Assembly: GCF_001468265.1 (NCBI RefSeq)
Contig: NZ_LNRZ01000009.1
Span: forward strand, 1 to 64,000
Direction of reading: 5' to 3'
DNA from: Sphingopyxis sp. H050
Lineage (GTDB): Bacteria > Pseudomonadota > Alphaproteobacteria > Sphingomonadales > Sphingomonadaceae
DNA length: 64,000 nt
The translations under genes and the position numbers were made by a program. Position 1 is the stretch's first letter; each line of letters opens with the position of its first letter. The notes under the pieces are model-generated. The model made no database searches. It saw only the letters and a list, made by a program, of their open reading frames with translations, and was not told where the DNA came from. Positions 1 through 64,000 of this stretch are shown here, piece after piece.

Positions 1-339
1 TATCCCCGATCTCGTCCGACACCCGCCACCCCGCTCAAAGAGCGGCAATCATCCCGGCGAATGCCCGGCATGCAAGGCGGCCGTCAGACCCCGCTTACCA
101 TTTCACTGCCGGCAACGACCGGGCACGGCCGAATGTGGTCTGTCGTCTGTGGATGGCTCCCGCGTTGCAAGCATAAATTGATGTTCGGCGTTCTGGTCGG
201 TTGCAGTCGTCTGTCCGACCTGTTGATGCAGTCGGTAGGGACTGCTGGCCCTGATGGAGTCCGCGAACCGGGTCCCGATCGGCTTATCAGGTTATGACGC
301 CTTTGACAGTCCATGGGTTGTCCCGGCTCCCAGTCTGAC
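1..339. other. No gene recognised
   Basis: I see no supported gene here. The short open frames on both strands have no recognisable motif and no convincing ribosome-binding site. The stretch precedes a Fic remnant and may be decayed sequence. Confidence 0.4.
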
Positions 340-510
340 CGGTATCCCTGGACCGTCATTCACGTCGAACGGCGCAAGGAATATATGGCGTCCCTCGAGG
401 CGGCGAGCAGCAAGCAGATTATCGCACCCTTCGCCGAGTTTCTTGCTGGCCTTGTGGAACGCGGACTCAAGGGCGAAGCGACCGCGGAGCTTCCTGCAGC
501 ACGCGAATAG
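340..510 (+). pseudogene. C-terminal remnant of a Fic-family protein
   Basis: About 56 codons in one frame read WTVIHVERRKEYMASLEAAS, then a segment with PFAEFLAGLVERGL, and end at a stop. This resembles the last helices of Fic/DOC AMP-transferase proteins, where a similar VERRDEYLAALE stretch followed by PFAxFL closes the fold. The catalytic HPFxxGNGR motif and everything before it are missing, and the upstream sequence carries no matching frame, so it reads as a truncated remnant. The family call rests on resemblance of a short segment only. Confidence 0.4.
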
Positions 511-718
511 CCGGGCGCCATTCTGTCAGCATGCTCCGGGCTTGAATTATTGATTGCACTAAAGGCCTGATCGGTCCTTCGGCCTGCCCTGCATCAGGGC
601 GATGGCATCGGCAAATACGAGCTACTCGATACATTACAGGATCAGCGAGTAAGAATTGACGTGGCTGTCCGGCCGGATCGGGATACTCGGCCAGCTCGTG
701 CATATGGTTTGCACAGCC

Positions 719-1234
719 CTATATCGCCCGCCTCGCAATCCGTCGCCAACGACCCGGCGTTTCTCCCGTCCGGCGCGCGAACGTGCGGTTGAAATGGCTC
801 TGGTCGCAAAAGCCGCAAGCAAGTGCAATCTCGGCGAGCGGAAGATCCGTCGACCCGAGCAGTTCTTGAGCGCGATGAAGGCGTGAGCGGATGAGCCATT
901 GATGCGGTGTCAGTCCGGTGGATGCATTGAATGCGTCAATGAAATAGCCGCGAGAAACGCGGCAACTTCTTGCAACCTCGCCGAGATCGATCGGGTCAGC
1001 CATATGGTCCGCCATCAGCTTCATGGCTTTGCGCACTTGCCACACAGCAAGGCGCGCGGTCTTTGCGCCTTTAGACGGTCGCTGCCGAGCGCCGAAATGG
1101 GAAACTACAAACTCTTCGTGCGCGGCGTTCAACGACAACGGGCCGGTCGGTGACAATCGCAAAATGGGGGACCTGTCGAATGCTGACATTAGAGGGGCCT
1201 TAGCGCCGCCGATCCGGCAGGAGATTCCAGGCAA
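719..1234 (-). CDS. Short AraC-family transcriptional regulator
   Basis: The 171-residue product is mostly an AraC-type DNA-binding domain. Two helix-turn-helix units are visible: about residues 75-110 (DLGEVARSCRVSRGYFIDAFNASTG) and about 125-160 (PLAEIALACGFCDQSHFNRTFARRTGETPGRWRR). The second carries the family signature GFCDQSHFNRTF. The sensor domain normally placed before it (150-200 residues) is absent, leaving about 60 residues of unclear fold, so this is either a small stand-alone AraC or an N-terminally shortened one. Its target is unknown. Confidence 0.75.
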   Translation of the reverse strand: MPGISCRIGGAKAPLMSAFDRSPILRLSPTGPLSLNAAHEEFVVSHFGARQRPSKGAKTARLAVWQVRKAMKLMADHMADPIDLGEVARSCRVSRGYFIDAFNASTGLTPHQWLIRSRLHRAQELLGSTDLPLAEIALACGFCDQSHFNRTFARRTGETPGRWRRIARRAI

Positions 1235-1276
1235 CGGCGTTCGCGGCGAACGGTCGGTGGTCGCCGCGGCGTTTCT

Positions 1277-1789
1277 TCAGTTTGCGGCGCGGCCCAACGC
1301 GACCTCGACCGGCCCCTCATGCGGCGCACCGGACCGATAGGAAGCGGAAAGTTGCCAAACCCAGGCGGGGTCGGCGCCATAGCGGCGCAAGCGCTGCCGG
1401 TGGCGGCAGGTCGCAACCACAAGCATGATCAGCATGGCATAGGCCCAAACCGCGACGACGGTACCATAGGCCCAGGGAATGATCTCCAAGCGCAATCCCG
1501 CCAGGTGCGACAATGCCACGCAGGCCTGCGTTCCTGCCATCCACGCGGGCCAGTACCGGGTTGTTACCAGCGACAAGAGATAGAGCGCAACGAAGGCAGC
1601 GGAGTCGATGGCGAACATAGGCCATTCCACACCGGCGAAGCGGCTTTGCATCGGCTCCACGACCCAGGCACTGAGTTGAAAGTCGACGATCAGGATGACG
1701 GCCCCTATCCTCTCCGGCGCTCCTCCGCGGATTAGCGCGAAGAGGCTGGAGACAATGTAAAGGGCGTTGAAAATCAATATCCTGATCAT
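1277..1789 (-). CDS. Hypothetical integral membrane protein
   Basis: The 170-residue product has four to five hydrophobic segments: near residues 1-20, 28-45, 58-78, 85-100 and 105-127. A basic C-terminal tail with CRHRQRLRRYG probably lies in the cytoplasm. No family motif was recognised. It is the last of three collinear minus-strand genes after a LuxR-type regulator and a 129-residue hypothetical protein, with short gaps that suggest one transcript. Function unknown; a role with the membrane-tethered regulator is only a guess from position. Confidence 0.6.
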   Translation of the reverse strand: MIRILIFNALYIVSSLFALIRGGAPERIGAVILIVDFQLSAWVVEPMQSRFAGVEWPMFAIDSAAFVALYLLSLVTTRYWPAWMAGTQACVALSHLAGLRLEIIPWAYGTVVAVWAYAMLIMLVVATCRHRQRLRRYGADPAWVWQLSASYRSGAPHEGPVEVALGRAAN

Positions 1790-1822
1790 CAGGGCGTACG
1801 GTCAGCATTACGGGGCTCCCGG

Positions 1823-2212
1823 TCAACCGGCAATCGCATCCGGCTCTTCAGGACTTGCTGCCGACTGCACGGCGCTCCACGACGGGAGCGGAATCTTGTC
1901 GCCGCCAAGCGTTTCAGGAATCCGCAGATCGCGGCGTATTTCGTCGAGGTTCAAGTGTCCGCTTGTTGCCTTGCCCATAGCCTGATTGACGAGCGAGATG
2001 GACGCGACAAAATCGCTGATCACCTCCACGCCAACGATATCGGAGACGTTGGCTCGCGACCGCGCCTCCGGCAGCAAGCCGACAAGCGCGGAACCGCTTG
2101 AAAGGGCGCGGCCAAGATCCATTTCGAAGGTCTTCAGTCGCGACACAATTTCTCCCGCGACTTCGTGGCGCTGCATTTGAACCTGACGTTTTTCCATAAA
2201 TGACATCGACAT
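1823..2212 (-). CDS. Hypothetical protein, middle gene of a LuxR cassette
   Basis: The product is a 129-residue soluble, mostly helical protein with no signal peptide or membrane segment. The start ATG follows GAGGAG at a suitable distance, and two further in-frame ATG codons lie just after it. It sits between a LuxR-type regulator with a membrane anchor and a multi-pass membrane protein on the same strand. I do not recognise the family. Confidence 0.6.
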   Translation of the reverse strand: MSMSFMEKRQVQMQRHEVAGEIVSRLKTFEMDLGRALSSGSALVGLLPEARSRANVSDIVGVEVISDFVASISLVNQAMGKATSGHLNLDEIRRDLRIPETLGGDKIPLPSWSAVQSAASPEEPDAIAG

Positions 2213-2257
2213 ATAACTCCTCGCGGCCCCAGGCCGTCGCCATGCGTGAATCCGATG

Positions 2258-2728
2258 TCAGCGTGTGAGGGCGATGGTCAGCTGCGAGAGTTCCGATGCC
2301 ACGGCCATGATTGCTCCCGCTCCGATGGCGATAACGCCAAAAAGGAGAAGCGGCCATGCAAGACGCCATCCAAAACTCAGATCGTTCCATGGTCTTCCTT
2401 TCGTTGCGAAAGGAAACAGGCTCGATCGCTCCACCATCACCGGCTCAAACGCCGACGTGTCGGTGGCGCTGTTCTGGACAGGAACCGCCATGGGGGACGA
2501 TCCCCATTCTTTGGTATCCGAATTAGTGATGGGGTCCTCGAGGGCGCGAAGCAACTGGGCTGCGCTCCAGCTGTCGGTCGTCCCCAGCTTGCGCCGCGCG
2601 GATTTCAGATGCTCGTTGACAGTGTTGACCGATAAGCCAGTAACCCGGGCCACTTCCTTGGCACGCATGGGTTTTAGAAGAAGCCTCAGGCATTCCTTCT
2701 CACGGGGCGTGAGTTGATCGATGGTCAT
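2258..2728 (-). CDS. LuxR-type HTH regulator with C-terminal membrane anchor
   Basis: The 156-residue product starts with a LuxR/GerE helix-turn-helix: LTPREKECLRLLLKPMRAKEVARVTGLSVNTVNEHLKSARRKLG (written in two halves, residues about 6-50). A linker follows, and then one hydrophobic helix near the C-terminus (about residues 125-147, WPLLLFGVIAIGAGAIMAV). The order is reversed compared with most LuxR proteins, where the HTH is C-terminal. I chose the ATG preceded by CGGAG rather than the GTG seven codons upstream. The membrane helix suggests a tethered transcription factor; the signal is unknown. Confidence 0.75.
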   Translation of the reverse strand: MTIDQLTPREKECLRLLLKPMRAKEVARVTGLSVNTVNEHLKSARRKLGTTDSWSAAQLLRALEDPITNSDTKEWGSSPMAVPVQNSATDTSAFEPVMVERSSLFPFATKGRPWNDLSFGWRLAWPLLLFGVIAIGAGAIMAVASELSQLTIALTR

Positions 2729-2879
2729 GGAATGACTCCGGACGCACAAACGAATGACTCAATACAAGATCAAATCAATCCACTGGACTGTAAGCATTGT
2801 AGGTTTTCCTGCCGATTCCAACTAGCACTCTCTTTCCGATGTCAAAATTTCGGGGTGAACGGCTAGCCTCGGTGACGCC

Positions 2880-3379
2880 CTAGCCTAGCCATCCACGACG
2901 TCCGTCTCGCGGCGAGATGCAGGTCGTGCCATATTCAGCCGACGCCGACTGGAGTTTGGCCATCAATTGCCCGGCCTGGCTCCGCCCTACATCGGGGGAG
3001 CCGGCAAAAGTGCCAAGAAAAATAAGGAAGCTCGAGGCCACTGGCATTCCCCGTGCCTCAACCCAGACGATGCCATATTGACCACTTCCGGATCGGTAGG
3101 GTCGGCATGCAAGCGCAAGCATGTCATCGGGAGTCCCTAGCGTTCTAAGGCTCTGTTCCTCGCGCAAATCGCGCCGCAGCGCGGCGTGGCAGGAGGTCGC
3201 GTAAATGGGCCTCCGCCTCGCCGCTTTCCCGCATCCCCACGGCTCTGGCGAGCAACGATTTAACTTCGCCGGCATAGTCCCGAAAGCCAGCCATGAGATC
3301 GCCGGCCGGATGGCAGCAGGCGCGGCATCGGCGACCGAGTTTCGACGAGGAAGTCGATCAGACGGAGGAGTTCGTGGTC
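2880..3379 (-). pseudogene. Frameshifted remnant of an unrecognised gene
   Basis: Directly downstream of the dehydrogenase stop, protein-like sequence appears in successive minus-strand frames: first HELLRLIDFLVETRS, then MAGFRDYAGEVKSLLARAVG and GEAEAHLRDLL, then DDMLALACRPYRSG, GQYGIVWVEARGMPVASS and QAGQLMAKLQSASAEYG to a stop. Each piece looks coding but they need frame changes to join, which suggests a decayed gene. A sequencing error could give the same picture. One frame stays open through the dehydrogenase, but its translation there is not protein-like. Family unknown. Confidence 0.35.
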
Positions 3380-3381
3380 GT

Positions 3382-4263
3382 TTACATGGCGAAGCCAGCA
3401 TCACGCTCGCATTGTTCGAGCAGCATGAAAAAGTCTCTCGCGCCATGCCCTTGTGCGCGGGCGGCTTCATATTGCTGACGGACGAGCGCGCTGAGCGCCA
3501 TCGGGACGTGGTCGAACTTGGCCGAATCCAGCGCGAGATCAACGTCGTTGATCATCTGTGACACCGTAAACGCGGGAGTAAAATCGCGCCGAATAAGCAT
3601 GGCGCGCTTGTAGTCCAGAACCGGCGATGCCACCACGCTTTCGCAGATGACATCGAGCATAGCCTCGACAGAGAGACCGCCCTTTTCGCCAAAAGTCAGC
3701 GCTTCGCCGACCAGTGCTGCGGTGCCTGCCAACATCAGGTTGAGGACAAGTTTCAGGTAGCGGGCTTCCTCCGCTGTTCCGACAAGAAACTGGCGCGCCG
3801 AAAGGCAAGACAGGAGCGGCAGCACGGCGGCGTAGTCGTCCCTATTGCCCGACGCGAGCACAGTGAGCTTCCCATCCTTTGCCATGACGGTGCTGCCGGA
3901 AACGGGCGCGCGCAGATAGCGCGCGCCAGCGGCGGCGAGCGCGGACGCCACCTTCGCTGACACGGCGGGCGACAATGTGCTCATTTCGATGAGCAGCTTC
4001 GATTCATCCAACGCGGGGAGAATCCCGTTTTCGCCGAAGATGATCTGCTCGAGCGCCTGGTCGTTGGGAATGGTGAGAAATATCAGGTCGCTCGCTTCAG
4101 CCAATTCCGCCAAGCTCGACGCCCTCCGCCCGCCTTCGGCGATCAGAGGCTCAATTTCGGCATGCGATGGGTCGAACACCGTTACCGCATAGCCTTGTCT
4201 CGCCAGGCGAAAGCTCATCGGTGAGCCCATCTTGCCAGCGCCGATCCACCCTATCCGCTCCAA
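3382..4263 (-). CDS. Beta-hydroxyacid dehydrogenase family oxidoreductase (3-hydroxyisobutyrate dehydrogenase-like)
   Basis: The product is an NAD(P)-dependent oxidoreductase of about 293 residues. It opens with the Rossmann motif IGWIGAGKMGSPMSFRLARQG, has DLIFLTIPND and the substrate-binding APVSGSTVMAKDGKL segment, and the catalytic-lysine region YLKLVLNLMLAG, all in family order. I chose a TTG start because it follows GGAGA by six bases and begins right at the Rossmann strand; an upstream ATG would add eleven residues. It lies about 65 bases after the Old Yellow Enzyme gene on the same strand. It may reduce or oxidise a hydroxyacid intermediate; the substrate cannot be read from sequence. 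Confidence 0.85.
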   Translation of the reverse strand: MERIGWIGAGKMGSPMSFRLARQGYAVTVFDPSHAEIEPLIAEGGRRASSLAELAEASDLIFLTIPNDQALEQIIFGENGILPALDESKLLIEMSTLSPAVSAKVASALAAAGARYLRAPVSGSTVMAKDGKLTVLASGNRDDYAAVLPLLSCLSARQFLVGTAEEARYLKLVLNLMLAGTAALVGEALTFGEKGGLSVEAMLDVICESVVASPVLDYKRAMLIRRDFTPAFTVSQMINDVDLALDSAKFDHVPMALSALVRQQYEAARAQGHGARDFFMLLEQCERDAGFAM

Positions 4264-4329
4264 TTCTTGTCTCCATCCGGCTATCTGAACTGCCAATGGT
4301 GGCGGCGCCAGCGTTTATAACGCCGCCGA

Positions 4330-5472
4330 TTAGCCGGCCGCGAGCTTGACGCTCCTTCCGGTCTTGAAGAATTCTTCGACGTCGAACCGCGGAATCTCGG
4401 GCGGCACAAAGTAGTTGATCACCATATCTGGCCAAGTTGCAAGATATGCGATGAAGCTTTCTCCAAGGCCTTGGGTGCGCAGATAGTCGGCAGTTACGGG
4501 GAACTTCTGGGGGATGAAGTGTGGATTCGCCCTGAACAGCTTGGGCAGGTTATGATGAGCGATCGCCGCGCGTCCAATGACGACGAAATCCGCCCCTTGC
4601 TCAAGGCAGCGTGTCGCGTCGGCATGCGAATTTATCTTACCCGCGAAACCAAGCCTGACCCCCTTCATATCCAGCTCCGTGAAATAGGACATCAATGAGC
4701 GTCCTTGATATTTGGGATCGACCGGATCTTTGAATACGTCCCAAAGCGATATATCAAGATAGTCGATTTTTCCTTCGTCGATCAACTGCTGGGCCAGTTC
4801 GGAGGTTTCACCGACATCCTGGCCGAAACGCTCCGGCGAAACTCGAACGCCGATCTGGAAATCCTCGCCGCAGCGCGCGCGAATTCCATCGACAATCTCA
4901 AGCAGGAACCGACGTCGTTTCTCAGGGCTGCCGCCGTAATGATCCTCACGCCTGTTATAGACGCTGCTCAGGAACGCACTGATCAGGTAACCATGGGCTC
5001 CGTGAAGTTCCACGCCATCGAAGCCGGCGCGTTTTGCGCGCTCGGCCGCGACTATGAAATCCTCAATTGTCGCGCGCACTTCTGCGACCGTCATCGCGCG
5101 TGCATGATCTTCCGGGGCGGCGGATGGTCCCGCGCGATCCGGAGTAATCGTGCGAATTCCGCCATGATAGAGCTGCATGCTTGATATGGCCCCCGCTCCG
5201 CGGAGGGCACCTGCGAGCCGCTCCAAGCCGGGAATCAAGGCATCAGAGTAGACGCCAAGTTCGCCGGGAAAGCCCTGGCCTTTCAGATGCACATGCGAGC
5301 AACAGGTCATGACCAGGCTGAAGTCACCCGTTGCGCGCATGAGCAACCAGTTCAACTCGTCGTCCGTCAGAGTGCCATCGTCACGTGCCTGCTGATTGGT
5401 CATCGGGGCGAGAAGAAAACGGTTTTTCATCGCGGGGCCACGCGGCAGCGTCAACGGTTCAAATAGCGACAC
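4330..5472 (-). CDS. Old Yellow Enzyme family NADH:flavin oxidoreductase
   Basis: This 380-residue FMN TIM-barrel protein reduces activated C=C bonds, typically enones. The N-terminus has RFLLAPMTNQQARDDG. The middle has FDGVELHGAHGYLISAFLSS followed by NRREDHYGGSPEKRRRF, the most conserved OYE block, and the C-terminal phosphate-binding region is DFVVIGRAAIAHHNLP. It lacks the iron-sulfur and second FAD domains of 2,4-dienoyl-CoA reductase. Start is GTG, with AAGGA rather far upstream. In this neighbourhood it could reduce an unsaturated ketone before Baeyer-Villiger oxidation, as an enone reductase does in carvone degradation; that role is inferred. Confidence 0.85.
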   Translation of the reverse strand: MSLFEPLTLPRGPAMKNRFLLAPMTNQQARDDGTLTDDELNWLLMRATGDFSLVMTCCSHVHLKGQGFPGELGVYSDALIPGLERLAGALRGAGAISSMQLYHGGIRTITPDRAGPSAAPEDHARAMTVAEVRATIEDFIVAAERAKRAGFDGVELHGAHGYLISAFLSSVYNRREDHYGGSPEKRRRFLLEIVDGIRARCGEDFQIGVRVSPERFGQDVGETSELAQQLIDEGKIDYLDISLWDVFKDPVDPKYQGRSLMSYFTELDMKGVRLGFAGKINSHADATRCLEQGADFVVIGRAAIAHHNLPKLFRANPHFIPQKFPVTADYLRTQGLGESFIAYLATWPDMVINYFVPPEIPRFDVEEFFKTGRSVKLAAG

Positions 5473-5629
5473 GATCGATCCATTCCTTCAATGACATATT
5501 GTCTTGCCAATCGCGGTTGGTACCAGTGCAGGGTGGGCAAGACGCTGGCTGTCTGCAGGTCTTCCCGAGCATTTAGCGACCCGGGATCCTCAGCAATGAT
5601 GCTTGGGAATCCCGGACCGGACCAACGAG

Positions 5630-8194
5630 CTAGAACTTATAGGAGACGTCGACGCCGAACCGGCGGAGCGCGCCACCTGCAATGAAGTCGCCTCCGAACT
5701 CCGGAGCGATCACCACGTCCTCGACATAGTGCTTGTTAAACAGGTTGGTAGCGAACGCAGAAATCGAGAAGTTGCCAACATCCACACCGAGTCTTGCATT
5801 CACGGTCGCAAATGTATCCCGCGTCGAGTTGTCATAGGTTGCCGGCAACCCGAAGATGGTCGGTGTCGTATTCCGTTGAACGGTATGGAACGGGGTTGGA
5901 CCGACAACTCTGAAATCGATGCGGCTAACCAGATTGACCCGGTCGGAAACCGGGGCATTCATCTGCACGCCGCCGTTGATCGTGAAATCGGGCGTCGCAG
6001 GAGATTTGTTGCCGACGGTATAAGGACGGCCGCTATTGGCTTTGATTTCGCTCTCGGTGTAGTTTCCGTTCACGAAAACCTTGAAGACGGGCGATATCTT
6101 ATAGTCGATTGAAGCGTCGATACCGTAGATCTGCACCTTGTCGATATTGGAGGTGCTCCGCAGCAAACCGAAGTCGCCGACGAAGAATTCAAAGAATTGC
6201 ATGTTTTTCACGTTGGTGAGAAAACCGGCCACTTCGAAGTTCACCGCATCGAAAACACGCCCCTTAACGCCAAGTTCGAATGCGCTGTTGGTTTCCTTTT
6301 TGATGAGATCGGGAACCGAGATTCCGGCACTGATGCCTGTCGGCGGCGGCGGATTGAAGTAGCCATTGATGATTGCCTCGGTGCCGGCCGGATTGAAGCC
6401 ACCGGCCTTGAATCCCATGCCCCAGTTTCCGAAAATCGTGAGGTCATTGTTGGGCTTGTAGGTGATCGTGATCTTCGGTTGAAGTTGCTTGAACGTTTCC
6501 GAAATCGGGGCAATCACGCCCGACGGGTTATAGGCCGGGTCGAGCCCTGGATTGAGGAAATAGTTCGACGGCGTGGTCGCCGTACCAATCGGATATCCCG
6601 TACGCGGATTGCCAACCCAGCGCGTGCGGGCATTTACCGGAACATTATTGATGCGGTCGCGCGCTTCGATATCGTAGCGCAGTGCGACGCCCAGCCGAAG
6701 TTTGTCAGTCGCGTCCCAGTCGGCTGCGGCAAACACGGCATAGACATTGGTCCGGTAATTGTCATCGGTGAGATTCTCCGTCGGGAATCGCGGGTCCGTC
6801 GTGAAGCACTGACGCGTCCCGCCCTGGCCCGTGTCGAGAGTAAGGTTTACGCAAACCCGTCGATCGATGTAGATGTAGCTACCTCCCAGTTGCCAGTTCA
6901 ACGAGGTGCCTTCGCCGCCAGTGAGCCGGATTTCCGAAACCACATCTTTCTGCGTGCGACGATTGCCCTGGATACCGTCGCAGGTGGAAGGTGAGTAGGG
7001 CATGGCGAAACCGAACGCAGCATTATACTGTGTAAATGGCGCCTGGTTGACTACTCCTGCCGTGGCTGGCCTGGTGCGGATGCAGGTGGGCTCGTTGTTG
7101 AAAAAACCGAACGCCCCGCTCGTTCCTCCAGCAATATATTCATTCCTGTTGTTGTTGTAGGCCACGACTCCGATCAATGTGCCGAAATCCAGGTCCTGCC
7201 GAATTCTCATCGACGCCCCATATGTTTTTTGCCAGTGCTTAGCCTCGGTGTCGTCCGTGAATATGAACTTGTGCTTGCTCACCGGCGCGTTGAAAATCGG
7301 GTCATTGAACGCTTGCGCGAGTGTTGGGATCTGGAAGACTGCGTTGAAACTCAGTGCGCCGCCGTGGCTTCTTCCGTAATTGGCCTTGAGATCGATTTCG
7401 GTGTCATCCGAGGGCTCAATCAGGATGCGCCCAAAGATGTTCAATTTGTTATAGCTGTCCACTGAAGCCGGATTGCCGCGATAGCCGTACACACTCTGAT
7501 GCAGATCCGACCCTACGAAGGTGTTGCGATAATATCCGTCCGACTTGGTCCATTCGCCGTTCAGCACGAATCCGACACCATCTGTGACAGGGCCACTTAG
7601 CAGCCCGGAGACGAGATATGTGTTGTCGTTGGCGACACGGCCCTTGATCTGACCAGACAGATCCGGCGTCGGCTTCTTTGTCGTAATGACGATAGCGCCG
7701 GCCGACGCGTTCCGACCGTAGATAGCGCCCTGTGGCCCCTTGAGAATTTCGACCTGTGCCAGCGCACCCTGAGGCTCATTAGTTGAAGCAATGCTCGTCT
7801 TGAGAACGCCATCGACCACCAGCGCAATGTTGTTTTCCGCGTCGCGCGGACTGTTCAGACCTCTGATGTTGATGGACACGTCCGATGGATCGGTTGTGGC
7901 GGTTTGAATGGTGACACCCGAAGTCAAGCTCACGAAATCGACTGCTACGCGAGCTTTGGTATTTTCGATTGTGTCGGTCGAGAGCACATAGACCGACGCA
8001 GGAACATCCTTCAGGGATTCGTTCTTCTGCCGTGCGGTAACGATGATCTCGTCGCCATGGCCTTCTTCTGAAGCTTGATCGATCACGTCGCCGGCGCTGC
8101 TCGCCATCGCCTGGGCGTTCACTTGCCCGGGCAACAGCGCAATGCCCCAAGCGCAACCACATAGAAGCTGCGAAATTGCCTTCAGGTTCATCAT
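5630..8194 (-). CDS. TonB-dependent outer-membrane receptor (catabolic block)
   Basis: The 854-residue protein has a signal peptide ending near VNAQA, a TonB-box-like EIIVTARQK, a plug domain with INIRGLNSPRDAENNIALVVDGV and VEILKGPQGAIYGRNASAGAIVITTKKP, then a long beta barrel ending in the terminal aromatic VDVSYKF. It would import a substrate through the outer membrane using TonB energy. It is separated by about 320 bases from the thioesterase gene and is flanked on both sides by catabolic enzymes, so uptake of the pathway's hydrophobic substrate is more likely than iron uptake. Ligand not deducible. Confidence 0.92.
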   Translation of the reverse strand: MMNLKAISQLLCGCAWGIALLPGQVNAQAMASSAGDVIDQASEEGHGDEIIVTARQKNESLKDVPASVYVLSTDTIENTKARVAVDFVSLTSGVTIQTATTDPSDVSINIRGLNSPRDAENNIALVVDGVLKTSIASTNEPQGALAQVEILKGPQGAIYGRNASAGAIVITTKKPTPDLSGQIKGRVANDNTYLVSGLLSGPVTDGVGFVLNGEWTKSDGYYRNTFVGSDLHQSVYGYRGNPASVDSYNKLNIFGRILIEPSDDTEIDLKANYGRSHGGALSFNAVFQIPTLAQAFNDPIFNAPVSKHKFIFTDDTEAKHWQKTYGASMRIRQDLDFGTLIGVVAYNNNRNEYIAGGTSGAFGFFNNEPTCIRTRPATAGVVNQAPFTQYNAAFGFAMPYSPSTCDGIQGNRRTQKDVVSEIRLTGGEGTSLNWQLGGSYIYIDRRVCVNLTLDTGQGGTRQCFTTDPRFPTENLTDDNYRTNVYAVFAAADWDATDKLRLGVALRYDIEARDRINNVPVNARTRWVGNPRTGYPIGTATTPSNYFLNPGLDPAYNPSGVIAPISETFKQLQPKITITYKPNNDLTIFGNWGMGFKAGGFNPAGTEAIINGYFNPPPPTGISAGISVPDLIKKETNSAFELGVKGRVFDAVNFEVAGFLTNVKNMQFFEFFVGDFGLLRSTSNIDKVQIYGIDASIDYKISPVFKVFVNGNYTESEIKANSGRPYTVGNKSPATPDFTINGGVQMNAPVSDRVNLVSRIDFRVVGPTPFHTVQRNTTPTIFGLPATYDNSTRDTFATVNARLGVDVGNFSISAFATNLFNKHYVEDVVIAPEFGGDFIAGGALRRFGVDVSYKF

Positions 8195-8515
8195 CTCTCT
8201 CCCTCGATTGCAAAGTTCGGCTCTTCACGCGTCTCCCGCTGCTTGCGGAAAGGCGAATGCCGACTTAGTTTGTCGTCAAGGCGTAGAGCCCATCGAGGGG
8301 CGGCAGTCTTGAAAATCCTTGCTCGCATGGGTTGAACAATCCTGCGAGGTGGCAACCGGGATTGCCTAAGATTTCGCGGCCATTCCGGCCGCAAGAGCAG
8401 CTATAAATTCCTGCCGGGCCGCACTGATGATTTTAGGAAAGCGTGGCGCTTTGCAGAGCCACGGCCGAGGCGCCCGGTCAGCTCACGATCAGCGACGATC
8501 GAGCATCATGCGATA
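8195..8515. other. Intergenic region with GC hairpin
   Basis: No gene is supported here. It must hold the promoter of the TonB receptor gene, read leftwards. A GCGGCC-ATTCC-GGCCGC hairpin lies at 8376-8392; it could end transcripts from the thioesterase side, but it lacks a clear T-run. I found no convincing -35/-10 pair. Confidence 0.4.
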
Positions 8516-8956
8516 TCAAGTTTCGATCATCTGCGCCGCAAGGACTTTTCGCCATCGCGCGGGCAAGACGACTGGTCGGCGGCTCTTACGATCTACCATG
8601 ACATGGGTGAAATGCCCTTCCGCGGCAGCAAGGACGCTCAGCTCGCGGAACATGCCAACGCGATACGTCACGCTTGTTCGCCCCAAATGGCTTACGCCAA
8701 ACCCCACATCGACGGCTTCGGGATAGCAGACTGCTTCTGCATATCTACATCCCGTCTCGACCACCAGACCGATCAGCTTGCCCCCACTTAGACGAAGCAG
8801 GCCGCTGCCGATCAGCCAGCTGTTGATCGCAGTATCAAACCATCCATAGTGCACGGCGTTGTTGACATGACCATAGACGTCATTGTCCGCCCATTGCGTC
8901 TGAATCTTGGCCCATTGAGGGTAAGCACCGCGTGACAGGAGTTTCGCTTTTTCCAA
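8516..8956 (-). CDS. Hot-dog acyl-CoA thioesterase (4HBT/YbgC-like)
   Basis: The product is about 146 residues with the hot-dog signature WADNDVYGHVNNAVHYGWFDTAINSWL, where the aspartate and the HVNN turn form the thioesterase active region. The likely start is a TTG four bases after a perfect AAGGAGG; an upstream ATG in frame would add 13 residues without a ribosome site. Hydrolysis of an acyl-CoA fits the CoA-transferase and acyl-CoA dehydrogenase elsewhere in the block. It is transcribed with the alcohol dehydrogenase and monooxygenase genes upstream (gap about 60 bases). Confidence 0.82.
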   Translation of the reverse strand: MEKAKLLSRGAYPQWAKIQTQWADNDVYGHVNNAVHYGWFDTAINSWLIGSGLLRLSGGKLIGLVVETGCRYAEAVCYPEAVDVGFGVSHLGRTSVTYRVGMFRELSVLAAAEGHFTHVMVDRKSRRPVVLPARWRKVLAAQMIET

Positions 8957-9016
8957 TCTGCCTCCTTGGGCAAGACGCTTCAACGGGAATACCATTCGGG
9001 AGAAAACTCGGTAGCC

Positions 9017-10252
9017 TCAGTAGGCTTCTCGATATAGCGACAGGGCGTCTTGTTCCGTCATGGCTCTCGGATTGTTGACGAGAAGCCGGGTCTGCAGCAT
9101 CGCATCTCTCGCGAGCGAAGGCAGGCTCTTTTCAGGAACTTCCACGTCCCGAAGCCGCAATGGGCAACCGGAATCGACGAGCAGCTGGCCAATGAAGGAC
9201 ACAAACGCCTCAGCCCTCTCGACAGTCGGTGCTGCCGTAGGCCCCAAGACCGCGTCGCCAAGTTCGGCGTACAGCGCCGCCGCTGTTACCATATTGAATC
9301 GAAGTACCGGCATCAGCATGAGTGCGTTGGACAGCCCATGTGCGATGTGAAAAAGTCCTCCGAGCGGATAAGCAAGCGCGTGGACCGCCGCGACCGGCGC
9401 GTTCGCAAACGCCTGCCCCGCAAGATTTGCACCAAGCATCATGGCTTCTCGCGCGTCCCTGTCATGACCAACGCGACAAGCGGTGATCAAGTTGCCCGTC
9501 ATGAGCCGGAGGGCTTCGCGAGCAAACATATCGGACATGGGGTTCTTGCGGTTCTGGCTCGTATATGCCTCGATGGCATGCACGATCGCGTCGATGCCTG
9601 TTGCCGCAGTGAGGAGCGGCGGCATACCGCAGGCAAGTTCCGCATCAAGGATGACCCGATCGGCGTATAGCTGCTGCGCTATAATTCCCGATTTCGAAGA
9701 TTCCCCCGTGGTCAGGATCGATATGTTCGTTGCCTCGGACCCTGTGCCGGCGGTAGTTGGCATTTGTACCAGGGGCACTCTTTTGCCCCTTACGCGATCT
9801 ATGCCGTAGAGTTCGGACAGATGTTGCTCTGAGACAGCAAGGACCGCAACCAGCTTGGCAATATCCATCGATGAACCGCCACCCAGGCCAAGAACGATAT
9901 TCGTGCCCGCCTCACGCGCCAGCTGGACAGCGTTGGCGAGCACGGATTCGGGTGGGTCGGCAACAACGCCGTCAAAAACCGTTATTGCGAAGCCGGCTCC
10001 TTCGAGCGATTCCAAAGCAGGATCCAGGATACCAGCGGCGCGCAGATGATGGTCCGTAACGATCAGGATGCGGCGCTCTGCAAAACACTCAGCAAAGAAT
10101 TGTCCCAAGCGGCGATGGACGCCCCATTCGACATGGAGGGTCGGCACTGAACGAAAAACAAGCGGCGTCTCGCGACTCCCAAATCTCGTTTCTGCCGCAT
10201 TGCGAGTTGGCGCGGCGAGCGATCCATCGAGCGGTCGCGTCGCAGAACTCAC
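9017..10252 (-). CDS. Iron-containing alcohol dehydrogenase (first copy)
   Basis: The 411-residue group III (Fe-ADH) protein has the nucleotide-binding segment NIVLGLGGGSSMDIAKLVAVL, then PTTAGTGSEATNISIL, and metal-ligand segments ATGIDAIVHAIEAYTS and VHALAYPLGGLFHIAHGLSNALML, which supply the Asp and three His ligands. Its GTG start overlaps the stop of the Baeyer-Villiger monooxygenase gene by four bases (GTGA), so the two are translationally coupled. Likely role: oxidation of the hydroxyacid or alcohol released by the neighbouring esterase. An N-terminal extension of about 30 residues precedes the usual Fe-ADH start. Confidence 0.88.
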   Translation of the reverse strand: MSSATRPLDGSLAAPTRNAAETRFGSRETPLVFRSVPTLHVEWGVHRRLGQFFAECFAERRILIVTDHHLRAAGILDPALESLEGAGFAITVFDGVVADPPESVLANAVQLAREAGTNIVLGLGGGSSMDIAKLVAVLAVSEQHLSELYGIDRVRGKRVPLVQMPTTAGTGSEATNISILTTGESSKSGIIAQQLYADRVILDAELACGMPPLLTAATGIDAIVHAIEAYTSQNRKNPMSDMFAREALRLMTGNLITACRVGHDRDAREAMMLGANLAGQAFANAPVAAVHALAYPLGGLFHIAHGLSNALMLMPVLRFNMVTAAALYAELGDAVLGPTAAPTVERAEAFVSFIGQLLVDSGCPLRLRDVEVPEKSLPSLARDAMLQTRLLVNNPRAMTEQDALSLYREAY

Positions 10253-11886
10253 GTCAAAATTGCTTCGCGATCGAAAATCATTGAGTCATATCCTGACTCG
10301 CGCACCGCCTGAAGCGCATCGCGGTAATTTCCAAGGCCGCCGAGATAGAACATCACGGCGTTTTTCTTTCCCGGAATATTAGCTCCGAAGATCCACGATT
10401 CAGCTTTCGGGAAGAGTGTCATATTTGCAATTGTCCGGCACGTCTCTACCCACTCGTCTTCGGCGGCCTGTGTCGGCTCGATCGTGGAGCGGCCGTCGGC
10501 TTCCATGGTGGCGATCGCGTCGGCAATCCAGTCAACCTGGCTTTCGAGACTCGGCGGAAGGTTTGTGAATGGGCCATTCGGGCCGAGGATCATGAACATG
10601 TTCGGGAAGTCGGCCTCCATCATTCCGAGATACCCCAAGGGACCATCGGCCCATTTTTCGCGAATGGTTACACCGCCGCGCCCGTGAATATCGATCTTCG
10701 TATAGTTCCCGTCGACCGCATCGAATCCCGTGGCGAAAATCACGACGTCAAGTTCGTGCTCGATACCACTGGCCAGGCTAACGCCATTTGCCGTGAACTC
10801 GGTGATCGGATCTTCCTTGACGTCTACCAGCGACACGTTCTTCCGATTATAGACTCCGTAGTAGTCCGTTGCGCACAGGGGGCGTTTGGCATAAAGATCG
10901 CTAGGCATCAGTTTCCGGGCAATGTCCGGATCCTTCACAATTCTGGCAATTTTCCGCTTGATGAAGTTGGCAGCGGACGTGTTTACGTCATGACTGGTTG
11001 CGACATCGGTGAATGTCTCGAACATGAAGCGGAAGCCGCCACCTCGCTGCCAGGCTTCTTCGAATACCCGGTCTCGTTCGGCTTCGGAGACATCTAGTCC
11101 TGACGTTGTGCTCTCGGCGAAGCCAAAGGCAACCTGTGAACGCTTAATCTGTTTCCAGATTTCGTCATAGTTGGCCTTATAATTGTCGATCGTCTCGGTG
11201 TCTTCGGGCCAGTTTCCAATAGGAACCACATATTGGGCCGATCGTTGAAACACGGCCAGATGCTGCACAATGGGCGCAAGCGCGATGATGACCTGAACGC
11301 CTGTAGAGCCGGTTCCTATAATGCCGACACGCTTTCCGCTCAGATCGGCGCCTTCTGGCCAAGCGCCAGTATGGTAAACTTCGCCGCGATATTCATCGAT
11401 GCCGGCGAATCGTGGCTTGTTTATTGCCGAAAGCAGCCCCAGGCCGGTGATCAGATACTTCGCCGATGCCGACTCCCCCTTATCTGTCAAAACGTGCCAC
11501 AAGCCGGTGGCCTCGTCGAAGCGGGTTGACACGATTTTCGTATTGAATTGATAGCTGCTGCGCAGATCAAAGCGGTCAGCGACGCCGTTCAGATATTCGA
11601 GAATCTCGGGCTGCGTAAGGTATCGAGACTGCCAGCTGCCTTGATCAAGAAGTTCCTTGTCAAACGAAAAGCGGTAACAAAAGCTCTCCGTATCGGAAAG
11701 GGCTCCGGGGTAACGATTCCAGTGCCAGGTTCCCCCGACGTCGCTCGCATTGTCATAGGCCTTCACGTGAAGACCCTGCTCATTGCGAAGCTTATGGACC
11801 GCATAGAGTCCTCCAAAGCCTCCGCCGATGACAATCGCGTCGAAATCGGCACCATGGGTTTTTGTCGCGGTTACATTGCTGATCAT
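10249..11886 (-). CDS. Baeyer-Villiger monooxygenase (type I, FAD/NADPH)
   Basis: The 545-residue product has an FAD-binding GGGFGG at residues 21-26, the conserved GGTWHWNRYPGALSD at about 51-65, the NADPH-binding GTGSTG at 191-196, and the fingerprint at 166-177 (YRGEVYHTGAWP, matching FxGxxxHxxxWP with Tyr for Phe). These define enzymes that insert oxygen next to a ketone to give a lactone or ester. I chose the ATG after CTGGAGAAAATA; an upstream frame extension of 48 codons looks non-coding. It lies between the esterase and the alcohol dehydrogenase, the order expected for ketone -> lactone -> hydroxyacid -> oxoacid. Exact substrate unknown. Confidence 0.9.
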   Translation of the reverse strand: MISNVTATKTHGADFDAIVIGGGFGGLYAVHKLRNEQGLHVKAYDNASDVGGTWHWNRYPGALSDTESFCYRFSFDKELLDQGSWQSRYLTQPEILEYLNGVADRFDLRSSYQFNTKIVSTRFDEATGLWHVLTDKGESASAKYLITGLGLLSAINKPRFAGIDEYRGEVYHTGAWPEGADLSGKRVGIIGTGSTGVQVIIALAPIVQHLAVFQRSAQYVVPIGNWPEDTETIDNYKANYDEIWKQIKRSQVAFGFAESTTSGLDVSEAERDRVFEEAWQRGGGFRFMFETFTDVATSHDVNTSAANFIKRKIARIVKDPDIARKLMPSDLYAKRPLCATDYYGVYNRKNVSLVDVKEDPITEFTANGVSLASGIEHELDVVIFATGFDAVDGNYTKIDIHGRGGVTIREKWADGPLGYLGMMEADFPNMFMILGPNGPFTNLPPSLESQVDWIADAIATMEADGRSTIEPTQAAEDEWVETCRTIANMTLFPKAESWIFGANIPGKKNAVMFYLGGLGNYRDALQAVRESGYDSMIFDREAILT

Positions 11887-11947
11887 TATTTTCTCCAGAG
11901 CGGGGTTCCCGCACAAACCGTTGCTGCGAAATGGATTTTCGCGCGTG

Positions 11948-12862
11948 TCAAAGTGAGTGATACCAAGCGGCGATCTTGAGCAGTTCCTCGTCAGCTTCAG
12001 CGGCTCGACCGGCGAGAGCTGGAAAGACATGCTGCATGCCAGGGACGACCGAGAACGCGACTGAAACGCCTTCGCTCCGTGCCTTTTCGCACAAGGCTTC
12101 GGCGTCGCTTAGCAATGTCTCGGCGCCGCCCGCATTGACGTACAATGGAGGGAATCGCCGAAAGCTGTTCTCGAGCGGGTTCGCCAGCGGATTTAGCGGA
12201 CTGGCCGCGTCGCCAAGAAACATGGCGATCATACCTTCCAGTATCGGCCTGCCAACGAGAGCATCCGTTGCGGCGTTTGTCTCCAGCGTGGCACCACGCA
12301 ACGCCATGTCCAGCCAGGGCGAAAACGCGATGAGGCTTCCAGGAAGCTGCTCGCCAAGTTCTCGAAGTTGAAGAACCATGGCAATGGCAAGATTGCCGCC
12401 GGCGCTGTCACCCGCACTTGTTATGTGCCGGGGCTCTATGCCTCTTTCGATCAAGCCCAAATATGACGCAACCGCATCCTCGATCTGGGCCGGAAATGGA
12501 AATTCGGGCGATCGTCGATAGTCCAGGATGAAAGCTGATACGCCCAGAGCTTTCGCAAGATGCCCCACAAGCTTGCGATGGCTATCAGCTGAACCGACCG
12601 CGAAACCTCCGCCGTGGGTGTAGAGTATGACGCGAGAGAGATCTGCATCTCGCGGGAATGCCCATATGCCTGGAACACCGCCAATTTCATCTGACTTGTA
12701 GCTTACCCCTTCCGGCTCGCGTGCGGGCTTGCCCCACTCGTCGAACATACTGCGCAGCCCTGCGATGGACATTTCAGGATCAGCGACCATTCGGTCGCTC
12801 CAATCCTGGTACAGCTCGCGCAGGAAATCTGCTTCCCGATTTTCTGCCATTTTCCTCTCCAT
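11948..12862 (-). CDS. HSL-family alpha/beta hydrolase (esterase/lactonase)
   Basis: The 304-residue product belongs to the hormone-sensitive-lipase family: oxyanion motif YTHGGGFAVGS, nucleophile elbow SAGDSAGGNLA, acid residue in ETLLSDAEALCEKA and catalytic histidine in GMQHVFPAL. Its length and motifs resemble monoterpene epsilon-lactone hydrolase of Rhodococcus. Located just upstream of the Baeyer-Villiger monooxygenase gene and probably co-transcribed, it would open the lactone or ester that enzyme makes. A second ATG four codons in follows AGAGGAAA and may be the true start. Other small esters are possible substrates. Confidence 0.87.
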   Translation of the reverse strand: MERKMAENREADFLRELYQDWSDRMVADPEMSIAGLRSMFDEWGKPAREPEGVSYKSDEIGGVPGIWAFPRDADLSRVILYTHGGGFAVGSADSHRKLVGHLAKALGVSAFILDYRRSPEFPFPAQIEDAVASYLGLIERGIEPRHITSAGDSAGGNLAIAMVLQLRELGEQLPGSLIAFSPWLDMALRGATLETNAATDALVGRPILEGMIAMFLGDAASPLNPLANPLENSFRRFPPLYVNAGGAETLLSDAEALCEKARSEGVSVAFSVVPGMQHVFPALAGRAAEADEELLKIAAWYHSL

Positions 12863-13207
12863 CCAAATTCTTGCGAACGCCGTACTCCACCGCTGCCCGT
12901 CGCATGAGGCAGACAGATGTGAGGCGTGATCAGGAGGAGACGCTAGGTTGCGCTGGTGAGGACGTCTTGAATTTCCCTGCGCGTTCCGTTGTCGTTTATT
13001 GCTGTCACATTAGGAGCAAACGCTCTGTCCGCCGACGCCAACACACGTCGCAACCAAGGCCATAGCGCACATCGGACCGGGCAAGTCCCTTTGCTGCATT
13101 GCCAACATTTCGTGTAGAGGACCCTCGCATGTCGAGGATTCCCAGGGATTGTCGATGATCGGGTGCAGTACGATCGCGGCGTTCGATCCGCACCATCATG
13201 ACATCGC
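12863..13207. other. Intergenic region, no gene seen
   Basis: This 345-base gap lies between the end of the aldehyde dehydrogenase gene and the start of the esterase-monooxygenase-dehydrogenase operon, all leftward. It should hold that operon's promoter. I see no gene, no strong palindrome and no clear promoter; the open frames crossing it have no protein-like features. Confidence 0.4.
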
Positions 13208-14662
13208 TCATGCGCAAACGCCTGCAAATCGCGAAACAAATTTCGTGTTGAGGTAGCCGTCAAAGGTTTCGCTACCGCCTTCCGTGCCGTAGCCGCTGTC
13301 ACGGACTCCTCCGAACGGGGTTTCAGGTAATGCCAGTCCAAAGTGATTGATGCTGACCATGCCGGCCTGGAGGGCGGCGGCGGCACGATCGGCCCGCTCA
13401 AGCGAACTGGTAAAGACATAGGAAGCCAAGCCGAACGGCAATGTGTTTGCCCGATCGATAGCATCGCTCATATCACCAAAGCGCGAAACAACGGCAATTG
13501 GCCCGAATGGTTCATCCCGCATCAGTGCGATGCGATCACCCATGGTATCGACGATGGTCGGTGCGAAAAAATAGCCCGCATTTCCCTGTCGTGCGCCACC
13601 AGCCAGGACTGCGGCTCCGCCAGCGCGCGCGTCCTCAACAAGCCGCTCCATTTCCGTAATCCGCCTTGCGTGGCACAGCGGTCCCATTTGAACATCCGCC
13701 TCGAGCCCATCGCCTACCTTGACACTCGCGAAGACGTCAACCAACGCGTCGACAAAGCGTTGGTGGACGCCCGCTTGCACGAAGAACCTGGTCGGTGAAA
13801 TACAGACTTGTCCGGCGTTTCGCAGCTTGTTGCTAGCCAATGCCAGGGCAGCGCCCTCTGCGTCGGCATCGTCGAAAACCAGGACCGGCGCATGACCGCC
13901 AAGTTCCATTGTGGTGCGCTTCATGTGGCGACCCGCGAGTTCAGCAAGATTCTTGCCGACTTCAACCGATCCGGTGAAAGTAATTTTGCGGACGTCAGGA
14001 TGGGCCACCAACGTTTCTGAAATCATCGCCGCATTGCCCCACACAAGATTGAGGCACCCATCGGGCAGCCCAGCTTCTTGAAGGTAACGGGCGATGGCCA
14101 AACATGCGGACGGAGCTTCTGCAGGGCCTTTCAGGATCATCGTGCAACCGCAAGCTAACGCGGCCGCGACCTTACGTACCGCCTGACTCAGTGGAAAATT
14201 CCAGGGCGTAATCGCCAAGCATACCCCCACTGGTTCACGCAGGACCAGCTGTTGTACAGTGGGAGAGCGCGAAGGAATCACTCGGCCATAGATGCGGCGC
14301 CCTTCCTCGGCATGCCAATCGACATGATCGGCCGAGGCCCGTACTTCAACGCGCGCTTCAGCCAGCGGCTTCCCTTCATCCAAGGTAATGGCCGTAGCAA
14401 TTGATTCTTCGTTCTCACGAAGCAGGTCCGCGAACCGCCGCAAGATGGCGCTCCGATCGAGCGGCGAACGTTGCTTCCAATCATCAAAAGCCGCCTGGGC
14501 GGATCGAACCGATGCCTCAAGATCTTCCAATGTTGCCATCGCCATCAGGCCAATCTGCTGTGCCGTGGCCGGATTGATGACTGGCTGTGCCTCACGTTCT
14601 CCTGGATCGATCCACGCGCCGGCAATGAACAATCCAATGTCTGTATAATCATGTTGCGTCAT
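13208..14662 (-). CDS. NAD(P)-dependent aldehyde dehydrogenase
   Basis: The 484-residue product has the ALDH core: PWNFPLSQAVRKVAAALACGC (about 153-173), the Rossmann ITFTGSVEVGK (227-237), catalytic-base glutamate E253 in TMELGGHAP and nucleophile C287 in NAGQVCISPTRFFV. Overall it resembles succinate-semialdehyde dehydrogenases. I chose the ATG after GGAGAGG; an upstream in-frame start would add 16 residues through the regulatory region. It is divergent from the IclR gene with a palindrome between them. Likely role: oxidising the oxoacid from the alcohol dehydrogenase step to a diacid. Confidence 0.9.
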   Translation of the reverse strand: MTQHDYTDIGLFIAGAWIDPGEREAQPVINPATAQQIGLMAMATLEDLEASVRSAQAAFDDWKQRSPLDRSAILRRFADLLRENEESIATAITLDEGKPLAEARVEVRASADHVDWHAEEGRRIYGRVIPSRSPTVQQLVLREPVGVCLAITPWNFPLSQAVRKVAAALACGCTMILKGPAEAPSACLAIARYLQEAGLPDGCLNLVWGNAAMISETLVAHPDVRKITFTGSVEVGKNLAELAGRHMKRTTMELGGHAPVLVFDDADAEGAALALASNKLRNAGQVCISPTRFFVQAGVHQRFVDALVDVFASVKVGDGLEADVQMGPLCHARRITEMERLVEDARAGGAAVLAGGARQGNAGYFFAPTIVDTMGDRIALMRDEPFGPIAVVSRFGDMSDAIDRANTLPFGLASYVFTSSLERADRAAAALQAGMVSINHFGLALPETPFGGVRDSGYGTEGGSETFDGYLNTKFVSRFAGVCA

Positions 14663-14723
14663 AACGACCCTCTCCGACCTTGAGTGCCAGCGTCCATGCC
14701 GCACTAGCATCTCAAATAAAATA

Positions 14724-14749
14724 TTCCGCTGTGCGGAAATATATTCCGC
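14724..14749. promoter_or_regulatory. Candidate IclR operator between ALDH and iclR-type genes
   Basis: A perfect inverted repeat TTCCGC-TGT-GCGGAA occupies 14724-14738, and a third identical half-site TTCCGC follows at 14744-14749. IclR-family proteins commonly bind such palindromes in divergent promoters. The site lies 60 bases before the ALDH start and about 70 before the IclR start, placed to control both. Confidence 0.55.
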
Positions 14750-14753
14750 AAAC

Positions 14754-14782
14754 TTGACAGAAGCATTACTCCGTGCTTAGAA
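14754..14782 (+). promoter_or_regulatory. Candidate promoter of the IclR operon
   Basis: TTGACA at 14754-14759 is followed after 17 bases by TTAGAA at 14777-14782, a plausible sigma-70 pair. It begins five bases after the last TTCCGC half-site, so a bound IclR protein could directly affect it. Confidence 0.4.
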
Positions 14783-14818
14783 GCATTTCAAGCCGGCAAC
14801 GACCGGAGCGAGAGGAGT

Positions 14819-15616
14819 ATGGCGGTGCGACCGCGCAAGGAGCCTTCAAAAGTCGGTGATACAGATCGCGATTTCGTGGTCGCGTTGGGACGTGGACTCG
14901 AAGTTTTGCGCGCTTTCCGAAAGGAGGGTGAGGCCTTAGGCAACGGTGACTTTGCCGCCCGGACCGGCTTGAGCAAGTCGACCATCTCCAGGCTGACGTA
15001 CACGCTCCATCGTCTTGGGTACCTGAGCTTCAATCCGGAAACAGCCCGATACCGCCTCGCTCCGCCCGTCCTTTCTCTAGGATATTCCTGCCTGGCTGGC
15101 ATGCCGACCTTGCAGTTGGCCAAGCCATATATGCAGGAGCTGGCGAACTACTCGGGTATGCCCGTTGCGGTTGCGGGCAGAGATCGCCTGACCATGGTTT
15201 ATCTGGAACGCTGCCGCGGTCCAAACCCGGTTACACTCGCGATCGAAGTGGGGGCTCATATCAAACTTGCGACCACGGCGATTGGTCGTGCGTACCTGGC
15301 GGGTATATCCGAAGATCTCAGATCTGAAATCCTTCAAGAAATTCAAGACCATGAAGGCCATGGCTGGCCCGCGATCGAGCGCGGGATATATGACGCTTTC
15401 GAATCCCACGCGAAACACGGATATTGCCTTTCGATTGGCGAATGGAAGACGGATGTTAACTCCGTAGCTGTGCCCTTCATCCCCTCAGACGGTTCGCCTG
15501 TTTTAGCCTTCAACTGCGGCGGGGCGGCGTCCCACCTATCACGCGATTGGATCGAAACCGACATTTCTGCTCGGCTGAAAGACCTTGTCCGCAACATCAG
15601 CGCGATTTCGCCCTGA
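14819..15616 (+). CDS. IclR-family transcriptional regulator
   Basis: The 265-residue product has an N-terminal winged helix (about residues 20-75: ALGRGLEVLRAF, FAARTGLSKSTISRLTYTLHRLGYL) and a C-terminal effector domain with SGMPVAVAGRDRLTMVYLERC, IKLATTAIGRAYLAGI and CLSIGEWKTDVNSVAVPF, the normal IclR layout. The ATG follows AGAGGAGT. It heads a plus-strand run with acyl-CoA dehydrogenase, alcohol dehydrogenase and CoA-transferase, and diverges from ALDH. It probably senses a pathway acid or CoA ester. Confidence 0.9.
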   Translation: MAVRPRKEPSKVGDTDRDFVVALGRGLEVLRAFRKEGEALGNGDFAARTGLSKSTISRLTYTLHRLGYLSFNPETARYRLAPPVLSLGYSCLAGMPTLQLAKPYMQELANYSGMPVAVAGRDRLTMVYLERCRGPNPVTLAIEVGAHIKLATTAIGRAYLAGISEDLRSEILQEIQDHEGHGWPAIERGIYDAFESHAKHGYCLSIGEWKTDVNSVAVPFIPSDGSPVLAFNCGGAASHLSRDWIETDISARLKDLVRNISAISP

Positions 15617-15634
15617 GCTTTTGGAAACATTTTG

Positions 15635-16792
15635 ATGCCCCTGGATGACGATACACTCTCACAGTTCCTCGACACGCTGGATCGCTTTGTCCGCGAGCGG
15701 CTCGTCCCGTGCGAAGCCGAGGTGGCCGAAAACGATGCAATTCCACCGGCTCTCACCGAGGAAATCAGGATCATGGGCCTATTCGGCATGTCGATACCTC
15801 AGGAATATGGTGGCCTCGGCTTGACCATGACCGAAGAGGTAAAAGCTGCATTTGTACTCGGTCAGGCCTCCCCGGCGTTCCGGTCACTGATCGGAACGAA
15901 CAATGGCATCGGGTCGCAAGGGATTATCATCGACGGCACCGCCGAACAACGAGAGCGCTACTTGCCTCGACTGGCAACGGGAGAATTGATTTCTTCATTT
16001 GCCTTAACCGAACCCGATGCGGGCTCTGACGCCGGTTCGCTTTCCACATCTGCCAAGCGCGATGGCGATCATTACGTCATAAATGGGACCAAACGTTTCA
16101 TAACAAACGCGCCGCACGCAGGACTGTTCACAGTTTTCGCACGCACCAAGCCGGGATCGACAAACTCTTCGGGAGTTACAGCCTTCCTCGTGGATGGCGA
16201 TACAGCCGGCATCACATTCGGCGCTCGTGACCGCAAGATGGGCCAGAGAGGGACGCACACATGCGATGTGATTTTCCAGGATGTACGAGTGCACGAATCC
16301 GCGATCATCGGTGGTCCGGATCGCGAAAACCAGGGATTCAGGACGGCAATGAAAGTACTCGACCGCGGTCGTCTGCATATTTCTGCCGTATGCGTCGGTG
16401 CCGCCGAGCGGCTTATCCGGGACAGCCTGAGCTATGCCATGGAGCGAAGGCAGTTCGGTGAGGCGCTTGCGGAGAAGCAGCTTATTCAAGCGATGCTAGC
16501 CGACAGCAAGGCCGAGGCATTCGCCGCCCGTTGCATGATCGAGGAGACCGCACGTCGACGTGACTCCGGTCAAGACGTGTCGACGGAAGCGGCATGTTGC
16601 AAGATGTACGCCAGCGAGATGGTTGGCCGGGTCGCCGATCGCGCGGTCCAGATTCATGGTGGCGCAGGCTATATGTCCGAATATTCAGTGGAGCGGTTCT
16701 ACCGGGATGTGCGCCTGTTTCGAATTTACGAAGGCACGACACAGATTCAGCAACTCATCATCGCACGGAACATGATCCGTGACGCAGCCTGA
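15635..16792 (+). CDS. Acyl-CoA dehydrogenase
   Basis: The roughly 385-residue FAD flavoenzyme oxidises an acyl-CoA at the alpha-beta bond. It has MGLFGMSIPQEYGGLGL in the N-terminal helical domain, FALTEPDAGSDAGSLST and KRFITNAPHAG in the beta domain, and the C-terminal RQFGEALAEKQLIQ, QIHGGAGYMSEYSVERFYRDVR and RIYEGTTQIQ; the Glu of YEGT is the usual catalytic base position. A TTG lies directly before the chosen ATG. It begins 18 bases after the IclR stop, suggesting one operon. It fits beta-oxidation of the CoA thioester made by the downstream transferase. Confidence 0.9.
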   Translation: MPLDDDTLSQFLDTLDRFVRERLVPCEAEVAENDAIPPALTEEIRIMGLFGMSIPQEYGGLGLTMTEEVKAAFVLGQASPAFRSLIGTNNGIGSQGIIIDGTAEQRERYLPRLATGELISSFALTEPDAGSDAGSLSTSAKRDGDHYVINGTKRFITNAPHAGLFTVFARTKPGSTNSSGVTAFLVDGDTAGITFGARDRKMGQRGTHTCDVIFQDVRVHESAIIGGPDRENQGFRTAMKVLDRGRLHISAVCVGAAERLIRDSLSYAMERRQFGEALAEKQLIQAMLADSKAEAFAARCMIEETARRRDSGQDVSTEAACCKMYASEMVGRVADRAVQIHGGAGYMSEYSVERFYRDVRLFRIYEGTTQIQQLIIARNMIRDAA

Positions 16793-16805
16793 TCGGAGAC
16801 TTGAA

Positions 16806-17960
16806 ATGAGCCTCGACTTCCGTTCCTGTCCGCGCGTTATCTGCGAAGCGGGATCGCTCTCTCAAATTGGAGCACTTATGCGCGGCCTTGGCGGAAGTCG
16901 CGTTTTGCTTGTCACCGACCCTGGAATTTTTGCTTGCGGATTTGCCGAACAAGCCGTTTCCGCCCTTGCCGACGTCGGAATCGCGACATCGACTTTTGAT
17001 CGCGTGGCAGCGGATCCGCCGATAACTGTGGTCAACGATGCCGTGGAATGCGCCCGGTCCTTCCACGCAGATGCCATTGTAGGCTTGGGTGGCGGAAGCT
17101 CTCTCGATACTGCGAAAGTCGTTGCCCTGGCAGCGGCGACCGGCCAGTCGGTCGATGACATGATCGGTACCGATAGGGCAGTCGGCCAGCGGCTGCCATT
17201 GATTCAGGTCCCCACAACGGCGGGTACTGGCTCGGAAGTCACATGGGTTTCGGTCCTGACCAGCGAAAATCACGAGAAGATGGCGGTTTATGCACCGCAA
17301 TTGCTCCCGGATGTTGCATTGCTTGATGCAGAGCTTACCATAGGGATGCCTCGCAAAATTACTGCAGCAACTGCCCTTGACGCGATGGTGCACGCTATCG
17401 AGGCTGCGACCAGTCGGACCCGCAAGAACCCGGTATCGGACGGGCTGGCGGACAAGGCGCTCGCGCTTCTCGGACAAAATCTGCCACGCGTACTTGACGC
17501 TCCTTCGGATTTGGCCGCGCGCGAAGCTGTGTTGCTGGGGGCTACCTTGGCGGGCATGGCGTTCATCAATGCCAGCGTTGGCTCAATCCACGCCCTTTCC
17601 TACCCGTTGAGCAGCCATTTCCAGGTACCGCACGGCCATGGCAACGCCTTGGTTGCAGCACCGGTATTGCGGTTCAACCTCCCCTCCGCCGAGGCTGAAT
17701 ACGCGCGACTTGCCCGTGTGCTTTTGCCCCGGAACACCTTCTCCGACGATTTTGAGGCGGCCAACGGTCTGATCTTGGCGATCGAGTCGATGTTTGTTTC
17801 AAGCGGCCTGGAAACGCGACTTTCGCAACTGGGCATTTCTGCCGAAGCCGTCCCGATGATGGCGAGCGAGGTGACGACCGGACTTACCCGCCTGCAAGCA
17901 AACAATCCGCGCGACATGTCGTTTGCCGATGTGGTCTCGCTATATGAGGAAGTCCTATGA
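16806..17960 (+). CDS. Iron-containing alcohol dehydrogenase (second copy)
   Basis: The 384-residue Fe-ADH has DAIVGLGGGSSLDTAKVVAL, PTTAGTGSEVTWVSVL, the ligand segment ATALDAMVHAIEAATS and SIHALSYPLSSHFQVPHGHGNALV, which give the Asp and His metal ligands. It is clearly related to the Fe-ADH at 9.0-10.3 kb, and the aligned blocks are close to each other. I chose the ATG after CGGAGA; an upstream GTG overlaps the acyl-CoA dehydrogenase gene. It overlaps the CoA-transferase gene by four bases (ATGA). It may act on a different chain-length or oxidation state than the first copy, or on the primary alcohol substrate. Confidence 0.88.
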   Translation: MSLDFRSCPRVICEAGSLSQIGALMRGLGGSRVLLVTDPGIFACGFAEQAVSALADVGIATSTFDRVAADPPITVVNDAVECARSFHADAIVGLGGGSSLDTAKVVALAAATGQSVDDMIGTDRAVGQRLPLIQVPTTAGTGSEVTWVSVLTSENHEKMAVYAPQLLPDVALLDAELTIGMPRKITAATALDAMVHAIEAATSRTRKNPVSDGLADKALALLGQNLPRVLDAPSDLAAREAVLLGATLAGMAFINASVGSIHALSYPLSSHFQVPHGHGNALVAAPVLRFNLPSAEAEYARLARVLLPRNTFSDDFEAANGLILAIESMFVSSGLETRLSQLGISAEAVPMMASEVTTGLTRLQANNPRDMSFADVVSLYEEVL

Positions 17961-19159
17961 TTGGCGGTCCGCTTGCAGGCATTCGTGTCGTTGACCTCAG
18001 CCGCGTCCTTGGCGGGCCATACTGCACGCAGGTTCTCGCCGACTACGGCGCCGAAGTCATAAAGATCGAGCCGCCGCAAGGTGACGAAACACGAGCGTGG
18101 GGCCCGCCCTTCAAGAACGGCGTCAGCGCATATTTTTCTGGCGCCAATCGCAACAAGCGCTCGATCTCAATCGATGTGGGCAAACCGGAAGGACGGGACA
18201 TCATATTGAAGCTGTTGGAAGAAGCAGACGTGCTAGTCCACAACTTCAAGAGTGGTGCGCTGGAGAAGTGGGGATTGGGCTACACCGAAGTGCTTGAAGG
18301 GCGCTTCCCGCGCCTTGTTATGTGCCATGTTACGGGCTTCGGTGCCGACGGCCCGTTAGGCGGATTCCCAGGATATGATGCAGTGGTTCAAGCAATGACT
18401 GGCTTGATGAGCATCAATGGCGACCCCCAACATGGACCAGTCCGGATGGGAACGCCTATCGTTGATATCGGAACAGGCCTCATCGCCTGCAACGCCATCC
18501 TTGCCGCCATAATCGAACGAGGCCGGTCAGGGCTTGGTCAACAGATCGAAGTTCCTCTATACGATTGTGCTATCAGCATGCTCCATCCGCAGGCGGCGAA
18601 TAGCTTGATGTCGGGCAACACACCCGTCGCGACTGGCAACGGTCATCCGAACATCGTACCCTATGACATGTTCGAGACGAGAACCGGAAATATCTATCTC
18701 GCGGTTGGCAACAATAGTCAGTTCGCAAAACTTTGCGCAGTGCTCGAACGCCCTGACATTGCCCGGGACGAGCGCTTCGTCGACAATGCGGACAGGATTG
18801 CACATCGAGAACAGCTTGGCGAAATCCTGGCACATTGCCTAACTCAATTCGAGGCGGAAGACCTCGAACGAACTCTCCTGATCGCCGGCGTGCCGGCAGG
18901 CGTCGTGCGCAACGTCAGCGACGCACTGGCGCATCCCCATACCATCCACCGCAATATGGTGATCGATGCGGAAGGCTATCGGGGCACGGGAATAGCTGCA
19001 AAGTTCGGCAGGACGCCAGGATCGGTCCACTCTGCACCGCCCGGCTTCGGGCAGCACAGCCGGCACATATTGCTTGAATCGGGATACAGTGAGGCCCAGA
19101 TTGCGGAACTGGAAAATCAGGCGATAGTGTTTTGTACCGAGGGAGCTGACGGCGACTAG
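17957..19159 (+). CDS. Class III CoA-transferase (CaiB/BaiF family)
   Basis: The 400-residue product opens with IRVVDLSRVLGGPYCTQVLADYGAEVIKIEPPQGDETR and has NKRSISIDVGKPEGRDI. The conserved block GFPGYDAVVQAMTGLMSINGD has its Asp near residue 141, at the place of the catalytic aspartate in formyl-CoA transferase. It moves CoA to a carboxylic acid. Its start overlaps the alcohol dehydrogenase stop, so translation is coupled. In the pathway model it activates the acid formed by the aldehyde dehydrogenase before acyl-CoA dehydrogenase acts. Confidence 0.9.
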   Translation: MIGGPLAGIRVVDLSRVLGGPYCTQVLADYGAEVIKIEPPQGDETRAWGPPFKNGVSAYFSGANRNKRSISIDVGKPEGRDIILKLLEEADVLVHNFKSGALEKWGLGYTEVLEGRFPRLVMCHVTGFGADGPLGGFPGYDAVVQAMTGLMSINGDPQHGPVRMGTPIVDIGTGLIACNAILAAIIERGRSGLGQQIEVPLYDCAISMLHPQAANSLMSGNTPVATGNGHPNIVPYDMFETRTGNIYLAVGNNSQFAKLCAVLERPDIARDERFVDNADRIAHREQLGEILAHCLTQFEAEDLERTLLIAGVPAGVVRNVSDALAHPHTIHRNMVIDAEGYRGTGIAAKFGRTPGSVHSAPPGFGQHSRHILLESGYSEAQIAELENQAIVFCTEGADGD

Positions 19160-19218
19160 AACAAAGGCCAGCTTGCGCGCCACAAATCAACGAGAGCGCC
19201 GAGTTGGGGGAGTGAGCG

Positions 19219-20097
19219 ATGACTGACCTAATTCCACCAGAAAACATCAAGGAATGGATTCCTGGGCGCAAGACGGTCGACAGCTCCGCGATGGGCTGGC
19301 GCGGCATTACCTTGATGGGGTATCGATATAGCGGCCTTGAAGTCGAAATCCCGCCTATGCGGGACTACATGATCGTGGTCTATCAAGAGGCGGACACTTT
19401 CATGCGCCGACGTTGCAGCGGCCCTTGGCAAGCCGAGAGACTTGGCCCCGGGGCCGTCTCGCTCCTTACGCGAGGCGCGCAATCAACATGGCAGTGGGAC
19501 GACGCTATCACCGTACAGCATATCTACCTTAGCCATGACGTCATCATCGATGCAGCAGCTCAAATCTTTGATCGGAATCTCGCGGCCATAGAGATTGATG
19601 ACCGCATCCGCAGCAATGATACTGTGATACCTTCATGTCTCGCGATGCTCGAGCGGGAATATCGGGGTGCTGGAGTTGGAGAAACCCTGCTGATTGACGC
19701 GCTACGAACGCAGCTCGCCGTTCACATAATCAGAAACTACGCCGATATTGAGATCAAGGAGGCCCATGGGGGAGCCTTGGGGTCGGGCCTCAGAAAGGCA
19801 GTATCCGAATATATCGAGGAAACATTGGCGGATGGTATCCACCTTGAGGATCTGGCGTCTACCGCGGGATTGAGTCCGTTTCACTTTTCTCGCAAGTTCA
19901 AATTGGAGTTCGGCGTGACGCCGCATGCCTTTGTGGTTCAGCGTCGAATTGAACGAGCGAAGTCATTGCTACTCTTGAGAAACATCCCACTGAAAGTGGT
20001 GGCAGCCGATTGCGGCTTTTCCGACCAAAGCCATCTCAACAGAACGTTCCGCAAAGCGCTGGGTGTAACCCCGGCCGAATACCGCCGCTGCATTTAA
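19219..20097 (+). CDS. AraC-family transcriptional regulator
   Basis: The 292-residue product has an N-terminal cupin-like sensing region and two C-terminal HTH units: HLEDLASTAGLSPFHFSRKFKLEFGVTPHAFVVQRRIERAK and PLKVVAADCGFSDQSHLNRTFRKALGVTPAEYRR (given as halves; about residues 195-290). The ATG follows GGGGGAG. Fifty-nine bases separate it from the CoA-transferase gene. An AraC activator also controls the analogous cyclohexanol (chn) gene cluster in Acinetobacter, which makes pathway control by this protein plausible. Confidence 0.87.
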   Translation: MTDLIPPENIKEWIPGRKTVDSSAMGWRGITLMGYRYSGLEVEIPPMRDYMIVVYQEADTFMRRRCSGPWQAERLGPGAVSLLTRGAQSTWQWDDAITVQHIYLSHDVIIDAAAQIFDRNLAAIEIDDRIRSNDTVIPSCLAMLEREYRGAGVGETLLIDALRTQLAVHIIRNYADIEIKEAHGGALGSGLRKAVSEYIEETLADGIHLEDLASTAGLSPFHFSRKFKLEFGVTPHAFVVQRRIERAKSLLLLRNIPLKVVAADCGFSDQSHLNRTFRKALGVTPAEYRRCI

Positions 20098-20460
20098 TGA
20101 CTGCAACTTGATCGGCCGAGCGGAAGGAAGCTGTTCGCTAGGTTCGCCACAACGCTCTCGGTGAGCAGGCGATGCCGGCGACCCGCCTGTTCAACAACAT
20201 GCTCTGAACGACCGGGATCGGCCTGCGTTCGACCGCGTACAAACGGAGCTGGGAGTTGCTCAAATTGAGGAACGTTGGCCGACGTTGGGCCGCCTGGTCG
20301 ATCAGTCCCTGAACACCTTGAACGTTTGAAGCTCACCCCCGTACCGCGCCATCCGCAGCCTTTAACCTGCCGATCCGGCTTCGCACATGCACCGCTGCAT
20401 TCAAGCGGAAATCTCTCCTGAAGGCGCATCGACGGCAGACCCCGTCATCCGTGCGCAATT
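20098..20460. other. Intergenic region between catabolic blocks
   Basis: No gene is supported. One plus-strand frame contains a short protein-like stretch (DRDRPAFDRVQTELG, then RWPTLGRLVDQSL) ending in a stop near 20325, which could be a remnant of a lost gene. The 111-codon minus-strand frame has no recognisable content. GC content rises on the right of this gap, so it may be a joint between DNA of different origin. Confidence 0.35.
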
Positions 20461-20501
20461 TAATTGACATGCGTTGATTAATGATCAACACATGTCAATT
20501 A
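20461..20501. promoter_or_regulatory. Long dyad operator upstream of a TetR gene
   Basis: Two 18-base arms, TAATTGACATGCGTTGAT and ATCAACACATGTCAATTA, face each other across five bases (TAATG) with only one mismatch. The dyad contains a TTGACA-like -35 hexamer. It lies 27 bases before the TetR start, as expected for autorepression of the TetR-hydrolase-reductase operon. It is longer than a single TetR dimer site and could take two dimers. Confidence 0.65.
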
Positions 20502-20528
20502 TGAGATTGAGGAAAGCGATGGCACGAT

Positions 20529-21200
20529 ATGGTCAGTCATAGCGCAGCGGCGCCTTCCCGGCGCGCTCAACGGCGCGTAGAGCAGCCGCGCAGCGGGGAT
20601 GAGCGGGAGCGCGCGATTCTGGCCGCAGCAAAGGTGGCGCTGAAAGCGCGGACTTTCGATACGATGTCCATCGCGGAGCTGGTAGCCAGCGCCCAGGTTT
20701 CCCGGCCGAGCTTCTATTTCTACTTTGCTTCCAAGGATGCGTTGCTGGCGACATTAATCGAAGAAGTACTGGAAGAAATCCGGTCGAACCTGGAACTGGC
20801 CAATGCCCGCGAGGGTGCCGATATGCGCGCACGGGTACAAGAGGGGGTCGGACATGTCGTCGTGGCTTGGTTGTCCCACCCCGAGATACTCTGTGCCGCG
20901 GTCGAACTCAGCTCTCGTCTGCCCGTTGTGGAGGACATGTGGCGTCGTGCCGTTATTGGTAGTGTGGAACTGTTCCTCCACCGCCTTGATCTGGAACAGA
21001 TATCCCGGGACCCCGAGACGCTACGTCGGCAGGCCCATCTGCTCGCCTGGGGACAGGAACGCAATCTCTACAACTTGGCGAAATCCGGCGGTGACGCCGC
21101 AGCATTCGAGGCACTGGCGGTCGACCTGACCGAGATGTGGCATTCCGCATTGCTCGTCCCAGCCACTTTTTCGCTGCAAGCAGAAGGATCAAAACGATGA
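20529..21200 (+). CDS. TetR-family transcriptional regulator
   Basis: The 223-residue product has a TetR HTH at about residues 25-75 (ILAAAKVALKARTFDTMSIAELVASAQVSRPSFYFYFASKDALLATLIEEVL read as contiguous helices). The C-terminal ligand domain ends with LLAWGQERNLYNLAKSGG, similar to EthR-type regulators. GAGGAAAG lies 13 bases before the ATG. It is the first gene of a coupled operon; its stop overlaps the next start (ATGA). The large dyad upstream is its likely operator. Confidence 0.88.
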   Translation: MVSHSAAAPSRRAQRRVEQPRSGDERERAILAAAKVALKARTFDTMSIAELVASAQVSRPSFYFYFASKDALLATLIEEVLEEIRSNLELANAREGADMRARVQEGVGHVVVAWLSHPEILCAAVELSSRLPVVEDMWRRAVIGSVELFLHRLDLEQISRDPETLRRQAHLLAWGQERNLYNLAKSGGDAAAFEALAVDLTEMWHSALLVPATFSLQAEGSKR

Positions 21201-22120
21201 CGGCAACTGCGCGCATCGACGTCGATTTTTACGTACGCGGCGTAAAATGCGCTGCCTGGCTCTACCTTCCCGACAATTTTGCCGGGGGGCCCGTTCCCGC
21301 GGTAGTCCTCGGGCATGGTCTCGGCGGTGTGCGCTCGTGGCGTCTCGACAATTTTGCCCGAGCCTTTTGTGCGGCCGGCTATGGTTGCCTCGTGTTCGAC
21401 TACCGGGGTTTCGGCGACAGCGATGGCTCGCCGCGGCAGGTCGTTGATCCGGAACAATTGCTCGAGGACTGGCGCGCGGCTATCGTCTATGCCCGCTCCC
21501 GCCCCGAATTCGATCCGGACCGCATCGTCCTGTTCGGCACCTCTTTCGGCGGCGGCCACGTAACCCGCTTGGGCTCCGAAGATGCGAGAATTGCGGCCAT
21601 CATCGCCCAATGCCCTTTTCTGGATGGGGTGGCCTCATCGCGTCTGACGGATCCGGTTCGCGGCCTCCGACTTCTCGGGCCGGCGATACGCGATGTGATC
21701 GCGCGCCGACGCGGCGCGGCGCCGGTTCTCGTCGACATCGGCGGGCCACGCGGCAGTAAGTCTCTGGTGCTGGCGGATCAGGCCGACTTCAACGCCATGA
21801 TCCCCGAGGGTGTTCAGAGCGAGACCCAAGTTGCGGCGCGTATCCTGTTTTCCATCATCGGGTATCGGCCTGGATTGTCGACACCGGATATAAGCTGCCC
21901 GGCCCTGTTCATTCTGTGCGAGGGTGACCGGCTGATCCCCGTTAAGTCTTCACTGAGCCATGTACGGCGGGCGCCTCGCGGCGATATTCAGGTCGTGCCG
22001 TACGGGCACTTCGACATTTATGATGGAGCGCCGTTCCGCGACGTGCTCGCCAGAGAGCTGGATTTCCTGGCCCGGCATGTGCCCACGGCCTCATCTACGT
22101 CGACCGGGCAATCGCAATGA
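21197..22120 (+). CDS. Alpha/beta hydrolase
   Basis: The 307-residue product has a GHGLGG oxyanion region, YRGFGDSDGSPRQ, the nucleophile elbow FGTSFGGGHV, an acid residue near CEGDRLIPV and a catalytic histidine in VPYGHFDIYDG. This is the layout of DUF1749/dienelactone-hydrolase-like acyl hydrolases. The ATG overlapping the TetR stop was chosen over an in-frame start inside the TetR gene. It is coupled to the next gene by ATGA. Substrate unknown; an ester or thioester of the lipid-modifying block is likely. Confidence 0.82.
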   Translation: MTATARIDVDFYVRGVKCAAWLYLPDNFAGGPVPAVVLGHGLGGVRSWRLDNFARAFCAAGYGCLVFDYRGFGDSDGSPRQVVDPEQLLEDWRAAIVYARSRPEFDPDRIVLFGTSFGGGHVTRLGSEDARIAAIIAQCPFLDGVASSRLTDPVRGLRLLGPAIRDVIARRRGAAPVLVDIGGPRGSKSLVLADQADFNAMIPEGVQSETQVAARILFSIIGYRPGLSTPDISCPALFILCEGDRLIPVKSSLSHVRRAPRGDIQVVPYGHFDIYDGAPFRDVLARELDFLARHVPTASSTSTGQSQ

Positions 22121-23256
22121 GCGGACCAGCGCGGATCGTCGTTTTCGGTGCAACCGGCTACACAGGAACATTGGTGGCGCGCGCGCTCGTCGAACGCGGC
22201 GCACGGCCGGTTCTGGCGGGACGGTCCCGCGACAAGCTGGCGCGGCTGGCCGATGCCCTGGGCGGGCTCGAAACGCACATCGCCGATGTCGCGCACCCCG
22301 CTTCAATCCGCGCCGCCATCGGGCATGGCGACGTCCTCATTTCGACGGTCGGCCCCTTTCTGCAATGGGGGAATGCGGCGGTGGAGGCAGCCATCGACGC
22401 CGGAGCAAACTACCTCGATTCCACCGGCGAGCCCGCCTTCATCCGCAAGGTGTTCGAGCATTATGGACCACAGGCGCGCCTGCGGTCATCAGCGCTGATG
22501 ACCGCTTACGGTTTCGACTGGGTGCCGGGCAATCTCGCCGCCACCTTGGCCCTCACCCGTGCCGGCACTGCCGCAACCCGCGTTGAAATTGCCTATCTGC
22601 TCAACGGCACCAGCGCGGAGAGCGGCGGCGCGGAGGCGAGCGCGGCCGCCGCGATCATCGCGCCATCATTTGCCTTTCGCCAAGGTCGTCTGGTCACCGA
22701 GCGGACAGCTGCCCGCGCTCGGCGCGTCGCGGACGCCTCCGGTAAATCTCGTTGGATACTTAGCGCGGGCGGCACGGAACACCTCACATTGCCGGAGCAA
22801 TTCCCCCATCTGCGCGATATCGAGGTTGGTCTGGGCCTCTATGGTGCTTCATCGGCAGTGGTTCCCTATGTCTCGGCAGTGCTCAACGCCGGCATGCGCA
22901 TTCCCGCCGTGGCGGGTGGCATTCGCCGTGCAATGGCGCGCAAAGCGAACGGATCTTCGGGCGGGCCCAGCGACGAGGCGCGTGCCGCAGGATCAACCAG
23001 CGTGATTGCACGGGCATGGTCCGACAAGGATGAACTCTTACAAACAACCATCCTCACGGGAGTAGATGGTTTCAGCTTCACCGCGAACTTTCTAGCTTGG
23101 GCTTCGATCCAGGCCGCCGGGGGGATTATCGGAACGGGAGCCCTGGGACCGGTGCAAGCTTTCGGGGTCGACGCGCTGGAAGAAGGCGTGCGCCAGAGTG
23201 GCATCACTAGAGCGGATCGCCGATCGGATCAGTCGCTGATTGCGAGCGCGATATGA
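22117..23256 (+). CDS. Saccharopine dehydrogenase-like (trans-enoyl reductase type) oxidoreductase
   Basis: The 379-residue product starts with a Rossmann motif IVVFGATGYTGTLVARALVERG, followed by LAGRSRDKLARLADALGG, DVLISTVGPFLQWGNAAVEAAIDAGANYLDSTGE and SALMTAYGFDWVPGNLAATLAL. These blocks are shared with mycobacterial trans-acting enoyl reductase and with saccharopine dehydrogenase-like proteins. It is translationally coupled to the hydrolase before it. Its real reaction is unknown; the family is often misnamed, so I make no lysine-pathway claim. Confidence 0.8.
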   Translation: MSGPARIVVFGATGYTGTLVARALVERGARPVLAGRSRDKLARLADALGGLETHIADVAHPASIRAAIGHGDVLISTVGPFLQWGNAAVEAAIDAGANYLDSTGEPAFIRKVFEHYGPQARLRSSALMTAYGFDWVPGNLAATLALTRAGTAATRVEIAYLLNGTSAESGGAEASAAAAIIAPSFAFRQGRLVTERTAARARRVADASGKSRWILSAGGTEHLTLPEQFPHLRDIEVGLGLYGASSAVVPYVSAVLNAGMRIPAVAGGIRRAMARKANGSSGGPSDEARAAGSTSVIARAWSDKDELLQTTILTGVDGFSFTANFLAWASIQAAGGIIGTGALGPVQAFGVDALEEGVRQSGITRADRRSDQSLIASAI

Positions 23257-23310
23257 TGAGTCCTGTTCTGACGCGCCGATCTGCTGTGGTACTCAGCTGA
23301 AGGATATCAC

Positions 23311-23505
23311 ATGCGTGTCGTCGGTTTCTTATTCGGCCTCGGACCGATCCTGTTCGGGGTCGGTTTTCTGGCGCCCGTCATCGCTGCTGCGATCACCGCG
23401 AGCGGTCTCGATGCACCGGCCGGCCTCAGCGCCGTCCAGTTCGGGCTTCTTACCGGCATCATATTGGGGGTGATCGCGCGTCAGCGGAGGACATGGCTAT
23501 GGTGA
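23311..23505 (+). CDS. Small two-helix membrane protein
   Basis: The 64-residue product has hydrophobic segments at about 4-30 and 40-58, with a basic tail RQRRTW. GAAGGA lies eight bases before the ATG. It overlaps the desaturase gene start by 13 bases, so it belongs to the same operon. Similar small proteins are found next to membrane desaturases, but I do not recognise a named family. Confidence 0.6.
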   Translation: MRVVGFLFGLGPILFGVGFLAPVIAAAITASGLDAPAGLSAVQFGLLTGIILGVIARQRRTWLW

Positions 23506-24356
23506 CGGAAACAAATACACCGGGCCTGAGGGCTCGCGAAAAGGCGATCGCCGAACAATTCATCGGCGGTTTTCCCTGGATCATGGTGATCTGGCCCCTA
23601 GTCAACACGAGCCTGTGGCTCGCGTTGTGGCCGCTGGTCATGACGGGCGCCCTGCCCCTATGGGCGGGATTTCTGATCGCAACGGTCAACATGACCGCCG
23701 CCTATCTGCCATCGCACGAAGCCCAGCATCACATCATCGTGCCGGAAGGATCGCGCTGGCACTGGTTCAACGAGTTTATCGGTTGGTACGCGCTGATTCC
23801 CATGTTCGCCCCCCTTACCGTCCTCCGGGTGACCCATTTCGAACATCATCGGCACACGAACGACCCGCTGCTCGATCCTGACATTCCGATGGCCGCAAAC
23901 AGCGCCTGGGCCGCAATCGGCAGAGCGCTTGTAAAAGGGCAGCCACGCCACGATCGCTACGGCATGACATTGCAAAGGCTCGGGACATCTGGCGCCAAGA
24001 CAGCCTCGCTTCACGCAATGCTTGCGAAGGCCGTGCAATATTCGATGCTCGCCGCGTTGGCATGGAGCGGACATGCGCTTGAGGCGCTGCTGCTTTGGTG
24101 GCTGCCGCTGAAAATCGGCTTGGTCTATATCAACTTCTACCTCAGCTGGGCGCCGCATCGGCCGATGACTGGTCGCGGCCGGTACAAGGACACGCGTGCC
24201 TTCAGCAGCTTCTTTGGCAATATCGGCTCATCGGGCATGCAATATCACATCATTCACCACCTCTATCCGACGATTCCGCTCAATCGGCATCCGGCCGCCT
24301 TTCGCGCGCTTCGCCCGATATTGGAGGAGCGCGGCTGCGATCTAGGCGGATTGTAA
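23493..24356 (+). CDS. Fatty acid desaturase-like membrane di-iron enzyme
   Basis: The 287-residue membrane protein has the three histidine boxes of the desaturase/hydroxylase superfamily: SHEAQHH (about 74-80), HFEHHRH (115-121) and QYHIIHHLYP (about 251-260). Hydrophobic stretches surround them at about 28-72 and 98-112, plus a pair near 180-215. Family members desaturate or hydroxylate acyl chains or carotenoids. It ends a five-gene coupled run (TetR, hydrolase, reductase, small membrane protein, desaturase), so an acyl or lipid substrate is likely. Confidence 0.82.
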   Translation: MAMVTETNTPGLRAREKAIAEQFIGGFPWIMVIWPLVNTSLWLALWPLVMTGALPLWAGFLIATVNMTAAYLPSHEAQHHIIVPEGSRWHWFNEFIGWYALIPMFAPLTVLRVTHFEHHRHTNDPLLDPDIPMAANSAWAAIGRALVKGQPRHDRYGMTLQRLGTSGAKTASLHAMLAKAVQYSMLAALAWSGHALEALLLWWLPLKIGLVYINFYLSWAPHRPMTGRGRYKDTRAFSSFFGNIGSSGMQYHIIHHLYPTIPLNRHPAAFRALRPILEERGCDLGGL

Positions 24357-24455
24357 CTTCCTTCGCTTGCGTGACCCGTCGCCTTGTCGCACTCGTCACC
24401 GACCGCACCTGCTCATCGGCATTGCGCACGTTCTTCGCACGACGCGGAGCGCAAC

Positions 24456-25091
24456 CTAACCGCGAAGGTCGGCCGCTTGCAACGGGGGGAAGCCCTTCAC
24501 ATCCTGGCGTGCGACCCAAGCTGCCATTTGTCGGATGGTTCGATCGTCAACAGACGTCCCGAGAATGAGGATGCGGTAAAGAAGTGGCGCGGCTGCCAGC
24601 TCAAGAATCACGCGCGGCGAAACATCCTTGGGAAGTTCACCCCGCATAACTGCACGCGTGACGATTTCACCGCTGTCCGCAAAACGCTGCTCCCAGAATG
24701 CGGATTTGACGCGCGCGGCCTCTGGATCGACCCTTGAGGACAAAAAGAAGAAAATGCTGCGGATAGCGGGATCGGCCAATATGCTGGCGATACCCTTTAA
24801 CATCTGTTCCAAGTCGGTTTGGAAACAACCTGTATTGGGCGTTGGCACCCTCACCCGCATCTCTTCGAGCATGAGCGCCAGGAGAAGCGCGGCCTTCGTA
24901 GGCCATCGGCGGTATATCGTCGTCCGGTTGACGCCCGCGCGCAACGCGATCTCCGGAATCTCGACGCCGTTCAGTCCACGCTCTGCCAGCAAATCGAACA
25001 AAGCCTGGCGGACCGCCGTTACCACTTTTGTCGAGCGGCCCCCCGGTCGTCTACGCGGCCCTCCTGTCTTTGCCTCACTCGACGCTCTCAT
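24456..25091 (-). CDS. TetR-family transcriptional regulator
   Basis: The 211-residue product has the HTH at about residues 22-70: VRQALFDLLAERGLNGVEIPEIALRAGVNRTTIYRRWPTKAALLLALM in sequence. A C-terminal TetR_C-like ligand domain follows. The start ATG lies 24 bases from a perfect 14-base palindrome shared with the divergent 242-residue hypothetical gene. It converges with the desaturase gene. The N-terminal run of basic residues (GGPRRRPGGRSTK) probably helps DNA contact. Confidence 0.87.
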   Translation of the reverse strand: MRASSEAKTGGPRRRPGGRSTKVVTAVRQALFDLLAERGLNGVEIPEIALRAGVNRTTIYRRWPTKAALLLALMLEEMRVRVPTPNTGCFQTDLEQMLKGIASILADPAIRSIFFFLSSRVDPEAARVKSAFWEQRFADSGEIVTRAVMRGELPKDVSPRVILELAAAPLLYRILILGTSVDDRTIRQMAAWVARQDVKGFPPLQAADLRG

Positions 25092-25114
25092 ATTGGTTGC
25101 CTCTCGGACCTAAT

Positions 25115-25128
25115 GCAACTATAGTTGC
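25115..25128. promoter_or_regulatory. Perfect palindromic operator between divergent TetR and hypothetical gene
   Basis: GCAACTATAGTTGC is a perfect 14-base palindrome midway between the TetR start and the 242-residue gene start. A TATAAC at 25132-25137 could be a -10 element for the rightward gene. The position suggests that TetR represses both itself and the neighbour. Confidence 0.55.
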
Positions 25129-25161
25129 TTTTATAACATTGACAGAGGGACTGGCAAGCCA

Positions 25162-25890
25162 ATGACGATCGATCTTGAAGTCTTCATCAACGGCGAGGCC
25201 GTATCACAGGATGCAGTCTCGAGGTGGGAGCAAAATAGCGCTCGCAGGGCGCTCCGCAGACTGGGCCTCCGGGCCAATCATATGGATCTTGCAGAGCTTC
25301 GTGCAGAGCTGCGCGCCCGCAAGCTGAAGCTAGGGCATTCCGGCATCCGCAAGCTGCTTCGGCGCGAGCTTGCAGTCTCGGATAAATATGCACGGCTTGT
25401 CGCGTGGCTGTCGCGCGGCGGTCGCAGATATAGCGTGATTGAGATTGTGTCGCCTGAAGGGTCCGCGGCGGCGTTCGCTAATTGGTTTGAGGAACTCGCA
25501 CATCGGAACCGTGAAGATGTCATGGTTGCGGCGGCACCCGAGCATTACCTCATTGCCACCGACGACGCGGGCCGGCAGGAAGTTATCGAGACGAACGGGG
25601 GATCGCCAATGGCTGCTCGTTTCTTGATCGATTACGCCGATCTTTCCACTCTGCGCTCGACACGCGACACCGATTACACAGCACAGGTCGCGGGTGTGGC
25701 GCGATCACCGAATGGCACGGCGATAGGGGGCGTTCGTCACCAGTTCCGCGACGAAGGAAGCGGCTTCCGCGCAAAGCTGACGGTTGAATTTCCTACCCTC
25801 ATCCTGCCGTCGGTCGTGAGTGGACATAGATGGCATCTCGCGTGTGAATTCTCGAACTGGATCAGAACTGCTGTTGCCGAACTTCGCTAA
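25162..25890 (+). CDS. Conserved-looking hypothetical protein under TetR control
   Basis: The 242-residue soluble protein is not one I recognise. Residues 1-80 are rich in Arg and Leu and helical (SARRALRRLGLRANHMDLAELRAELRARKLKLG). The rest looks alpha/beta, with FANWFEELAHRNREDVMVAA and a C-terminal TVEFPTLILPSVVSGHRWHLACEFSNWI. It has no signal peptide or membrane segment. It is divergent from a TetR gene with a shared palindrome and sits downstream of the P450 gene tail to tail. A lipid- or hydrocarbon-related role is only suggested by context. Confidence 0.55.
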   Translation: MTIDLEVFINGEAVSQDAVSRWEQNSARRALRRLGLRANHMDLAELRAELRARKLKLGHSGIRKLLRRELAVSDKYARLVAWLSRGGRRYSVIEIVSPEGSAAAFANWFEELAHRNREDVMVAAAPEHYLIATDDAGRQEVIETNGGSPMAARFLIDYADLSTLRSTRDTDYTAQVAGVARSPNGTAIGGVRHQFRDEGSGFRAKLTVEFPTLILPSVVSGHRWHLACEFSNWIRTAVAELR

Positions 25891-26094
25891 GACCATGCGG
25901 GCGATTGCGTTCGCGGGTCGCGCGTGTTGACGTTGCAGACAGCGCACGCAGCGCGTTTCCTCAATGGCTTAGACCTGCATCGAGACGCCCGGCGCGCTGG
26001 CCTGCGGGCTTCGAAGACGGCCGGAGATCTGCTCAGATTTATAGTCGACCTCTAAAGGGCGCGGATGCGATTTCGGACCTGCCAGACTCCCACT

Positions 26095-29000
26095 CTATTT
26101 GCCAAAGCCGAAGACATCCTGCTGGAAACGCCCTTGTGCAATCAGGGTCTCAAGCCATGCCGAGCCTTGCGCATGCTCACCGCAGACCTGCTGCATCCAG
26201 ATGCGGATCAGTGTATTGCGGACAGCGGGTGCCATGAACTGCCCGTCTCCACACAAATATATATACCCTCCAGCTTCGAGGGCCGCCCAGACGACCTCCT
26301 GCTTAGCCCAGAGGGCATCCTGAACAAAACGCCAGGGATGGCTTTCGACTGCGGAGAAAGCGAGATGCAGGAAGGCGAGTCCCGTCGTCTCCCAGCGCTC
26401 CATCTCGCCGCGGCAAAGCCAATCATGATCCGGGTGGCGGCAGCCGAAGAATAGATGAACTGATTCGATAGCCGCGCCCGCCATGCGCTGCGCCTCTCGC
26501 TCCTGCAGAAAGCCGCGCAAAGGCGCGAAGCCCGTTCCGGGCCCGATGAGGATCATGGGAACCGCAAGGTCACTCGGCGGCGCGAACGGCGGGTTCGGCT
26601 GACGGACGTAAGCAAACACCTCGGCCCCAGCTTCCGCGCTCGCCATATATGCGGACGCAAAGCCACGGTGCTCCCCCAGCCCCGACCAAGCAGGTGCCGC
26701 GGTGGTGCCGACGATCAGGTCCACAACATCAGGCGCAACCAGGGGGCTTGAAGCAATCGAATAGAAGCGGGGCGCAATCGCGGCCGACAACTCGATGAGG
26801 TGCGCCAGGTCGGCCTCGATTGCCGGATGGCTCTCGTAGAGATCAAGCAGGGTCAGCCGTTTTCCCGCCACCGAGGCATCATAGTCATTGGCGAGCACAG
26901 CAAGCTCGGCACGCGTTTTCGGGCAACGTGTCGCGCCTCCCAAAACATCGAGCGCGCGTTTTGGCGCCGGGTCTGACAGCTCGACGAAGTCGGTAAGCAG
27001 CTGCCTAACGGTCAGTGTGCGGCCGAGCGGCAAATGACGAAAGCGGCCACCCTGCCCGTCCACTGCTACCTGCAAGGCCGGGTCGAGTGCCATCCGGGCC
27101 AGGGCGCGTTCGACAAGATCCGGGCGGTTTCGGGCATAGACCGCGATATGGTCTCCTGCGCGATAAGTCTGCCCTTCGGGCAGGCGGAGCCGTATCAACC
27201 GTGTCGAGGGCCGTGGCGGTTCTTTCACGAAATCCCAAAGCCCGTCGGCGGACCGGACGAGTTCGGTGTTCGAGACCACGGCAAAGCGCTGCGCATGCTC
27301 GGGCAGCGCAGACGCTCGAAGGTCGCCGGGTTCAACCAGCCGAAGCGCCAGCTGCGCGTCAGATGCGGCGGGTACGCTCTTACCCCCGAGCGCTTGCCAC
27401 AGGTCGCGAACGAAGCTTCCAACCGCGCCGTCGAAATCCGCCTGGCCGTCGGCTTCTGCACGGGGCACGAGTCTCGTCGCACCTGCGGCTTCAAGCGCCG
27501 CATCGACCCGCTTCGGAAAAGCCTGATAATTCGGCCACTGTGAATTGCCGATACCAAGCACCGCAAAACACGCACCCGCCCAGTCGTCCGCGACGAAAAG
27601 CTCCGCGTCCAGCGACTTCTCAACCTCTTTGGCTGAATCCGGAGCGCGCCCATTATAAGTGGCGGTGACGATCACGATCAGCTTGTCTTCGGGCAGGTCA
27701 CCGCTTTGCAACGCGTCGTCCATTGGTCGAACGGCGACATCAAATCCATCTGCCTCGGCGCGCTCGGCGATTTCTTCAGCAACATCGCGTGCCGTCCCGA
27801 GTGACGAACCATAGAGGACGACGAAACGCTGGCCAGTGCCGGTGATGGAGGCGAGAGATTCCTCGGTCGCCGCCTGATTTAAGGGCGCGGGTGAATTTCG
27901 CTCGTGCGCTCCGCGAAGCCGGATACGCATGCGGAAATCATCGGGCTTGATCGACAATGTTTCCTTGATCCGGAGCTTGTAGGAGTGCGGATCGCTGATC
28001 GCGAACCGGCGCAGCAACATTGCAAGGGCGATCTTCGCCTCGACCATGGCAAATTGGCGTCCGATACAGGCCCGTTCACCATTGCCGAACGGCTTGAAGG
28101 CATGGGCATGGCGCGCAGCCTCGGCGTCCGGAAGCCATCGATCGATATCGAATTCTTCAGGCTCGGCCCAAGCGAGCGGATTGCGGTGCAAGCCGGGAGT
28201 AAAAATGTTGATTGGCCGGTCTTTGCGCAAGTGCCACCCATTGCCGATAATCTCGTCATCGAACGGCGCGACCTGAAATGCCGGGGCTGTGGGCCATAGC
28301 CGGAGTGCCTCCTTGAGAATTCGCTCGATCACCTTGAGCTGCGCGACCTGTGAATAATCGGCCCGTGCGTCGCCCGGCAACACACGGTCAACCTCGGCAT
28401 AAGCCTGGGCTAGGACCGACGGATTTCGGAGCAGATAGCTGAAGGCGAAAGTCAACATACCGGACGTCGTTTCATGCCCCGCGATCAGGAACGTGAGGAC
28501 CTGGTAGCGGATGTTGAGGTCATCGAGCGCCTCCCCCGTTTCCGGATCGACCGCATTGAGCATCAGGTTGAGCAGATCCTTGCCGTCGGACGGTTGCCGG
28601 CGTCGGTCGGCGATAATGCCGTCGACCAGTGAATTCATCTGGGCGATATCCGCTTCATACCGGGCCCTCGCACGCTGGGCAAAGCGCTGCTGGATAGGAA
28701 GCCGGGTAATCATGTTTAGCGCCTCTTCGAGCGCGCGGCCCAGCGCGACGAGAAAGTCGTCAAGCTCGTCGCGGCCAAAGCTGTCGAAGCGGTGGCCAAA
28801 ACCCGCGATCGCGATGGAATCGATCGTCAATCGCGTCATGTCGTCGGCCACGAGTACATCGGTTCCGGCCAGCTTTTCCCATTTGGCGACCAGTTCGTCG
28901 CAGACATCGACGATCATGTCGAAATATCCACGCATCGCGCCTTGACTGAATGCGGGGAGGAGAATGCGGTGCGCCTTGCCCCAGTTCGGCTCGTCGCTGA

Positions 29001-29280
29001 ATGCGGTGAAGAGTCCGTCGCCGGCAAATTTGCGGACCACCTGCAACGCCGGGCCCGGCATTTTGCGGAAACGCTTTTCGTCGGAGAGTTCGGCAACGAG
29101 GTCGGGGTCCGTAACAAATAGCGAGACGCGGTCGCCGAAGCGGATCTTGAAGATTCCCTCGGGCGTAGTGCGACTGACTTCTAGCAATCTGCCGATCAGT
29201 CCTCCGCGCGCGATCTGGTGCAGATGCCCCACCAGGGGAAGGCCAGGCGGCGACGGAATTGGCTTTCGCGCATTGGACAT
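26095..29280 (-). CDS. Self-sufficient cytochrome P450-reductase fusion (CYP102/BM3 type)
   Basis: The 1061-residue fusion resembles P450 BM3 (1049). The P450 domain (1-460) has the I-helix AGHETTS (267-273), E324-R327, and the heme loop FGNGERACIG with ligand C405. F91 in AGDGLFTAF aligns with BM3 F87. R51 aligns with R47, while F55 replaces Y51 of the carboxylate anchor. An FMN flavodoxin domain follows (about 485-635, YGSSLGTARDVAEE), then an FAD/NADPH reductase domain with FYSIASSPL, GPGTGFAPLRGFLQER and a C-terminal YLCGDGQFMAPAV. Expected reaction: NADPH-driven subterminal hydroxylation of fatty acids. It starts six bases after the TetR stop, with GGGAGGG as ribosome site. Confidence 0.93.
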   Translation of the reverse strand: MSNARKPIPSPPGLPLVGHLHQIARGGLIGRLLEVSRTTPEGIFKIRFGDRVSLFVTDPDLVAELSDEKRFRKMPGPALQVVRKFAGDGLFTAFSDEPNWGKAHRILLPAFSQGAMRGYFDMIVDVCDELVAKWEKLAGTDVLVADDMTRLTIDSIAIAGFGHRFDSFGRDELDDFLVALGRALEEALNMITRLPIQQRFAQRARARYEADIAQMNSLVDGIIADRRRQPSDGKDLLNLMLNAVDPETGEALDDLNIRYQVLTFLIAGHETTSGMLTFAFSYLLRNPSVLAQAYAEVDRVLPGDARADYSQVAQLKVIERILKEALRLWPTAPAFQVAPFDDEIIGNGWHLRKDRPINIFTPGLHRNPLAWAEPEEFDIDRWLPDAEAARHAHAFKPFGNGERACIGRQFAMVEAKIALAMLLRRFAISDPHSYKLRIKETLSIKPDDFRMRIRLRGAHERNSPAPLNQAATEESLASITGTGQRFVVLYGSSLGTARDVAEEIAERAEADGFDVAVRPMDDALQSGDLPEDKLIVIVTATYNGRAPDSAKEVEKSLDAELFVADDWAGACFAVLGIGNSQWPNYQAFPKRVDAALEAAGATRLVPRAEADGQADFDGAVGSFVRDLWQALGGKSVPAASDAQLALRLVEPGDLRASALPEHAQRFAVVSNTELVRSADGLWDFVKEPPRPSTRLIRLRLPEGQTYRAGDHIAVYARNRPDLVERALARMALDPALQVAVDGQGGRFRHLPLGRTLTVRQLLTDFVELSDPAPKRALDVLGGATRCPKTRAELAVLANDYDASVAGKRLTLLDLYESHPAIEADLAHLIELSAAIAPRFYSIASSPLVAPDVVDLIVGTTAAPAWSGLGEHRGFASAYMASAEAGAEVFAYVRQPNPPFAPPSDLAVPMILIGPGTGFAPLRGFLQEREAQRMAGAAIESVHLFFGCRHPDHDWLCRGEMERWETTGLAFLHLAFSAVESHPWRFVQDALWAKQEVVWAALEAGGYIYLCGDGQFMAPAVRNTLIRIWMQQVCGEHAQGSAWLETLIAQGRFQQDVFGFGK

Positions 29281-29285
29281 CGTGC

Positions 29286-29990
29286 CTATACCCTCCCTTC
29301 GCGTCTTTGACCTTGCAGTGTCGCCACCTCGGCGCTCGCAGTATCGGCGGAGGCGCCCTCTGCTTCGATGCATCCATCAGCCAAACCCATCAGGGCGCGC
29401 AGCGTCCGCACAAATGTGAGTTCGGGCGCCGCGGCCGTTTGGCGCCGGAGGGCAAGGCCACGCCAAAGGTCAAGGAGCGCCTCAGCTGCGCCTCTCGCAG
29501 CCACAGGCGGATCGATGGAAAATCGCTTCGCGAGATCGGCCAGCAGCGCTTCGAACAAGGCTACCATACGCTGCTCGGCCTCTTCGAACTTCTCCCCGAA
29601 TAAAGCATCTCTGTTTGCATGAAGCCGCAATTCGGTTGCGAGCGCGGCCCATTCACGCTGCGCGGCGAGCGTCCGAAGCCATACGGTAAGTGCGTCAAGT
29701 GTGCCCTCGACACTGCTTCCGGCCACGGCCTCCGCTACCGACGCCAAGCTGGCATGTTGTTCACCCATGTGCCGCTCGAGAAGAACGAGGAGGAGAGCGT
29801 CTTTGCTCGCAAAGTTCGAGTAGAAAGCTCCTTGGGTATAGCCAGCGGCAACACAGAGAGAGCGAAGTGAAAGGCCGGGTATCGACTGGCTCACAACCAT
29901 CTGTTCGGCGAGATCGAGTAAGCGGGCACGCGTTGCGGCCTGGCTGTCGACCCGGCGGACTCGCGGCGTTTTGGCGCGCGCCAATTGCAT
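29286..29990 (-). CDS. TetR-family regulator of the P450 fusion
   Basis: The 234-residue product has the HTH at about residues 20-68 (RLLDLAEQMVVSQSIPGLSLRSLCVAAGYTQGAFYSNFASKDALLLVLLERH). A helical ligand domain follows. GAGAGG precedes the ATG. It sits directly upstream of the P450 fusion on the same strand, six bases away, so both share one transcript. BM3-type enzymes in Bacillus are likewise controlled by a TetR protein that responds to fatty acids. A near-perfect palindrome 25 bases upstream of the start is the likely operator. Confidence 0.9.
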   Translation of the reverse strand: MQLARAKTPRVRRVDSQAATRARLLDLAEQMVVSQSIPGLSLRSLCVAAGYTQGAFYSNFASKDALLLVLLERHMGEQHASLASVAEAVAGSSVEGTLDALTVWLRTLAAQREWAALATELRLHANRDALFGEKFEEAEQRMVALFEALLADLAKRFSIDPPVAARGAAEALLDLWRGLALRRQTAAAPELTFVRTLRALMGLADGCIEAEGASADTASAEVATLQGQRREGRV

Positions 29991-30014
29991 CTTGCCTCTC
30001 CCGACCTTTCAATT

Positions 30015-30036
30015 TCAGATTTCATATGATATCTGA
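30015..30036. promoter_or_regulatory. Palindromic operator of the TetR-P450 operon
   Basis: A 22-base palindrome runs from TCAGAT to ATCTGA around the centre CATATG, with a single mismatched pair. It sits 25 bases from the TetR start and 174 bases from the divergent thioesterase start, so TetR could control both. Confidence 0.6.
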
Positions 30037-30209
30037 GTTATCGCGAGTCAAGCTTGCACTGCCCGCCGCAGGGAAGCGGCGAAGGCAAGCCCGGCGCGCC
30101 GGACACCGCTGAGCGAGGAGAACATGATCATGGCGCACTTCAGCTTCAGGCATCATCGGATATTGGCATTATCAGCGCCCGCCAGAGCGGGCGGGCTCGC
30201 TCCAAACTG

Positions 30210-30620
30210 ATGAGCCCTCAGCATCATGGTCGGGCATTACGCCACCGGCATGAGATCCTCGTAACGTCGGACATGATCGACGAGCTCGGTCACGTGAACA
30301 ACGCTGTCTATCTGCGATGGGTACAGGAAGCGATTTCGCATTTCTGGCAGAAGACTGCACGACCGGAAGATCTGGCGAGGATTGTCTGGGTAGCGTTCCG
30401 GCACGAGATCACTTACCGACGCCCGACCTTCGAGGCCGAAAGGGTGGACATCGAGTTATGGGTCGCAGATTATGCGGGTCCCCGCGCCATCTTCGAACTC
30501 CGTATCGGGCAGCCAGGCGACGTGCGCGCGGAAGTTACGAGCACCTTATGCTGCCTCGACCGCTCAACCCGGAAATTGGTGCGCGTGACGGGTGATTTGG
30601 CAGGTCGCTTTTTCGCCTGA
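30210..30620 (+). CDS. Acyl-CoA thioesterase (YbgC/FadM-like hot-dog)
   Basis: About 136 residues with the active-site segment SDMIDELGHVNNAVYLRWVQEAISHFW, typical of YbgC/4HBT thioesterases. The open frame extends 52 codons further upstream through the promoter region; I prefer the internal ATG because the domain starts there, although no strong ribosome site is seen. It is divergent from the TetR-P450 operon and could remove CoA from acyl chains to give free acids for P450 hydroxylation. Confidence 0.78.
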   Translation: MSPQHHGRALRHRHEILVTSDMIDELGHVNNAVYLRWVQEAISHFWQKTARPEDLARIVWVAFRHEITYRRPTFEAERVDIELWVADYAGPRAIFELRIGQPGDVRAEVTSTLCCLDRSTRKLVRVTGDLAGRFFA

Positions 30621-30882
30621 TCTCGATTCCTAACTTTTCGTTGAGCAGTTTTCTCCGCGTTGACGACAAACGAGACGATCGATTCCCAAGCCAACCGGGT
30701 CAGCCGCACTACCGTTCGATGCGTCGGAATATCTGGAGCGCCCAGAAAACAGATAATCAGCGTTCCTCCCACGATCGTTTGCCAAACTCCTGGGGACCGT
30801 GCACAATTTCAGCAGGGTGGTCGGCCCTGGGAGATTTTGACACCAGACGCGGTCGTTGGCCTGAGAAGTGATGGTCGACGCC

Positions 30883-31914
30883 TCAATGAGGCAAGATATG
30901 AGCATCCTTCCGGTCCAGCGATGGCGGAAGGCCGAAGTGCCGACGATAGGCCGCAGTGAAGGCCGCGGGGTTGGTGAAGCCGACCCGATATCCTGCCTCG
31001 GCGACGCCCACGCGGTGCTCGACGATGAGGATACGCCCCATCTCCAGCCTCCGCGCCCGCAGATAACCGAAGACCGTGGTACCGAATGCGGCCTTGAAAT
31101 TGGCCTGGAGCGTGGTGACGTTTATCCCCAATTCCCTTGCAAGTTCGAGAAGCTTTGGCGGATCGACGAGATTGTGATCGAGCATAGCGCGGGCATGGAC
31201 CACGCGGTCATAATGGCGCCGCCCGATCCGTGCGACCAGTCGCTGTTCTTCCTGGAGCATCGACGCGGCTTCGAGAATGAACCCGAGCGCCTGTGCTTCA
31301 CGGTGAATGGCCCCGAGCGCCCCGGAATAGGGTTGCCGGAGCGTGTTTTCCGCAAGATCAATCAGCTTGCGCGACGGAGGCAACAGCGAAGAATGCAGGC
31401 CCGGGTCGAGATAGGACCGCAGCACGTCAAGTCCGCCGTCGTCGACGAGATCGGCAAACCGGTCGAAAAAGCACGGGCGCAGGGTGACACCGAAAGCGCG
31501 ATTATGCTGCATTGCTCGCCAGGGGCGACTGCATGACAGCCTATCGCCGTAACCGACAACGATGACCCGCCGCGGTGGCGAGACGACAGGAGGATAGCCC
31601 ACCACCTCGAGCGCGGCGGCCTCCCCTGCAAGCATGATCGCACATGAGATCGAGCGGTCTACTTCGACCTCGATTTGGCTGTCTGCGGTGTAGACAAGGT
31701 CGTACGCCGTTAGAAGCAGCCCGGGCTGCAATTCCTCACCAAAAACGGTGCCGGACATGGCCGGCGTATCGATCCGGGAATCGGGTCGCGCGACATGGCT
31801 GATCGTGACGGCGCGCTCGGCGGCGGCCCGGACGAGGTCTGACACGGAAAAATCGCCCGAAATGGCAGGTATTAGGAAGCCCGCTTCCGATCTGCTTGTA
31901 CTCTCATGACGCAT
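30883..31914 (-). CDS. PchR-like AraC-family regulator
   Basis: The 343-residue product has a C-terminal AraC domain (about 245-335) with LARELGINVTTLQANFKAAFGTTVFGYLRARRLEMGRILI and VAEAGYRVGFTNPAAFTAAYRRHFGLPPS. The TTVFGYLRxxRLE signature is characteristic of PchR-type regulators that bind siderophores. Residues 1-240 form the sensor region. It is divergent from a TonB receptor with a dyad between them, so activation of that receptor by its own ligand is likely. Confidence 0.85.
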   Translation of the reverse strand: MRHESTSRSEAGFLIPAISGDFSVSDLVRAAAERAVTISHVARPDSRIDTPAMSGTVFGEELQPGLLLTAYDLVYTADSQIEVEVDRSISCAIMLAGEAAALEVVGYPPVVSPPRRVIVVGYGDRLSCSRPWRAMQHNRAFGVTLRPCFFDRFADLVDDGGLDVLRSYLDPGLHSSLLPPSRKLIDLAENTLRQPYSGALGAIHREAQALGFILEAASMLQEEQRLVARIGRRHYDRVVHARAMLDHNLVDPPKLLELARELGINVTTLQANFKAAFGTTVFGYLRARRLEMGRILIVEHRVGVAEAGYRVGFTNPAAFTAAYRRHFGLPPSLDRKDAHILPH

Positions 31915-32019
31915 CGACCTGCCTCGTTCCCGCGCGACTCATTTCTCGCAATGGAATTTCCGTTTTTCTGCATAGCGCGCGCGATGGCGCACAGCCAGAT
32001 TAATCGATAATAGGAATTA

Positions 32020-32045
32020 GTCGCAAGTGGATCGAACTTTGCGAC
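32020..32045. promoter_or_regulatory. Dyad in the AraC/TonB divergent promoter
   Basis: GTCGCAA (32020-32026) and TTGCGAC (32039-32045) form a perfect seven-base inverted repeat across 12 bases. It lies between the PchR-like regulator and the TonB receptor and is a candidate site for the regulator or for an iron repressor. Confidence 0.4.
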
Positions 32046-32140
32046 GGCCGGTGCACGGCCCGTGTGGGTTTATCAGGGAAATGACATAAGGTCGGCCTGC
32101 CCCATCGGCGCCAAGCGCCAAAAATGGGGCGATATTCTGT

Positions 32141-34186
32141 ATGCGGAAAAATGTGTTGTTTGTGATCGGCGCGGCCTCCTGTGCGCTCGGCCAGGCTGGA
32201 GCAGTGCGAGCCGAGGATGCGCCGACGGCGCCGGATGACATCATCGTCACCGGCGAGCGCGCCAATCGGACCCTGCGCGAAACCGCAGCAAGTGTTTCGG
32301 TATCGACGCGGGAGGATATCGAACGAAAATCAGGGGTCTGGTCGGTCAACGAATTGCTCGACCGCATCCCCAACATCATCGCGACCGAGCCCGGCAACGA
32401 CATGCCCGCCGTGCGCGGCGTCGACGGAACGGGTCCTGGCGGCGGACCGACCGCCTTCTTCGCCGGAGGCCGGCCACGCTTCAGCTATCTGGTCGACGGA
32501 CGCACGCTGAGTTTCAACGAAGCAACTTTCGGCGATACGAGCCTCTGGGATATCGAGCAGGTCGAGGTCTATCGCGGGCCGCAGAACACTTTGCTCGGGC
32601 GCAACGCGATCGCCGGCGTCGTCGCGATCAAGACCGCCGATCCGACCTTCGACTGGCACGGCGCAGCGCGTGGGGTCATCGGCAACCGGGACGAGGTCCA
32701 GACTTCGGCCGCCATTGGCGGCCCGATCGTGTCCGACGTGCTCGCGTTCCGCGCCAGTGCCGACTGGCAGCGCAGCCAGAGCTTCGTCGATTTTCAAGGC
32801 TATCCGGGCACCGAAAACCCCGGCCGCTACGACACCAAGACGTTCCGCGGCAAGCTGCTGCTAACGCCGGCGGAGGGCATCCGCTCGCTTCTCACCCTTT
32901 CCTACCAGGACGGGAAGGAACCGCAGTCGAACTGGGTCAAGCTGCCGTTCGAGCGCGCGATCTCGATCGATGCGGGTTTGCAGCAGCCGGTGTTCCGTTC
33001 GCGCAACTCGACCGCGATCTCCGACACGACGTTCGACCTTACTGACGGGCTGAGCCTGCAATTGCTGCTTTCCGCCACTGATTTCCGGGTCAACCGCTAT
33101 GCGCCCGCCGGGACCGGCAATGCGCAGATCGACGGCGAAGAGTATATGGCCCAGCCGCTGCTCCGCTACGGCACCCCGGACGGGCGCTTCTCGGGGTTCG
33201 TCGCCGCCTATATCTTCCGCGCGCGCCAGGACGAGACGAACGACCTGCTCGGCGGCGGGGCCTATCGCGACAAGACTGACACGACCGCGGTGTTCGGCGA
33301 AATAACGGTGAAGCCCGCCGACCGGCTCTCGATCATCCTCGGCGCCCGCTATGAAGAAGAAAAGCGCTATCGCGTCGGGGCGACGGGGTTCCTCGTCACG
33401 GACTTTCAGGAAACCTACAAGGAGTTCCTGCCCAAGGCGACGCTGTCACTCGACCTCGCACCCGAAGTGACGGTCGGCGTCACCGCGAGCCGAGGCTATA
33501 ACGCCGGCGGCGCCAGCATCACCCTCTCGCCGCCCTTCCAGGGCTATACCTATCGGCCCGAGCATGTCTGGAATTTCGAAGGCTTCGGGCGCGCGGGATT
33601 GGGCAACGACCTGTCGCTCACCGGCAATATCTTCTACAGTCGTTACAAGGACATGCAGCTCCCCCTCTATCTGACCTCGCTGTCGATCGAGATCCGCAAC
33701 GCCGAACGCGCAACCACGCAAGGCGCCGAGGTGGGCCTGAGCTGGCGACCGTCGGAGAAGAATGAAATTTTCGCGAACATCGGCCTGCTCGATACGAAGA
33801 TCAATCGCTACAGCAGCGATCCGCGGGCAGTCGGGAAGGAATTGCCGCGGTCACCCGCGTTCAACTTTGCCGCTGGTTTCAGCTTTTCTCCCGACGACCG
33901 GTTCGAGCTCGGAGCCGACGTCCGTTACAGCGGATCCTATTTTTCCGAAGTGCTCAACGTCGAGCGCGCGAAGGTCGGCTCATGGGCGGTCGTCAATGCG
34001 CGCGCCGCCTACAGCATCGGGCCGGCGAAGCTGTTCCTGACTGCGCGCAACCTGCTCAACAGCAACAAGGTCGTCTCGAAGGGCCTTGGCGCGAACCCGT
34101 TCACGGGCATGGACGTGCCCGCGCTCGACAATGCGGTCCTCCTCGAACCGCGGAAGATCAGCGCGGGCATCGAACTCCGGTTCTGA
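32141..34186 (+). CDS. TonB-dependent receptor, probable siderophore receptor
   Basis: The 681-residue protein has a signal peptide ending near GAVRA, a TonB-box-like DDIIVTGER, a plug with RIPNIIATEPGNDMPAVRGVDG and VEVYRGPQNTLLGRNAIAGVVAIKTADP, and a barrel ending in SAGIELRF. The size matches siderophore receptors rather than the larger 854-residue receptor at 5.6-8.2 kb. It is followed after ten bases by a PepSY membrane protein, and preceded divergently by a PchR-like regulator; that grouping is typical for iron-siderophore uptake. Confidence 0.92.
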   Translation: MRKNVLFVIGAASCALGQAGAVRAEDAPTAPDDIIVTGERANRTLRETAASVSVSTREDIERKSGVWSVNELLDRIPNIIATEPGNDMPAVRGVDGTGPGGGPTAFFAGGRPRFSYLVDGRTLSFNEATFGDTSLWDIEQVEVYRGPQNTLLGRNAIAGVVAIKTADPTFDWHGAARGVIGNRDEVQTSAAIGGPIVSDVLAFRASADWQRSQSFVDFQGYPGTENPGRYDTKTFRGKLLLTPAEGIRSLLTLSYQDGKEPQSNWVKLPFERAISIDAGLQQPVFRSRNSTAISDTTFDLTDGLSLQLLLSATDFRVNRYAPAGTGNAQIDGEEYMAQPLLRYGTPDGRFSGFVAAYIFRARQDETNDLLGGGAYRDKTDTTAVFGEITVKPADRLSIILGARYEEEKRYRVGATGFLVTDFQETYKEFLPKATLSLDLAPEVTVGVTASRGYNAGGASITLSPPFQGYTYRPEHVWNFEGFGRAGLGNDLSLTGNIFYSRYKDMQLPLYLTSLSIEIRNAERATTQGAEVGLSWRPSEKNEIFANIGLLDTKINRYSSDPRAVGKELPRSPAFNFAAGFSFSPDDRFELGADVRYSGSYFSEVLNVERAKVGSWAVVNARAAYSIGPAKLFLTARNLLNSNKVVSKGLGANPFTGMDVPALDNAVLLEPRKISAGIELRF

Positions 34187-34196
34187 AGGACGGGCG

Positions 34197-35342
34197 ATGG
34201 CGCTTTCGCAAACGGGCATAAGGCGGTGGTATCTGGTCCATAAGTGGACCAGCCTCGTCTGCACGGCGTTCCTGCTGATGTTCTGCATCACCGGACTGCC
34301 GCTGATCTTTCACGAAGAGATCGACGAACTGACGCGCGCGCCGGTGATCGCGGCGAAAGCCGAAGGCAACGCCAGCCTCGACGCCGTCGCGGCCGATGCG
34401 CTGAAGGATCATCCCGGCTGGCATAATATCTTCGTCGCCTATGACGCAGACAAGCCGGTCATCTTCGCCGCAGTGGGCCCGACACCGCTCGCGGGCGAGG
34501 ATGAGGGCAAACTTTATCTCTACGACGCGCGCAGCGGCAAGCGCGTCGACGCACCGCCGTTCAACGAAGGGGTGATGGCGTTCCTGCTCGATCTCCACGC
34601 CCATCTGCTGCTCGGCATTCCAGGGCAGCTTTTTCTCGGACTGATCGGCCTCGTCTTCCTCGTCGCCGTGGTGTCGGGGGTGATCGTCTACGCGCCCTTC
34701 ATGCGCAAGCTCGCTTTCGGGACGGTGCGCAAGGACCGCAGTCGGCGGCTGCGATGGCTCGACACGCATAACATGGTCGGCATTGTGACGCTCGGCTGGG
34801 TCAGTGTCGTCGGTCTTACGGGCTTCATCATCACAATGACGCTTCCGATCACGATGATCTGGCAGATGGACGAGCTTGCCGAGATGGCGGCGCCGTACAA
34901 GGATGCGAAGCCGGCCGCCAAGCTGACGTCGGTAGACGCGGCGGTCGCGACGGTCCGTGCCGCGGTTCCAAACGCCAAGGTCAGCCTCGTCTCCTGGCCC
35001 GGAAGCCAGTTCAGCACCAAACATCATTATATGGTCGCGCTCGCCGGCAATACGCCGCTGACCGAGCGGCTGATCAACCCCGCGATGGTCGATGCCGAAA
35101 CCGGCAAGCTCACCGATGTCCGCTCGATGCCTTGGTATGTAAAGACGCTGTTCGTGTCGGCGCCGCTGCATTTCGGCGACTATGGCGGCCTGCCGCTCAA
35201 GATCATCTGGGGGCTACTCGACATCGCGGCGATCGTTGTGCTGTGGACCGGACTTCGCCTCTGGCTCGGACGGCGGAAGGTGCCGATCGAGAAGCGCGTC
35301 GCGGAATTGCAGAGCGGCGGCGAGACGGAGCCCGCCGCATGA
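34197..35342 (+). CDS. PepSY-associated membrane protein (iron uptake)
   Basis: The 381-residue product has four membrane segments: about 18-36 (LVCTAFLLMFCITGLPLIF), 140-165, 195-220 and 335-355. Large periplasmic loops contain PepSY-like sequence, for example DAVAADALKDHPGWHNIFVAYD and DAAVATVRAAVPNAKVSLVSWPG. Such proteins follow siderophore receptor genes and are thought to reduce ferric siderophores in the periplasm. I chose the ATG after GAAGGA, ten bases after the receptor stop. It overlaps the next small gene by four bases (ATGA). Confidence 0.87.
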   Translation: MALSQTGIRRWYLVHKWTSLVCTAFLLMFCITGLPLIFHEEIDELTRAPVIAAKAEGNASLDAVAADALKDHPGWHNIFVAYDADKPVIFAAVGPTPLAGEDEGKLYLYDARSGKRVDAPPFNEGVMAFLLDLHAHLLLGIPGQLFLGLIGLVFLVAVVSGVIVYAPFMRKLAFGTVRKDRSRRLRWLDTHNMVGIVTLGWVSVVGLTGFIITMTLPITMIWQMDELAEMAAPYKDAKPAAKLTSVDAAVATVRAAVPNAKVSLVSWPGSQFSTKHHYMVALAGNTPLTERLINPAMVDAETGKLTDVRSMPWYVKTLFVSAPLHFGDYGGLPLKIIWGLLDIAAIVVLWTGLRLWLGRRKVPIEKRVAELQSGGETEPAA

Positions 35343-35533
35343 CGGTGCGTGCGAAAGGCGGCCAGTCCGGCTGGCGCATCTTCCGCTGGCCGCTGCTGAT
35401 GGCGCTCGCCAACGCGGTCGGGCTGGTCGCGGCGCTAATCGGCGACGGCTGGTACGACATCGTCTCTTGGGCAACGCTAGGGCTGACGCTCGTCGTGATC
35501 GCGGCGTGCTGGCGTGGATGGCGCGGGTCATGA
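35339..35533 (+). CDS. Small membrane protein of the siderophore operon
   Basis: The 64-residue product has two hydrophobic helices (about 17-36 and 41-59) and a basic end WRGWRGS. Its start is ATGA-coupled to the PepSY gene. Comparable short proteins follow PepSY genes in sphingomonad iron operons; its function is unknown. It may stabilise the PepSY protein in the membrane. Confidence 0.7.
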   Translation: MTVRAKGGQSGWRIFRWPLLMALANAVGLVAALIGDGWYDIVSWATLGLTLVVIAACWRGWRGS

Positions 35534-35555
35534 CGCACGGCACGACCTCCGCAGC

Positions 35556-36437
35556 ATGAGCGATCACCCGCTCGGCACCAGCCGGGCCATCCAAACGCGC
35601 GACGGCCGCAGCCTCCACGCCATGGTCAGAGGCGAGAGCGCCCCCGGCGTTCCGACGATAGTGTTCGAAGCCGGTCTCGCAGCGCCGGGATCCTATTGGG
35701 GACTGGTCGCGCCCGAGGTGTCGCGGAGGGCGCGGACAGTGGTTTACGATCGCGCCGGTCTCGGCCGCAGCGAACCCGACAGCCAGCCGCGATCGGTGGC
35801 GCGCATGGCCGACGACCTGGAGGATTTGCTGGAAAGTCTTGATGCCGCGCCTCTCCTGCTGGTCGCGCACAGCGGCGGCGCGCTTTTAGTGCGCGAAGCA
35901 GCTGCGCGGTGGCCCGACCGTGTGGCCGGGATGGTCTTGGTCGATCCGTCCGACGAGGGATGCGGCCCCGTCTTTTTCCGCTCTTTCCGCTTCACGGAGA
36001 AGGTGGTCCATCATGCAAGCTGCATGCTCGCCCGGGTCGGCCTGCTCGAACGTCTCTTTCGAGATCAGCTCGCCCCGCTGCCTGCACGCCTGCAAAAAGA
36101 GTTCCGGGCCGAAGCCTTTACCAACGCCGCGATGCGCACGCGGGGCGCGGAATTGAAGGGCATGATCGCGGCGATGAACGGCTGGCGGGATGGTCGGGGA
36201 CCGAACGCCGCCTTTCCAGTGACCGTGATCTCGGGAGCGAAGGCGGACCCCGGCATGTCGGCCAACTTGCGCGCGGCGTTCAACGCTTCCCATGCTCGGC
36301 GCGCGTCCCTGTCTCCCCGTGGCCGTCACGTCATCGCCGCGCGTTCGGGACATTTCATTCCCCTCACCGAACCCGATACGATCGTGGCCGAAATAGCGCG
36401 ACAATTACAGGGGGCTACCACACGGACTTCGACCTAG
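35556..36437 (+). CDS. Alpha/beta hydrolase
   Basis: The 293-residue product has FEAGLAAPGSYWG (oxyanion region), VVYDRAGLGRSEPD, the nucleophile elbow LVAHSGGALLVREAA with serine as nucleophile, VDPSDEG and a C-terminal histidine in RSGHFIPLTEPD. These give a complete Ser-Asp-His triad of the alpha/beta hydrolase fold. It follows the siderophore operon by 22 bases on the same strand. A siderophore-esterase role is possible from position, but peptide or lactone hydrolysis is just as open. Confidence 0.82.
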   Translation: MSDHPLGTSRAIQTRDGRSLHAMVRGESAPGVPTIVFEAGLAAPGSYWGLVAPEVSRRARTVVYDRAGLGRSEPDSQPRSVARMADDLEDLLESLDAAPLLLVAHSGGALLVREAAARWPDRVAGMVLVDPSDEGCGPVFFRSFRFTEKVVHHASCMLARVGLLERLFRDQLAPLPARLQKEFRAEAFTNAAMRTRGAELKGMIAAMNGWRDGRGPNAAFPVTVISGAKADPGMSANLRAAFNASHARRASLSPRGRHVIAARSGHFIPLTEPDTIVAEIARQLQGATTRTST

Positions 36438-36624
36438 GGGCACGTCTGCACACCAGACAATGGTGGCGGCTGCGCGCACCGTCTGCTGCATCGGCCACGA
36501 TTGGGATCATTGCGCCGCGTCATCGCATAGGCTGGCAAAATCGGGCATATATGCCGAGCAATCGCCGGGCTACTGTGAGCTCGCAGCCCAAGCTGTACGG
36601 GCCGCCGCACCTGTCGGGTCGTGC

Positions 36625-37917
36625 TTAGACAGAGCGGTATCGATGAGGGATCACGCGCTGCTCCAGGAGCGACGCCCAAGCGCCAAGGGCCTCCTTTCGC
36701 GGCTCGAAGAGTTCTGACTTGTTGTAGACGCGCATGATCTTGGATCGCGTCGCGGTCGCGACGTGGTTGAGAATGCGGTCCGCGACGTGAGGCGGAACTC
36801 CCAAAATTTCACAGGCGTGAGTGTTGAAGGTGGTCCGGAGATCGTGGACCATCCAATGCGGCATCTCAGGCGCGTTTTCGTCCTTCATCCGATCTATGCG
36901 AGTATCTTGAATTGCCTTGTCCAATCTGCGCCGCCCCTTGGTGAAGCCGGACACAGGCGTGTCGCCCGTCGTGGTGAAAACGAACTTGGATTCCTTCGGT
37001 CGATCCGGATGTTTGATCGCTTCGATGATGATAGACCGCGCCAATGCGGATAGCGGTACGCGCAGTGCGTTGTTCATCTTGGTGCGAGCGCTAGGCAACA
37101 ACCACACAGCTTCACCAGGTGCTTGGTCGGTGGCGAGATCGAGATGCTCAATAGGCATCGCCGTTACCTCTTCGCGCCGGTTAGGCAGCACGATCAGCAA
37201 CCGAAAAAGCTGATCGAATGGATAGCCTAGCGTGCCCGCGGCGGCCCATATCTCCGCAAGTTCATCAATTGTGTGGAATCGCTCTCGTTCATTTTCCTTT
37301 GACGGCTTGCGCACCTTTGCAGCGGGATTCTCGCTCATCACTCCTTCGTCGACGCACCAGTTGAAGAAGGCGGAGGCATACGCCAGGTTCCTATTGGCGG
37401 CGATAGGAGCCGTCTTGGCATGCTTCTTCACGAGATCGGAAATCTCGGCTTGCATGATCGAACATGGTTCGCGGTTCAGCAACGTCCGCAGAAGCCCCCG
37501 CTTGCCATCGAGCGCGCGCTTGGTCTGTGCTCCACGGCGATGCTGCGAAAGCACCGCCGCGTGATAGTCCTCAATCACTTCGTGCAGCGTCTTGCGGTTG
37601 AGAGCAGCGATAGCGGCGGTTCTGCGCGCGACCCGCTTCCGTTCGTTGGGATTGCTGCCTTGGTCAATCTGCGTCCGCGCGACGCGGGCTGCAGCACGAG
37701 CTTCGGCGATACCCATTCCTGGCCAGGTTCCAAGCTTGATCCGGCTACGCTGGCCGTTCTGCAGACGAGCCACGAGTGACCAGGTCGAAGAGCGTTCGCC
37801 TGCGCGCAACAAAAGGCCCGCTTCCTTGTCGTCCCGAAGCTCGACCCGACGCTTGGGATTCGCACGTACTTTGCCGATTGCCGCCTCAATACCGTTCTTT
37901 GTCAGTGATGTAGCCAT
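36625..37917 (-). CDS. Tyrosine recombinase/integrase (first island)
   Basis: The 430-residue P4-type integrase has an N-terminal arm-binding domain (KLGTWPGMGIAEARAAARVARTQIDQGSNP, about 61-90), a core-binding helical domain and a catalytic domain with R248 (LPNRREEVTAM), K280, H358-xx-R361 (HDLRTTF), H385 (RILNHVA) and the nucleophile Y398 (VYNKSELF). All catalytic residues are present. It lies about 210 bases from a tRNA-Lys 3' half, the usual place for an island integrase. It is homologous to the integrase cut by the right window edge. Confidence 0.93.
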   Translation of the reverse strand: MATSLTKNGIEAAIGKVRANPKRRVELRDDKEAGLLLRAGERSSTWSLVARLQNGQRSRIKLGTWPGMGIAEARAAARVARTQIDQGSNPNERKRVARRTAAIAALNRKTLHEVIEDYHAAVLSQHRRGAQTKRALDGKRGLLRTLLNREPCSIMQAEISDLVKKHAKTAPIAANRNLAYASAFFNWCVDEGVMSENPAAKVRKPSKENERERFHTIDELAEIWAAAGTLGYPFDQLFRLLIVLPNRREEVTAMPIEHLDLATDQAPGEAVWLLPSARTKMNNALRVPLSALARSIIIEAIKHPDRPKESKFVFTTTGDTPVSGFTKGRRRLDKAIQDTRIDRMKDENAPEMPHWMVHDLRTTFNTHACEILGVPPHVADRILNHVATATRSKIMRVYNKSELFEPRKEALGAWASLLEQRVIPHRYRSV

Positions 37918-37951
37918 GGATCGAACTCGAAAGACGACAAAATGGATCTTC

Positions 37952-37970
37952 TATGGGTGCCGTATGGGTG
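37952..37970. repeat. Tandem TATGGGTG repeats, candidate integrase arm sites
   Basis: TATGGGTG occurs at 37952-37959 and 37963-37970, an 11-base period, between the integrase start and the tRNA fragment. Arm-type sites of P4-type integrases are short direct repeats in this position. Confidence 0.4.
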
Positions 37971-38124
37971 TCAAAATGACCTTGACAGACGGTGCTCGAA
38001 CGTACATCAGGACGGAAGAATATGGAAGAGGCCTTCTGATATTAATCATTAAGTTCAGTGATATAAATGAAAAAAGATGGACAGGGTCGGAAGACGACGG
38101 AAGCACACGGAATGTGCTGAAAAC

Positions 38125-38171
38125 GACTCTTAATCAGCGGGTCCTAGGTTCGAGCCCTAGTGCGTCCACCA
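38125..38171 (+). other. Attachment site: 3' half of tRNA-Lys(CUU)
   Basis: From the end of the anticodon stem onward the sequence reads as a tRNA: anticodon loop CTCTTAA (anticodon CTT), stem TCAGC, variable loop, T arm CCTAGGTTCGAGCCCTAG, acceptor TGCGTCC, discriminator A and CCA. The D arm and acceptor 5' strand are missing, and bases 38121-38124 no longer match a stem. It is therefore the 3' copy left by integration into a tRNA-Lys gene; the intact gene should lie left of the window. It marks the joint between the two islands. Confidence 0.75.
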
Positions 38172-38228
38172 AAACTTCCAAAGAAATCAATGCCTTACTG
38201 AGAAGAAAACCTCGGGCGCAGCGCTCCG

Positions 38229-38267
38229 TGGAGCCTAATTTTCGCTATAGGCTCCGTATAGGCTCCA
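38229..38267. repeat. Repeats at the left end of the second island
   Basis: TATAGGCTCC occurs twice (38246-38255 and 38257-38266, 11-base period), and TGGAGCCTA at 38229-38237 is the inverse of TAGGCTCCA at 38259-38267. They lie 60-100 bases right of the tRNA fragment, a suitable place for arm-type or excisionase sites of the second element. No gene is supported between 38172 and 38402. Confidence 0.4.
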
Positions 38268-38402
38268 CCCCCCGCGCGACGGGGCCGGAAGCAGCATTTT
38301 TACACAGGTTTGGACAACGACACCTAATCACGGTGCTCGCTCCCGAGGCTCGCATCGGAGTTTGCGTTGTCCGGCGGCAGACCCGTTTGCTAGCCTTCCG
38401 GC

Positions 38403-39446
38403 ATGGCGAAACCGCGTCCCCCGCAGCATGTTGAAAAGGACTTCGAGGAATACCTCGGGCAGCGGATCGATCAGCTTGGCCTGCCTTGCACGATCGACGA
38501 CCTTCGCACCTCGGCAATCGCGTTCGAAAATTCCATCGGACTGGTGAACATCCAGGCGAACGTGCTTCTCGTGCTTGGCGCTTCGGCTCTGTTCATCGCC
38601 GGCACCGCAATCGCCATCATCCCGGCACCCGGCATGGGCGAACTCGGCTTGATAGCCACTTTTGGCTTGGCGGCATTCCTCCTGCTAACCGCCGGCTTCC
38701 GTCGCGGGAAATGGACACGCTACCTGGATTGGGGAGGCCTTCGGCCACTCGCTTGCACCGAACAATCGCACATCGACGACTTGCTGCAGGAGGTCGATGC
38801 CGGAAACCATACGGTGATGCGGATCGCCAAGGGCGGTGCGGCAGCCGCCGCGACTCCGGTCTCCCACCGGCCGGCCGATATCGTCATCGGCAAGGATTGT
38901 CTGGCGGATCGGCGGCTCGCCGCCACGCTGTTCGGTAGTGCGAGCGTCGGACGGCAATTCGTCGCCATTGTCCCGGAGGCGACCGGCGAGTGGTTCAACT
39001 ACTATTTCTGGCATCCACCCGTGGCCGACCACTTGCTCGACCTGTTCGACCGCACCAAGCAAATCTATGCGGGCGATACCGTAAAGCGGCTGAAAGTCCG
39101 GATCGCGCTGGGCACAATCAGCGAGAGCGCAGCAAAGCGGAGGCTGGACTACAAGGCCCCGCCCCCGAAGGACGTGGTTGTCACCGCCTTCGCCCAAGCG
39201 CTCAAGGCTGAAGCTGCCCGCCTGTTGGCCGAGGGTGCAATCACCCCGCTCGAGCAAGCCCAACTGTGCCGCCTCAACATTACTGGCGAGCCCGGATCGG
39301 ACGATCCTGCCGTGACCGGCAACAGGGGCCGCAAGCCCGAGTCCTGGTTCGTTGAATTGATGGGCGGGCGCTATGCGCCCGTCACCCGCCCGCTGGCCGA
39401 AACCATTCAGGACGAACTGAACGTCGCGCCGCGTTTCACCGGCTGA
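38403..39446 (+). CDS. Hypothetical membrane protein at the island border
   Basis: The 347-residue product has a helical N-terminus (HVEKDFEEYLGQRIDQLG), two membrane helices at about 55-75 and 79-97 (VLLVLGASALFIAGTAIAII; LIATFGLAAFLLLTAGF), and a long soluble C-terminal part of about 245 residues with no recognised motif. It is the first gene of the second island. The N-terminal cytosolic part, two helices and large C-terminal domain resemble sensor or effector membrane proteins seen in defence loci, but I cannot name a family. Confidence 0.6.
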   Translation: MAKPRPPQHVEKDFEEYLGQRIDQLGLPCTIDDLRTSAIAFENSIGLVNIQANVLLVLGASALFIAGTAIAIIPAPGMGELGLIATFGLAAFLLLTAGFRRGKWTRYLDWGGLRPLACTEQSHIDDLLQEVDAGNHTVMRIAKGGAAAAATPVSHRPADIVIGKDCLADRRLAATLFGSASVGRQFVAIVPEATGEWFNYYFWHPPVADHLLDLFDRTKQIYAGDTVKRLKVRIALGTISESAAKRRLDYKAPPPKDVVVTAFAQALKAEAARLLAEGAITPLEQAQLCRLNITGEPGSDDPAVTGNRGRKPESWFVELMGGRYAPVTRPLAETIQDELNVAPRFTG

Positions 39447-39526
39447 GTTTCTCGCCAATTGGCGGCCAAGTCGTCGACTAGCCTGCCCGAAACGCCATCC
39501 TGAGGTCTCCCCGAAAGGAGACTCGC

Positions 39527-39721
39527 ATGTCCGACGAATCGATCCGGCTGCTGTCGATGAGGCAGGTCCAGGCCGTGCTCAATATCCGCTCCCGCTCGAC
39601 GATCTACCAGATGATCGAACGCAAGACCTTGCCGCCGCCCTGCATCGTCAACCGGCGCGGATTGCGCTGGCGCGAATCCGACATCCGCGACTGGATACGC
39701 AGCCTTAAGCCGCGCGATTGA
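39527..39721 (+). CDS. AlpA-family regulator/excisionase
   Basis: The 64-residue protein reads LLSMRQVQAVLNIRSRSTIYQMIERKTLPPPCIVNRRGLRWRESDIRDWI in sequence: a MerR-like winged helix with the typical ending W..SDI..W. AlpA proteins act as excisionases or activators of integrase genes in P4-like islands. GAAAGGAG lies before the ATG. Its place at the end opposite the second integrase is normal for such elements. Confidence 0.85.
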   Translation: MSDESIRLLSMRQVQAVLNIRSRSTIYQMIERKTLPPPCIVNRRGLRWRESDIRDWIRSLKPRD

Positions 39722-39809
39722 GCCGCCCGGCCGCACCGCGCCCCAGCCAACTCGCCTCCCTTTTCCGCGATCACACGCCGGGCCCTGCCGGTCCGGCTGG
39801 AGAACAGCC

Positions 39810-40319
39810 ATGTCGTTTTTCCACCGGCCCCGACCCTCTCATCGTTCGGTGCCCCATACCGTTCAGGTTCCCAAGTCTCTGGTGGTCAATCTCATCCCGC
39901 TGATCGAGCGGCTCCTTGCTGATGACGACGACAGTTCCGCGTTGCGAACGGCTGTGCGGCCGTTCTTCTTCGGCGAACGGCCCCGCATCGCCATCCTGAA
40001 AGGCGAGGAGGTCTGGTTCCACCTTGAAGGCCCGCAATACGAATGCGGCGGACAGGTGTTCCCGCTCGGCGCTCAGATCTTTGTCGCTGACCGCGGGTGG
40101 CTCAGCCTCGGCCCGGCCGATGCAGCCACGCTCCATGCAAAGCTTCGCGAAGCTATCGACGCCGCCGCCTACCGATGGATCATCGAGCGGGGCCTGCTCG
40201 ATCAGGTGCGTCCCCTCCGCGCCGAGCGCAACCGGCGCGTCGATGACCGCCTCGCACTTCGCCAGATGGCCGCTGCCGCGGGCTCGATCCAGCAGGAAAG
40301 CGAGCCAGACGATGACTGA
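39810..40319 (+). CDS. Hypothetical island protein
   Basis: The 169-residue soluble protein is not recognised. The centre has FFFGERPRIAILKGEEVWFHLEGPQYECGGQVFPLGAQIFVADRGWLSLG in sequence, which looks like a beta-rich domain, followed by a helical C-terminus with an Arg-rich stretch. It lies between AlpA and the mobilization genes, so a replication, regulation or mobilization accessory role is possible. Confidence 0.6.
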   Translation: MSFFHRPRPSHRSVPHTVQVPKSLVVNLIPLIERLLADDDDSSALRTAVRPFFFGERPRIAILKGEEVWFHLEGPQYECGGQVFPLGAQIFVADRGWLSLGPADAATLHAKLREAIDAAAYRWIIERGLLDQVRPLRAERNRRVDDRLALRQMAAAAGSIQQESEPDDD

Positions 40320-40530
40320 CATTCTCTCCGACAACAGGTTTCAAGAAGGCCACGATGCTGCGCATCGGGCCAACGATAAGAATACACACCCCACGCACGC
40401 GTGCGGCGAGCATTTCTGCGGGTTTGCCGCGATGCTGATAGCATCTCGCTATCCGCGAAACCTCGGGACTGGCGCAATTGCGCCATTTCTCGCGATGGCG
40501 GATCGCATCTCGGTAGGAGCGACGTCGTGA
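40312..40530 (+). CDS. Possible small ORF overlapping the oriT candidate
   Basis: A 72-codon frame overlaps the previous gene's end by eight bases and its TGA overlaps the GTG of the next gene. The junctions look like coupling, but the translation has no family features, and the DNA is full of inverted repeats that suggest a non-coding transfer origin. I list it as doubtful. Confidence 0.2.
   Translation: MTDILSDNRFQEGHDAAHRANDKNTHPTHACGEHFCGFAAMLIASRYPRNLGTGAIAPFLAMADRISVGATS
40353..40506. other. Candidate origin of transfer (oriT)
   Basis: Six inverted repeats occur within about 150 bases: CGATGC-TGC-GCATCG (40353-40367), palindrome CGCACGCGTGCG (40394-40405), GATGC-TGATA-GCATC (40431-40445), GATAGC-ATCTC-GCTATC (40437-40453), palindrome TGGCGCAATTGCGCCA (40470-40485) and GCGAT-GGCGG-ATCGC (40492-40506). 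They lie just before the relaxosome protein, coupling protein and MobF relaxase genes, where oriT sits in TrwC-type systems. The nick site itself was not identified. Confidence 0.5.
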
Positions 40531-40898
40531 CCGCCCGCGCCCAGACCGTGCGGCTCAATCCGTCGCAGCACCGCGTCCTGGCAGGGTTCGCCGCCAAGCG
40601 CGGATTAAGCGAATATGCGATGCTCGCCCGCATCGTCGATGCGGGCTTTGCCGCCATCCTGCATGGAGCCGACAAAGAGGCCGACACGCGCGAAATCGCC
40701 GCCGAGGTCGGGGTGATTTCTGAGCGTCTGGCGGAGGTCGAACGCGTGCTCGACCGCACGCTGTTCACCGCCTGCGCAGCCTACGCCTACGCCCGCCATT
40801 CCGCGCTCGGCACCCGCAAACCCGACGAGGTGATCGCCGCCGAAGCGCGCGCCGCCTTCGAGCGCCAGCGCTCGCTTGCCCTGGAGGTCGAACCATGA
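40527..40898 (+). CDS. Small relaxosome accessory protein (TrwA/MobC-like)
   Basis: The 123-residue product starts with VTARAQTVRLNPSQHRVLAGFAAKRGLSEYAMLARIVDAGFAAIL, a ribbon-helix-helix-like beginning, then a coiled helical part ISERLAEVERVLDRTLF. Starting at a GTG that overlaps the upstream stop puts the domain at the N-terminus. Its own stop overlaps the coupling-protein start (ATGA). In TrwC-type mobilization loci the gene before the coupling protein encodes the oriT-binding accessory protein, hence the call. Confidence 0.6.
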   Translation: MTARAQTVRLNPSQHRVLAGFAAKRGLSEYAMLARIVDAGFAAILHGADKEADTREIAAEVGVISERLAEVERVLDRTLFTACAAYAYARHSALGTRKPDEVIAAEARAAFERQRSLALEVEP

Positions 40899-42715
40899 CC
40901 CAGCCCCACGATTTCGCATCCCGGTCGCATTCGCTGTGGCGCATGCGCATGGCGCATTTTCAGCAGCGGTTCGGCTTCTTCTCCAAGCTCATTCTGGCCT
41001 GCACCGGGGCAGGTTCGATCATCTGGGCGCAGTTCACTTTGCCGGCCTGTGCGTGGACCGCTGCGGCCCAATGTCTTGGCGCCAAGCTGCTCCAGGTCTT
41101 CGCCGACATGGCCGGACAGGACATCAAGATGAATGTCGCGGTGGACGGCGAGAGGCTGACCGTTCCGGCGCGTGTTGTCGCCAGCCATCCGCTGTTTGCC
41201 GGGCCTTTCGATGCCGCGACAACGGCGCTGCTGATCGGGGCCTTGATGGGCCTCGTTTTGGGGGTGCTGACCGTCTGGCTGATCCAGCGCACCATGAAGA
41301 CACAGGGACAGGATACGCTCGCCGACCGGGTGCTCGGCGGCACCCGGCTTGTCGGCCAGGACGTGCTCGCCGTGCACATTACGGACCGCGCCGGAGCCCG
41401 CTCGCTGGCCATCGGCCCGGTGCCGATCCCGCGCGGAATCGAGACCCGGCATTTCGCCTTCCTCGGCACCACCGGCAGCGGCAAGACCACCGCCTTGCGG
41501 CAGATGCTCGACCGTATCGAAGCGCGCGGCGAAGCGGCGCTGGTCTATGACACCAGCGGCGAATTCATCGCCCATTATTACGACCCCGCGCGCGGCGACG
41601 TGATCCTCAATCCGTTCGACGCCCGCTGCGCATTCTGGTCGCCGTTCGACGAGATCGCCCACCCCGCCGATGCCGACCGCATCGCCCGGCAGCTCGTCTC
41701 CGAAACCGGCAGCCAGGACGACGATGTCTGGCTGGAGACGAGCCGCATCCTTGTCGCCAACATGCTCCGTTCGCTCTGGGCCGAGGGCAACTGCAATCTC
41801 GAAGCCCTGCTTGAAGCCTTGCAGGTCAAGAGCAAGGAGCAATTGAAGCACTGGCTCGGCCATACCTCGTCGGCGCGGACCTTCGCCGACGACGCCGACC
41901 GCGCCACCGGCAGCGTCCTGTTCATGCTCGCCAAGGCCGCCAACCTGATCCAGTTCCTGCGGGTCGAGGACGACGGCGCGGCGCGCTTCGCCTTCCGCGA
42001 GTTCATTGCCGGCCTGGACGCGCGGCCGGGCGCGAAACCGTGGATTTTCGTGCCGCGCAAGGAGGATTATTTCGAGGCCGCGAAGCCGCTTATGGCCTGC
42101 TGGCTCGAATGCGCGGCGAGCGCGGTGCTCGGCCTCTCGCCGTCGCCCGAGCGGCGCATCTGGTTCGTGCTCGACGAGCTGGCCGACCTGCCCCGCGTCG
42201 AGAACCTTGCCCGCCTGCTGCCCGAAGGCCGCAAGTTTGGCGCGGCCATCGTGCTGACCTTTCAGGCGCTGGGGCAGATGCGCAATCGCTACGGTGCGAA
42301 CATCGCTGAGGCCATGCTCGCCTGCTGCAATACCAAGCTGTTCCTCCAGACCGTCGACCGCGAAACGCGCCAGTGGGCGAGCCAGACCATCGGCGATTGC
42401 GAGGTCGAGATGCGTGTCGCGACCGACACGCTCGCCATGGGCAAGGACGCGCCGCGCACGACCATCGCCACCCAGCGCGCCTTCCGAGCCGCCGTGCTCG
42501 AAAGCGAGCTGCGGCTTGTCCCGCACCAAGGCTTTCTGCTGCTGCCCGATGGCCTGCCCGTGGCGCGCATCGCGCTGACCGCCGATCACATTGCGGCGCG
42601 CGGCCCCGCCCGTCAGCCCGCCTTCGTCGCCGGCGATCCGGCGGGGACATTGTGGAGCCGGGTGAGCGAGATCGCCAGGAGCGCTGCGCCCGATGCCAAA
42701 CCGGGACCGGTCTGA
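40895..42715 (+). CDS. Type IV coupling protein (TraD/TrwB family)
   Basis: The 606-residue product has N-terminal membrane helices at about 28-48 and 112-135, then an ATPase domain with Walker A FLGTTGSGKTTALRQ (about 190-204), AALVYDTSGEFIAHYYDP, and Walker B-like RIWFVLDELADLPRVENL followed by FGAAIVLTFQALGQMRNRYG. These are hallmarks of TraD/TrwB hexameric pumps linking relaxosome to a type IV channel. Its TGA shares a base with the relaxase ATG (TGATG). Since no mating-pair genes are visible, it would have to use a channel from another element. Confidence 0.92.
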   Translation: MTQPHDFASRSHSLWRMRMAHFQQRFGFFSKLILACTGAGSIIWAQFTLPACAWTAAAQCLGAKLLQVFADMAGQDIKMNVAVDGERLTVPARVVASHPLFAGPFDAATTALLIGALMGLVLGVLTVWLIQRTMKTQGQDTLADRVLGGTRLVGQDVLAVHITDRAGARSLAIGPVPIPRGIETRHFAFLGTTGSGKTTALRQMLDRIEARGEAALVYDTSGEFIAHYYDPARGDVILNPFDARCAFWSPFDEIAHPADADRIARQLVSETGSQDDDVWLETSRILVANMLRSLWAEGNCNLEALLEALQVKSKEQLKHWLGHTSSARTFADDADRATGSVLFMLAKAANLIQFLRVEDDGAARFAFREFIAGLDARPGAKPWIFVPRKEDYFEAAKPLMACWLECAASAVLGLSPSPERRIWFVLDELADLPRVENLARLLPEGRKFGAAIVLTFQALGQMRNRYGANIAEAMLACCNTKLFLQTVDRETRQWASQTIGDCEVEMRVATDTLAMGKDAPRTTIATQRAFRAAVLESELRLVPHQGFLLLPDGLPVARIALTADHIAARGPARQPAFVAGDPAGTLWSRVSEIARSAAPDAKPGPV

Positions 42716-45462
42716 TGGTCGCCTCGATTTCGGCACTGTCTAGCGCCGGCCAGGCGGCGAGCTACTACGAGGCCGACGACTATTATGCCGAAGGTGGCCT
42801 TGCCCCGTCCGAATGGTTCGGCGAGGCCGCGCAGGCGCTGGGCCTGTCGGGCGAGGTGGACCGCGAGCAGTTCGCCGCGCTGCTGGAGGGTCAAGTCGCC
42901 GGCCAGCAACTCGGCACTATCCGCGATGGCAAGATCGAGCACCGGCCCGGATGGGATATTACCCTGTCCGCGCCCAAGTCGGTTTCGATCATGGCCGAGG
43001 TCGCGGGCGACAAGCGGCTGATCGCCGCCCACGGCGCGGCGGTCAAAGTCGCGCTGGCCCATGTCGAGAAGCACATGGCCGCAACCCGCATCAGAGAAGG
43101 TGGCGAGGTCCGGCGCGAAACAACCGGCAATCTGGCCATCGCCACCTTCCGTCATGCGACGAGCCGCGCGCAGGACCCGCAGCTTCACACCCACGCCGTT
43201 GTCATCAACGCCACCCAGGACAAGGAGGGTGCTTGGCGCAGTCTGGAACCGCGCGCCTTCTACCAGCTCCAGAAGGAGATCGGCGCGATTTACCGGCAGG
43301 AGCTGGCGCACGGCGTTGCCAGGCTCGGTTACCGAATCGAGTCGGGCAAGGATGCGATGTTCGAGATTGCCGGCGTGCCCGACAAGGTCATCGACGCGCT
43401 GAGCCAGCGCACGGCGGCGATCGACGCCCGGCTTGCCGAGCGCGGCACAAACCGGGAGCAGGCGAGCGCCGCCGAAAAGCAGATCGCCGCGCTCGATACC
43501 CGCGCGGCCAAGACCCATGCCGATCATCGCGCGCTGCGCGCCGACTGGCGCGCGACTGCCGACGCGATGGGGTTCGACCAGGCGGGACGCGAAAGACTCG
43601 TCGCCGAGGCGCAGGCGCGCGCTCGGGACCTCGACACCGCCGCCAGCCCGGAATTGGTGGCGCGGCAGGCGGTGGCCTTTGCCGCCGCGAAGCTGGCCGA
43701 GCGCGAGGCGGTCTTTGCCGCGAGCACGCTTGCGCGCACGGCGGGCGACTTTGCCCTTGGCCGGATCGGGCATGACCACATCGGTGCGGCTATTGCGGAG
43801 GCCGAGACGCGCGGCGAGCTTGTGGTCCGCACGTTCCTTGACCGGCGCGGCGCGGAATTTTCCGGCTTCACTACCTCGCAGGCCATCGAGACCGAGCGCA
43901 CGATGCTGCGGCTCGAGACTGCCGGGCGCGGCGTAGCCGAGCCGCTGGCCAGCCCCATCACGGCAGCCCGAACGGTCGAGCGCGCCGCACGGCAATCGGC
44001 GCGAACCGGCTATGCCTGGACCGGGGACCAGAAGCGAGCGACTGCCGAGCTGCTGACCTCGCGGGATCGCGTCGCCGCCGTCCAGGGTTATGCCGGGACC
44101 GCCAAGACGACCACTGTGCTTGTCACCTATGCGCGCGAGGCGCAGCGGCGCGGCCTTGCGGTCACCGCGCTTGCGCCGACCGCATCGGCGGCCACCGTGC
44201 TGGGCGAAGCCCTTGGCTTGCGCGGCGACACCGTTGCCCGGCATCTGCTGACGCCGGAGTCTCGCCGCTCCGGCATGGATGCCGTCTGGATCGTCGATGA
44301 GGCCTCGCTGCTCTCCGCCTACGACATGGCCAAATTGATGGCCAGCGCCGACACGGCCGGTGCGCGGCTCGTCCTGGTGGGCGATGTGAAGCAGTTGGGC
44401 TCGGTTGGCGCAGGCGCTGCCTTCGCGCAGTTGCAGGAAGCGGGCATGGCCACCGCCAAGCTGGCCGAGGTGGTCCGCCAGACCAACGCCGAGACCCGCG
44501 AAGCCGTCATGGCATCGATCGAAGGCCACGCGGGCAAGGCGCTTGCTGCGCTGGAGCGCGGCGGCGGCAAGGTGATCGAGGCCCCCACGCCGGAGGAACG
44601 GCTTGCGGCCATAGCACGGCGCTACATCGCCTTGTCACCCGCCCAGCGCGCCCACACACTGGTCATCGAGCCCTCGCGCGACGGACGCGACAAGCTGACC
44701 GGCCTGATCCGTGAGCAGCTCGCGGCACGCGGGGAGCTTTCGGCGGACGCGCTCCGGTTTGCGGCGCTGGAGGCCAAAGGTCTGACGGGCGCCGAGGCGC
44801 GCGAGGCGGCGAGCTATGCCATTGGCGATGTTGTGCGGTTCAACCGGGATTATACCGCGAAAGCCGTGCTCCGGGGCGAAACCTTCACCGTCAGCACCGT
44901 CGATCCCGAGCGGGGCCGCGTTGCGCTGCAAGATAGCAAGGGCCGCGCGATCGATTGGCATCCCCGGCAATGGGGTGCGGGTAAGGTGGAGGTGTTCGAG
45001 GTCAGGCCGATGGAACTCCGGACCGGCGACCGCGTGCAATTCACCCGCAACGACCGCGATGCGGACCGGATCAACGGCCTTGGCGCAACCGTCACCAGCA
45101 TCGATACGGCCGCGAACCGGGCGACGGTGAAGCTGGCGAACGGGCGCGAGCAGCGGCTCGACCTCTCCGATCCTCGCGACGCACATCTTCGCCATGTCTA
45201 TGTGCAGACCGCCCACGCCGCGCAGGGCCAGACCGCCGAGCGAGTGCTGATCCACGCCGACAGCCGCTCGACCAATCTGGTCGACCAGAAGATGCTGTAT
45301 GTCGCGCTCTCGCGCGCCAGGGCCGAGGCGATTGTCGTGACCGACGACAAGGACCGGCTTGTCCGCGCGATTTACGAGCGTGCGGGCGAAAAGCAGACCG
45401 CCATGTCTGCGACTGTGCCGGAACCCGCCAAGTCGAAGGCGATGGATGCCGGGATCGGCTGA
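42715..45462 (+). CDS. MobF conjugative relaxase-helicase (TrwC/TraI)
   Basis: The 915-residue product has paired candidate catalytic tyrosines (Y17-Y18 and Y23-Y24), WDITLSAPKSVSI (about 80-92) and the metal-binding histidines H147, H158 and H160 (RHATSRAQDPQLHTHAVVIN). A RecD-like helicase follows: Walker A AVQGYAGTAKTTTVL near 455-470, Walker B WIVDEASLLS near 523-532, and a C-terminal helicase motif HAAQGQTAERVLIHADSRST with YVALSRARAEA. It nicks oriT and unwinds DNA for transfer. I chose the ATG overlapping the coupling-protein stop; an upstream frame extension runs through that gene. Confidence 0.93.
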   Translation: MVASISALSSAGQAASYYEADDYYAEGGLAPSEWFGEAAQALGLSGEVDREQFAALLEGQVAGQQLGTIRDGKIEHRPGWDITLSAPKSVSIMAEVAGDKRLIAAHGAAVKVALAHVEKHMAATRIREGGEVRRETTGNLAIATFRHATSRAQDPQLHTHAVVINATQDKEGAWRSLEPRAFYQLQKEIGAIYRQELAHGVARLGYRIESGKDAMFEIAGVPDKVIDALSQRTAAIDARLAERGTNREQASAAEKQIAALDTRAAKTHADHRALRADWRATADAMGFDQAGRERLVAEAQARARDLDTAASPELVARQAVAFAAAKLAEREAVFAASTLARTAGDFALGRIGHDHIGAAIAEAETRGELVVRTFLDRRGAEFSGFTTSQAIETERTMLRLETAGRGVAEPLASPITAARTVERAARQSARTGYAWTGDQKRATAELLTSRDRVAAVQGYAGTAKTTTVLVTYAREAQRRGLAVTALAPTASAATVLGEALGLRGDTVARHLLTPESRRSGMDAVWIVDEASLLSAYDMAKLMASADTAGARLVLVGDVKQLGSVGAGAAFAQLQEAGMATAKLAEVVRQTNAETREAVMASIEGHAGKALAALERGGGKVIEAPTPEERLAAIARRYIALSPAQRAHTLVIEPSRDGRDKLTGLIREQLAARGELSADALRFAALEAKGLTGAEAREAASYAIGDVVRFNRDYTAKAVLRGETFTVSTVDPERGRVALQDSKGRAIDWHPRQWGAGKVEVFEVRPMELRTGDRVQFTRNDRDADRINGLGATVTSIDTAANRATVKLANGREQRLDLSDPRDAHLRHVYVQTAHAAQGQTAERVLIHADSRSTNLVDQKMLYVALSRARAEAIVVTDDKDRLVRAIYERAGEKQTAMSATVPEPAKSKAMDAGIG

Positions 45463-45651
45463 CGGCATGACCGGCGGCCTGCTCCCCACCACATTAAGGA
45501 AAGTTATCTTCCGCTGTGGCATGATGACCGCGCGGCCATAATTCAGCTATGGCTATGTTCCTGTCTGCGGGGGGAATCGACCGCTGGACTTTCCCGAACC
45601 AGTGCGATGCCCCGCATCCATTGGGCGTATGAGATTTGGAAGCGCGATCGA

Positions 45652-48432
45652 ATGAATGCTGTCGAGATTGAGGAAGCGGTTTCCGCACTGGCCGAGCAGC
45701 CATTCGACGCCGACGAGTTTCCGTTCCAGTTCCTGACTGCCTTCGGGAACAAGGACACCACGATCAAGCGCCTGCGCGCGGGCGCGTCAAACAAGTCCGA
45801 TATCGGCGGCGTCCTGCAAACCAACAACATCCACCTTGCCACAGCCGCACCGGGCGCGGTCACCCAGACCCTCGCCGCCCTCAAAGCCAGCCCGGCGACC
45901 GCAAGGGCCAAGGCCAAGTTCGTGCTCGCCAGCGATGGCGACAGCTTCGAGGCCGAGGATCTTGAATCGGGCGAGACGCTCGCTTGCGACTACGCCGATT
46001 TCCCGAACCACTTCGGCTTCTTTCTCCCGCTGGCCGGGATCACCACCGTCAAGCAGGTCCGCGAGAGCAGCTTCGACATTCGGGCCACGAGCCGCCTCAA
46101 CCGGCTCTATGTCGAGCTGCTGAAGGACAACCCCGATTGGGGCACCGCCGAGCGCCGCCCCGACATGAACCACTTCATGGCCCGGCTGATCTTCTGCTTC
46201 TTCGCCGAAGACACCGACATCTTCCATCGTAGCTACCGCTTCACCGACACGGTGGAGAAGATGAGCGAGCGGGACTCGTCGAACACCCATGAGGTGATCA
46301 GCGAGTTGTTCCGGGCGATGAACACCAAGATCGCCGACCGGAAGGAGGCCGGGATTGCCCGCTGGGCCGACCCGTTCCCCTATGTGAACGGAGAACTCTT
46401 CTCCGGCAGCATCGAGGTCCCACGCTTCAGCCGCATCGCCCGGTCCTATCTGCTCCACATCGGCAGCCTCGACTGGACCAGGATCAACCCGGACATTTTC
46501 GGGTCGATGATTCAGGCCGTCGCCGATGACGAGGAGCGCGGCGCGCTGGGGATGCACTACACCAGCGTTCCCAACATCCTGAAAGTGCTCAATCCGCTCT
46601 TTCTCGACGACCTGCGGGAAAAGCTGGCGGAAGCGGGCGACAATCCGCGCAAGCTGCTGAACCTGCGCAACCGCATGGCGAAAATTCGCGTGTTCGACCC
46701 GGCCTGCGGCAGCGGCAATTTCCTCGTCATCGCCTACAAGCAGATGCGGGAGATCGAAGCCGAGATTAACCGGCGGCGCGGCGAGGCAAGCCGCAAGTCC
46801 GATATTCCGCTCACCAATTTTCGCGGCATCGAGCTGCGGGACTTCCCCGCCGAGGTGGCGCGGCTCGCGCTTATCATCGCCGAGTTCCAGTGCGACGTTC
46901 TCTATCGCGGCCAACAGCTCGCCTTGAACGAGTTCCTGCCGCTCAACGCCGAAAACTGGATTACCTGCGGCAACGCGCTTCGGCTCGACTGGCTCAGCAT
47001 TTGCCCGCCCACGGGGACCGGCGTGAAACTGGTCGGGGACGATCTGTTCGCCACGCCGCTCGATCAGGCGCAAATCGACTTCGAGAACGAAGGCGGCGAA
47101 ACGTATATTTGCGGAAACCCGCCGTACCTGGGCGCTAAGTGGCAAAATAGTGAGCAAAAATCCGAGCTGCAGGGCATCTTCGAACACAGAACAAAAAGTT
47201 GGAAGTCGCTCGATTATGTGGCTGGATGGTTCATGAAAGCGGCAGACTATGGCACGCGGACCGACTCTGCGGCAGCCTTCGTGTCCACGAACTCTATCTG
47301 CCAAGGTCAGCAAGTGCCAATTCTATGGCCACTCATTTTCGAGACTGATCATGAAATTTTCTTTGCGCACACATCATTTCGATGGGCAAACCTGGCGAGT
47401 AACAACGCCGGCGTCACCGTTGCCATCGTGGGAATCTCAAGACGCCCCATTAACGTCCGACGTTTGTTTTCAATATCTGATGAGGGAGAGTTAATCGAGC
47501 GGGGAGTTGGCTTCATCAATGCCTACCTAATTGCTGGCCCCAACACGGTAGTCGAACAAGCGCGGAGTCCGATCGCGGGGACCTCACCGATGTTGTTCGG
47601 TAATATGCCGCGTGACGGCGGGAGCTTTATTCTGAGTGGCGACGAGCGGGTTAGGACGCTCAGCGATTTCCCCGACCTCGATCGGTTTATCCGACCATAT
47701 TTTGGTTCTGAGGAGATGATCCAAGGGAAGCGCCGGTGGTGTTTCTGGATTGAGGATGCTGAGCTTGCCGCTGCAAGAGAACATCCGCATCTGAAAGCCG
47801 TCATGAGCAAAGTCGAACAGTTCAGGCTATCAAGCGGAGCTGGCTCTACGCGCGACTTTGCGGCTCACCCCCATCGATTCGTGCAGATCGCTGGAACCGC
47901 CGTCCAACACTCTCTTGTCGTAGCGAAGGTATCATCGGAGAAAAGACCATACATTCCTATTGATTTGCTCGGCGGTGACGCGATCGCTAGCGACCTACTA
48001 TTTGCGCTTTATGATGCACCACTATTTAACCTCGCCCTAATTGCATCGCGTCTGCATCTTGTCTGGATCGCGACCGTCTGTGGCAAGCTGGAAACCCGAT
48101 ACCGCTATTCGAACACGCTGGGCTGGAACACCTTTCCGGTGCCCACGCTGACCGATAAGAACAGGGATGACCTGACCCGCTGCGCAGAGGACATTTTGCT
48201 CGCGCGCGAGGCGCATTTCCCCGCCACCATTGCCGACCTCTACGATCCCGAGGCGATGCCCGCCGATCTGCGCGAAGCCCATGAGCGCAACGACGAGGTG
48301 CTGGAGCGCATATATATCGGGCGGCGATTCAAGAACGACACCGAGCGGCTGGAAAAGCTGTTCGAACTATACACCAAGATGACCGCTGGATCGGGGACGA
48401 CCAAGAAGCGGAAGGCGGGGGCGAGCGCGTGA
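45652..48432 (+). CDS. MmeI-like class I adenine-specific DNA methyltransferase
   Basis: The product is 926 residues from the ATG after GGAAG; an upstream ATG would add 15. SAM motif I FDPACGSGNFLVIAY lies at about 348-362 and the amino-methyltransferase motif ICGNPPYLGAKW at about 486-497, so N6-adenine methylation is expected. N-terminal FVLASDGDSFEAEDLESGETL and HFGFFLPLAGI, and the C-terminal GWNTFPVP, resemble MmeI-family proteins, with a target-recognition region between. I see no clear D-x9-ExK nuclease motif at the N-terminus. It is GTGA-coupled to the helicase gene, so cleavage may be done by partner proteins. Confidence 0.85.
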   Translation: MNAVEIEEAVSALAEQPFDADEFPFQFLTAFGNKDTTIKRLRAGASNKSDIGGVLQTNNIHLATAAPGAVTQTLAALKASPATARAKAKFVLASDGDSFEAEDLESGETLACDYADFPNHFGFFLPLAGITTVKQVRESSFDIRATSRLNRLYVELLKDNPDWGTAERRPDMNHFMARLIFCFFAEDTDIFHRSYRFTDTVEKMSERDSSNTHEVISELFRAMNTKIADRKEAGIARWADPFPYVNGELFSGSIEVPRFSRIARSYLLHIGSLDWTRINPDIFGSMIQAVADDEERGALGMHYTSVPNILKVLNPLFLDDLREKLAEAGDNPRKLLNLRNRMAKIRVFDPACGSGNFLVIAYKQMREIEAEINRRRGEASRKSDIPLTNFRGIELRDFPAEVARLALIIAEFQCDVLYRGQQLALNEFLPLNAENWITCGNALRLDWLSICPPTGTGVKLVGDDLFATPLDQAQIDFENEGGETYICGNPPYLGAKWQNSEQKSELQGIFEHRTKSWKSLDYVAGWFMKAADYGTRTDSAAAFVSTNSICQGQQVPILWPLIFETDHEIFFAHTSFRWANLASNNAGVTVAIVGISRRPINVRRLFSISDEGELIERGVGFINAYLIAGPNTVVEQARSPIAGTSPMLFGNMPRDGGSFILSGDERVRTLSDFPDLDRFIRPYFGSEEMIQGKRRWCFWIEDAELAAAREHPHLKAVMSKVEQFRLSSGAGSTRDFAAHPHRFVQIAGTAVQHSLVVAKVSSEKRPYIPIDLLGGDAIASDLLFALYDAPLFNLALIASRLHLVWIATVCGKLETRYRYSNTLGWNTFPVPTLTDKNRDDLTRCAEDILLAREAHFPATIADLYDPEAMPADLREAHERNDEVLERIYIGRRFKNDTERLEKLFELYTKMTAGSGTTKKRKAGASA

Positions 48433-50507
48433 CCATCCACAAGAAGAATGTTCCATCCGTTTCGGTATCCTACGCCCGCAACGGCAATTCCGCGAAGTCC
48501 AATGCCCTCGGCATGCGGCCGATGCAGGAGCGCGCTTACGAGAAGCGCGGCGAGCAATATCTGCTTATCAAGTCGCCGCCAGCCTCGGGCAAGAGCCGCG
48601 CGCTCATGTTCATTGCGCTCGACAAGCTGGCCAACCAAGGCTTGAAGCAGGCCATCATCGTCGTGCCGGAAAAGAGCATCGGCTCCAGCTTCGCCGACGA
48701 GCCGCTGACCCGGTTCGGCTTTTGGGCCGACTGGACCGTGGCCCCGAAATGGAACCTCTGCAACGCGCCGGGCGAGGACGGGGGCAAGGTCAACAGCGTC
48801 GGCAGCTTCCTTGCCAGCGATGACAAGGTGCTGGTCTGCACCCACGCCACGTTCCGGTTCGCGGTGGAGCGGTTCGGCATCGAAGCCTTCGATGGCCGAC
48901 TGATCGCGGTGGACGAGTTCCACCATGTTTCCGTAGGCGAGGACAACAAGTTGGGTCGGCAGTTGGGCGAGCTTATCGCCCGCGACAGGGTGCATATCGT
49001 CGCCATGACCGGCAGCTATTTCCGGGGCGACGCCGAAGCCGTGCTCGCCCCCGGCGACGAGGCGAAGTTCGATACCGTCACCTATACCTACTATGAGCAG
49101 CTCAACGGCTACGAGTATCTAAAGCAGCTCGACATCGGTTATTTCTTCTATTCCGGCTCCTACACCGACGATATTCTCGCGGTGCTAGACCCGGCCGAGA
49201 AGACCATCATCCACATTCCCAACGTCAATTCGCGCGAGAGCACAAAGGACAAAATCAGGGAGGTGGAGCACATCATCGAGGAGCTGGGTGATTGGCAGGG
49301 GGCCGACCCGGCTACCGGATTCCAGCTTGTGAAAACCGAAGATGGCCGGACGCTGCGCATTGCCGACCTGGTCGACGACGACCCAACCAAGCGCGACCGC
49401 GTTTCCGCCGCGCTCAAGGACCCGGCTCAGAAGAACAACCGTGATCATGTCGACATCATCATCGCCCTTGGCATGGCCAAGGAAGGCTTCGACTGGATTT
49501 GGTGCGAACACGCGCTGACCGTCGGCTATCGCGCCAGTCTGACCGAGATCGTGCAGATCATCGGCCGCGCGACCCGCGATGCACCGGGCAAGACTCGCGC
49601 GCGTTTCACCAACCTGATCGCCGAGCCCGATGCTTCCGAGTCCGCCGTAACCGAAGCGGTCAACGACACCCTCAAGGCTATCGCCGCGAGCCTGCTCATG
49701 GAGCAGGTGCTGGCGCCGCGCTTCAACTTCACGCCCAAGAATCCGCAGAGCGGCCCTGCGCCCGGCTTCGATTACGGCGACGAAGGATACCAGCCCGACA
49801 AATGCAATGTCGGCTTCAACGGGCAGACCGGCCAGTTCCAGATCGAGATCAGGGGCCTTGTCGAACCCAAGAGCGAGCAGGCCGCGCGCATCTGCAAGGA
49901 GGATTTGAACGAGGTGATTGCCACCTTCGTTCAGGACAAGGCTGCGATCGAGCGCGGGCTGTTCGACGAGGAGCTGGTGCCCGAGGAGCTGACCCAGCTT
50001 CGCCTGGGCAAGATCATCAAGGACAAATACCCCGAGCTGGACGAGGAGGATCAGGAGGCCGTGCGCCAGCACGCCATCGCCGCCCTCAATCTCACCCAGC
50101 AGGCCGCGCGCATCGCGCTTGGCGACGACAAGAAGGCGAACGGTGGCGATGATTCCGAACCGAGCGTCAACACCGCGCTGATCGACGGCGTGCGCAAGTT
50201 CGCGATGGACGTGCGCGAGCTGGACATCGACCTGATCGACCGCATCAATCCGTTCCAGGAAGCCTATGCGATCCTCGCCAAAACCATGAGCGAGGACAGC
50301 CTGAAACAGGTCGCCGCCGCAATTTCCGCCAAGCGCACCACAATGTCGCCCGAAGAGGCCAAAGACCTTGCGGTGCGCGCGGCGCGCTTCATCAAGGAAC
50401 GGGAGCGGCCACCGTCCATCACGTCGTCCGACGCGTGGGAACGCCGGTTGGCCGAAGGCGCCGCCGCCTTCATGCGATACAAGAAAGAGGGCCGCTATGA
50501 CGGATGA
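48429..50507 (+). CDS. Superfamily 2 DEAD/DEAH-type helicase
   Basis: The 692-residue product has Walker A KSPPASGKSRALM (48-60), Walker B LIAVDEFHH (158-166), motif III-like VAMTGSYFRG, and C-terminal motif VI IVQIIGRATRD (about 373-383). The C-terminal 250 residues are helical and acidic with no recognised family. The GTG start overlaps the methyltransferase stop and the end overlaps the nuclease gene by 11 bases. It is likely the translocase or DNA-remodelling part of a restriction-like complex with its two neighbours. Confidence 0.85.
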   Translation: MTIHKKNVPSVSVSYARNGNSAKSNALGMRPMQERAYEKRGEQYLLIKSPPASGKSRALMFIALDKLANQGLKQAIIVVPEKSIGSSFADEPLTRFGFWADWTVAPKWNLCNAPGEDGGKVNSVGSFLASDDKVLVCTHATFRFAVERFGIEAFDGRLIAVDEFHHVSVGEDNKLGRQLGELIARDRVHIVAMTGSYFRGDAEAVLAPGDEAKFDTVTYTYYEQLNGYEYLKQLDIGYFFYSGSYTDDILAVLDPAEKTIIHIPNVNSRESTKDKIREVEHIIEELGDWQGADPATGFQLVKTEDGRTLRIADLVDDDPTKRDRVSAALKDPAQKNNRDHVDIIIALGMAKEGFDWIWCEHALTVGYRASLTEIVQIIGRATRDAPGKTRARFTNLIAEPDASESAVTEAVNDTLKAIAASLLMEQVLAPRFNFTPKNPQSGPAPGFDYGDEGYQPDKCNVGFNGQTGQFQIEIRGLVEPKSEQAARICKEDLNEVIATFVQDKAAIERGLFDEELVPEELTQLRLGKIIKDKYPELDEEDQEAVRQHAIAALNLTQQAARIALGDDKKANGGDDSEPSVNTALIDGVRKFAMDVRELDIDLIDRINPFQEAYAILAKTMSEDSLKQVAAAISAKRTTMSPEEAKDLAVRAARFIKERERPPSITSSDAWERRLAEGAAAFMRYKKEGRYDG

Positions 50508-51720
50508 CCTCGATCTCGATGCCCTCGCCCACGCCCTCGCCGACTTCGCTCCGCCCGAGACGAAGGTCGGGCGCGGCCCGCGCGAGGAGCGCATCATCGC
50601 CGGATTTGAAGAGATCCAGCGATTTGTCGAGCAGCATGGCCACGCGCCGCGTCATGGCGAAGGCCGCGACATCTTCGAGCGCCTCTATGCCACGCGCCTC
50701 GACCGACTGCGCGCGCTGGAGGATTGCCGCGCGCTGTTGGAGCCGCTGGACCATCAGAGCCTGCTCGCCGGTGGCGAAGCCGAGGCCGCTGCCCCGGTCG
50801 AGGACATAGACACCGACGCGCTGCTGGCCGAGCTGGAGGGCGCGCTTGGCCCGTCCGACATTTCCGACCTCCGCCATGTCCGCACGGCAGATGAAAAGCG
50901 CGCTGCCGAGGAAATCGCCAATCGCGAGAAATGCGAGGACTTCGAGAGGTTCAAGCCGCTGTTCGAGCAGGTGCAACACGATTTGGATTCCAGACTTCGC
51001 GAGACCCGTCCCATCGTGAAGGACGCGGGTTTCCTCAAAGCCGATATCACCCAGGGTCAGTTTTTCATCCTTGGCGGGCAGGTTGCCTATGTCGCCGAGG
51101 TTGGCGAGACAATTACCGCGCCCAACGGAGAAACAGACGCCCGACTGCGCGTCATCTATTCCAATGGCACCGAGAGCAACTTGCTTCGCCGCTCGCTCCA
51201 GAGGGCGCTATATAAAGACGACGCCGGGCGGCGGATAACCGAACCGGAGGCTGGGCCGCTGTTTGTCCGGGAAGAGCGTTCGCCCTTCTCTGGGCAATCC
51301 GGGGAAGATGACCTCGCCAGCGGCACGATCTACGTCCTGCGCAGCAAGTCCGACCACCCGCTGGTCGCGGCCAACCGGGACGTGTTGCACAAGATCGGCG
51401 TGACCGGCGGCGACGTGGCCAGACGCCTGGCCAACTGCAAGCTGGACCCGACCTTCCTGATGGCCGACGTGGAAATCGTCGCCACCTACACGCTCTACAA
51501 CATCAACCGCGTGAAGCTCGAAAACCTGATCCACCGTATCTTCGATCCGGCGCGGCTCGACATCGAGATCAAGGACCGTTTCGGCCTCCCCGTCATCCCG
51601 CGCGAATGGTTTCTCGTGCCGCGCTTCGTGGTTGACGATGCTGTCGAGAAGATCAGGGACGGCACGATCACCGAGTTCTCCTACGATCCGAAACTGGCGC
51701 GTCTGGTTCGACGCGCATGA
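50497..51720 (+). CDS. GIY-YIG nuclease family protein (T5orf172-like)
   Basis: The 407-residue product has a helical, acidic N-terminal half (about 1-180) and a C-terminal GIY-YIG fold: GTIYVLRSKS (276-285), LHKIGVTGGDVARRLANC with the conserved Arg, and the Glu-bearing KLENLIHRIF (near 341-350), followed by PREWFLVP. This pattern fits the T5orf172 subgroup. It overlaps the helicase gene and completes a methyltransferase-helicase-nuclease operon. It is the most likely DNA-cutting subunit. Confidence 0.82.
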   Translation: MTDDLDLDALAHALADFAPPETKVGRGPREERIIAGFEEIQRFVEQHGHAPRHGEGRDIFERLYATRLDRLRALEDCRALLEPLDHQSLLAGGEAEAAAPVEDIDTDALLAELEGALGPSDISDLRHVRTADEKRAAEEIANREKCEDFERFKPLFEQVQHDLDSRLRETRPIVKDAGFLKADITQGQFFILGGQVAYVAEVGETITAPNGETDARLRVIYSNGTESNLLRRSLQRALYKDDAGRRITEPEAGPLFVREERSPFSGQSGEDDLASGTIYVLRSKSDHPLVAANRDVLHKIGVTGGDVARRLANCKLDPTFLMADVEIVATYTLYNINRVKLENLIHRIFDPARLDIEIKDRFGLPVIPREWFLVPRFVVDDAVEKIRDGTITEFSYDPKLARLVRRA

Positions 51721-51743
51721 TTGAGGTCGGGGGGTAAACTGTC

Positions 51744-53090
51744 GTGCTCGACCAAATGTTCACTGCGGAAAATTTCCGCCGCATCTATGACGCCGAGAAC
51801 CGTAAGGGGCTCGACTTGGCGAGCCGCTATTTTCCGACGCTTGAACCGCTGACCCTCGCGGTTCGTGACAAGGTGCAGGACATTCGCGATCATCGCGCGC
51901 TCGAAGCAACGATGGCAGCCGATGTCTTCGAGGCGATGCTGGTCACACTGAAAACCGAACTCGCCGCCTTGAAGGCCGACAAGTCAGCGGCCGTCGATGT
52001 CCTCATGGATGACATCAGCCAGAAGGTCCTCATGCCGGGCTTCAAGATCGAGCTGTCACAGAAGACCGGGCCACAGGGAAAGCCGGTCTACTGCATCGAC
52101 GCGGAGCCCGAGACCTTCTTCGTGATCAAGCAGCTCCAACGAAACATCCACCGCATTTACGGTGTGAAACAGGCAAACCGGCAGGACCTAGTATGCCAGC
52201 TTCGGGACATGCTTAACAGCAGCTTTCCTTTCGAGCTGGTCCGTACCGATATCTCGTCGTTCTATGAGAGCATTGACCGCAAGCGCCTGATCGAGAAGCT
52301 AGATCGCGATCAGCTGTTGAGCCCCGCATCGAAGAAATACATCAAGCAGGTGCTGGACTCCTACGGCGTGAAATCCGGCGCGGCGAAGGGTGTTCCGCGT
52401 GGTGTCGGAATCAGCGCTTATCTGGCCGAGCTGTATTTGCGACCGGTCGATAACGCGATCCGGACAATTCCCGGCATGGTTCTCTACTGCCGGTTTGTAG
52501 ATGATATCGTCGCAGTTTTTGCCCGACCGCCAGCAGGCAATAGCCTCGGTTCGTTCAAGGACCGGATCATCGCCATATTTGGTGATAACGCCCTCACGCA
52601 CAACCCGGCAAAAACGCATGAATTCGCGTTGGCCGATCCTGCTCCCAAGGCCTTTGAGTATCTGGGCTATCGTCTCAGCCTGACCGGCACGAAATTCGAG
52701 ATTGGCCCGAGCGCGGCGAAGGTCGATAAATATCGCACACGAATGAATGCCGCGTTCGAGGCCTACTGGGAGCGGCGTCCGCTTGGTCCAAGGCGCGCGT
52801 ACCGGGAGCTTGTTGCGCGCATCAAGTTCTTGACGGGCAACACGCGCCTTTCAAACAGCAAGTCGCGGGCCGCCACCGGCATCTATTACAACAATTCAAT
52901 CGCAACCGACCTGTCGAGCTTCGATCAGCTCGACAAAGAGCTGAAGGTGCTTGTCGACGCGCTCAAGAGCAGCAGCCTACAAAAGCAATTGAAGAAGCTG
53001 AAGTTCTCGACCGGATTTGTGCAGCGCCGCTATCACAATTTCAGCACGAGAGAGTTGCAGATGATCGTGAAGGCCTGGAAACATGGCTAA
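51744..53090 (+). CDS. drt3a: Reverse transcriptase, candidate Drt3a of a DRT type 3 system
   Basis: The 448-residue RT has motif A RTDISSFYESID (catalytic D169), motif B KGVPRGVGISAYLAELYL (215-232) and motif C CRFVDDIVAVF (D253-D254). It has no maturase or endonuclease domain, so it is not a standard group II intron RT. It lies upstream of a second, longer RT in overlapping frames, the arrangement of DRT type 3 (a UG3-group RT followed by a UG8-group RT). I chose GTG after GGGGGG; an ATG four codons on is an alternative. It begins 23 bases after the nuclease stop and may belong to the same transcript. Confidence 0.8.
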   Translation: MLDQMFTAENFRRIYDAENRKGLDLASRYFPTLEPLTLAVRDKVQDIRDHRALEATMAADVFEAMLVTLKTELAALKADKSAAVDVLMDDISQKVLMPGFKIELSQKTGPQGKPVYCIDAEPETFFVIKQLQRNIHRIYGVKQANRQDLVCQLRDMLNSSFPFELVRTDISSFYESIDRKRLIEKLDRDQLLSPASKKYIKQVLDSYGVKSGAAKGVPRGVGISAYLAELYLRPVDNAIRTIPGMVLYCRFVDDIVAVFARPPAGNSLGSFKDRIIAIFGDNALTHNPAKTHEFALADPAPKAFEYLGYRLSLTGTKFEIGPSAAKVDKYRTRMNAAFEAYWERRPLGPRRAYRELVARIKFLTGNTRLSNSKSRAATGIYYNNSIATDLSSFDQLDKELKVLVDALKSSSLQKQLKKLKFSTGFVQRRYHNFSTRELQMIVKAWKHG

Positions 53091-55155
53091 GCGGCGCGTC
53101 TCTCTCACCCATCGAAAACAACGATCAGTTCTCACGGACATGTTGCCCTTTGAGGTGCCACCAACCTTTTCCAATCGGGGCTACTACCGTTTCCTGCGCG
53201 ACAACAGCATCGAGATCGAAAACGGTCAGTTGCGCTGGATTTGCGAGACGGATGCCCTGGATCGGACGATGCGGCTTCTGTTCGGCATCGATCCCTCCGC
53301 CGATATCACCCCTGAGGTCGTGACCGAGTGGGGTAAGCAGAAAGCCCGCAGATCGGTCCCTCTCAAAAAATGCAAGATGGCGACCATGCCTTTCAATTTC
53401 CGTGTCGCCCACAATCTTGACGGCCGGACCTTGAGCGTCGTGCATCCGCGCAATCAGGTCGAGGTGGCAAGCTTTTATGCCACCCACAGCGCGCTGATCA
53501 TCTATCACACTTCCGTAAGCGAGTTTTCAATCCGCCGCCCGGTTTCGGTGTCGCGCTATGCCTACTTCAAGGACAAGCTCCATGAAGAGCGGCTTGATTC
53601 CGTCGCCGGGCTGGAGGAAGAGGATCGCGAGTACGAGCAGCTCGGCTCCTATTTCGTGTATCGGAAATACCGGAACATCCACCGCTTCTTTGAATCGTAC
53701 AAATACCACCGCAGCGAGAAAAAGTACGATGCGATGGTGCAGATCGACGTGAGCAAGTGCTTCGACAGCATCTATACCCACTCGCTTCCTTGGGCCGTGC
53801 TGGGCAAGGACCAGACGAAATTCAGCCTCGATGCCTCAAAGGGCACCTTCGGCGGACGTTTCGACGCCCTTATGCAGAACCTGAATCACAAAGAGACCAA
53901 CGGCATCGTCATCGGCCCCGAGTTCTCGCGGATTTTTGCCGAGATCATTTTGCAATCGGTCGATTCAGAGCTGATTAGGCAGTTGGCAGAAGGGGCCAAT
54001 CTGACCCACAAGGTCGATTACGAAATCTTCCGGTACGTCGATGACTTCTTCGTTTTCTACAACGAGGAGTCCACCCAGCTTAAGATTTTCGAGACGCTTC
54101 AGGACATCCTGAAGGGCAAAAAACTCAGCATCAACACGGCCAAGATCAAGCATTACCAGAAGCCGATCATCACCGAAATCACGATCGCCAAGGAACGCAT
54201 CTCGGCCCTTCTGAATGCCGAGATCGATCCAGCTTGCGAGGAGGAGCCCCTGGCCGATCCGACCAAGCCTCCCAAGCAAAAGCTGGTCTGCTCAATCAAC
54301 GCAAACCGCCTGATCATCCGGTACAAGGCCGCGATCAAGGAGGCAGGCGTCACCTATGGCGACCTGTTGAACTACACGTTCGCAATCACCGAGAACAAGA
54401 TCGAGAAGCTCTTCAAGGCCTATGTCGCCAGCGACAAGTCAGACCGCGACCGCAAACGTCTCTCCAACGCATTGCTGGCCATCATGGAGTTTGCCTTTTT
54501 CGCGTACTCGGCCAGCCCAAAGGTCAATCACACCATCCGCCTATGCCGGATGATCGCGACTTCGGTGGATTTTCTGCACGCTCAGGGCCTGCCCTACGAG
54601 CAGAAACACCTGCTCTTTAAGTATGTCCACGACAATGTGATGCAGCAGCTCGAAAAGAACACGATGAGCGTTCATCGCGAGGTCGAGAGTCTCTATCTTC
54701 TCATCGCACTGCCGCAGATTGGCCGGGAATATTGGTTGCCAGTCTCCGTCCTTCTCCGGCATTTCCTGATTAAAGAGGAAGAGAACACGGGAAATTACAT
54801 TCGCCCCACGGGGTTCATGAATCACTTCTCCGTCACGATCCTGCTTTCCTACATCAAAGACAAGGTCCGGTATGCGAAGCTGAAAATTTTCATCGAGGCG
54901 CATATCATCGCCAAGCTCGAATACATGAAGGCCCATTGCCCCGATGACGCCGAGACACTGATCATGCTTCTCGACCTCGTCGTCTGCCCTTATATCAGCG
55001 CTGCAACCAAGGATGCCATAGGGCTGATTTTCAAGCTGGATGCAGCAGGCCTGGCATCTGTTCAGGCCGCCAACGATCACTGGTTTACCGCTTGGGGCGA
55101 TAAATTCGATCTCGGGAAGGAGCTGGACGCAAAGCGCAGCCGTGAGGTATACTGA
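53083..55155 (+). CDS. drt3b: Reverse transcriptase, candidate Drt3b of a DRT type 3 system
   Basis: The 690-residue RT has motif A QIDVSKCFDSIYTHSLPW (D222), motif B NGIVIGPEFSRIFAEIIL (273-290) and motif C FRYVDDFFVFY (D320-D321). A long alpha-helical C-terminal domain of about 300 residues follows, as in defence-associated RTs of the unknown groups. The ATG lies eight bases inside the first RT gene, so translation is coupled. Length and gene order fit Drt3b. Just downstream lies a foldable non-coding segment with a CACACACA tract. Assignment rests on architecture; a phylogeny would decide it. Confidence 0.8.
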   Translation: MAKRRVSLTHRKQRSVLTDMLPFEVPPTFSNRGYYRFLRDNSIEIENGQLRWICETDALDRTMRLLFGIDPSADITPEVVTEWGKQKARRSVPLKKCKMATMPFNFRVAHNLDGRTLSVVHPRNQVEVASFYATHSALIIYHTSVSEFSIRRPVSVSRYAYFKDKLHEERLDSVAGLEEEDREYEQLGSYFVYRKYRNIHRFFESYKYHRSEKKYDAMVQIDVSKCFDSIYTHSLPWAVLGKDQTKFSLDASKGTFGGRFDALMQNLNHKETNGIVIGPEFSRIFAEIILQSVDSELIRQLAEGANLTHKVDYEIFRYVDDFFVFYNEESTQLKIFETLQDILKGKKLSINTAKIKHYQKPIITEITIAKERISALLNAEIDPACEEEPLADPTKPPKQKLVCSINANRLIIRYKAAIKEAGVTYGDLLNYTFAITENKIEKLFKAYVASDKSDRDRKRLSNALLAIMEFAFFAYSASPKVNHTIRLCRMIATSVDFLHAQGLPYEQKHLLFKYVHDNVMQQLEKNTMSVHREVESLYLLIALPQIGREYWLPVSVLLRHFLIKEEENTGNYIRPTGFMNHFSVTILLSYIKDKVRYAKLKIFIEAHIIAKLEYMKAHCPDDAETLIMLLDLVVCPYISAATKDAIGLIFKLDAAGLASVQAANDHWFTAWGDKFDLGKELDAKRSREVY

Positions 55156-55160
55156 GCTCG

Positions 55161-55260
55161 GCGCTCCGCTTTACCCGTAATGGCTGTTGGCAGCCCACAC
55201 ACAAGCGCCCTCTCTTCTCCTATATCAATTGGGGGTTGGGTAATCAGGCGGTAGGAGCGG
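55161..55260 (+). ncRNA. Candidate ncRNA of the DRT system
   Basis: Directly after the second RT gene, three stems nest correctly: outer CGCTCC (55162-55167) with GGAGCG (55254-55259), middle TTACCC (55171-55176) with GGGTAA (55238-55243), and inner hairpin GGCTG-TTGG-CAGCC (55182-55195). CACACACA (55196-55203) follows the inner hairpin and is unpaired in this fold. DRT type 3 includes an ncRNA; I recall reports that this family makes alternating GT/AC repeat DNA from an ACACAC-type template, which I could not check here. No gene is supported between 55156 and 55562. The ends given are those of the outer stem only. Confidence 0.55.
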
Positions 55261-55522
55261 GCCGTCTCACCCACAAGACTGACTCCCTCGCTGCTGTCCG
55301 TGTTTGCTCGGCTCTAGTCGGTACGCTGTCGATTCCGGTCGTCACGCTCATCTTGTCGAGCAGCCGCGAATGTGACGGGCCTCGTTCGTGGATTCACTGG
55401 CTTGGCTAGGTCGGGCGTCAATCGCGGGCGCTTCCGCACTTCGTTTGTGCAGCTTCCCCTTCGGGCGGCCTCCAGCCGGCATGACCCCGCGACCTCTTGG
55501 CCGCGCCCTGTTCTCCACATCG

Positions 55523-55539
55523 GCCGCAACAGTTGCGGC
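55523..55539. promoter_or_regulatory. Palindrome upstream of an 87-residue gene
   Basis: GCCGCAAC-A-GTTGCGGC is a perfect eight-base inverted repeat with a single central base, 23 bases before the ATG of the small gene. It may be an operator for that gene. I see no other feature between the ncRNA candidate and this site. Confidence 0.4.
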
Positions 55540-55562
55540 TCGGTTTGACAAGGAGAACTGAC

Positions 55563-55823
55563 ATGACCACCGAATCCCCCAACAGCCCCGCCTTCATGCT
55601 CTACCGCGTCGACGGCAACGGGCCCGAAGCCCGCTGGACCCGTATCGGCGCCGCCTGGGCGAACAAGGACCGCAAGGGCTTCAACCTCCTCTGCGACGCC
55701 GTTCCGCTACAAGGCCGCATCGTCATGCGGGCCTATACCCCGAAGCCGAAAGCCCAGGCCGAGGCCGACACTGACGCCGATTCCAAGGCTGCGGCGAGCG
55801 CTAGGAAGGCCGGTGGGCGCTAA
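55563..55823 (+). CDS. Small hypothetical island protein
   Basis: The 86-residue product has a beta-rich N-terminal part (FMLYRVDGNGPEARWTRIGAAWANKDRKGFNLLCDAVPLQGRIVMRAY in sequence) and a disordered acidic/basic tail rich in Ala, Asp and Lys. AAGGAG precedes the ATG. It is followed by a strong terminator, so it is a one-gene transcript. I do not recognise a named family; the compact fold may bind nucleic acid. Confidence 0.65.
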   Translation: MTTESPNSPAFMLYRVDGNGPEARWTRIGAAWANKDRKGFNLLCDAVPLQGRIVMRAYTPKPKAQAEADTDADSKAAASARKAGGR

Positions 55824-55868
55824 GCGCCCCCCGACCACGGCCACACGCTCCCGGTTGCCTACCCTAAC

Positions 55869-55902
55869 AGCCCGGCCTGATCATTCCGGCCGGGCTCTTT
55901 TG
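55869..55902 (+). terminator. Rho-independent terminator
   Basis: A nine-base perfect stem, AGCCCGGCC (55869-55877) with GGCCGGGCT (55888-55896), has a ten-base loop and is followed by CTTTTGTT. It lies 46 bases after the 86-residue gene. Confidence 0.8.
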
Positions 55903-55984
55903 TTCCCCTCACGAGCCCCTCGGAAGGTCTATCCAGACAGGGTGCGTTCCGCTATTGTTCCGTTTTCGATTTGAGGATGGTCGG

Positions 55985-56224
55985 ATGAAGGATAGCTATG
56001 ATCGTTCGATGAGCCTCCAGTGTCCCACTTGTGGCGGTGAGAGCTTCGAACACGAAGACCTTAAGCCGGACGTACGATGCGTCAGGTGTGATCGCGTGAT
56101 GACGAAGGACGAGTTGCGAGAAGCTAACGGCGCTCGCATCGAGGCAGAGGTGGATGCGTTGAAAGCCGAGGTGATGAAGGACGTTAAGGCCGACTTCGCG
56201 AAGATATTCAAGAAATGGAAGTGA
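55985..56224 (+). CDS. Small zinc-ribbon protein with helical tail
   Basis: The 79-residue product has two Cys pairs, CPTCGG and CVRCDR, 18 residues apart, forming a probable zinc ribbon, then a charged helix (ELREANGARIEAEVDALKAEVMKDVKADFAKIFKKWK). It resembles short zinc-binding proteins of prophages and islands. It overlaps the next gene by ten bases. Start chosen at the ATG beside the zinc ribbon, ten codons inside the longer frame. Confidence 0.6.
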   Translation: MKDSYDRSMSLQCPTCGGESFEHEDLKPDVRCVRCDRVMTKDELREANGARIEAEVDALKAEVMKDVKADFAKIFKKWK

Positions 56225-56661
56225 CCGTTAGCGATGTCATGGCGGTCGCGGCGTTCGGACTTTCAGCCTTCGCGCTCTGGCGCCAACGGAAGAGCGATGA
56301 TCTTGCGCGCCATCTGAACCAACTACTCATCCAGAAAGAAACGGGCGAGACGGTCGCGGCGAAGAAAGGCGAACTGTCGGCCAATTTCGTTAATACTGGC
56401 AAGTCCTCTTACCAATTCCGGATATACAATCGAGGCAAGGGTAGCGCGCGAAATATCCGCTTCGAGATTCTGGACGGCGAGGACCTGTTCCGCGTCGCCG
56501 GGACCGCGGAAAAGTTCCCGTACCCATCCCTGGAACCCCATCAGGCTATCAACCTTCCGGTCCGCGTCCATATGCAGTCGCCTCGGCGAGCCACGGTGAA
56601 GCTCGCCTGGGATGATGATGCGGGTGGCGGCGAGAAGACCATCACTGACGACGTGTTTTGA
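56215..56661 (+). CDS. Hypothetical protein with N-terminal membrane anchor
   Basis: The 148-residue product has one hydrophobic helix at about 5-22 (SDVMAVAAFGLSAFALW), a charged stretch, and a beta-sandwich-like C-terminal domain (YQFRIYNRGKGSARNIRFEILDGEDLFR; LEPHQAINLPVRVHM). It overlaps the zinc-ribbon gene before it. No family recognised; anchored beta-sandwich proteins next to defence loci are often membrane-linked accessories, but that is speculation. Confidence 0.6.
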   Translation: MEVTVSDVMAVAAFGLSAFALWRQRKSDDLARHLNQLLIQKETGETVAAKKGELSANFVNTGKSSYQFRIYNRGKGSARNIRFEILDGEDLFRVAGTAEKFPYPSLEPHQAINLPVRVHMQSPRRATVKLAWDDDAGGGEKTITDDVF

Positions 56662-56678
56662 AGCAATGGAGCAATAGG

Positions 56679-56927
56679 ATGGAATTGCGTTTTGCGCTTA
56701 GTGGATCGGTTCTTTTTTCTACCGACGCCGATTGCGTTCCGCCCGTAGGATCGAAGGTCACGATCCGCACGGAAGGCTACAAGAAGGGATTGCACGGCGG
56801 CTCTCTCATCTCGTTCCCGGTCTCGGACGAATGGCCTCCCGAATACGATTTCAGCGAGGGCCGCGCGATCGTTTACATCGACGTGAACAACTATGAGGTG
56901 CTTGAGGAGGGGCCATCGCCCGACTGA
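56679..56927 (+). CDS. Small hypothetical protein
   Basis: The 82-residue product appears beta-rich (ELRFALSGSVLFST, SKVTIRTEGYKKGLHGGSLISFPVSDEWPPEYDFSEGRAIVYIDVNNYEVLEEG). The ATG follows GGAG by eight bases, 17 bases after the previous stop, so it probably closes a three-gene operon with the zinc-ribbon and anchored proteins. Function unknown. Confidence 0.55.
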   Translation: MELRFALSGSVLFSTDADCVPPVGSKVTIRTEGYKKGLHGGSLISFPVSDEWPPEYDFSEGRAIVYIDVNNYEVLEEGPSPD

Positions 56928-57324
56928 CTTGGCATCGGCTCGTCCAGCGTATCACAAGATCCGATTCCTTTGCTTTGATATATACTTGCCCGGCGTCCCC
57001 TTCGGGCCGGGCTGTATCGCTGGCGCGACGGAACCCGCGACGCGGTTTCCGCCCATGCGGGTTGCCATCCCTGACGCGGCATAGGGCGGCTTCGCGCGCC
57101 CTGCATTGAGCGCCGCCAGCAGCGTGGCCTTTTCCTGTTTCGAGGAAGAAAGAGGCTCTGCCTCTCTCTCCCTGCAAGGTGCCGCTTTGGGGCCGTGGCT
57201 CACTTTGTTGCGCCCGCACCACCCCCGGCACCGGACCTTGCTCCCTCTCTCTCCGCCCCTCGCCGGGTCGGCAGGGGTCATGCGCGGCACGACCCGCTGC
57301 GCGGATTGGAAGGGAGTAAGGACG
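56928..57324. other. Intergenic region upstream of the ArdC gene
   Basis: No gene is supported. Two hairpins are present: GCCCGGC (56988-56994) with GCCGGGC (57006-57012), and AGAGGC-TCT-GCCTCT (57151-57165). One frame continuous with ArdC is open upstream, but its translation is not protein-like. The second hairpin may be a control site for ArdC. Confidence 0.4.
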
Positions 57325-58224
57325 ATGACCAAGCAAGACCCCCAGACCCGCATCACCGACCGTATTCTGGCCGAGCTTGCGCAGGGCACCCGCCCTTGGG
57401 CGAAACCGTGGAGCGGCGGCGACATGGCAGCGGGGCAGACCCGTCCTTTGCGCGCCACCGGCCAGCCCTATCGCGGGATCAATGTCCTGCTCTTGTGGAT
57501 CGAGGCCCAGGCGTCCGGCTTTGTCAGCCCGTCATGGATGACCTACCGCCAAGCGCAGGCCTTGGGCGCGCAGGTGCGCAAGGGCGAGCGCGGCGCAGCC
57601 GTGGTTTACTACGGCGACAGCAGCAAGACCGTGCGCGACGAGACCAGCGGCGAGGACCGGGAACAGGCGTTCCGGTTCCTGAAAACCTACACCGTGTTTA
57701 ACGTCGCGCAGATCGACGGCTTGCCCGAGCGGTTCCATATCGTGCCCGAACCCGCGCCGGAGGTGGAACGCATCGCTGCCGCCGAGGCGTTCTTTGCCAG
57801 CATCCCCGCGACCGTGAACCACGGCGGCGACAAGGCCTATTACACGCCGTCGGCCGACCGCATCCAGCTTCCGCCCTTCGCGGCGTTCCACGACGCCCAT
57901 GGATATTACACCACGAGGGGCCATGAGACCGTCCATTGGACTCGCCACGAGAGCCGATTGAACCGCAGCTTCGGCCGCGAGAAATGGGGCGACGAAGGCT
58001 ATGCCCGCGAGGAACTGGTTGCCGAGCTGGGCGCGGCGTTCCTCGCCGCCGATCTTGGGCTTTGCATCGAGCCGCGCCCCGACCATGCCAGCTACATCGC
58101 CAGCTGGATCAAGGTGCTGCAGGACGACACCCGCGCCATCGTACAAGCCGCCGCTCACGCCGAGCGCGCGGTAGCCTACCTGCACCAACTGGCGAACGGC
58201 GAGGCGGTGAAGGAGGCGGCATGA
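57325..58224 (+). CDS. ardC: ArdC-like antirestriction protein
   Basis: The 299-residue product has the N-terminal ssDNA-binding domain (ITDRILAELAQGTRPWAKPW; GQPYRGINVLLLW; WMTYRQAQALGAQVRKGERGAAVVYYG; FRFLKTYTVFNVAQIDGL) and a C-terminal zincin-like domain with metalloprotease motif HETVHWT and downstream AREELVAELGAAFLAADLG, whose Glu can be a metal ligand. ArdC protects incoming single-stranded plasmid DNA from host restriction. GGAAGGGAGTAAGG precedes the ATG. It fits a mobilizable element entering new hosts. Confidence 0.87.
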   Translation: MTKQDPQTRITDRILAELAQGTRPWAKPWSGGDMAAGQTRPLRATGQPYRGINVLLLWIEAQASGFVSPSWMTYRQAQALGAQVRKGERGAAVVYYGDSSKTVRDETSGEDREQAFRFLKTYTVFNVAQIDGLPERFHIVPEPAPEVERIAAAEAFFASIPATVNHGGDKAYYTPSADRIQLPPFAAFHDAHGYYTTRGHETVHWTRHESRLNRSFGREKWGDEGYAREELVAELGAAFLAADLGLCIEPRPDHASYIASWIKVLQDDTRAIVQAAAHAERAVAYLHQLANGEAVKEAA

Positions 58225-58340
58225 GCCGCCGATGATCGAGGCCGCCCCGTCAGGGGCGGCCGCCTTCCTTGACCCGCCCTCCCTCCCCGGCGTCGGGCCG
58301 CTCCCTCCGGTCGCGGCCCGGGTTTCAGGAATTCATGCAA

Positions 58341-58691
58341 TCAGATCATCTGGTCGAGCGCGGCCATGGTCTCGGCCAGCACGCGCCTTAGCGAGAGCAG
58401 GCTCGCGCCGAGCGACAGCTCCGGCCGCTCGGCCATCAGCATCATCGCCTTGAGCACCGCATTGGATTCCCGCGCCAGCAGGATCAGATGGACCCCGCTC
58501 GGCGCGTTGGTGCCGCTCAGCCAATTCTTCGCGGTGCGCGCGCTGACGCCCGTCCACTTCATGATCATCTTCGCGCCGTTGCGCGCCGATCCGAACTCGA
58601 CCTTCAAGGCCGAGGCGATCACTTGCGCGAATTCCCGGTCGGTCAGCGCATCGCGCCCGACCGGAAATGAACTGCCCTTCTTTGGAAACAT
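58341..58691 (-). CDS. HTH regulator divergent from the serine recombinase
   Basis: The 116-residue product contains MIMKWTGVSARTAKNWLSGTNAPSGVHLILLARESNAVLKAMMLMAERPEL in sequence, a helix-turn-helix with a typical recognition helix (SARTAKNWLSG) like phage regulators. The ATG is preceded by GGAGAGGCAGG. It is divergent from the recombinase with two dyads between them, so it probably controls both genes. Confidence 0.7.
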   Translation of the reverse strand: MFPKKGSSFPVGRDALTDREFAQVIASALKVEFGSARNGAKMIMKWTGVSARTAKNWLSGTNAPSGVHLILLARESNAVLKAMMLMAERPELSLGASLLSLRRVLAETMAALDQMI

Positions 58692-58693
58692 CC

Positions 58694-58754
58694 TGCCTCT
58701 CCTTTGCTGGTAGAGAGGCAAGAGCAGTCTGCGAGGTAGTATCCGGACTATACC
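58694..58754. promoter_or_regulatory. Paired dyads between HTH regulator and recombinase
   Basis: TGCCTCTC (58694-58701) and GAGAGGCA (58713-58720) form a perfect eight-base inverted repeat across 11 bases. A second imperfect dyad, GGTA...TCCGGA...TACC, spans 58735-58754, just before the recombinase start. These may be regulator sites or part of a recombination site. Confidence 0.4.
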
Positions 58755-58766
58755 AGGGCGCGAGCA

Positions 58767-60338
58767 ATGGTCATTGAGTGGAACACAACCAATGACGATC
58801 AGCCGGAAGACCGGCCGCCCAAGCGCGCCGCCGAATATGTCCGCATGTCCACCGAGCATCAGAAATACTCGACCGACAATCAGGCCGCGGAAATCCGTGC
58901 CTATGCTGAGCGGCGCGGCTTCGAGATCGTGCGCACCTATGCCGACGAAGGCAAAAGCGGCCTCAGCATCGGCGGGCGCTCAGCCTTGCAGCGCCTGTTC
59001 GCCGACATCGATGGCGGCACCGCCGACTTCGAGGCGATTCTCGTCTATGATGTGAGCCGCTGGGGCCGGTTTCAGGACCCCGACGAAGCCGCGCACTACG
59101 AGCTGCGCTGCAAGCGCGCCGGCATCGCCGTCCACTATTGCGCCGAGCAGTTCGAGAACGACGGCACCATCGGCTCGTCGATCATCAAGACCGTCAAGCG
59201 CGCGATGGCCGGCGAATACAGCCGCGAGCTGTCGGTCAAGGTGTTCAAGGGCCAGTGCCGCCTTATCGGCCTCGGCTACCGCCAGGGCGGCGCGCCCGGC
59301 TTCGGCCTGCGCCGGATGCTCGCCGACGAGCACGGCCAGCACAAAGGCGTGCTGCGGCGCGGCGAGCACAAGAGCATCGCCACCGACCGCGTCGTGCTGG
59401 TGCAAGGGCCGGAGGAAGAAGTCGCCACCGTCCGCGAAATTTATCGCCGGTTCGTCGACGAACGGCATACCGAGCGGCAGATCGCCGACTGGCTCAACGC
59501 CCAGGGCATCGCCTCGGACCTTGGGCGGCCATGGACACGCGGCGCGGTCCACCAGATTCTGATCAACGACAAATATGCCGGCCACAACGTCTGGGGCCGC
59601 ACCTCCTTCAAGCTCAAGACCCGCCACGTCCGCAACGACCCGTCGCAATGGATCAGGCACGACCAGGCCTTTCCCGCCATCGTCTCGCAGGCGCTGTTCG
59701 ACCAGGCCCGGCAGATCATCGACGAGCGCTCCCGGCGCCTGACAGACGACGAGCTGCTCGCGCTATTGGCCGGTATCCTCAAACAGAACGGCTACCTGTC
59801 GGGCCTCATCATCGACGAGTTCGAGGATGGCCCGTCGAGCAGTACCTACCAATCCCGCTTCGGCAGCCTGCTGCGCGCCTATTCGCTGGTCGGCTTCGTC
59901 CCCGAACACGACTACCGCTACATCGAGATCAACCGCGCCTTGCGCCGGATGCACCCCGCCATCGTCAGCGACGTGATCGACGGCGTGCGTGCGGCGGGCG
60001 GCACCGCCATTCAGAATCTCCAAGACGACACGCTGCTCGTCAACGAGGAGATCACCGCCTCCATCGTCATCGCCCGGTGCAAGCTCACGCGCGGCGGCAG
60101 CCGGCGCTGGAAAGTGCGGCTCGACGAGAGCCTGCGGCCCGATCTCACCATCTGCGTTCGCATGGACGAGGACAACCGGGCCGCGCACGACTTCTATATC
60201 CTGCCGCGCATGACCCTGGCCGAAGGCGTGCGGCGGCTCGCCGACCACAATGGCCTCTCGCTCGATGCGTTCCGCTACGACACGCTCGCCGGCTTCTTCG
60301 CGCTCGCCGAGCGCGCGCCGTTCCGGCGGGCGGCCTGA
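58767..60338 (+). CDS. Large serine recombinase/resolvase family protein
   Basis: The 523-residue product has the resolvase catalytic domain with AAEYVRMSTEHQKYST (nucleophile S28), YADEGKSGLSIGGRSALQRL and AILVYDVSRWGRF, followed by a recombinase domain (IYRRFVDERHTERQIADWLNAQGI; RPWTRGAVHQILINDKYAGHNVWG) and a C-terminal half with no coiled-coil Cys-rich zinc ribbon visible. It is followed three bases later by two ParB-like genes. It may insert or invert a unit within the island, or act with the ParB pair in DNA maintenance. Confidence 0.88.
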   Translation: MVIEWNTTNDDQPEDRPPKRAAEYVRMSTEHQKYSTDNQAAEIRAYAERRGFEIVRTYADEGKSGLSIGGRSALQRLFADIDGGTADFEAILVYDVSRWGRFQDPDEAAHYELRCKRAGIAVHYCAEQFENDGTIGSSIIKTVKRAMAGEYSRELSVKVFKGQCRLIGLGYRQGGAPGFGLRRMLADEHGQHKGVLRRGEHKSIATDRVVLVQGPEEEVATVREIYRRFVDERHTERQIADWLNAQGIASDLGRPWTRGAVHQILINDKYAGHNVWGRTSFKLKTRHVRNDPSQWIRHDQAFPAIVSQALFDQARQIIDERSRRLTDDELLALLAGILKQNGYLSGLIIDEFEDGPSSSTYQSRFGSLLRAYSLVGFVPEHDYRYIEINRALRRMHPAIVSDVIDGVRAAGGTAIQNLQDDTLLVNEEITASIVIARCKLTRGGSRRWKVRLDESLRPDLTICVRMDEDNRAAHDFYILPRMTLAEGVRRLADHNGLSLDAFRYDTLAGFFALAERAPFRRAA

Positions 60339-60341
60339 GCC

Positions 60342-61235
60342 ATGGCGCTCCCCGCCCAGCTCGTCGAGATGATCCCGATCGACCGGATCACCGTCGTCAA
60401 TCCGCGCGTGCGCAACAAGAAGGTGTTCAAGGGAATCGTCGAGAACATCGCCGAAATCGGCCTCAAGCGCCCGATCACCGTGACGAGCCGCCAGGGCGAG
60501 GACGGGCCGCTCTACGATCTTGTCTGCGGTCAGGGCCGCCTCGAAGCCTTCCGCCAGCTCGGCCAGAGCGAGGTGCCCGCGCTCATCGTCACCGCCGATC
60601 AGGAAGACTGCTTCGTCGCCAGTCTCGTCGAGAATTGCGCCCGCCGCCAGCATCAGGCCGTGGACCTGCTGCAAGACATCCTCGGCATGCGCGAGCGCGG
60701 CCATTCCGACAGCGAGATCGCCGCGATGACCGGCCTTTCCGCCAACTATGTCTGGTCCGTCGGCCGCTTGCTTGAACGCGGCGAACGGCGGTTAGTGACC
60801 GCCGTCGAAGCCGGGTATCTGCCCATCTCCGTTGCCCTCGAAATCTGCGAGACCGACGACCAGGGCGTGCAGGCCGCGCTTCACAAAGCCTACGAGGACA
60901 ATCTCTTGCGCGGCCGCGCGCTCATTGCCGCGCGCCGCCTCGTCGAGGTTCGCAAGCGCTCGGGCAAAGCCGCTAAGCTCAAACGGCTCATCGACAAGGA
61001 CGCGGCCACGACGCCTGAAGGGCTGGTCAAGGCCTTTCAGGAGGACACCGAGCGCAAGCGGATGATGATCCGCAAGACCGAGGCGACCCGCAACCGGCTG
61101 ATCTTCATCGTCGAGGCGCTGAGCCAGCTCTCCGCCGACGAAACCTTCGTCGCGCTGCTCGAAGACGAAGGTCTGGCGACCATTCCGACCCGGCTCGCCG
61201 AGCGGATTCAGAACGTCAGGATCGCCGCGCAATGA
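60342..61235 (+). CDS. ParB/RepB-like partition protein (first)
   Basis: The 297-residue product has a ParB N-terminal nuclease-like domain (IPIDRITVVNPRVRNKKVFKGIVENIAEIGLKRPITVTSR; LYDLVCGQGRLEAFRQLGQSEVPALIV) with the GxGR motif C-G-Q-G-R, followed by an HTH (MTGLSANYVWSVGRLLERG) and a RepB-like helical end. It lies three bases after the recombinase gene and overlaps the next gene by ATGA. No ParA is nearby, so classical partition is not supported; regulation or recombination assistance is possible. Confidence 0.85.
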   Translation: MALPAQLVEMIPIDRITVVNPRVRNKKVFKGIVENIAEIGLKRPITVTSRQGEDGPLYDLVCGQGRLEAFRQLGQSEVPALIVTADQEDCFVASLVENCARRQHQAVDLLQDILGMRERGHSDSEIAAMTGLSANYVWSVGRLLERGERRLVTAVEAGYLPISVALEICETDDQGVQAALHKAYEDNLLRGRALIAARRLVEVRKRSGKAAKLKRLIDKDAATTPEGLVKAFQEDTERKRMMIRKTEATRNRLIFIVEALSQLSADETFVALLEDEGLATIPTRLAERIQNVRIAAQ

Positions 61236-62122
61236 CCCGCAAACGCCAACGCCCGATCAAGCTGGCCTTCGAGCGGACCAGCCTGCGCATTCCGCTCGGC
61301 GAGATCGAACCGCTCCGCGCCATCTCGGAGATGACGCGCAAGTCGGTCAAATACGGCCAGATCGCCGCCTCGATCCGCGAGGTCGGCATCATCGAGCCGC
61401 CCGTCGTCGTCCGCATTCCCGGCAAGGAGGAACGCTACCGGCTGCTCGACGGCCATATCCGCATCGATGTCATGAAAGAACGCGGCGACAAGGACGTTGT
61501 CTGCCTCGTCGCGACCGACGACGAGGCGATCACCTACAATAAGCGCATCAGCCGCATGGCCATCGTTCAGGAGCACAAGATGATCCTGAAGGCGCTCGAG
61601 AAGGGGGTTTCGGAAGAGCGCCTCGCACGGGCGCTCAACGTCAATATCGGCAGCATCCGCAACAGGCGCCGCCTGCTCGACGGCATCTGCGACGAGGTGG
61701 CCAAGCTGCTCCAGGACCGGATGGTGCCGCTCAATACCTTCCGCGAATTGAAGAAGCTGCGGCCGATGCGGCAGATCGAGGTCGCCGAGACCATGATCGC
61801 CATGAACAAATTCTCATGGTCCTACGCCAAATCGCTGGTCGCGGCCACGCCGCAGCACTTGCTGGTCCGCGACAAGCGCCGGATCGTGCGCGGCCTCAGC
61901 GACGAGCAGGTCGAGCACATGGAGCGCGAAGCGACCAACATCGACCGCGAGTTCCGCATGATCGAGCAGAGCTATGGCACCGATCACCTCGATCTGGTGC
62001 TGGCCACCGGCTATCTCGCCCGCCTGACCGAGAACGTGCGCGTCGTGCACCACCTCGCCCGCCATCATCCCGAGCTGCTCGCCGAGTTTCAGCGGATCGT
62101 GCAGCTCCGCGACGCGGCATAG
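61232..62122 (+). CDS. ParB/RepB-like partition protein (second)
   Basis: The 296-residue product has a ParB-like domain (SVKYGQIAASIREVGIIEPPVVVRIPGKEERYRLLDGHIRIDVMKERG) with DGHIR replacing the usual GxRR box, an HTH-like LARALNVNIGSIRNRRRLLDG and a helical C-terminus with ARHHPELLAEFQRIV. Translation is coupled to the first ParB gene. Two different ParB-like proteins after one serine recombinase, with no ParA, is an unusual cassette. Confidence 0.83.
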   Translation: MTRKRQRPIKLAFERTSLRIPLGEIEPLRAISEMTRKSVKYGQIAASIREVGIIEPPVVVRIPGKEERYRLLDGHIRIDVMKERGDKDVVCLVATDDEAITYNKRISRMAIVQEHKMILKALEKGVSEERLARALNVNIGSIRNRRRLLDGICDEVAKLLQDRMVPLNTFRELKKLRPMRQIEVAETMIAMNKFSWSYAKSLVAATPQHLLVRDKRRIVRGLSDEQVEHMEREATNIDREFRMIEQSYGTDHLDLVLATGYLARLTENVRVVHHLARHHPELLAEFQRIVQLRDAA

Positions 62123-62132
62123 CCGCCTCGCG

Positions 62133-62474
62133 TCAGGCGGCCAGCGACGAAGCCGTCCCTTTGTTGGTGCGCGCGCGCGGCGCGACCGAAATCTTTACCC
62201 GCACGTCCTGATTGAGCCGGTCGAGGATGCGCAGCAGCCGGTCGATGGTGAACCGGTCGAGCTTGACCTGGCGGATGCGCGAAAAATCCGCCGCCGCAAT
62301 GCCGGTGCGCGCCTCGGCATCACGCACCGTCAGCCGCTCGGCATCAAGCGCCTTGATGATCTCGGCGGCGAGGATCGCGCGGAGCTGACGCAGGCTCGCG
62401 TCGGGCGCGCCGAAATCGGCAAAGAGATTGCCCGAGCCATGCACCAGCTCGAAATCGTCGTCCCGCTCGGTCAT
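62133..62474 (-). CDS. XRE-family antitoxin (HigA-like)
   Basis: The 113-residue product has an HTH at about 45-95 (EIIKALDAERLTVRDAEARTGIAAADFSRIRQVKLDRFTIDRLLRILDRLNQDV in sequence), typical of HigA-type antitoxins fused to a short N-terminal part. It is the downstream gene of an ATGA-coupled pair with the toxin gene, the toxin-first order usual for HigBA-like systems. It would neutralise the toxin and repress the pair. Confidence 0.8.
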   Translation of the reverse strand: MTERDDDFELVHGSGNLFADFGAPDASLRQLRAILAAEIIKALDAERLTVRDAEARTGIAAADFSRIRQVKLDRFTIDRLLRILDRLNQDVRVKISVAPRARTNKGTASSLAA

Positions 62475-62827
62475 CCCAGCATCTCCTTCAACCGCTTGAT
62501 CCGCTCGCGCACGAGGTCGATTTCGTGGCGCGGCGTCGCAATTCCCTTGGTCGACTTCTTCTGGAAGGCATGGACCACCCAGATATCGTCACCCAGTTGC
62601 AGAACATAAACGACGCGATAGGCATCGCCGCGCTCCTTGATCGCCAGTTCCCAGACACCCGCGCCCAATCCGGTGAGCGGCTTGGCGATATCCGGCGTCC
62701 CGCCATCGGCGACGATGGTCAGGGCATCGAGCCCCTTGTCCATCGCCCCTTGCGGGAACGCCTCGAAATCCTTCCGCGCCGCTTTGATCCACGAGACCGA
62801 ACGCAATGTTGAACGTGGCTTAGCCAT
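62471..62827 (-). CDS. RelE/HigB-family toxin (Gp49-like)
   Basis: The 118-residue product carries the Gp49/HigB pattern: VSWIKAARKDFEAFPQGAMDKGLDAL, ADGGTPDIAKPLTGLGAGVWELAIKERGDAYRVVYVLQLGDDIWVVHAFQKKSTKGIATP and an amphipathic C-terminal helix. Such toxins cleave ribosome-bound mRNA. It overlaps the antitoxin gene by four bases. Next to an integrase gene, it probably stabilises the island. Confidence 0.85.
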   Translation of the reverse strand: MAKPRSTLRSVSWIKAARKDFEAFPQGAMDKGLDALTIVADGGTPDIAKPLTGLGAGVWELAIKERGDAYRVVYVLQLGDDIWVVHAFQKKSTKGIATPRHEIDLVRERIKRLKEMLG

Positions 62828-62890
62828 ATGTAGTCAAATCTGCCAACAAGTCAATCCGGAGCCTCGCCACGCGGCCGTGCGCCTTCACCA

Positions 62891-64000
62891 TCACCGTTCC
62901 TGCCGCTTCTTCGCTTCACGTTCCAGCAGGCTCGCCCAATCGCGCATCACCTGCCTGCGCTGCTCGAACAGCTCGGACTTGTTGTAGGTGCGCATGATCT
63001 TCGAGGTTGTCGCGGTCGCCACATGGTTGAGGATACGATCGACCACCGCGATATCGGCCCCGAGCTTCTCGCACGCGAGCGTGCTGAACGTCGTGCGCAA
63101 ATCGTGGATGGTCCAGTGCTCCATCGACACGGCCTCGCCGCCCTCCGCTTGCGCTGCCTTTTCCCGCCTTTCCTGAATGATCCTGTCGAGCCGCCGTTTG
63201 GCCTTGGCATAGCCCGAAACAGACGTGTCGCCTGTCATGCTGAATACGAACGGGCTGTCCTTGGGGCGCTCGGGCGCGGCAATCGCTTCCTTGAGAAGCG
63301 CACAGGCGAGCGGCGCGAGCGGCACGCGCAGGGCATTGGCGCGCTTGGTCCGGCTCGCCGGCAGCGTCCAGACCGCCTCATCGGCGTTGCCGCCCGGCTC
63401 CAGTTCGAGTTCGGACAAGGGGATCGCCGCGACTTCTTCGCGGCGCATCGGCACGACGATTAGAAGGCGGAACAGCGGCCCGAACGGATAGCCCAGCTCG
63501 CCCATAGCCGACCAGATTTCCATCAGCTCGTCGAGCGTGTGGAAGCGGTCGCGCGTGCGCTCCTTGCTCGGCTTCTTGACCGTCGCCGCAGGATTGCTCT
63601 CGATGATTTCCTGATCGACGCACCAGTTCATGAAGGCTTTGACATAGGCGAGTGACCTGTTCGCCCCAATCGGCGCCCGCTCGGCATATTTGCGCACCGC
63701 GTCGACCACATCGCCGCGCGTGATCGTGGCGATATCCTTGTTCGCGAAAGCCTTGAGCAAGCCCCGCTTGCCATCGAGCGCGCGCCGGGCATCCGCCCCC
63801 GCCCGCAATTGCGACAGCTTGATCCGCTCGTAGTCGTCGAGAACGTCGCACAGCTTGCGTTGCGCCTTGGCAGCCCTCACCGCCGCACGGGCTTCTTCGC
63901 GCTTAAGTTCGTTGGGATCGACGCCCGCGATCACTTCGTTGCGCTTGAGCCTCGCCGCCTCGCGCGCATCGGAAAGCCCCATCGCGGGCCACGAGCCGAG
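62891..64000 (-). CDS. Tyrosine recombinase/integrase (second island), 5' end outside window
   Basis: About 369 residues are in view; the frame runs off the right edge at LGSWPAMGLSDAREAARL, so by comparison with the first integrase about 60 N-terminal residues are missing from the window. Catalytic residues are present: Arg in PMRREEVAAIPL, Lys in RTKRANALRVPLAPL, HDLRTTF, LNHVATATTSKIM and the tyrosine of TYNKSELFE. It is plainly homologous to the integrase at 36.6-37.9 kb over the full shared length. It should use a neighbouring tRNA site beyond the window. Confidence 0.92.
   Translation of the reverse strand, partial: LGSWPAMGLSDAREAARLKRNEVIAGVDPNELKREEARAAVRAAKAQRKLCDVLDDYERIKLSQLRAGADARRALDGKRGLLKAFANKDIATITRGDVVDAVRKYAERAPIGANRSLAYVKAFMNWCVDQEIIESNPAATVKKPSKERTRDRFHTLDELMEIWSAMGELGYPFGPLFRLLIVVPMRREEVAAIPLSELELEPGGNADEAVWTLPASRTKRANALRVPLAPLACALLKEAIAAPERPKDSPFVFSMTGDTSVSGYAKAKRRLDRIIQERREKAAQAEGGEAVSMEHWTIHDLRTTFSTLACEKLGADIAVVDRILNHVATATTSKIMRTYNKSELFEQRRQVMRDWASLLEREAKKRQER

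Follow-up and report, generated by a model that had tools for sequence, protein, structure and literature searches.

The window, a stretch of 64,000 nucleotides from Sphingopyxis sp. H050, carries two reverse transcriptase (RT) genes followed by a non-coding RNA (ncRNA), laid out as follows:

51744-53090, plus strand: drt3a, a UG3 RT of 448 aa with a GTG start and an RFVDD motif
53083-55155, plus strand: drt3b, a UG8 RT with a helical-repeat region, 690 aa, with an RYVDD motif
55124-55153, plus strand: promoter-like site for the ncRNA (TGGACG at 55124-55129, 18 nt, TATACT at 55148-55153)
about 55160-55268, plus strand: DRT3 ncRNA of about 109 nt, with inferred ends and covariation in alignment A1
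55160-55165/55204-55209, plus strand: ncRNA stem P1
55166-55172, plus strand: pseudoknot strand 1, CCGCTTT, pairing with the P4 loop
55182-55186/55191-55195, plus strand: ncRNA stem P2
55196-55203, plus strand: predicted Drt3a template CACACACA, between the 3' strands of P2 and P1
about 55212-55240, plus strand: ncRNA stem P3
55246-55251/55262-55267, plus strand: ncRNA stem P4
55254-55260, plus strand: pseudoknot strand 2, GGAGCGG, within the P4 loop

The sequence-only reading had described two overlapping RT genes of 448 and 690 residues with intact catalytic aspartate pairs, and both ORFs are indeed present, overlapping by 8 bases and bearing the catalytic motifs RFVDD in Drt3a and RYVDD in Drt3b (D222, D320 and D321 in the latter). 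Profile searches against PADLOC recovered PDLC03768 with the Drt3a ORF (E=2.3e-121) and PDLC03784 with the Drt3b ORF (E=2.9e-200), with scores far above those of any other RT model: Drt3a reaches 404 bits, where the runner-up class (UG17) has 105, and Drt3b reaches 665 bits, where the runner-up (Drt6) has 156. Sequence searches likewise matched Drt3a to the solved Drt3a chain 9z6y_A (E=6.5e-25) and Drt3b to 26cz_A (E=3.9e-70). Both ORFs contain the Pfam RVT_1 domain and, as had been stated, neither has a maturase or endonuclease domain in Pfam at E up to 0.1. The gene order, a UG3-type Drt3a followed by an adjacent UG8-type Drt3b, is that of DRT3, and the Drt3a ORF adjoins Drt3b in 69 of 75 surveyed loci. 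Taken with the diagnostic residues and the downstream ACACAC ncRNA discussed below, these observations uphold the earlier assignment to DRT type 3, including on the two points that it had itself named: by profile score neither RT falls in a group II intron, retron or other UG clade, and the RT pair recurs in related loci.

AF2 models of Drt3a and Drt3b (pLDDT 89.8 and 84.9, respectively) predict, in the latter, an RT domain followed from about residue 407 by a mostly helical region. The top fold matches of the Drt3b model are DRT4, DRT6, UG15, Abi-P2 and AbiK, those of the Drt3a model are G2L4, DRT9 and retron RTs, and for neither RT is there a DRT3 entry among the best 50 matches listed, from a structure library ending on 8 April 2026. 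Group II intron, retron and DGR RTs were also considered as a class and set aside, as the best profiles lie elsewhere in PADLOC, which holds few such models, and a maturase domain is missing. That both RTs belong to one of these classes or to another UG group, with their pairing incidental, is accordingly next to untenable, for although the folds listed for Drt3a lean that way, it is contradicted by the bit scores of both proteins and by the recurrence of the pair, its order and the ncRNA. An alignment of 19 Drt3b sequences (A2) places window residues E24, R115, D222, R283 and Y690 opposite E22, R71, D182, R241 and Y666 of the E. coli system (EcoDRT3), and the YVDD at 318-321 opposite its YVDD, with the two nucleotide gates (E24 and R283) and the counterpart of R71 (R115) all present. 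Y690 is the last residue of the protein, and this tyrosine is invariant across all 19 sequences.

Downstream of drt3b, ACACAC lies in a loop beside a stem, as expected of a DRT3 ncRNA, with the template 40 nt past the stop. In an alignment of 34 loci (A1), 19 of the 31 base pairs show double-sided compensatory change, a figure that none of 500 shuffles reaches, and ACACACA is invariant. Rfam gave no match for this RNA at its gathering threshold. A covariance model (CM) built from the 34 loci, hereafter the compact CM, also finds L044, L045, L048, L108, L109 and L037/L049; it misses L032, L038 and L054, all on the window's own branch of the Drt3b tree, as well as the EcoDRT3-type RNA of L050, L051 and L058. 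The segment 55156-55260, included in the span of the sequence-only reading, covers most of the ncRNA, which continues to about 55268. The pseudoknot is paired in 99.6% of cells in A1, where just one of its pairs shows double-sided change. The pairing is maintained by different bases in L044, L045, L048 and L108 and, with few changes, in L109, and over six hand-extracted groups its own pairing is the best among 720 permutations. The window's own pseudoknot strand is no better than its shuffles (14% are as good), and support for the pseudoknot thus comes from the six groups rather than from the strand's own shuffle test.

The TATACT of the promoter-like site overlaps the Val-Tyr-stop codons of drt3b. 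In the core of the window's branch the penultimate codon is GTA in 35 of 36 genes against 4.5 expected, and a -10-like hexamer is likewise present at the drt3b end in 35 of 36; the upstream hexamer is weak (3-5 of 6). The codon counts cover Drt3b ORFs above 880 bits, with L107 (protein identical to L003) and L030 omitted; nine lower-scoring rows of the same branch, outside the count, have GTA in seven instances and GTT in L036 and L055. Upstream of drt3a, 16 of 28 relatives share a leader element 25-27 nt before the gene, a candidate conserved promoter whose motif was chosen from the same relatives in which it was counted. This element is absent upstream of the window drt3a, implying that expression of drt3ab would rely on the upstream operon or on an unseen promoter; as drt3a starts 23 nt past the end of the upstream ORF, read-through into it is plausible. 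NG86 dN/dS between the window and four relatives is 0.105-0.142 for Drt3a and 0.052-0.067 for Drt3b, and such purifying selection in both genes argues for a maintained locus rather than a chance ORF pair. The low ratios also weigh against the copy being a decaying or unexpressed passenger whose intact RTs fell silent upon loss of the native leader, as do the conservation of the ncRNA, which has a promoter-like site of its own, and the plausible read-through; we consider this improbable, even though the leader is missing, drt3a has a GTG start and some relatives are broken (L008 is interrupted, L014 lacks an intact Drt3a ORF and L030 has a truncated Drt3b).

We surveyed 78 intact Drt3b loci, with duplicates (L035, L105 and L113) removed before counting, as were six Drt3b ORFs (L026, L030, L050, L072, L073 and L074) with no Tyr among their five C-terminal residues. 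As intactness is defined by this Tyr, its conservation among the 78 is by construction, and the independent support for it is the A2 alignment. The loci include several near-copies, such that the counts are not of independent loci. An (AC)3 sequence is found downstream in all 78 against 7.4 expected, compared with 2 on the reverse strand and 7 in the operon control. The first gate of Drt3b is E in 69 loci and D in 6, with the region missing in 3, and the second gate is R in all 78; no other output code, in the form of an intact Drt3b that lacks (AC)3 or carries different gates, was found among these loci. The only gain from scanning viral_contigs with the L048 Drt3b was a duplicate of L054 (L105).

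A tree of 75 of these Drt3b proteins (L037, L076 and L077 being too short), built by a quick method, is split into 46 and 29 rows by a branch of length 1.2 with SH-aLRT support of 100; the placement of long branches, including L032, L038 and L043, is unsure. The window's Drt3b falls on the 46-row branch, termed compact, whose RNA is smaller and of a different build. Its templates lie 24-67 nt from the drt3b stop versus 75-261 nt on the other, long branch. The catalytic motif of Drt3a lies a median of 249 residues from the start on the compact branch versus 194 on the long branch, medians being used on account of the plainly miscalled starts in L005, L007, L031, L046, L055, L057 and L110. On the compact branch, Drt3a further has an additional N-terminal hairpin of helices (at about residues 31-51 and 59-96 in the window, unaligned in long-branch Drt3a) and Drt3b an insertion, and the core of the branch combines the pseudoknotted RNA with the promoter-like box in the Val-Tyr-stop codons. 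Both of the solved-structure DRT3 types that could be placed sit on the long branch. It could be argued that the locus is plain DRT3 and the split mere drift within one architecture, devoid of functional meaning: the template, gate and primer residues are identical across both branches, and the failure of the compact CM on L032, L038 and L054 indicates that the RNA is non-uniform even inside the compact branch. We find this rather unlikely, given that the split coincides with a single well-supported branch, with the shift of the Drt3a motif, and with the Drt3b insertion and template distance, and that the compact CM has no match to the EcoDRT3-type RNA.

The DRT3 genes lie within a larger element, with the following neighbors:

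38126-64000 and beyond the window end, no strand: integrative mobilizable element carrying DRT3, 26.3 kb, at tRNA-Lys(CTT)
38126-38171 and 64396-64441 (the latter outside the window, on the same contig): 46-bp repeat of the tRNA-Lys(CTT) 3' end, marking the element ends
40895-42715, plus strand: TrwB-type coupling protein
42373-45462, plus strand: ORF of a TrwC/MOBF relaxase, whose true start is probably later
45607-48432, plus strand: MmeI-like type IIG enzyme, upstream neighbor
48429-50507, plus strand: DEAD-box helicase, upstream neighbor
50368-51720, plus strand: MUG113/T5orf172 protein, upstream neighbor
62891-64000 and on to 64183 outside the window, minus strand: element integrase, 430 aa

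Genes related to TrwB/TrwC occur on sphingomonad plasmids. The sequence-only reading had inferred carriage on a mobilizable alphaproteobacterial element that would widen the known spread of DRT3; the gene content agrees with mobilizability, but the wider spread does not hold, as four alphaproteobacterial plasmids in PLSDB already bear drt3a and drt3b labels. With Drt3b additionally present in 5 of 385 genomes sampled from the Alphaproteobacteria, one of them that of the window, DRT3 is not new to this class. The upstream neighbors at 45607-51720 probably represent a defence-island setting outside DRT3 itself. The helicase and the T5orf172 protein were considered as DRT3 components, but blastn finds them in just 3 of 34 related loci (L003, L010 and L019), about 26 of which carry at least 3 kb of upstream sequence, and tblastn adds L054 (with its copy L105); with so few relatives possessing them, their membership is not favored. 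For most of these loci the available upstream sequence ends before the position of the MmeI-like gene. What the relatives share is the cassette from the start of drt3a through the end of the ncRNA.

Based on the genes and their residues, the covarying RNA, the promoter-like codon constraint and the host nuclease genes, all of which can be read from the sequences, we propose that the locus very probably functions as an anti-phage DRT3 system and represents a second subtype, one with a compact RNA. A preprint describes the DRT3 mechanism in E. coli for EcoDRT3, which is restrained there by the RecBCD of the host (Wang et al. 2026, PMC13174585). In the window, drt3a-drt3b would be transcribed from upstream and the ncRNA from the promoter inside the drt3b 3' end, with the RNA folding into P1-P2-P3-P4 and the pseudoknot joining the loops of P1 and P4. 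By extension from the E. coli work, Drt3a would bind the ncRNA and repeatedly copy CACACACA into poly(dTdG), with P2 perhaps serving, by analogy, as the 5' template boundary, and Drt3b, primed on Tyr690, would synthesize poly(dCdA) with no nucleic acid template, using Glu24 as the gate for dA and Arg283 for dC. The two products would then anneal into GT/AC duplex DNA. By analogy, AddAB, in place of RecBCD, may hold this duplex low until a phage blocks the nuclease, whereupon the infected cell would stop growing, as in the abortive infection of the E. coli model.

AddAB is the functional counterpart of RecBCD. The window genome encodes AddA and AddB over cut-off, with no RecC match and no RecB over cut-off, and hence differs from the E. 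coli host in RecBCD, which is a property of the host and not a defining DRT3 gene. Among 39 hosts, RecC is matched in 14 (over cut-off in 12) and AddB is over cut-off in 20, with one or the other in 34, as may also be the case in most bacteria; AddA was searched in six genomes. Close DRT3 cassettes occur in both RecBCD and AddAB hosts. In AddAB hosts the system might instead respond to another trigger, such as transcription perturbation, with no RecBCD-like guard and the duplex tolerated. The equivalence of AddAB and RecBCD speaks against this, as does the occurrence of RecC or AddB in most hosts, with the above caveat on its generality. Pointing the other way are the window genome and 19 other hosts, in which AddB exceeds the cut-off and RecC is unmatched, and the GreA dependence reported and RNAP-linked trigger discussed in PMC13174585; on balance we regard such a trigger as doubtful.

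Returning to the compact-subtype proposal, we advance a broader reading more tentatively, at somewhat below even likelihood: DRT3 may comprise two subtypes with one frozen product, the compact ncRNA of about 110 nt being telomerase-RNA-like and pseudoknotted, with a -10 box in the Drt3b priming-Tyr codons that would lock primer codon, stop and promoter together, and the system may move between RecBCD and AddAB hosts, with a generic dsDNA helicase-nuclease, rather than RecBCD as such, as its guard. DRT3 cassettes in hosts without RecC would put the RecBCD-guard model to a sharp test. A 2026 review lists the spread of DRT3, subtypes with other outputs and natural variants of the Drt3b active site as open questions (PMC13314766). 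Words for pseudoknot, AddAB and Alphaproteo- are absent from the main text, as far as accessible, of both this review and PMC13174585. As regards subtypes, our survey sample offers two branches differing in RNA and protein build; as regards outputs and variants, it offers no other output in 78 loci and gate variation confined to E or D. The compact RNA and protein set may also be easier to study.

EcoDRT3 (PMC13174585), whose 667-aa Drt3b is L051/L058-like, shares with the window the gene order, two catalytic RTs, a downstream ACACAC ncRNA, equivalents of E22/R71/D182/R241/YVDD/Y666 and the C-terminal Tyr; in L051 itself, positions 22, 241 and 666 are E, R and Tyr. PDB 26cz is probably this same system, judging by residue numbering. 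The two differ in that identity is about 28% over the aligned parts of Drt3a and Drt3b, the EcoDRT3 Drt3a (398 aa versus 448) has no N-terminal hairpin, its Drt3b lacks the insertion that follows the E gate in the window, and its template lies 128 nt past the stop (91-128 nt in L050, L051 and L058) versus 40 nt. PDB 9z6y/9z6z, which we take to be the structures of Deng et al. 2026, have a 650-aa Drt3b and belong with the window to the same two-RT family; a shared N-terminal motif identifies them with the L064-L066 type, which has the C-terminal Tyr and gate residues of the window but, unlike it, sits on the long branch. Beyond DRT3, the DRT10 ncRNA and telomerase RNA (PMC12632851) similarly have a short repeat template beside a stem-loop with a suggested 5' boundary and a tandem-repeat product, although DRT10 has one RT and a poorly conserved template region that is not ACACAC; the window ncRNA may thus be said to resemble them in topology, with no membership claimed. 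Lastly, DRT2 (PMC12039810) also has a pseudoknotted ncRNA adjoining a defence RT but, in contrast to the window, assembles a toxic repetitive gene with one RT and no dinucleotide template.

The sequence-only reading had described two overlapping reverse transcriptase (RT) ORFs as a DRT type 3-like pair; the ORFs are real, and profile placement with PADLOC bears out the assignment, the first scoring 404 bits as Drt3a (next class UG17, 105 bits) and the second 665 bits as Drt3b (next class Drt6, 156 bits). A Pfam scan of window ORFs showed no further RT, and both genes are under purifying selection. The best PDB sequence matches are chains of solved DRT3 structures, namely 9z6y_A for Drt3a (E=6.5e-25) and 26cz_A (E=3.9e-70) and 9z6y_H (E=2.3e-60) for Drt3b. 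The 667-aa Drt3b of an E. coli locus (L051) has Glu22 in PYE, Arg241 in GPEFSR and a penultimate Tyr666, in agreement with the numbering of PMC13174585; the aligned window Drt3b presents E24, R115, D222, R283, Y318-V319-D320-D321 and Y690, the last being its final residue, with Tyr kept in 19 of 19 aligned sequences. On sequence grounds the identity of the locus as DRT3 is secure, and its function is inferred. The locus comprises:

51744-53090, plus strand: drt3a
53083-55155, plus strand: drt3b
about 55160-55268, plus strand: ncRNA with helices P1-P4
55196-55203, plus strand: putative template
55166-55172 and 55254-55260: proposed pseudoknot strands

We then surveyed DRT3 loci (L-numbers) from 34 genome_contigs loci, eight plasmid and three E. 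coli regions, whole-genome searches and 54 viral_contigs loci, which left 84 Drt3b ORFs over 380 bits once three duplicates were dropped, the next scores being at most 145 bits. A Tyr occurs among the last five residues of 78 of the 84, and in every one of these 78 loci ACACAC or CACACA follows within 300 nt, against 7.4 expected (controls, 2 on the reverse strand and 7 inside the operon). At the first gate 69 have E, 6 have D and in 3 the residue is missing; the second gate, Arg283 of the window, is R in 78 of 78. A search of the same loci for an alternative output found none. L047 has RYVDN in place of RYVDD with gates, C-terminal Tyr and template intact. Broken copies affect drt3a in L008 (an insertion) and in L005 and L014 (ORFs truncated or missing), and drt3b in L030 (truncated) and L037 (two ORFs). 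Genome G1397 has two divergent loci (L114 and L115). Counting the window's own genome, Drt3b matches were found in 5/385 genomes of its class, 2/398 of its phylum and 8/396 of its order; the order of genome G765 gave 2/300, G765 counted.

A Drt3b tree of 75 proteins places 46, including that of the window, on one side of a branch with SH-aLRT 100 and length 1.2. In these 46 compact-branch rows the template lies 24-67 nt from the stop, versus 75-261 nt in the other 29 (the long branch), and the median residue of Drt3a motif C is 249 (43 Drt3a found) versus 194 (26). This shift corresponds to two extra Drt3a helices, 31-51 and 59-96 in the window model, and compact-branch Drt3b has additional residues between about 40 and 100. 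The two Drt3b models of PADLOC separate seven tested proteins, that of the window included, along the same branches. Compact-branch rows come from Alpha-, Beta- and Gammaproteobacteria, with a single row from an Actinomycetota (L032) and another from a Bacteroidota plasmid (L038); both of these single rows have long branches in the tree.

In 34 loci a conserved stretch starts at most about 5 nt from the stop codon of drt3b and runs for about 110 nt; blastn similarity of the cassette, for loci whose match crosses the RNA, likewise stops near its end (51745 to 55265-55278). We drew by hand a four-helix structure with 31 pairs; it pairs 88.4% of cells, with double-sided change in 19 pairs versus 8.0 (sd 1.5) in shuffles, none of 500 reaching it, and sliding it drops pairing to 36-52%. 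RNAalifold predicts 27 pairs, 14 of them with double-sided change. The invariant ACACACA is placed between the 3' strands of P2 and P1. A covariance model built from the 34 loci matches L044, L048, L045 and L037/L049 (E=3e-14 to 9e-5) and L036 weakly (0.0064), with no match in L032, L038-L043, L047, L050 and L051 (E up to 1). Run against a second set, of 24 sources, the model yields 13 matches with E at most 0.1, including L108 and L109; it misses L054 and matches L036, L055 and L057 weakly (0.0056-0.072), the minus-strand match in L057 probably being chance. Three compact-branch rows, L032, L038 and L054, therefore stand outside the RNA model. By eye, the ncRNA of L054 (6122-6250) lacks the P2 hairpin and has ACACACACA inside P1.

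Pairing is possible between the P4 loop and the segment that directly follows the 5' strand of P1. This pseudoknot pairs 99.6% of cells in the 34-locus alignment, with double-sided change in one pair, and a register scan gives 0.995 for it and at most 0.775 for every other register. The letters of both strands are clearly different in L044, L045, L048 and L108, yet 5-8 bases pair; in L109 few letters differ and 6 bases pair. Across six groups, none of the 720 permutations reaches a lower total energy than the true pairing, in a test that left out L054 (no clear pseudoknot by eye, P2 also missing) and L049 (ambiguous by eye); over the four most divergent groups the true pairing ranks 1/24. When one strand is shuffled, 1.8-3.8% of shuffles do as well in four of the six groups, but about 14-15% do so for the window and L109.

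Among 36 loci over 880 bits the penultimate drt3b codon, for Val, is GTA in 35; from the 12% share that GTA has of all Val codons in the same ORFs, 4.5 would be expected. TATACT or TATATT (background, 0.28% of positions) therefore stands there in the same 35; nine lower-scoring compact-branch rows have GTA (7) or GTT (2). With an 18-nt spacer the upstream hexamer is at its best in all 36 loci, but it scores only 3-5 of 6; the P1 5' end (55160) lies 7 nt downstream of the -10 hexamer. As the window holds five promoter-like sites, this one among them, where 2.8 are expected, we place the weight on the codon constraint. Separately, a leader element, GAATCAAATGGAATGA, occurs 25-27 nt before the drt3a start in 16 of 28 relatives (at least 11 of 16 letters), L022, L027 and L013 among them, and is absent from the window.

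The locus lies within an element whose features are:

38126-38171 and 64396-64441: element ends, perfect 46-bp repeats matching the tRNA-Lys(CTT) 3' end
transfer genes: TrwB-type coupling protein and TrwC relaxase
57106-58224: ArdC-type anti-restriction protein, sharing the element with a type IIG restriction enzyme
other genes: MmeI, helicase, T5orf172, DRT3, serine recombinase, two RepB/ParB-like genes, 430-aa integrase

The scanned ORFs of the element include no mating-pair genes, and we therefore class it as mobilizable; its transfer genes have counterparts on a Sphingopyxis indica plasmid (71% over 85%). The intact tRNA-Lys(CTT) gene is on a different contig. A second integrase (36625-37917) 56% identical to the 430-aa one, and a 28-bp partial repeat further along the contig (G000:C9 74831-74858), suggest that tandem islands flank the element, at 3' repeats of tRNA-Lys on either side (36625-38171; 74831-74858). 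The DEAD-box helicase and T5orf172 protein (48429-51720) also precede DRT3 in L003, L010, L019 and L054, one of these four being distantly related (37-44% identity). G970, a genome marked as the same genus, and Sphingopyxis sp. L1A2A have identical Drt3b proteins. Together with the transfer genes, this makes Sphingopyxis the probable host.

Of 39 host genomes searched, 14 have RecC matches, 12 of them over cut-off. AddB_alphas exceeds cut-off in 20 further hosts, including the window's genome, which has adjacent AddB and AddA on another contig (C3) and no RecC found. AddA was searched in six genomes; four of the remaining five hosts have sub-cut-off AddB and AddA matches alone, and G050 an AddA piece at a contig end. 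All that can be read from these counts is that hosts of both kinds, RecC and AddB, carry close cassettes. The E. coli study reports DRT3 to be toxic without RecBCD, and its main text, in the part examined, leaves AddAB unmentioned (PMC13174585).

Taken together, we tentatively propose, at somewhat below even confidence, two DRT3 subtypes with one output, the compact one having a pseudoknotted RNA and a promoter in the drt3b end, and the guard being the generic dsDNA helicase-nuclease instead of RecBCD itself; this confidence is lowered by the three rows outside the RNA model. Singly, the window locus is a new DRT3 member, and its interest lies in belonging to the compact-RNA subtype, of which we met no description in the examined text of PMC13174585 and PMC13314766. 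In L050 and L051 DRT3 adjoins integrase, polarity-suppression and ogr/Delta genes, a neighborhood like that of P4-like satellites. Both placeable types of solved structure, L051/L058 by the PMC13174585 numbering and L064-L066 by the 9z6y motif, fall on the long branch.
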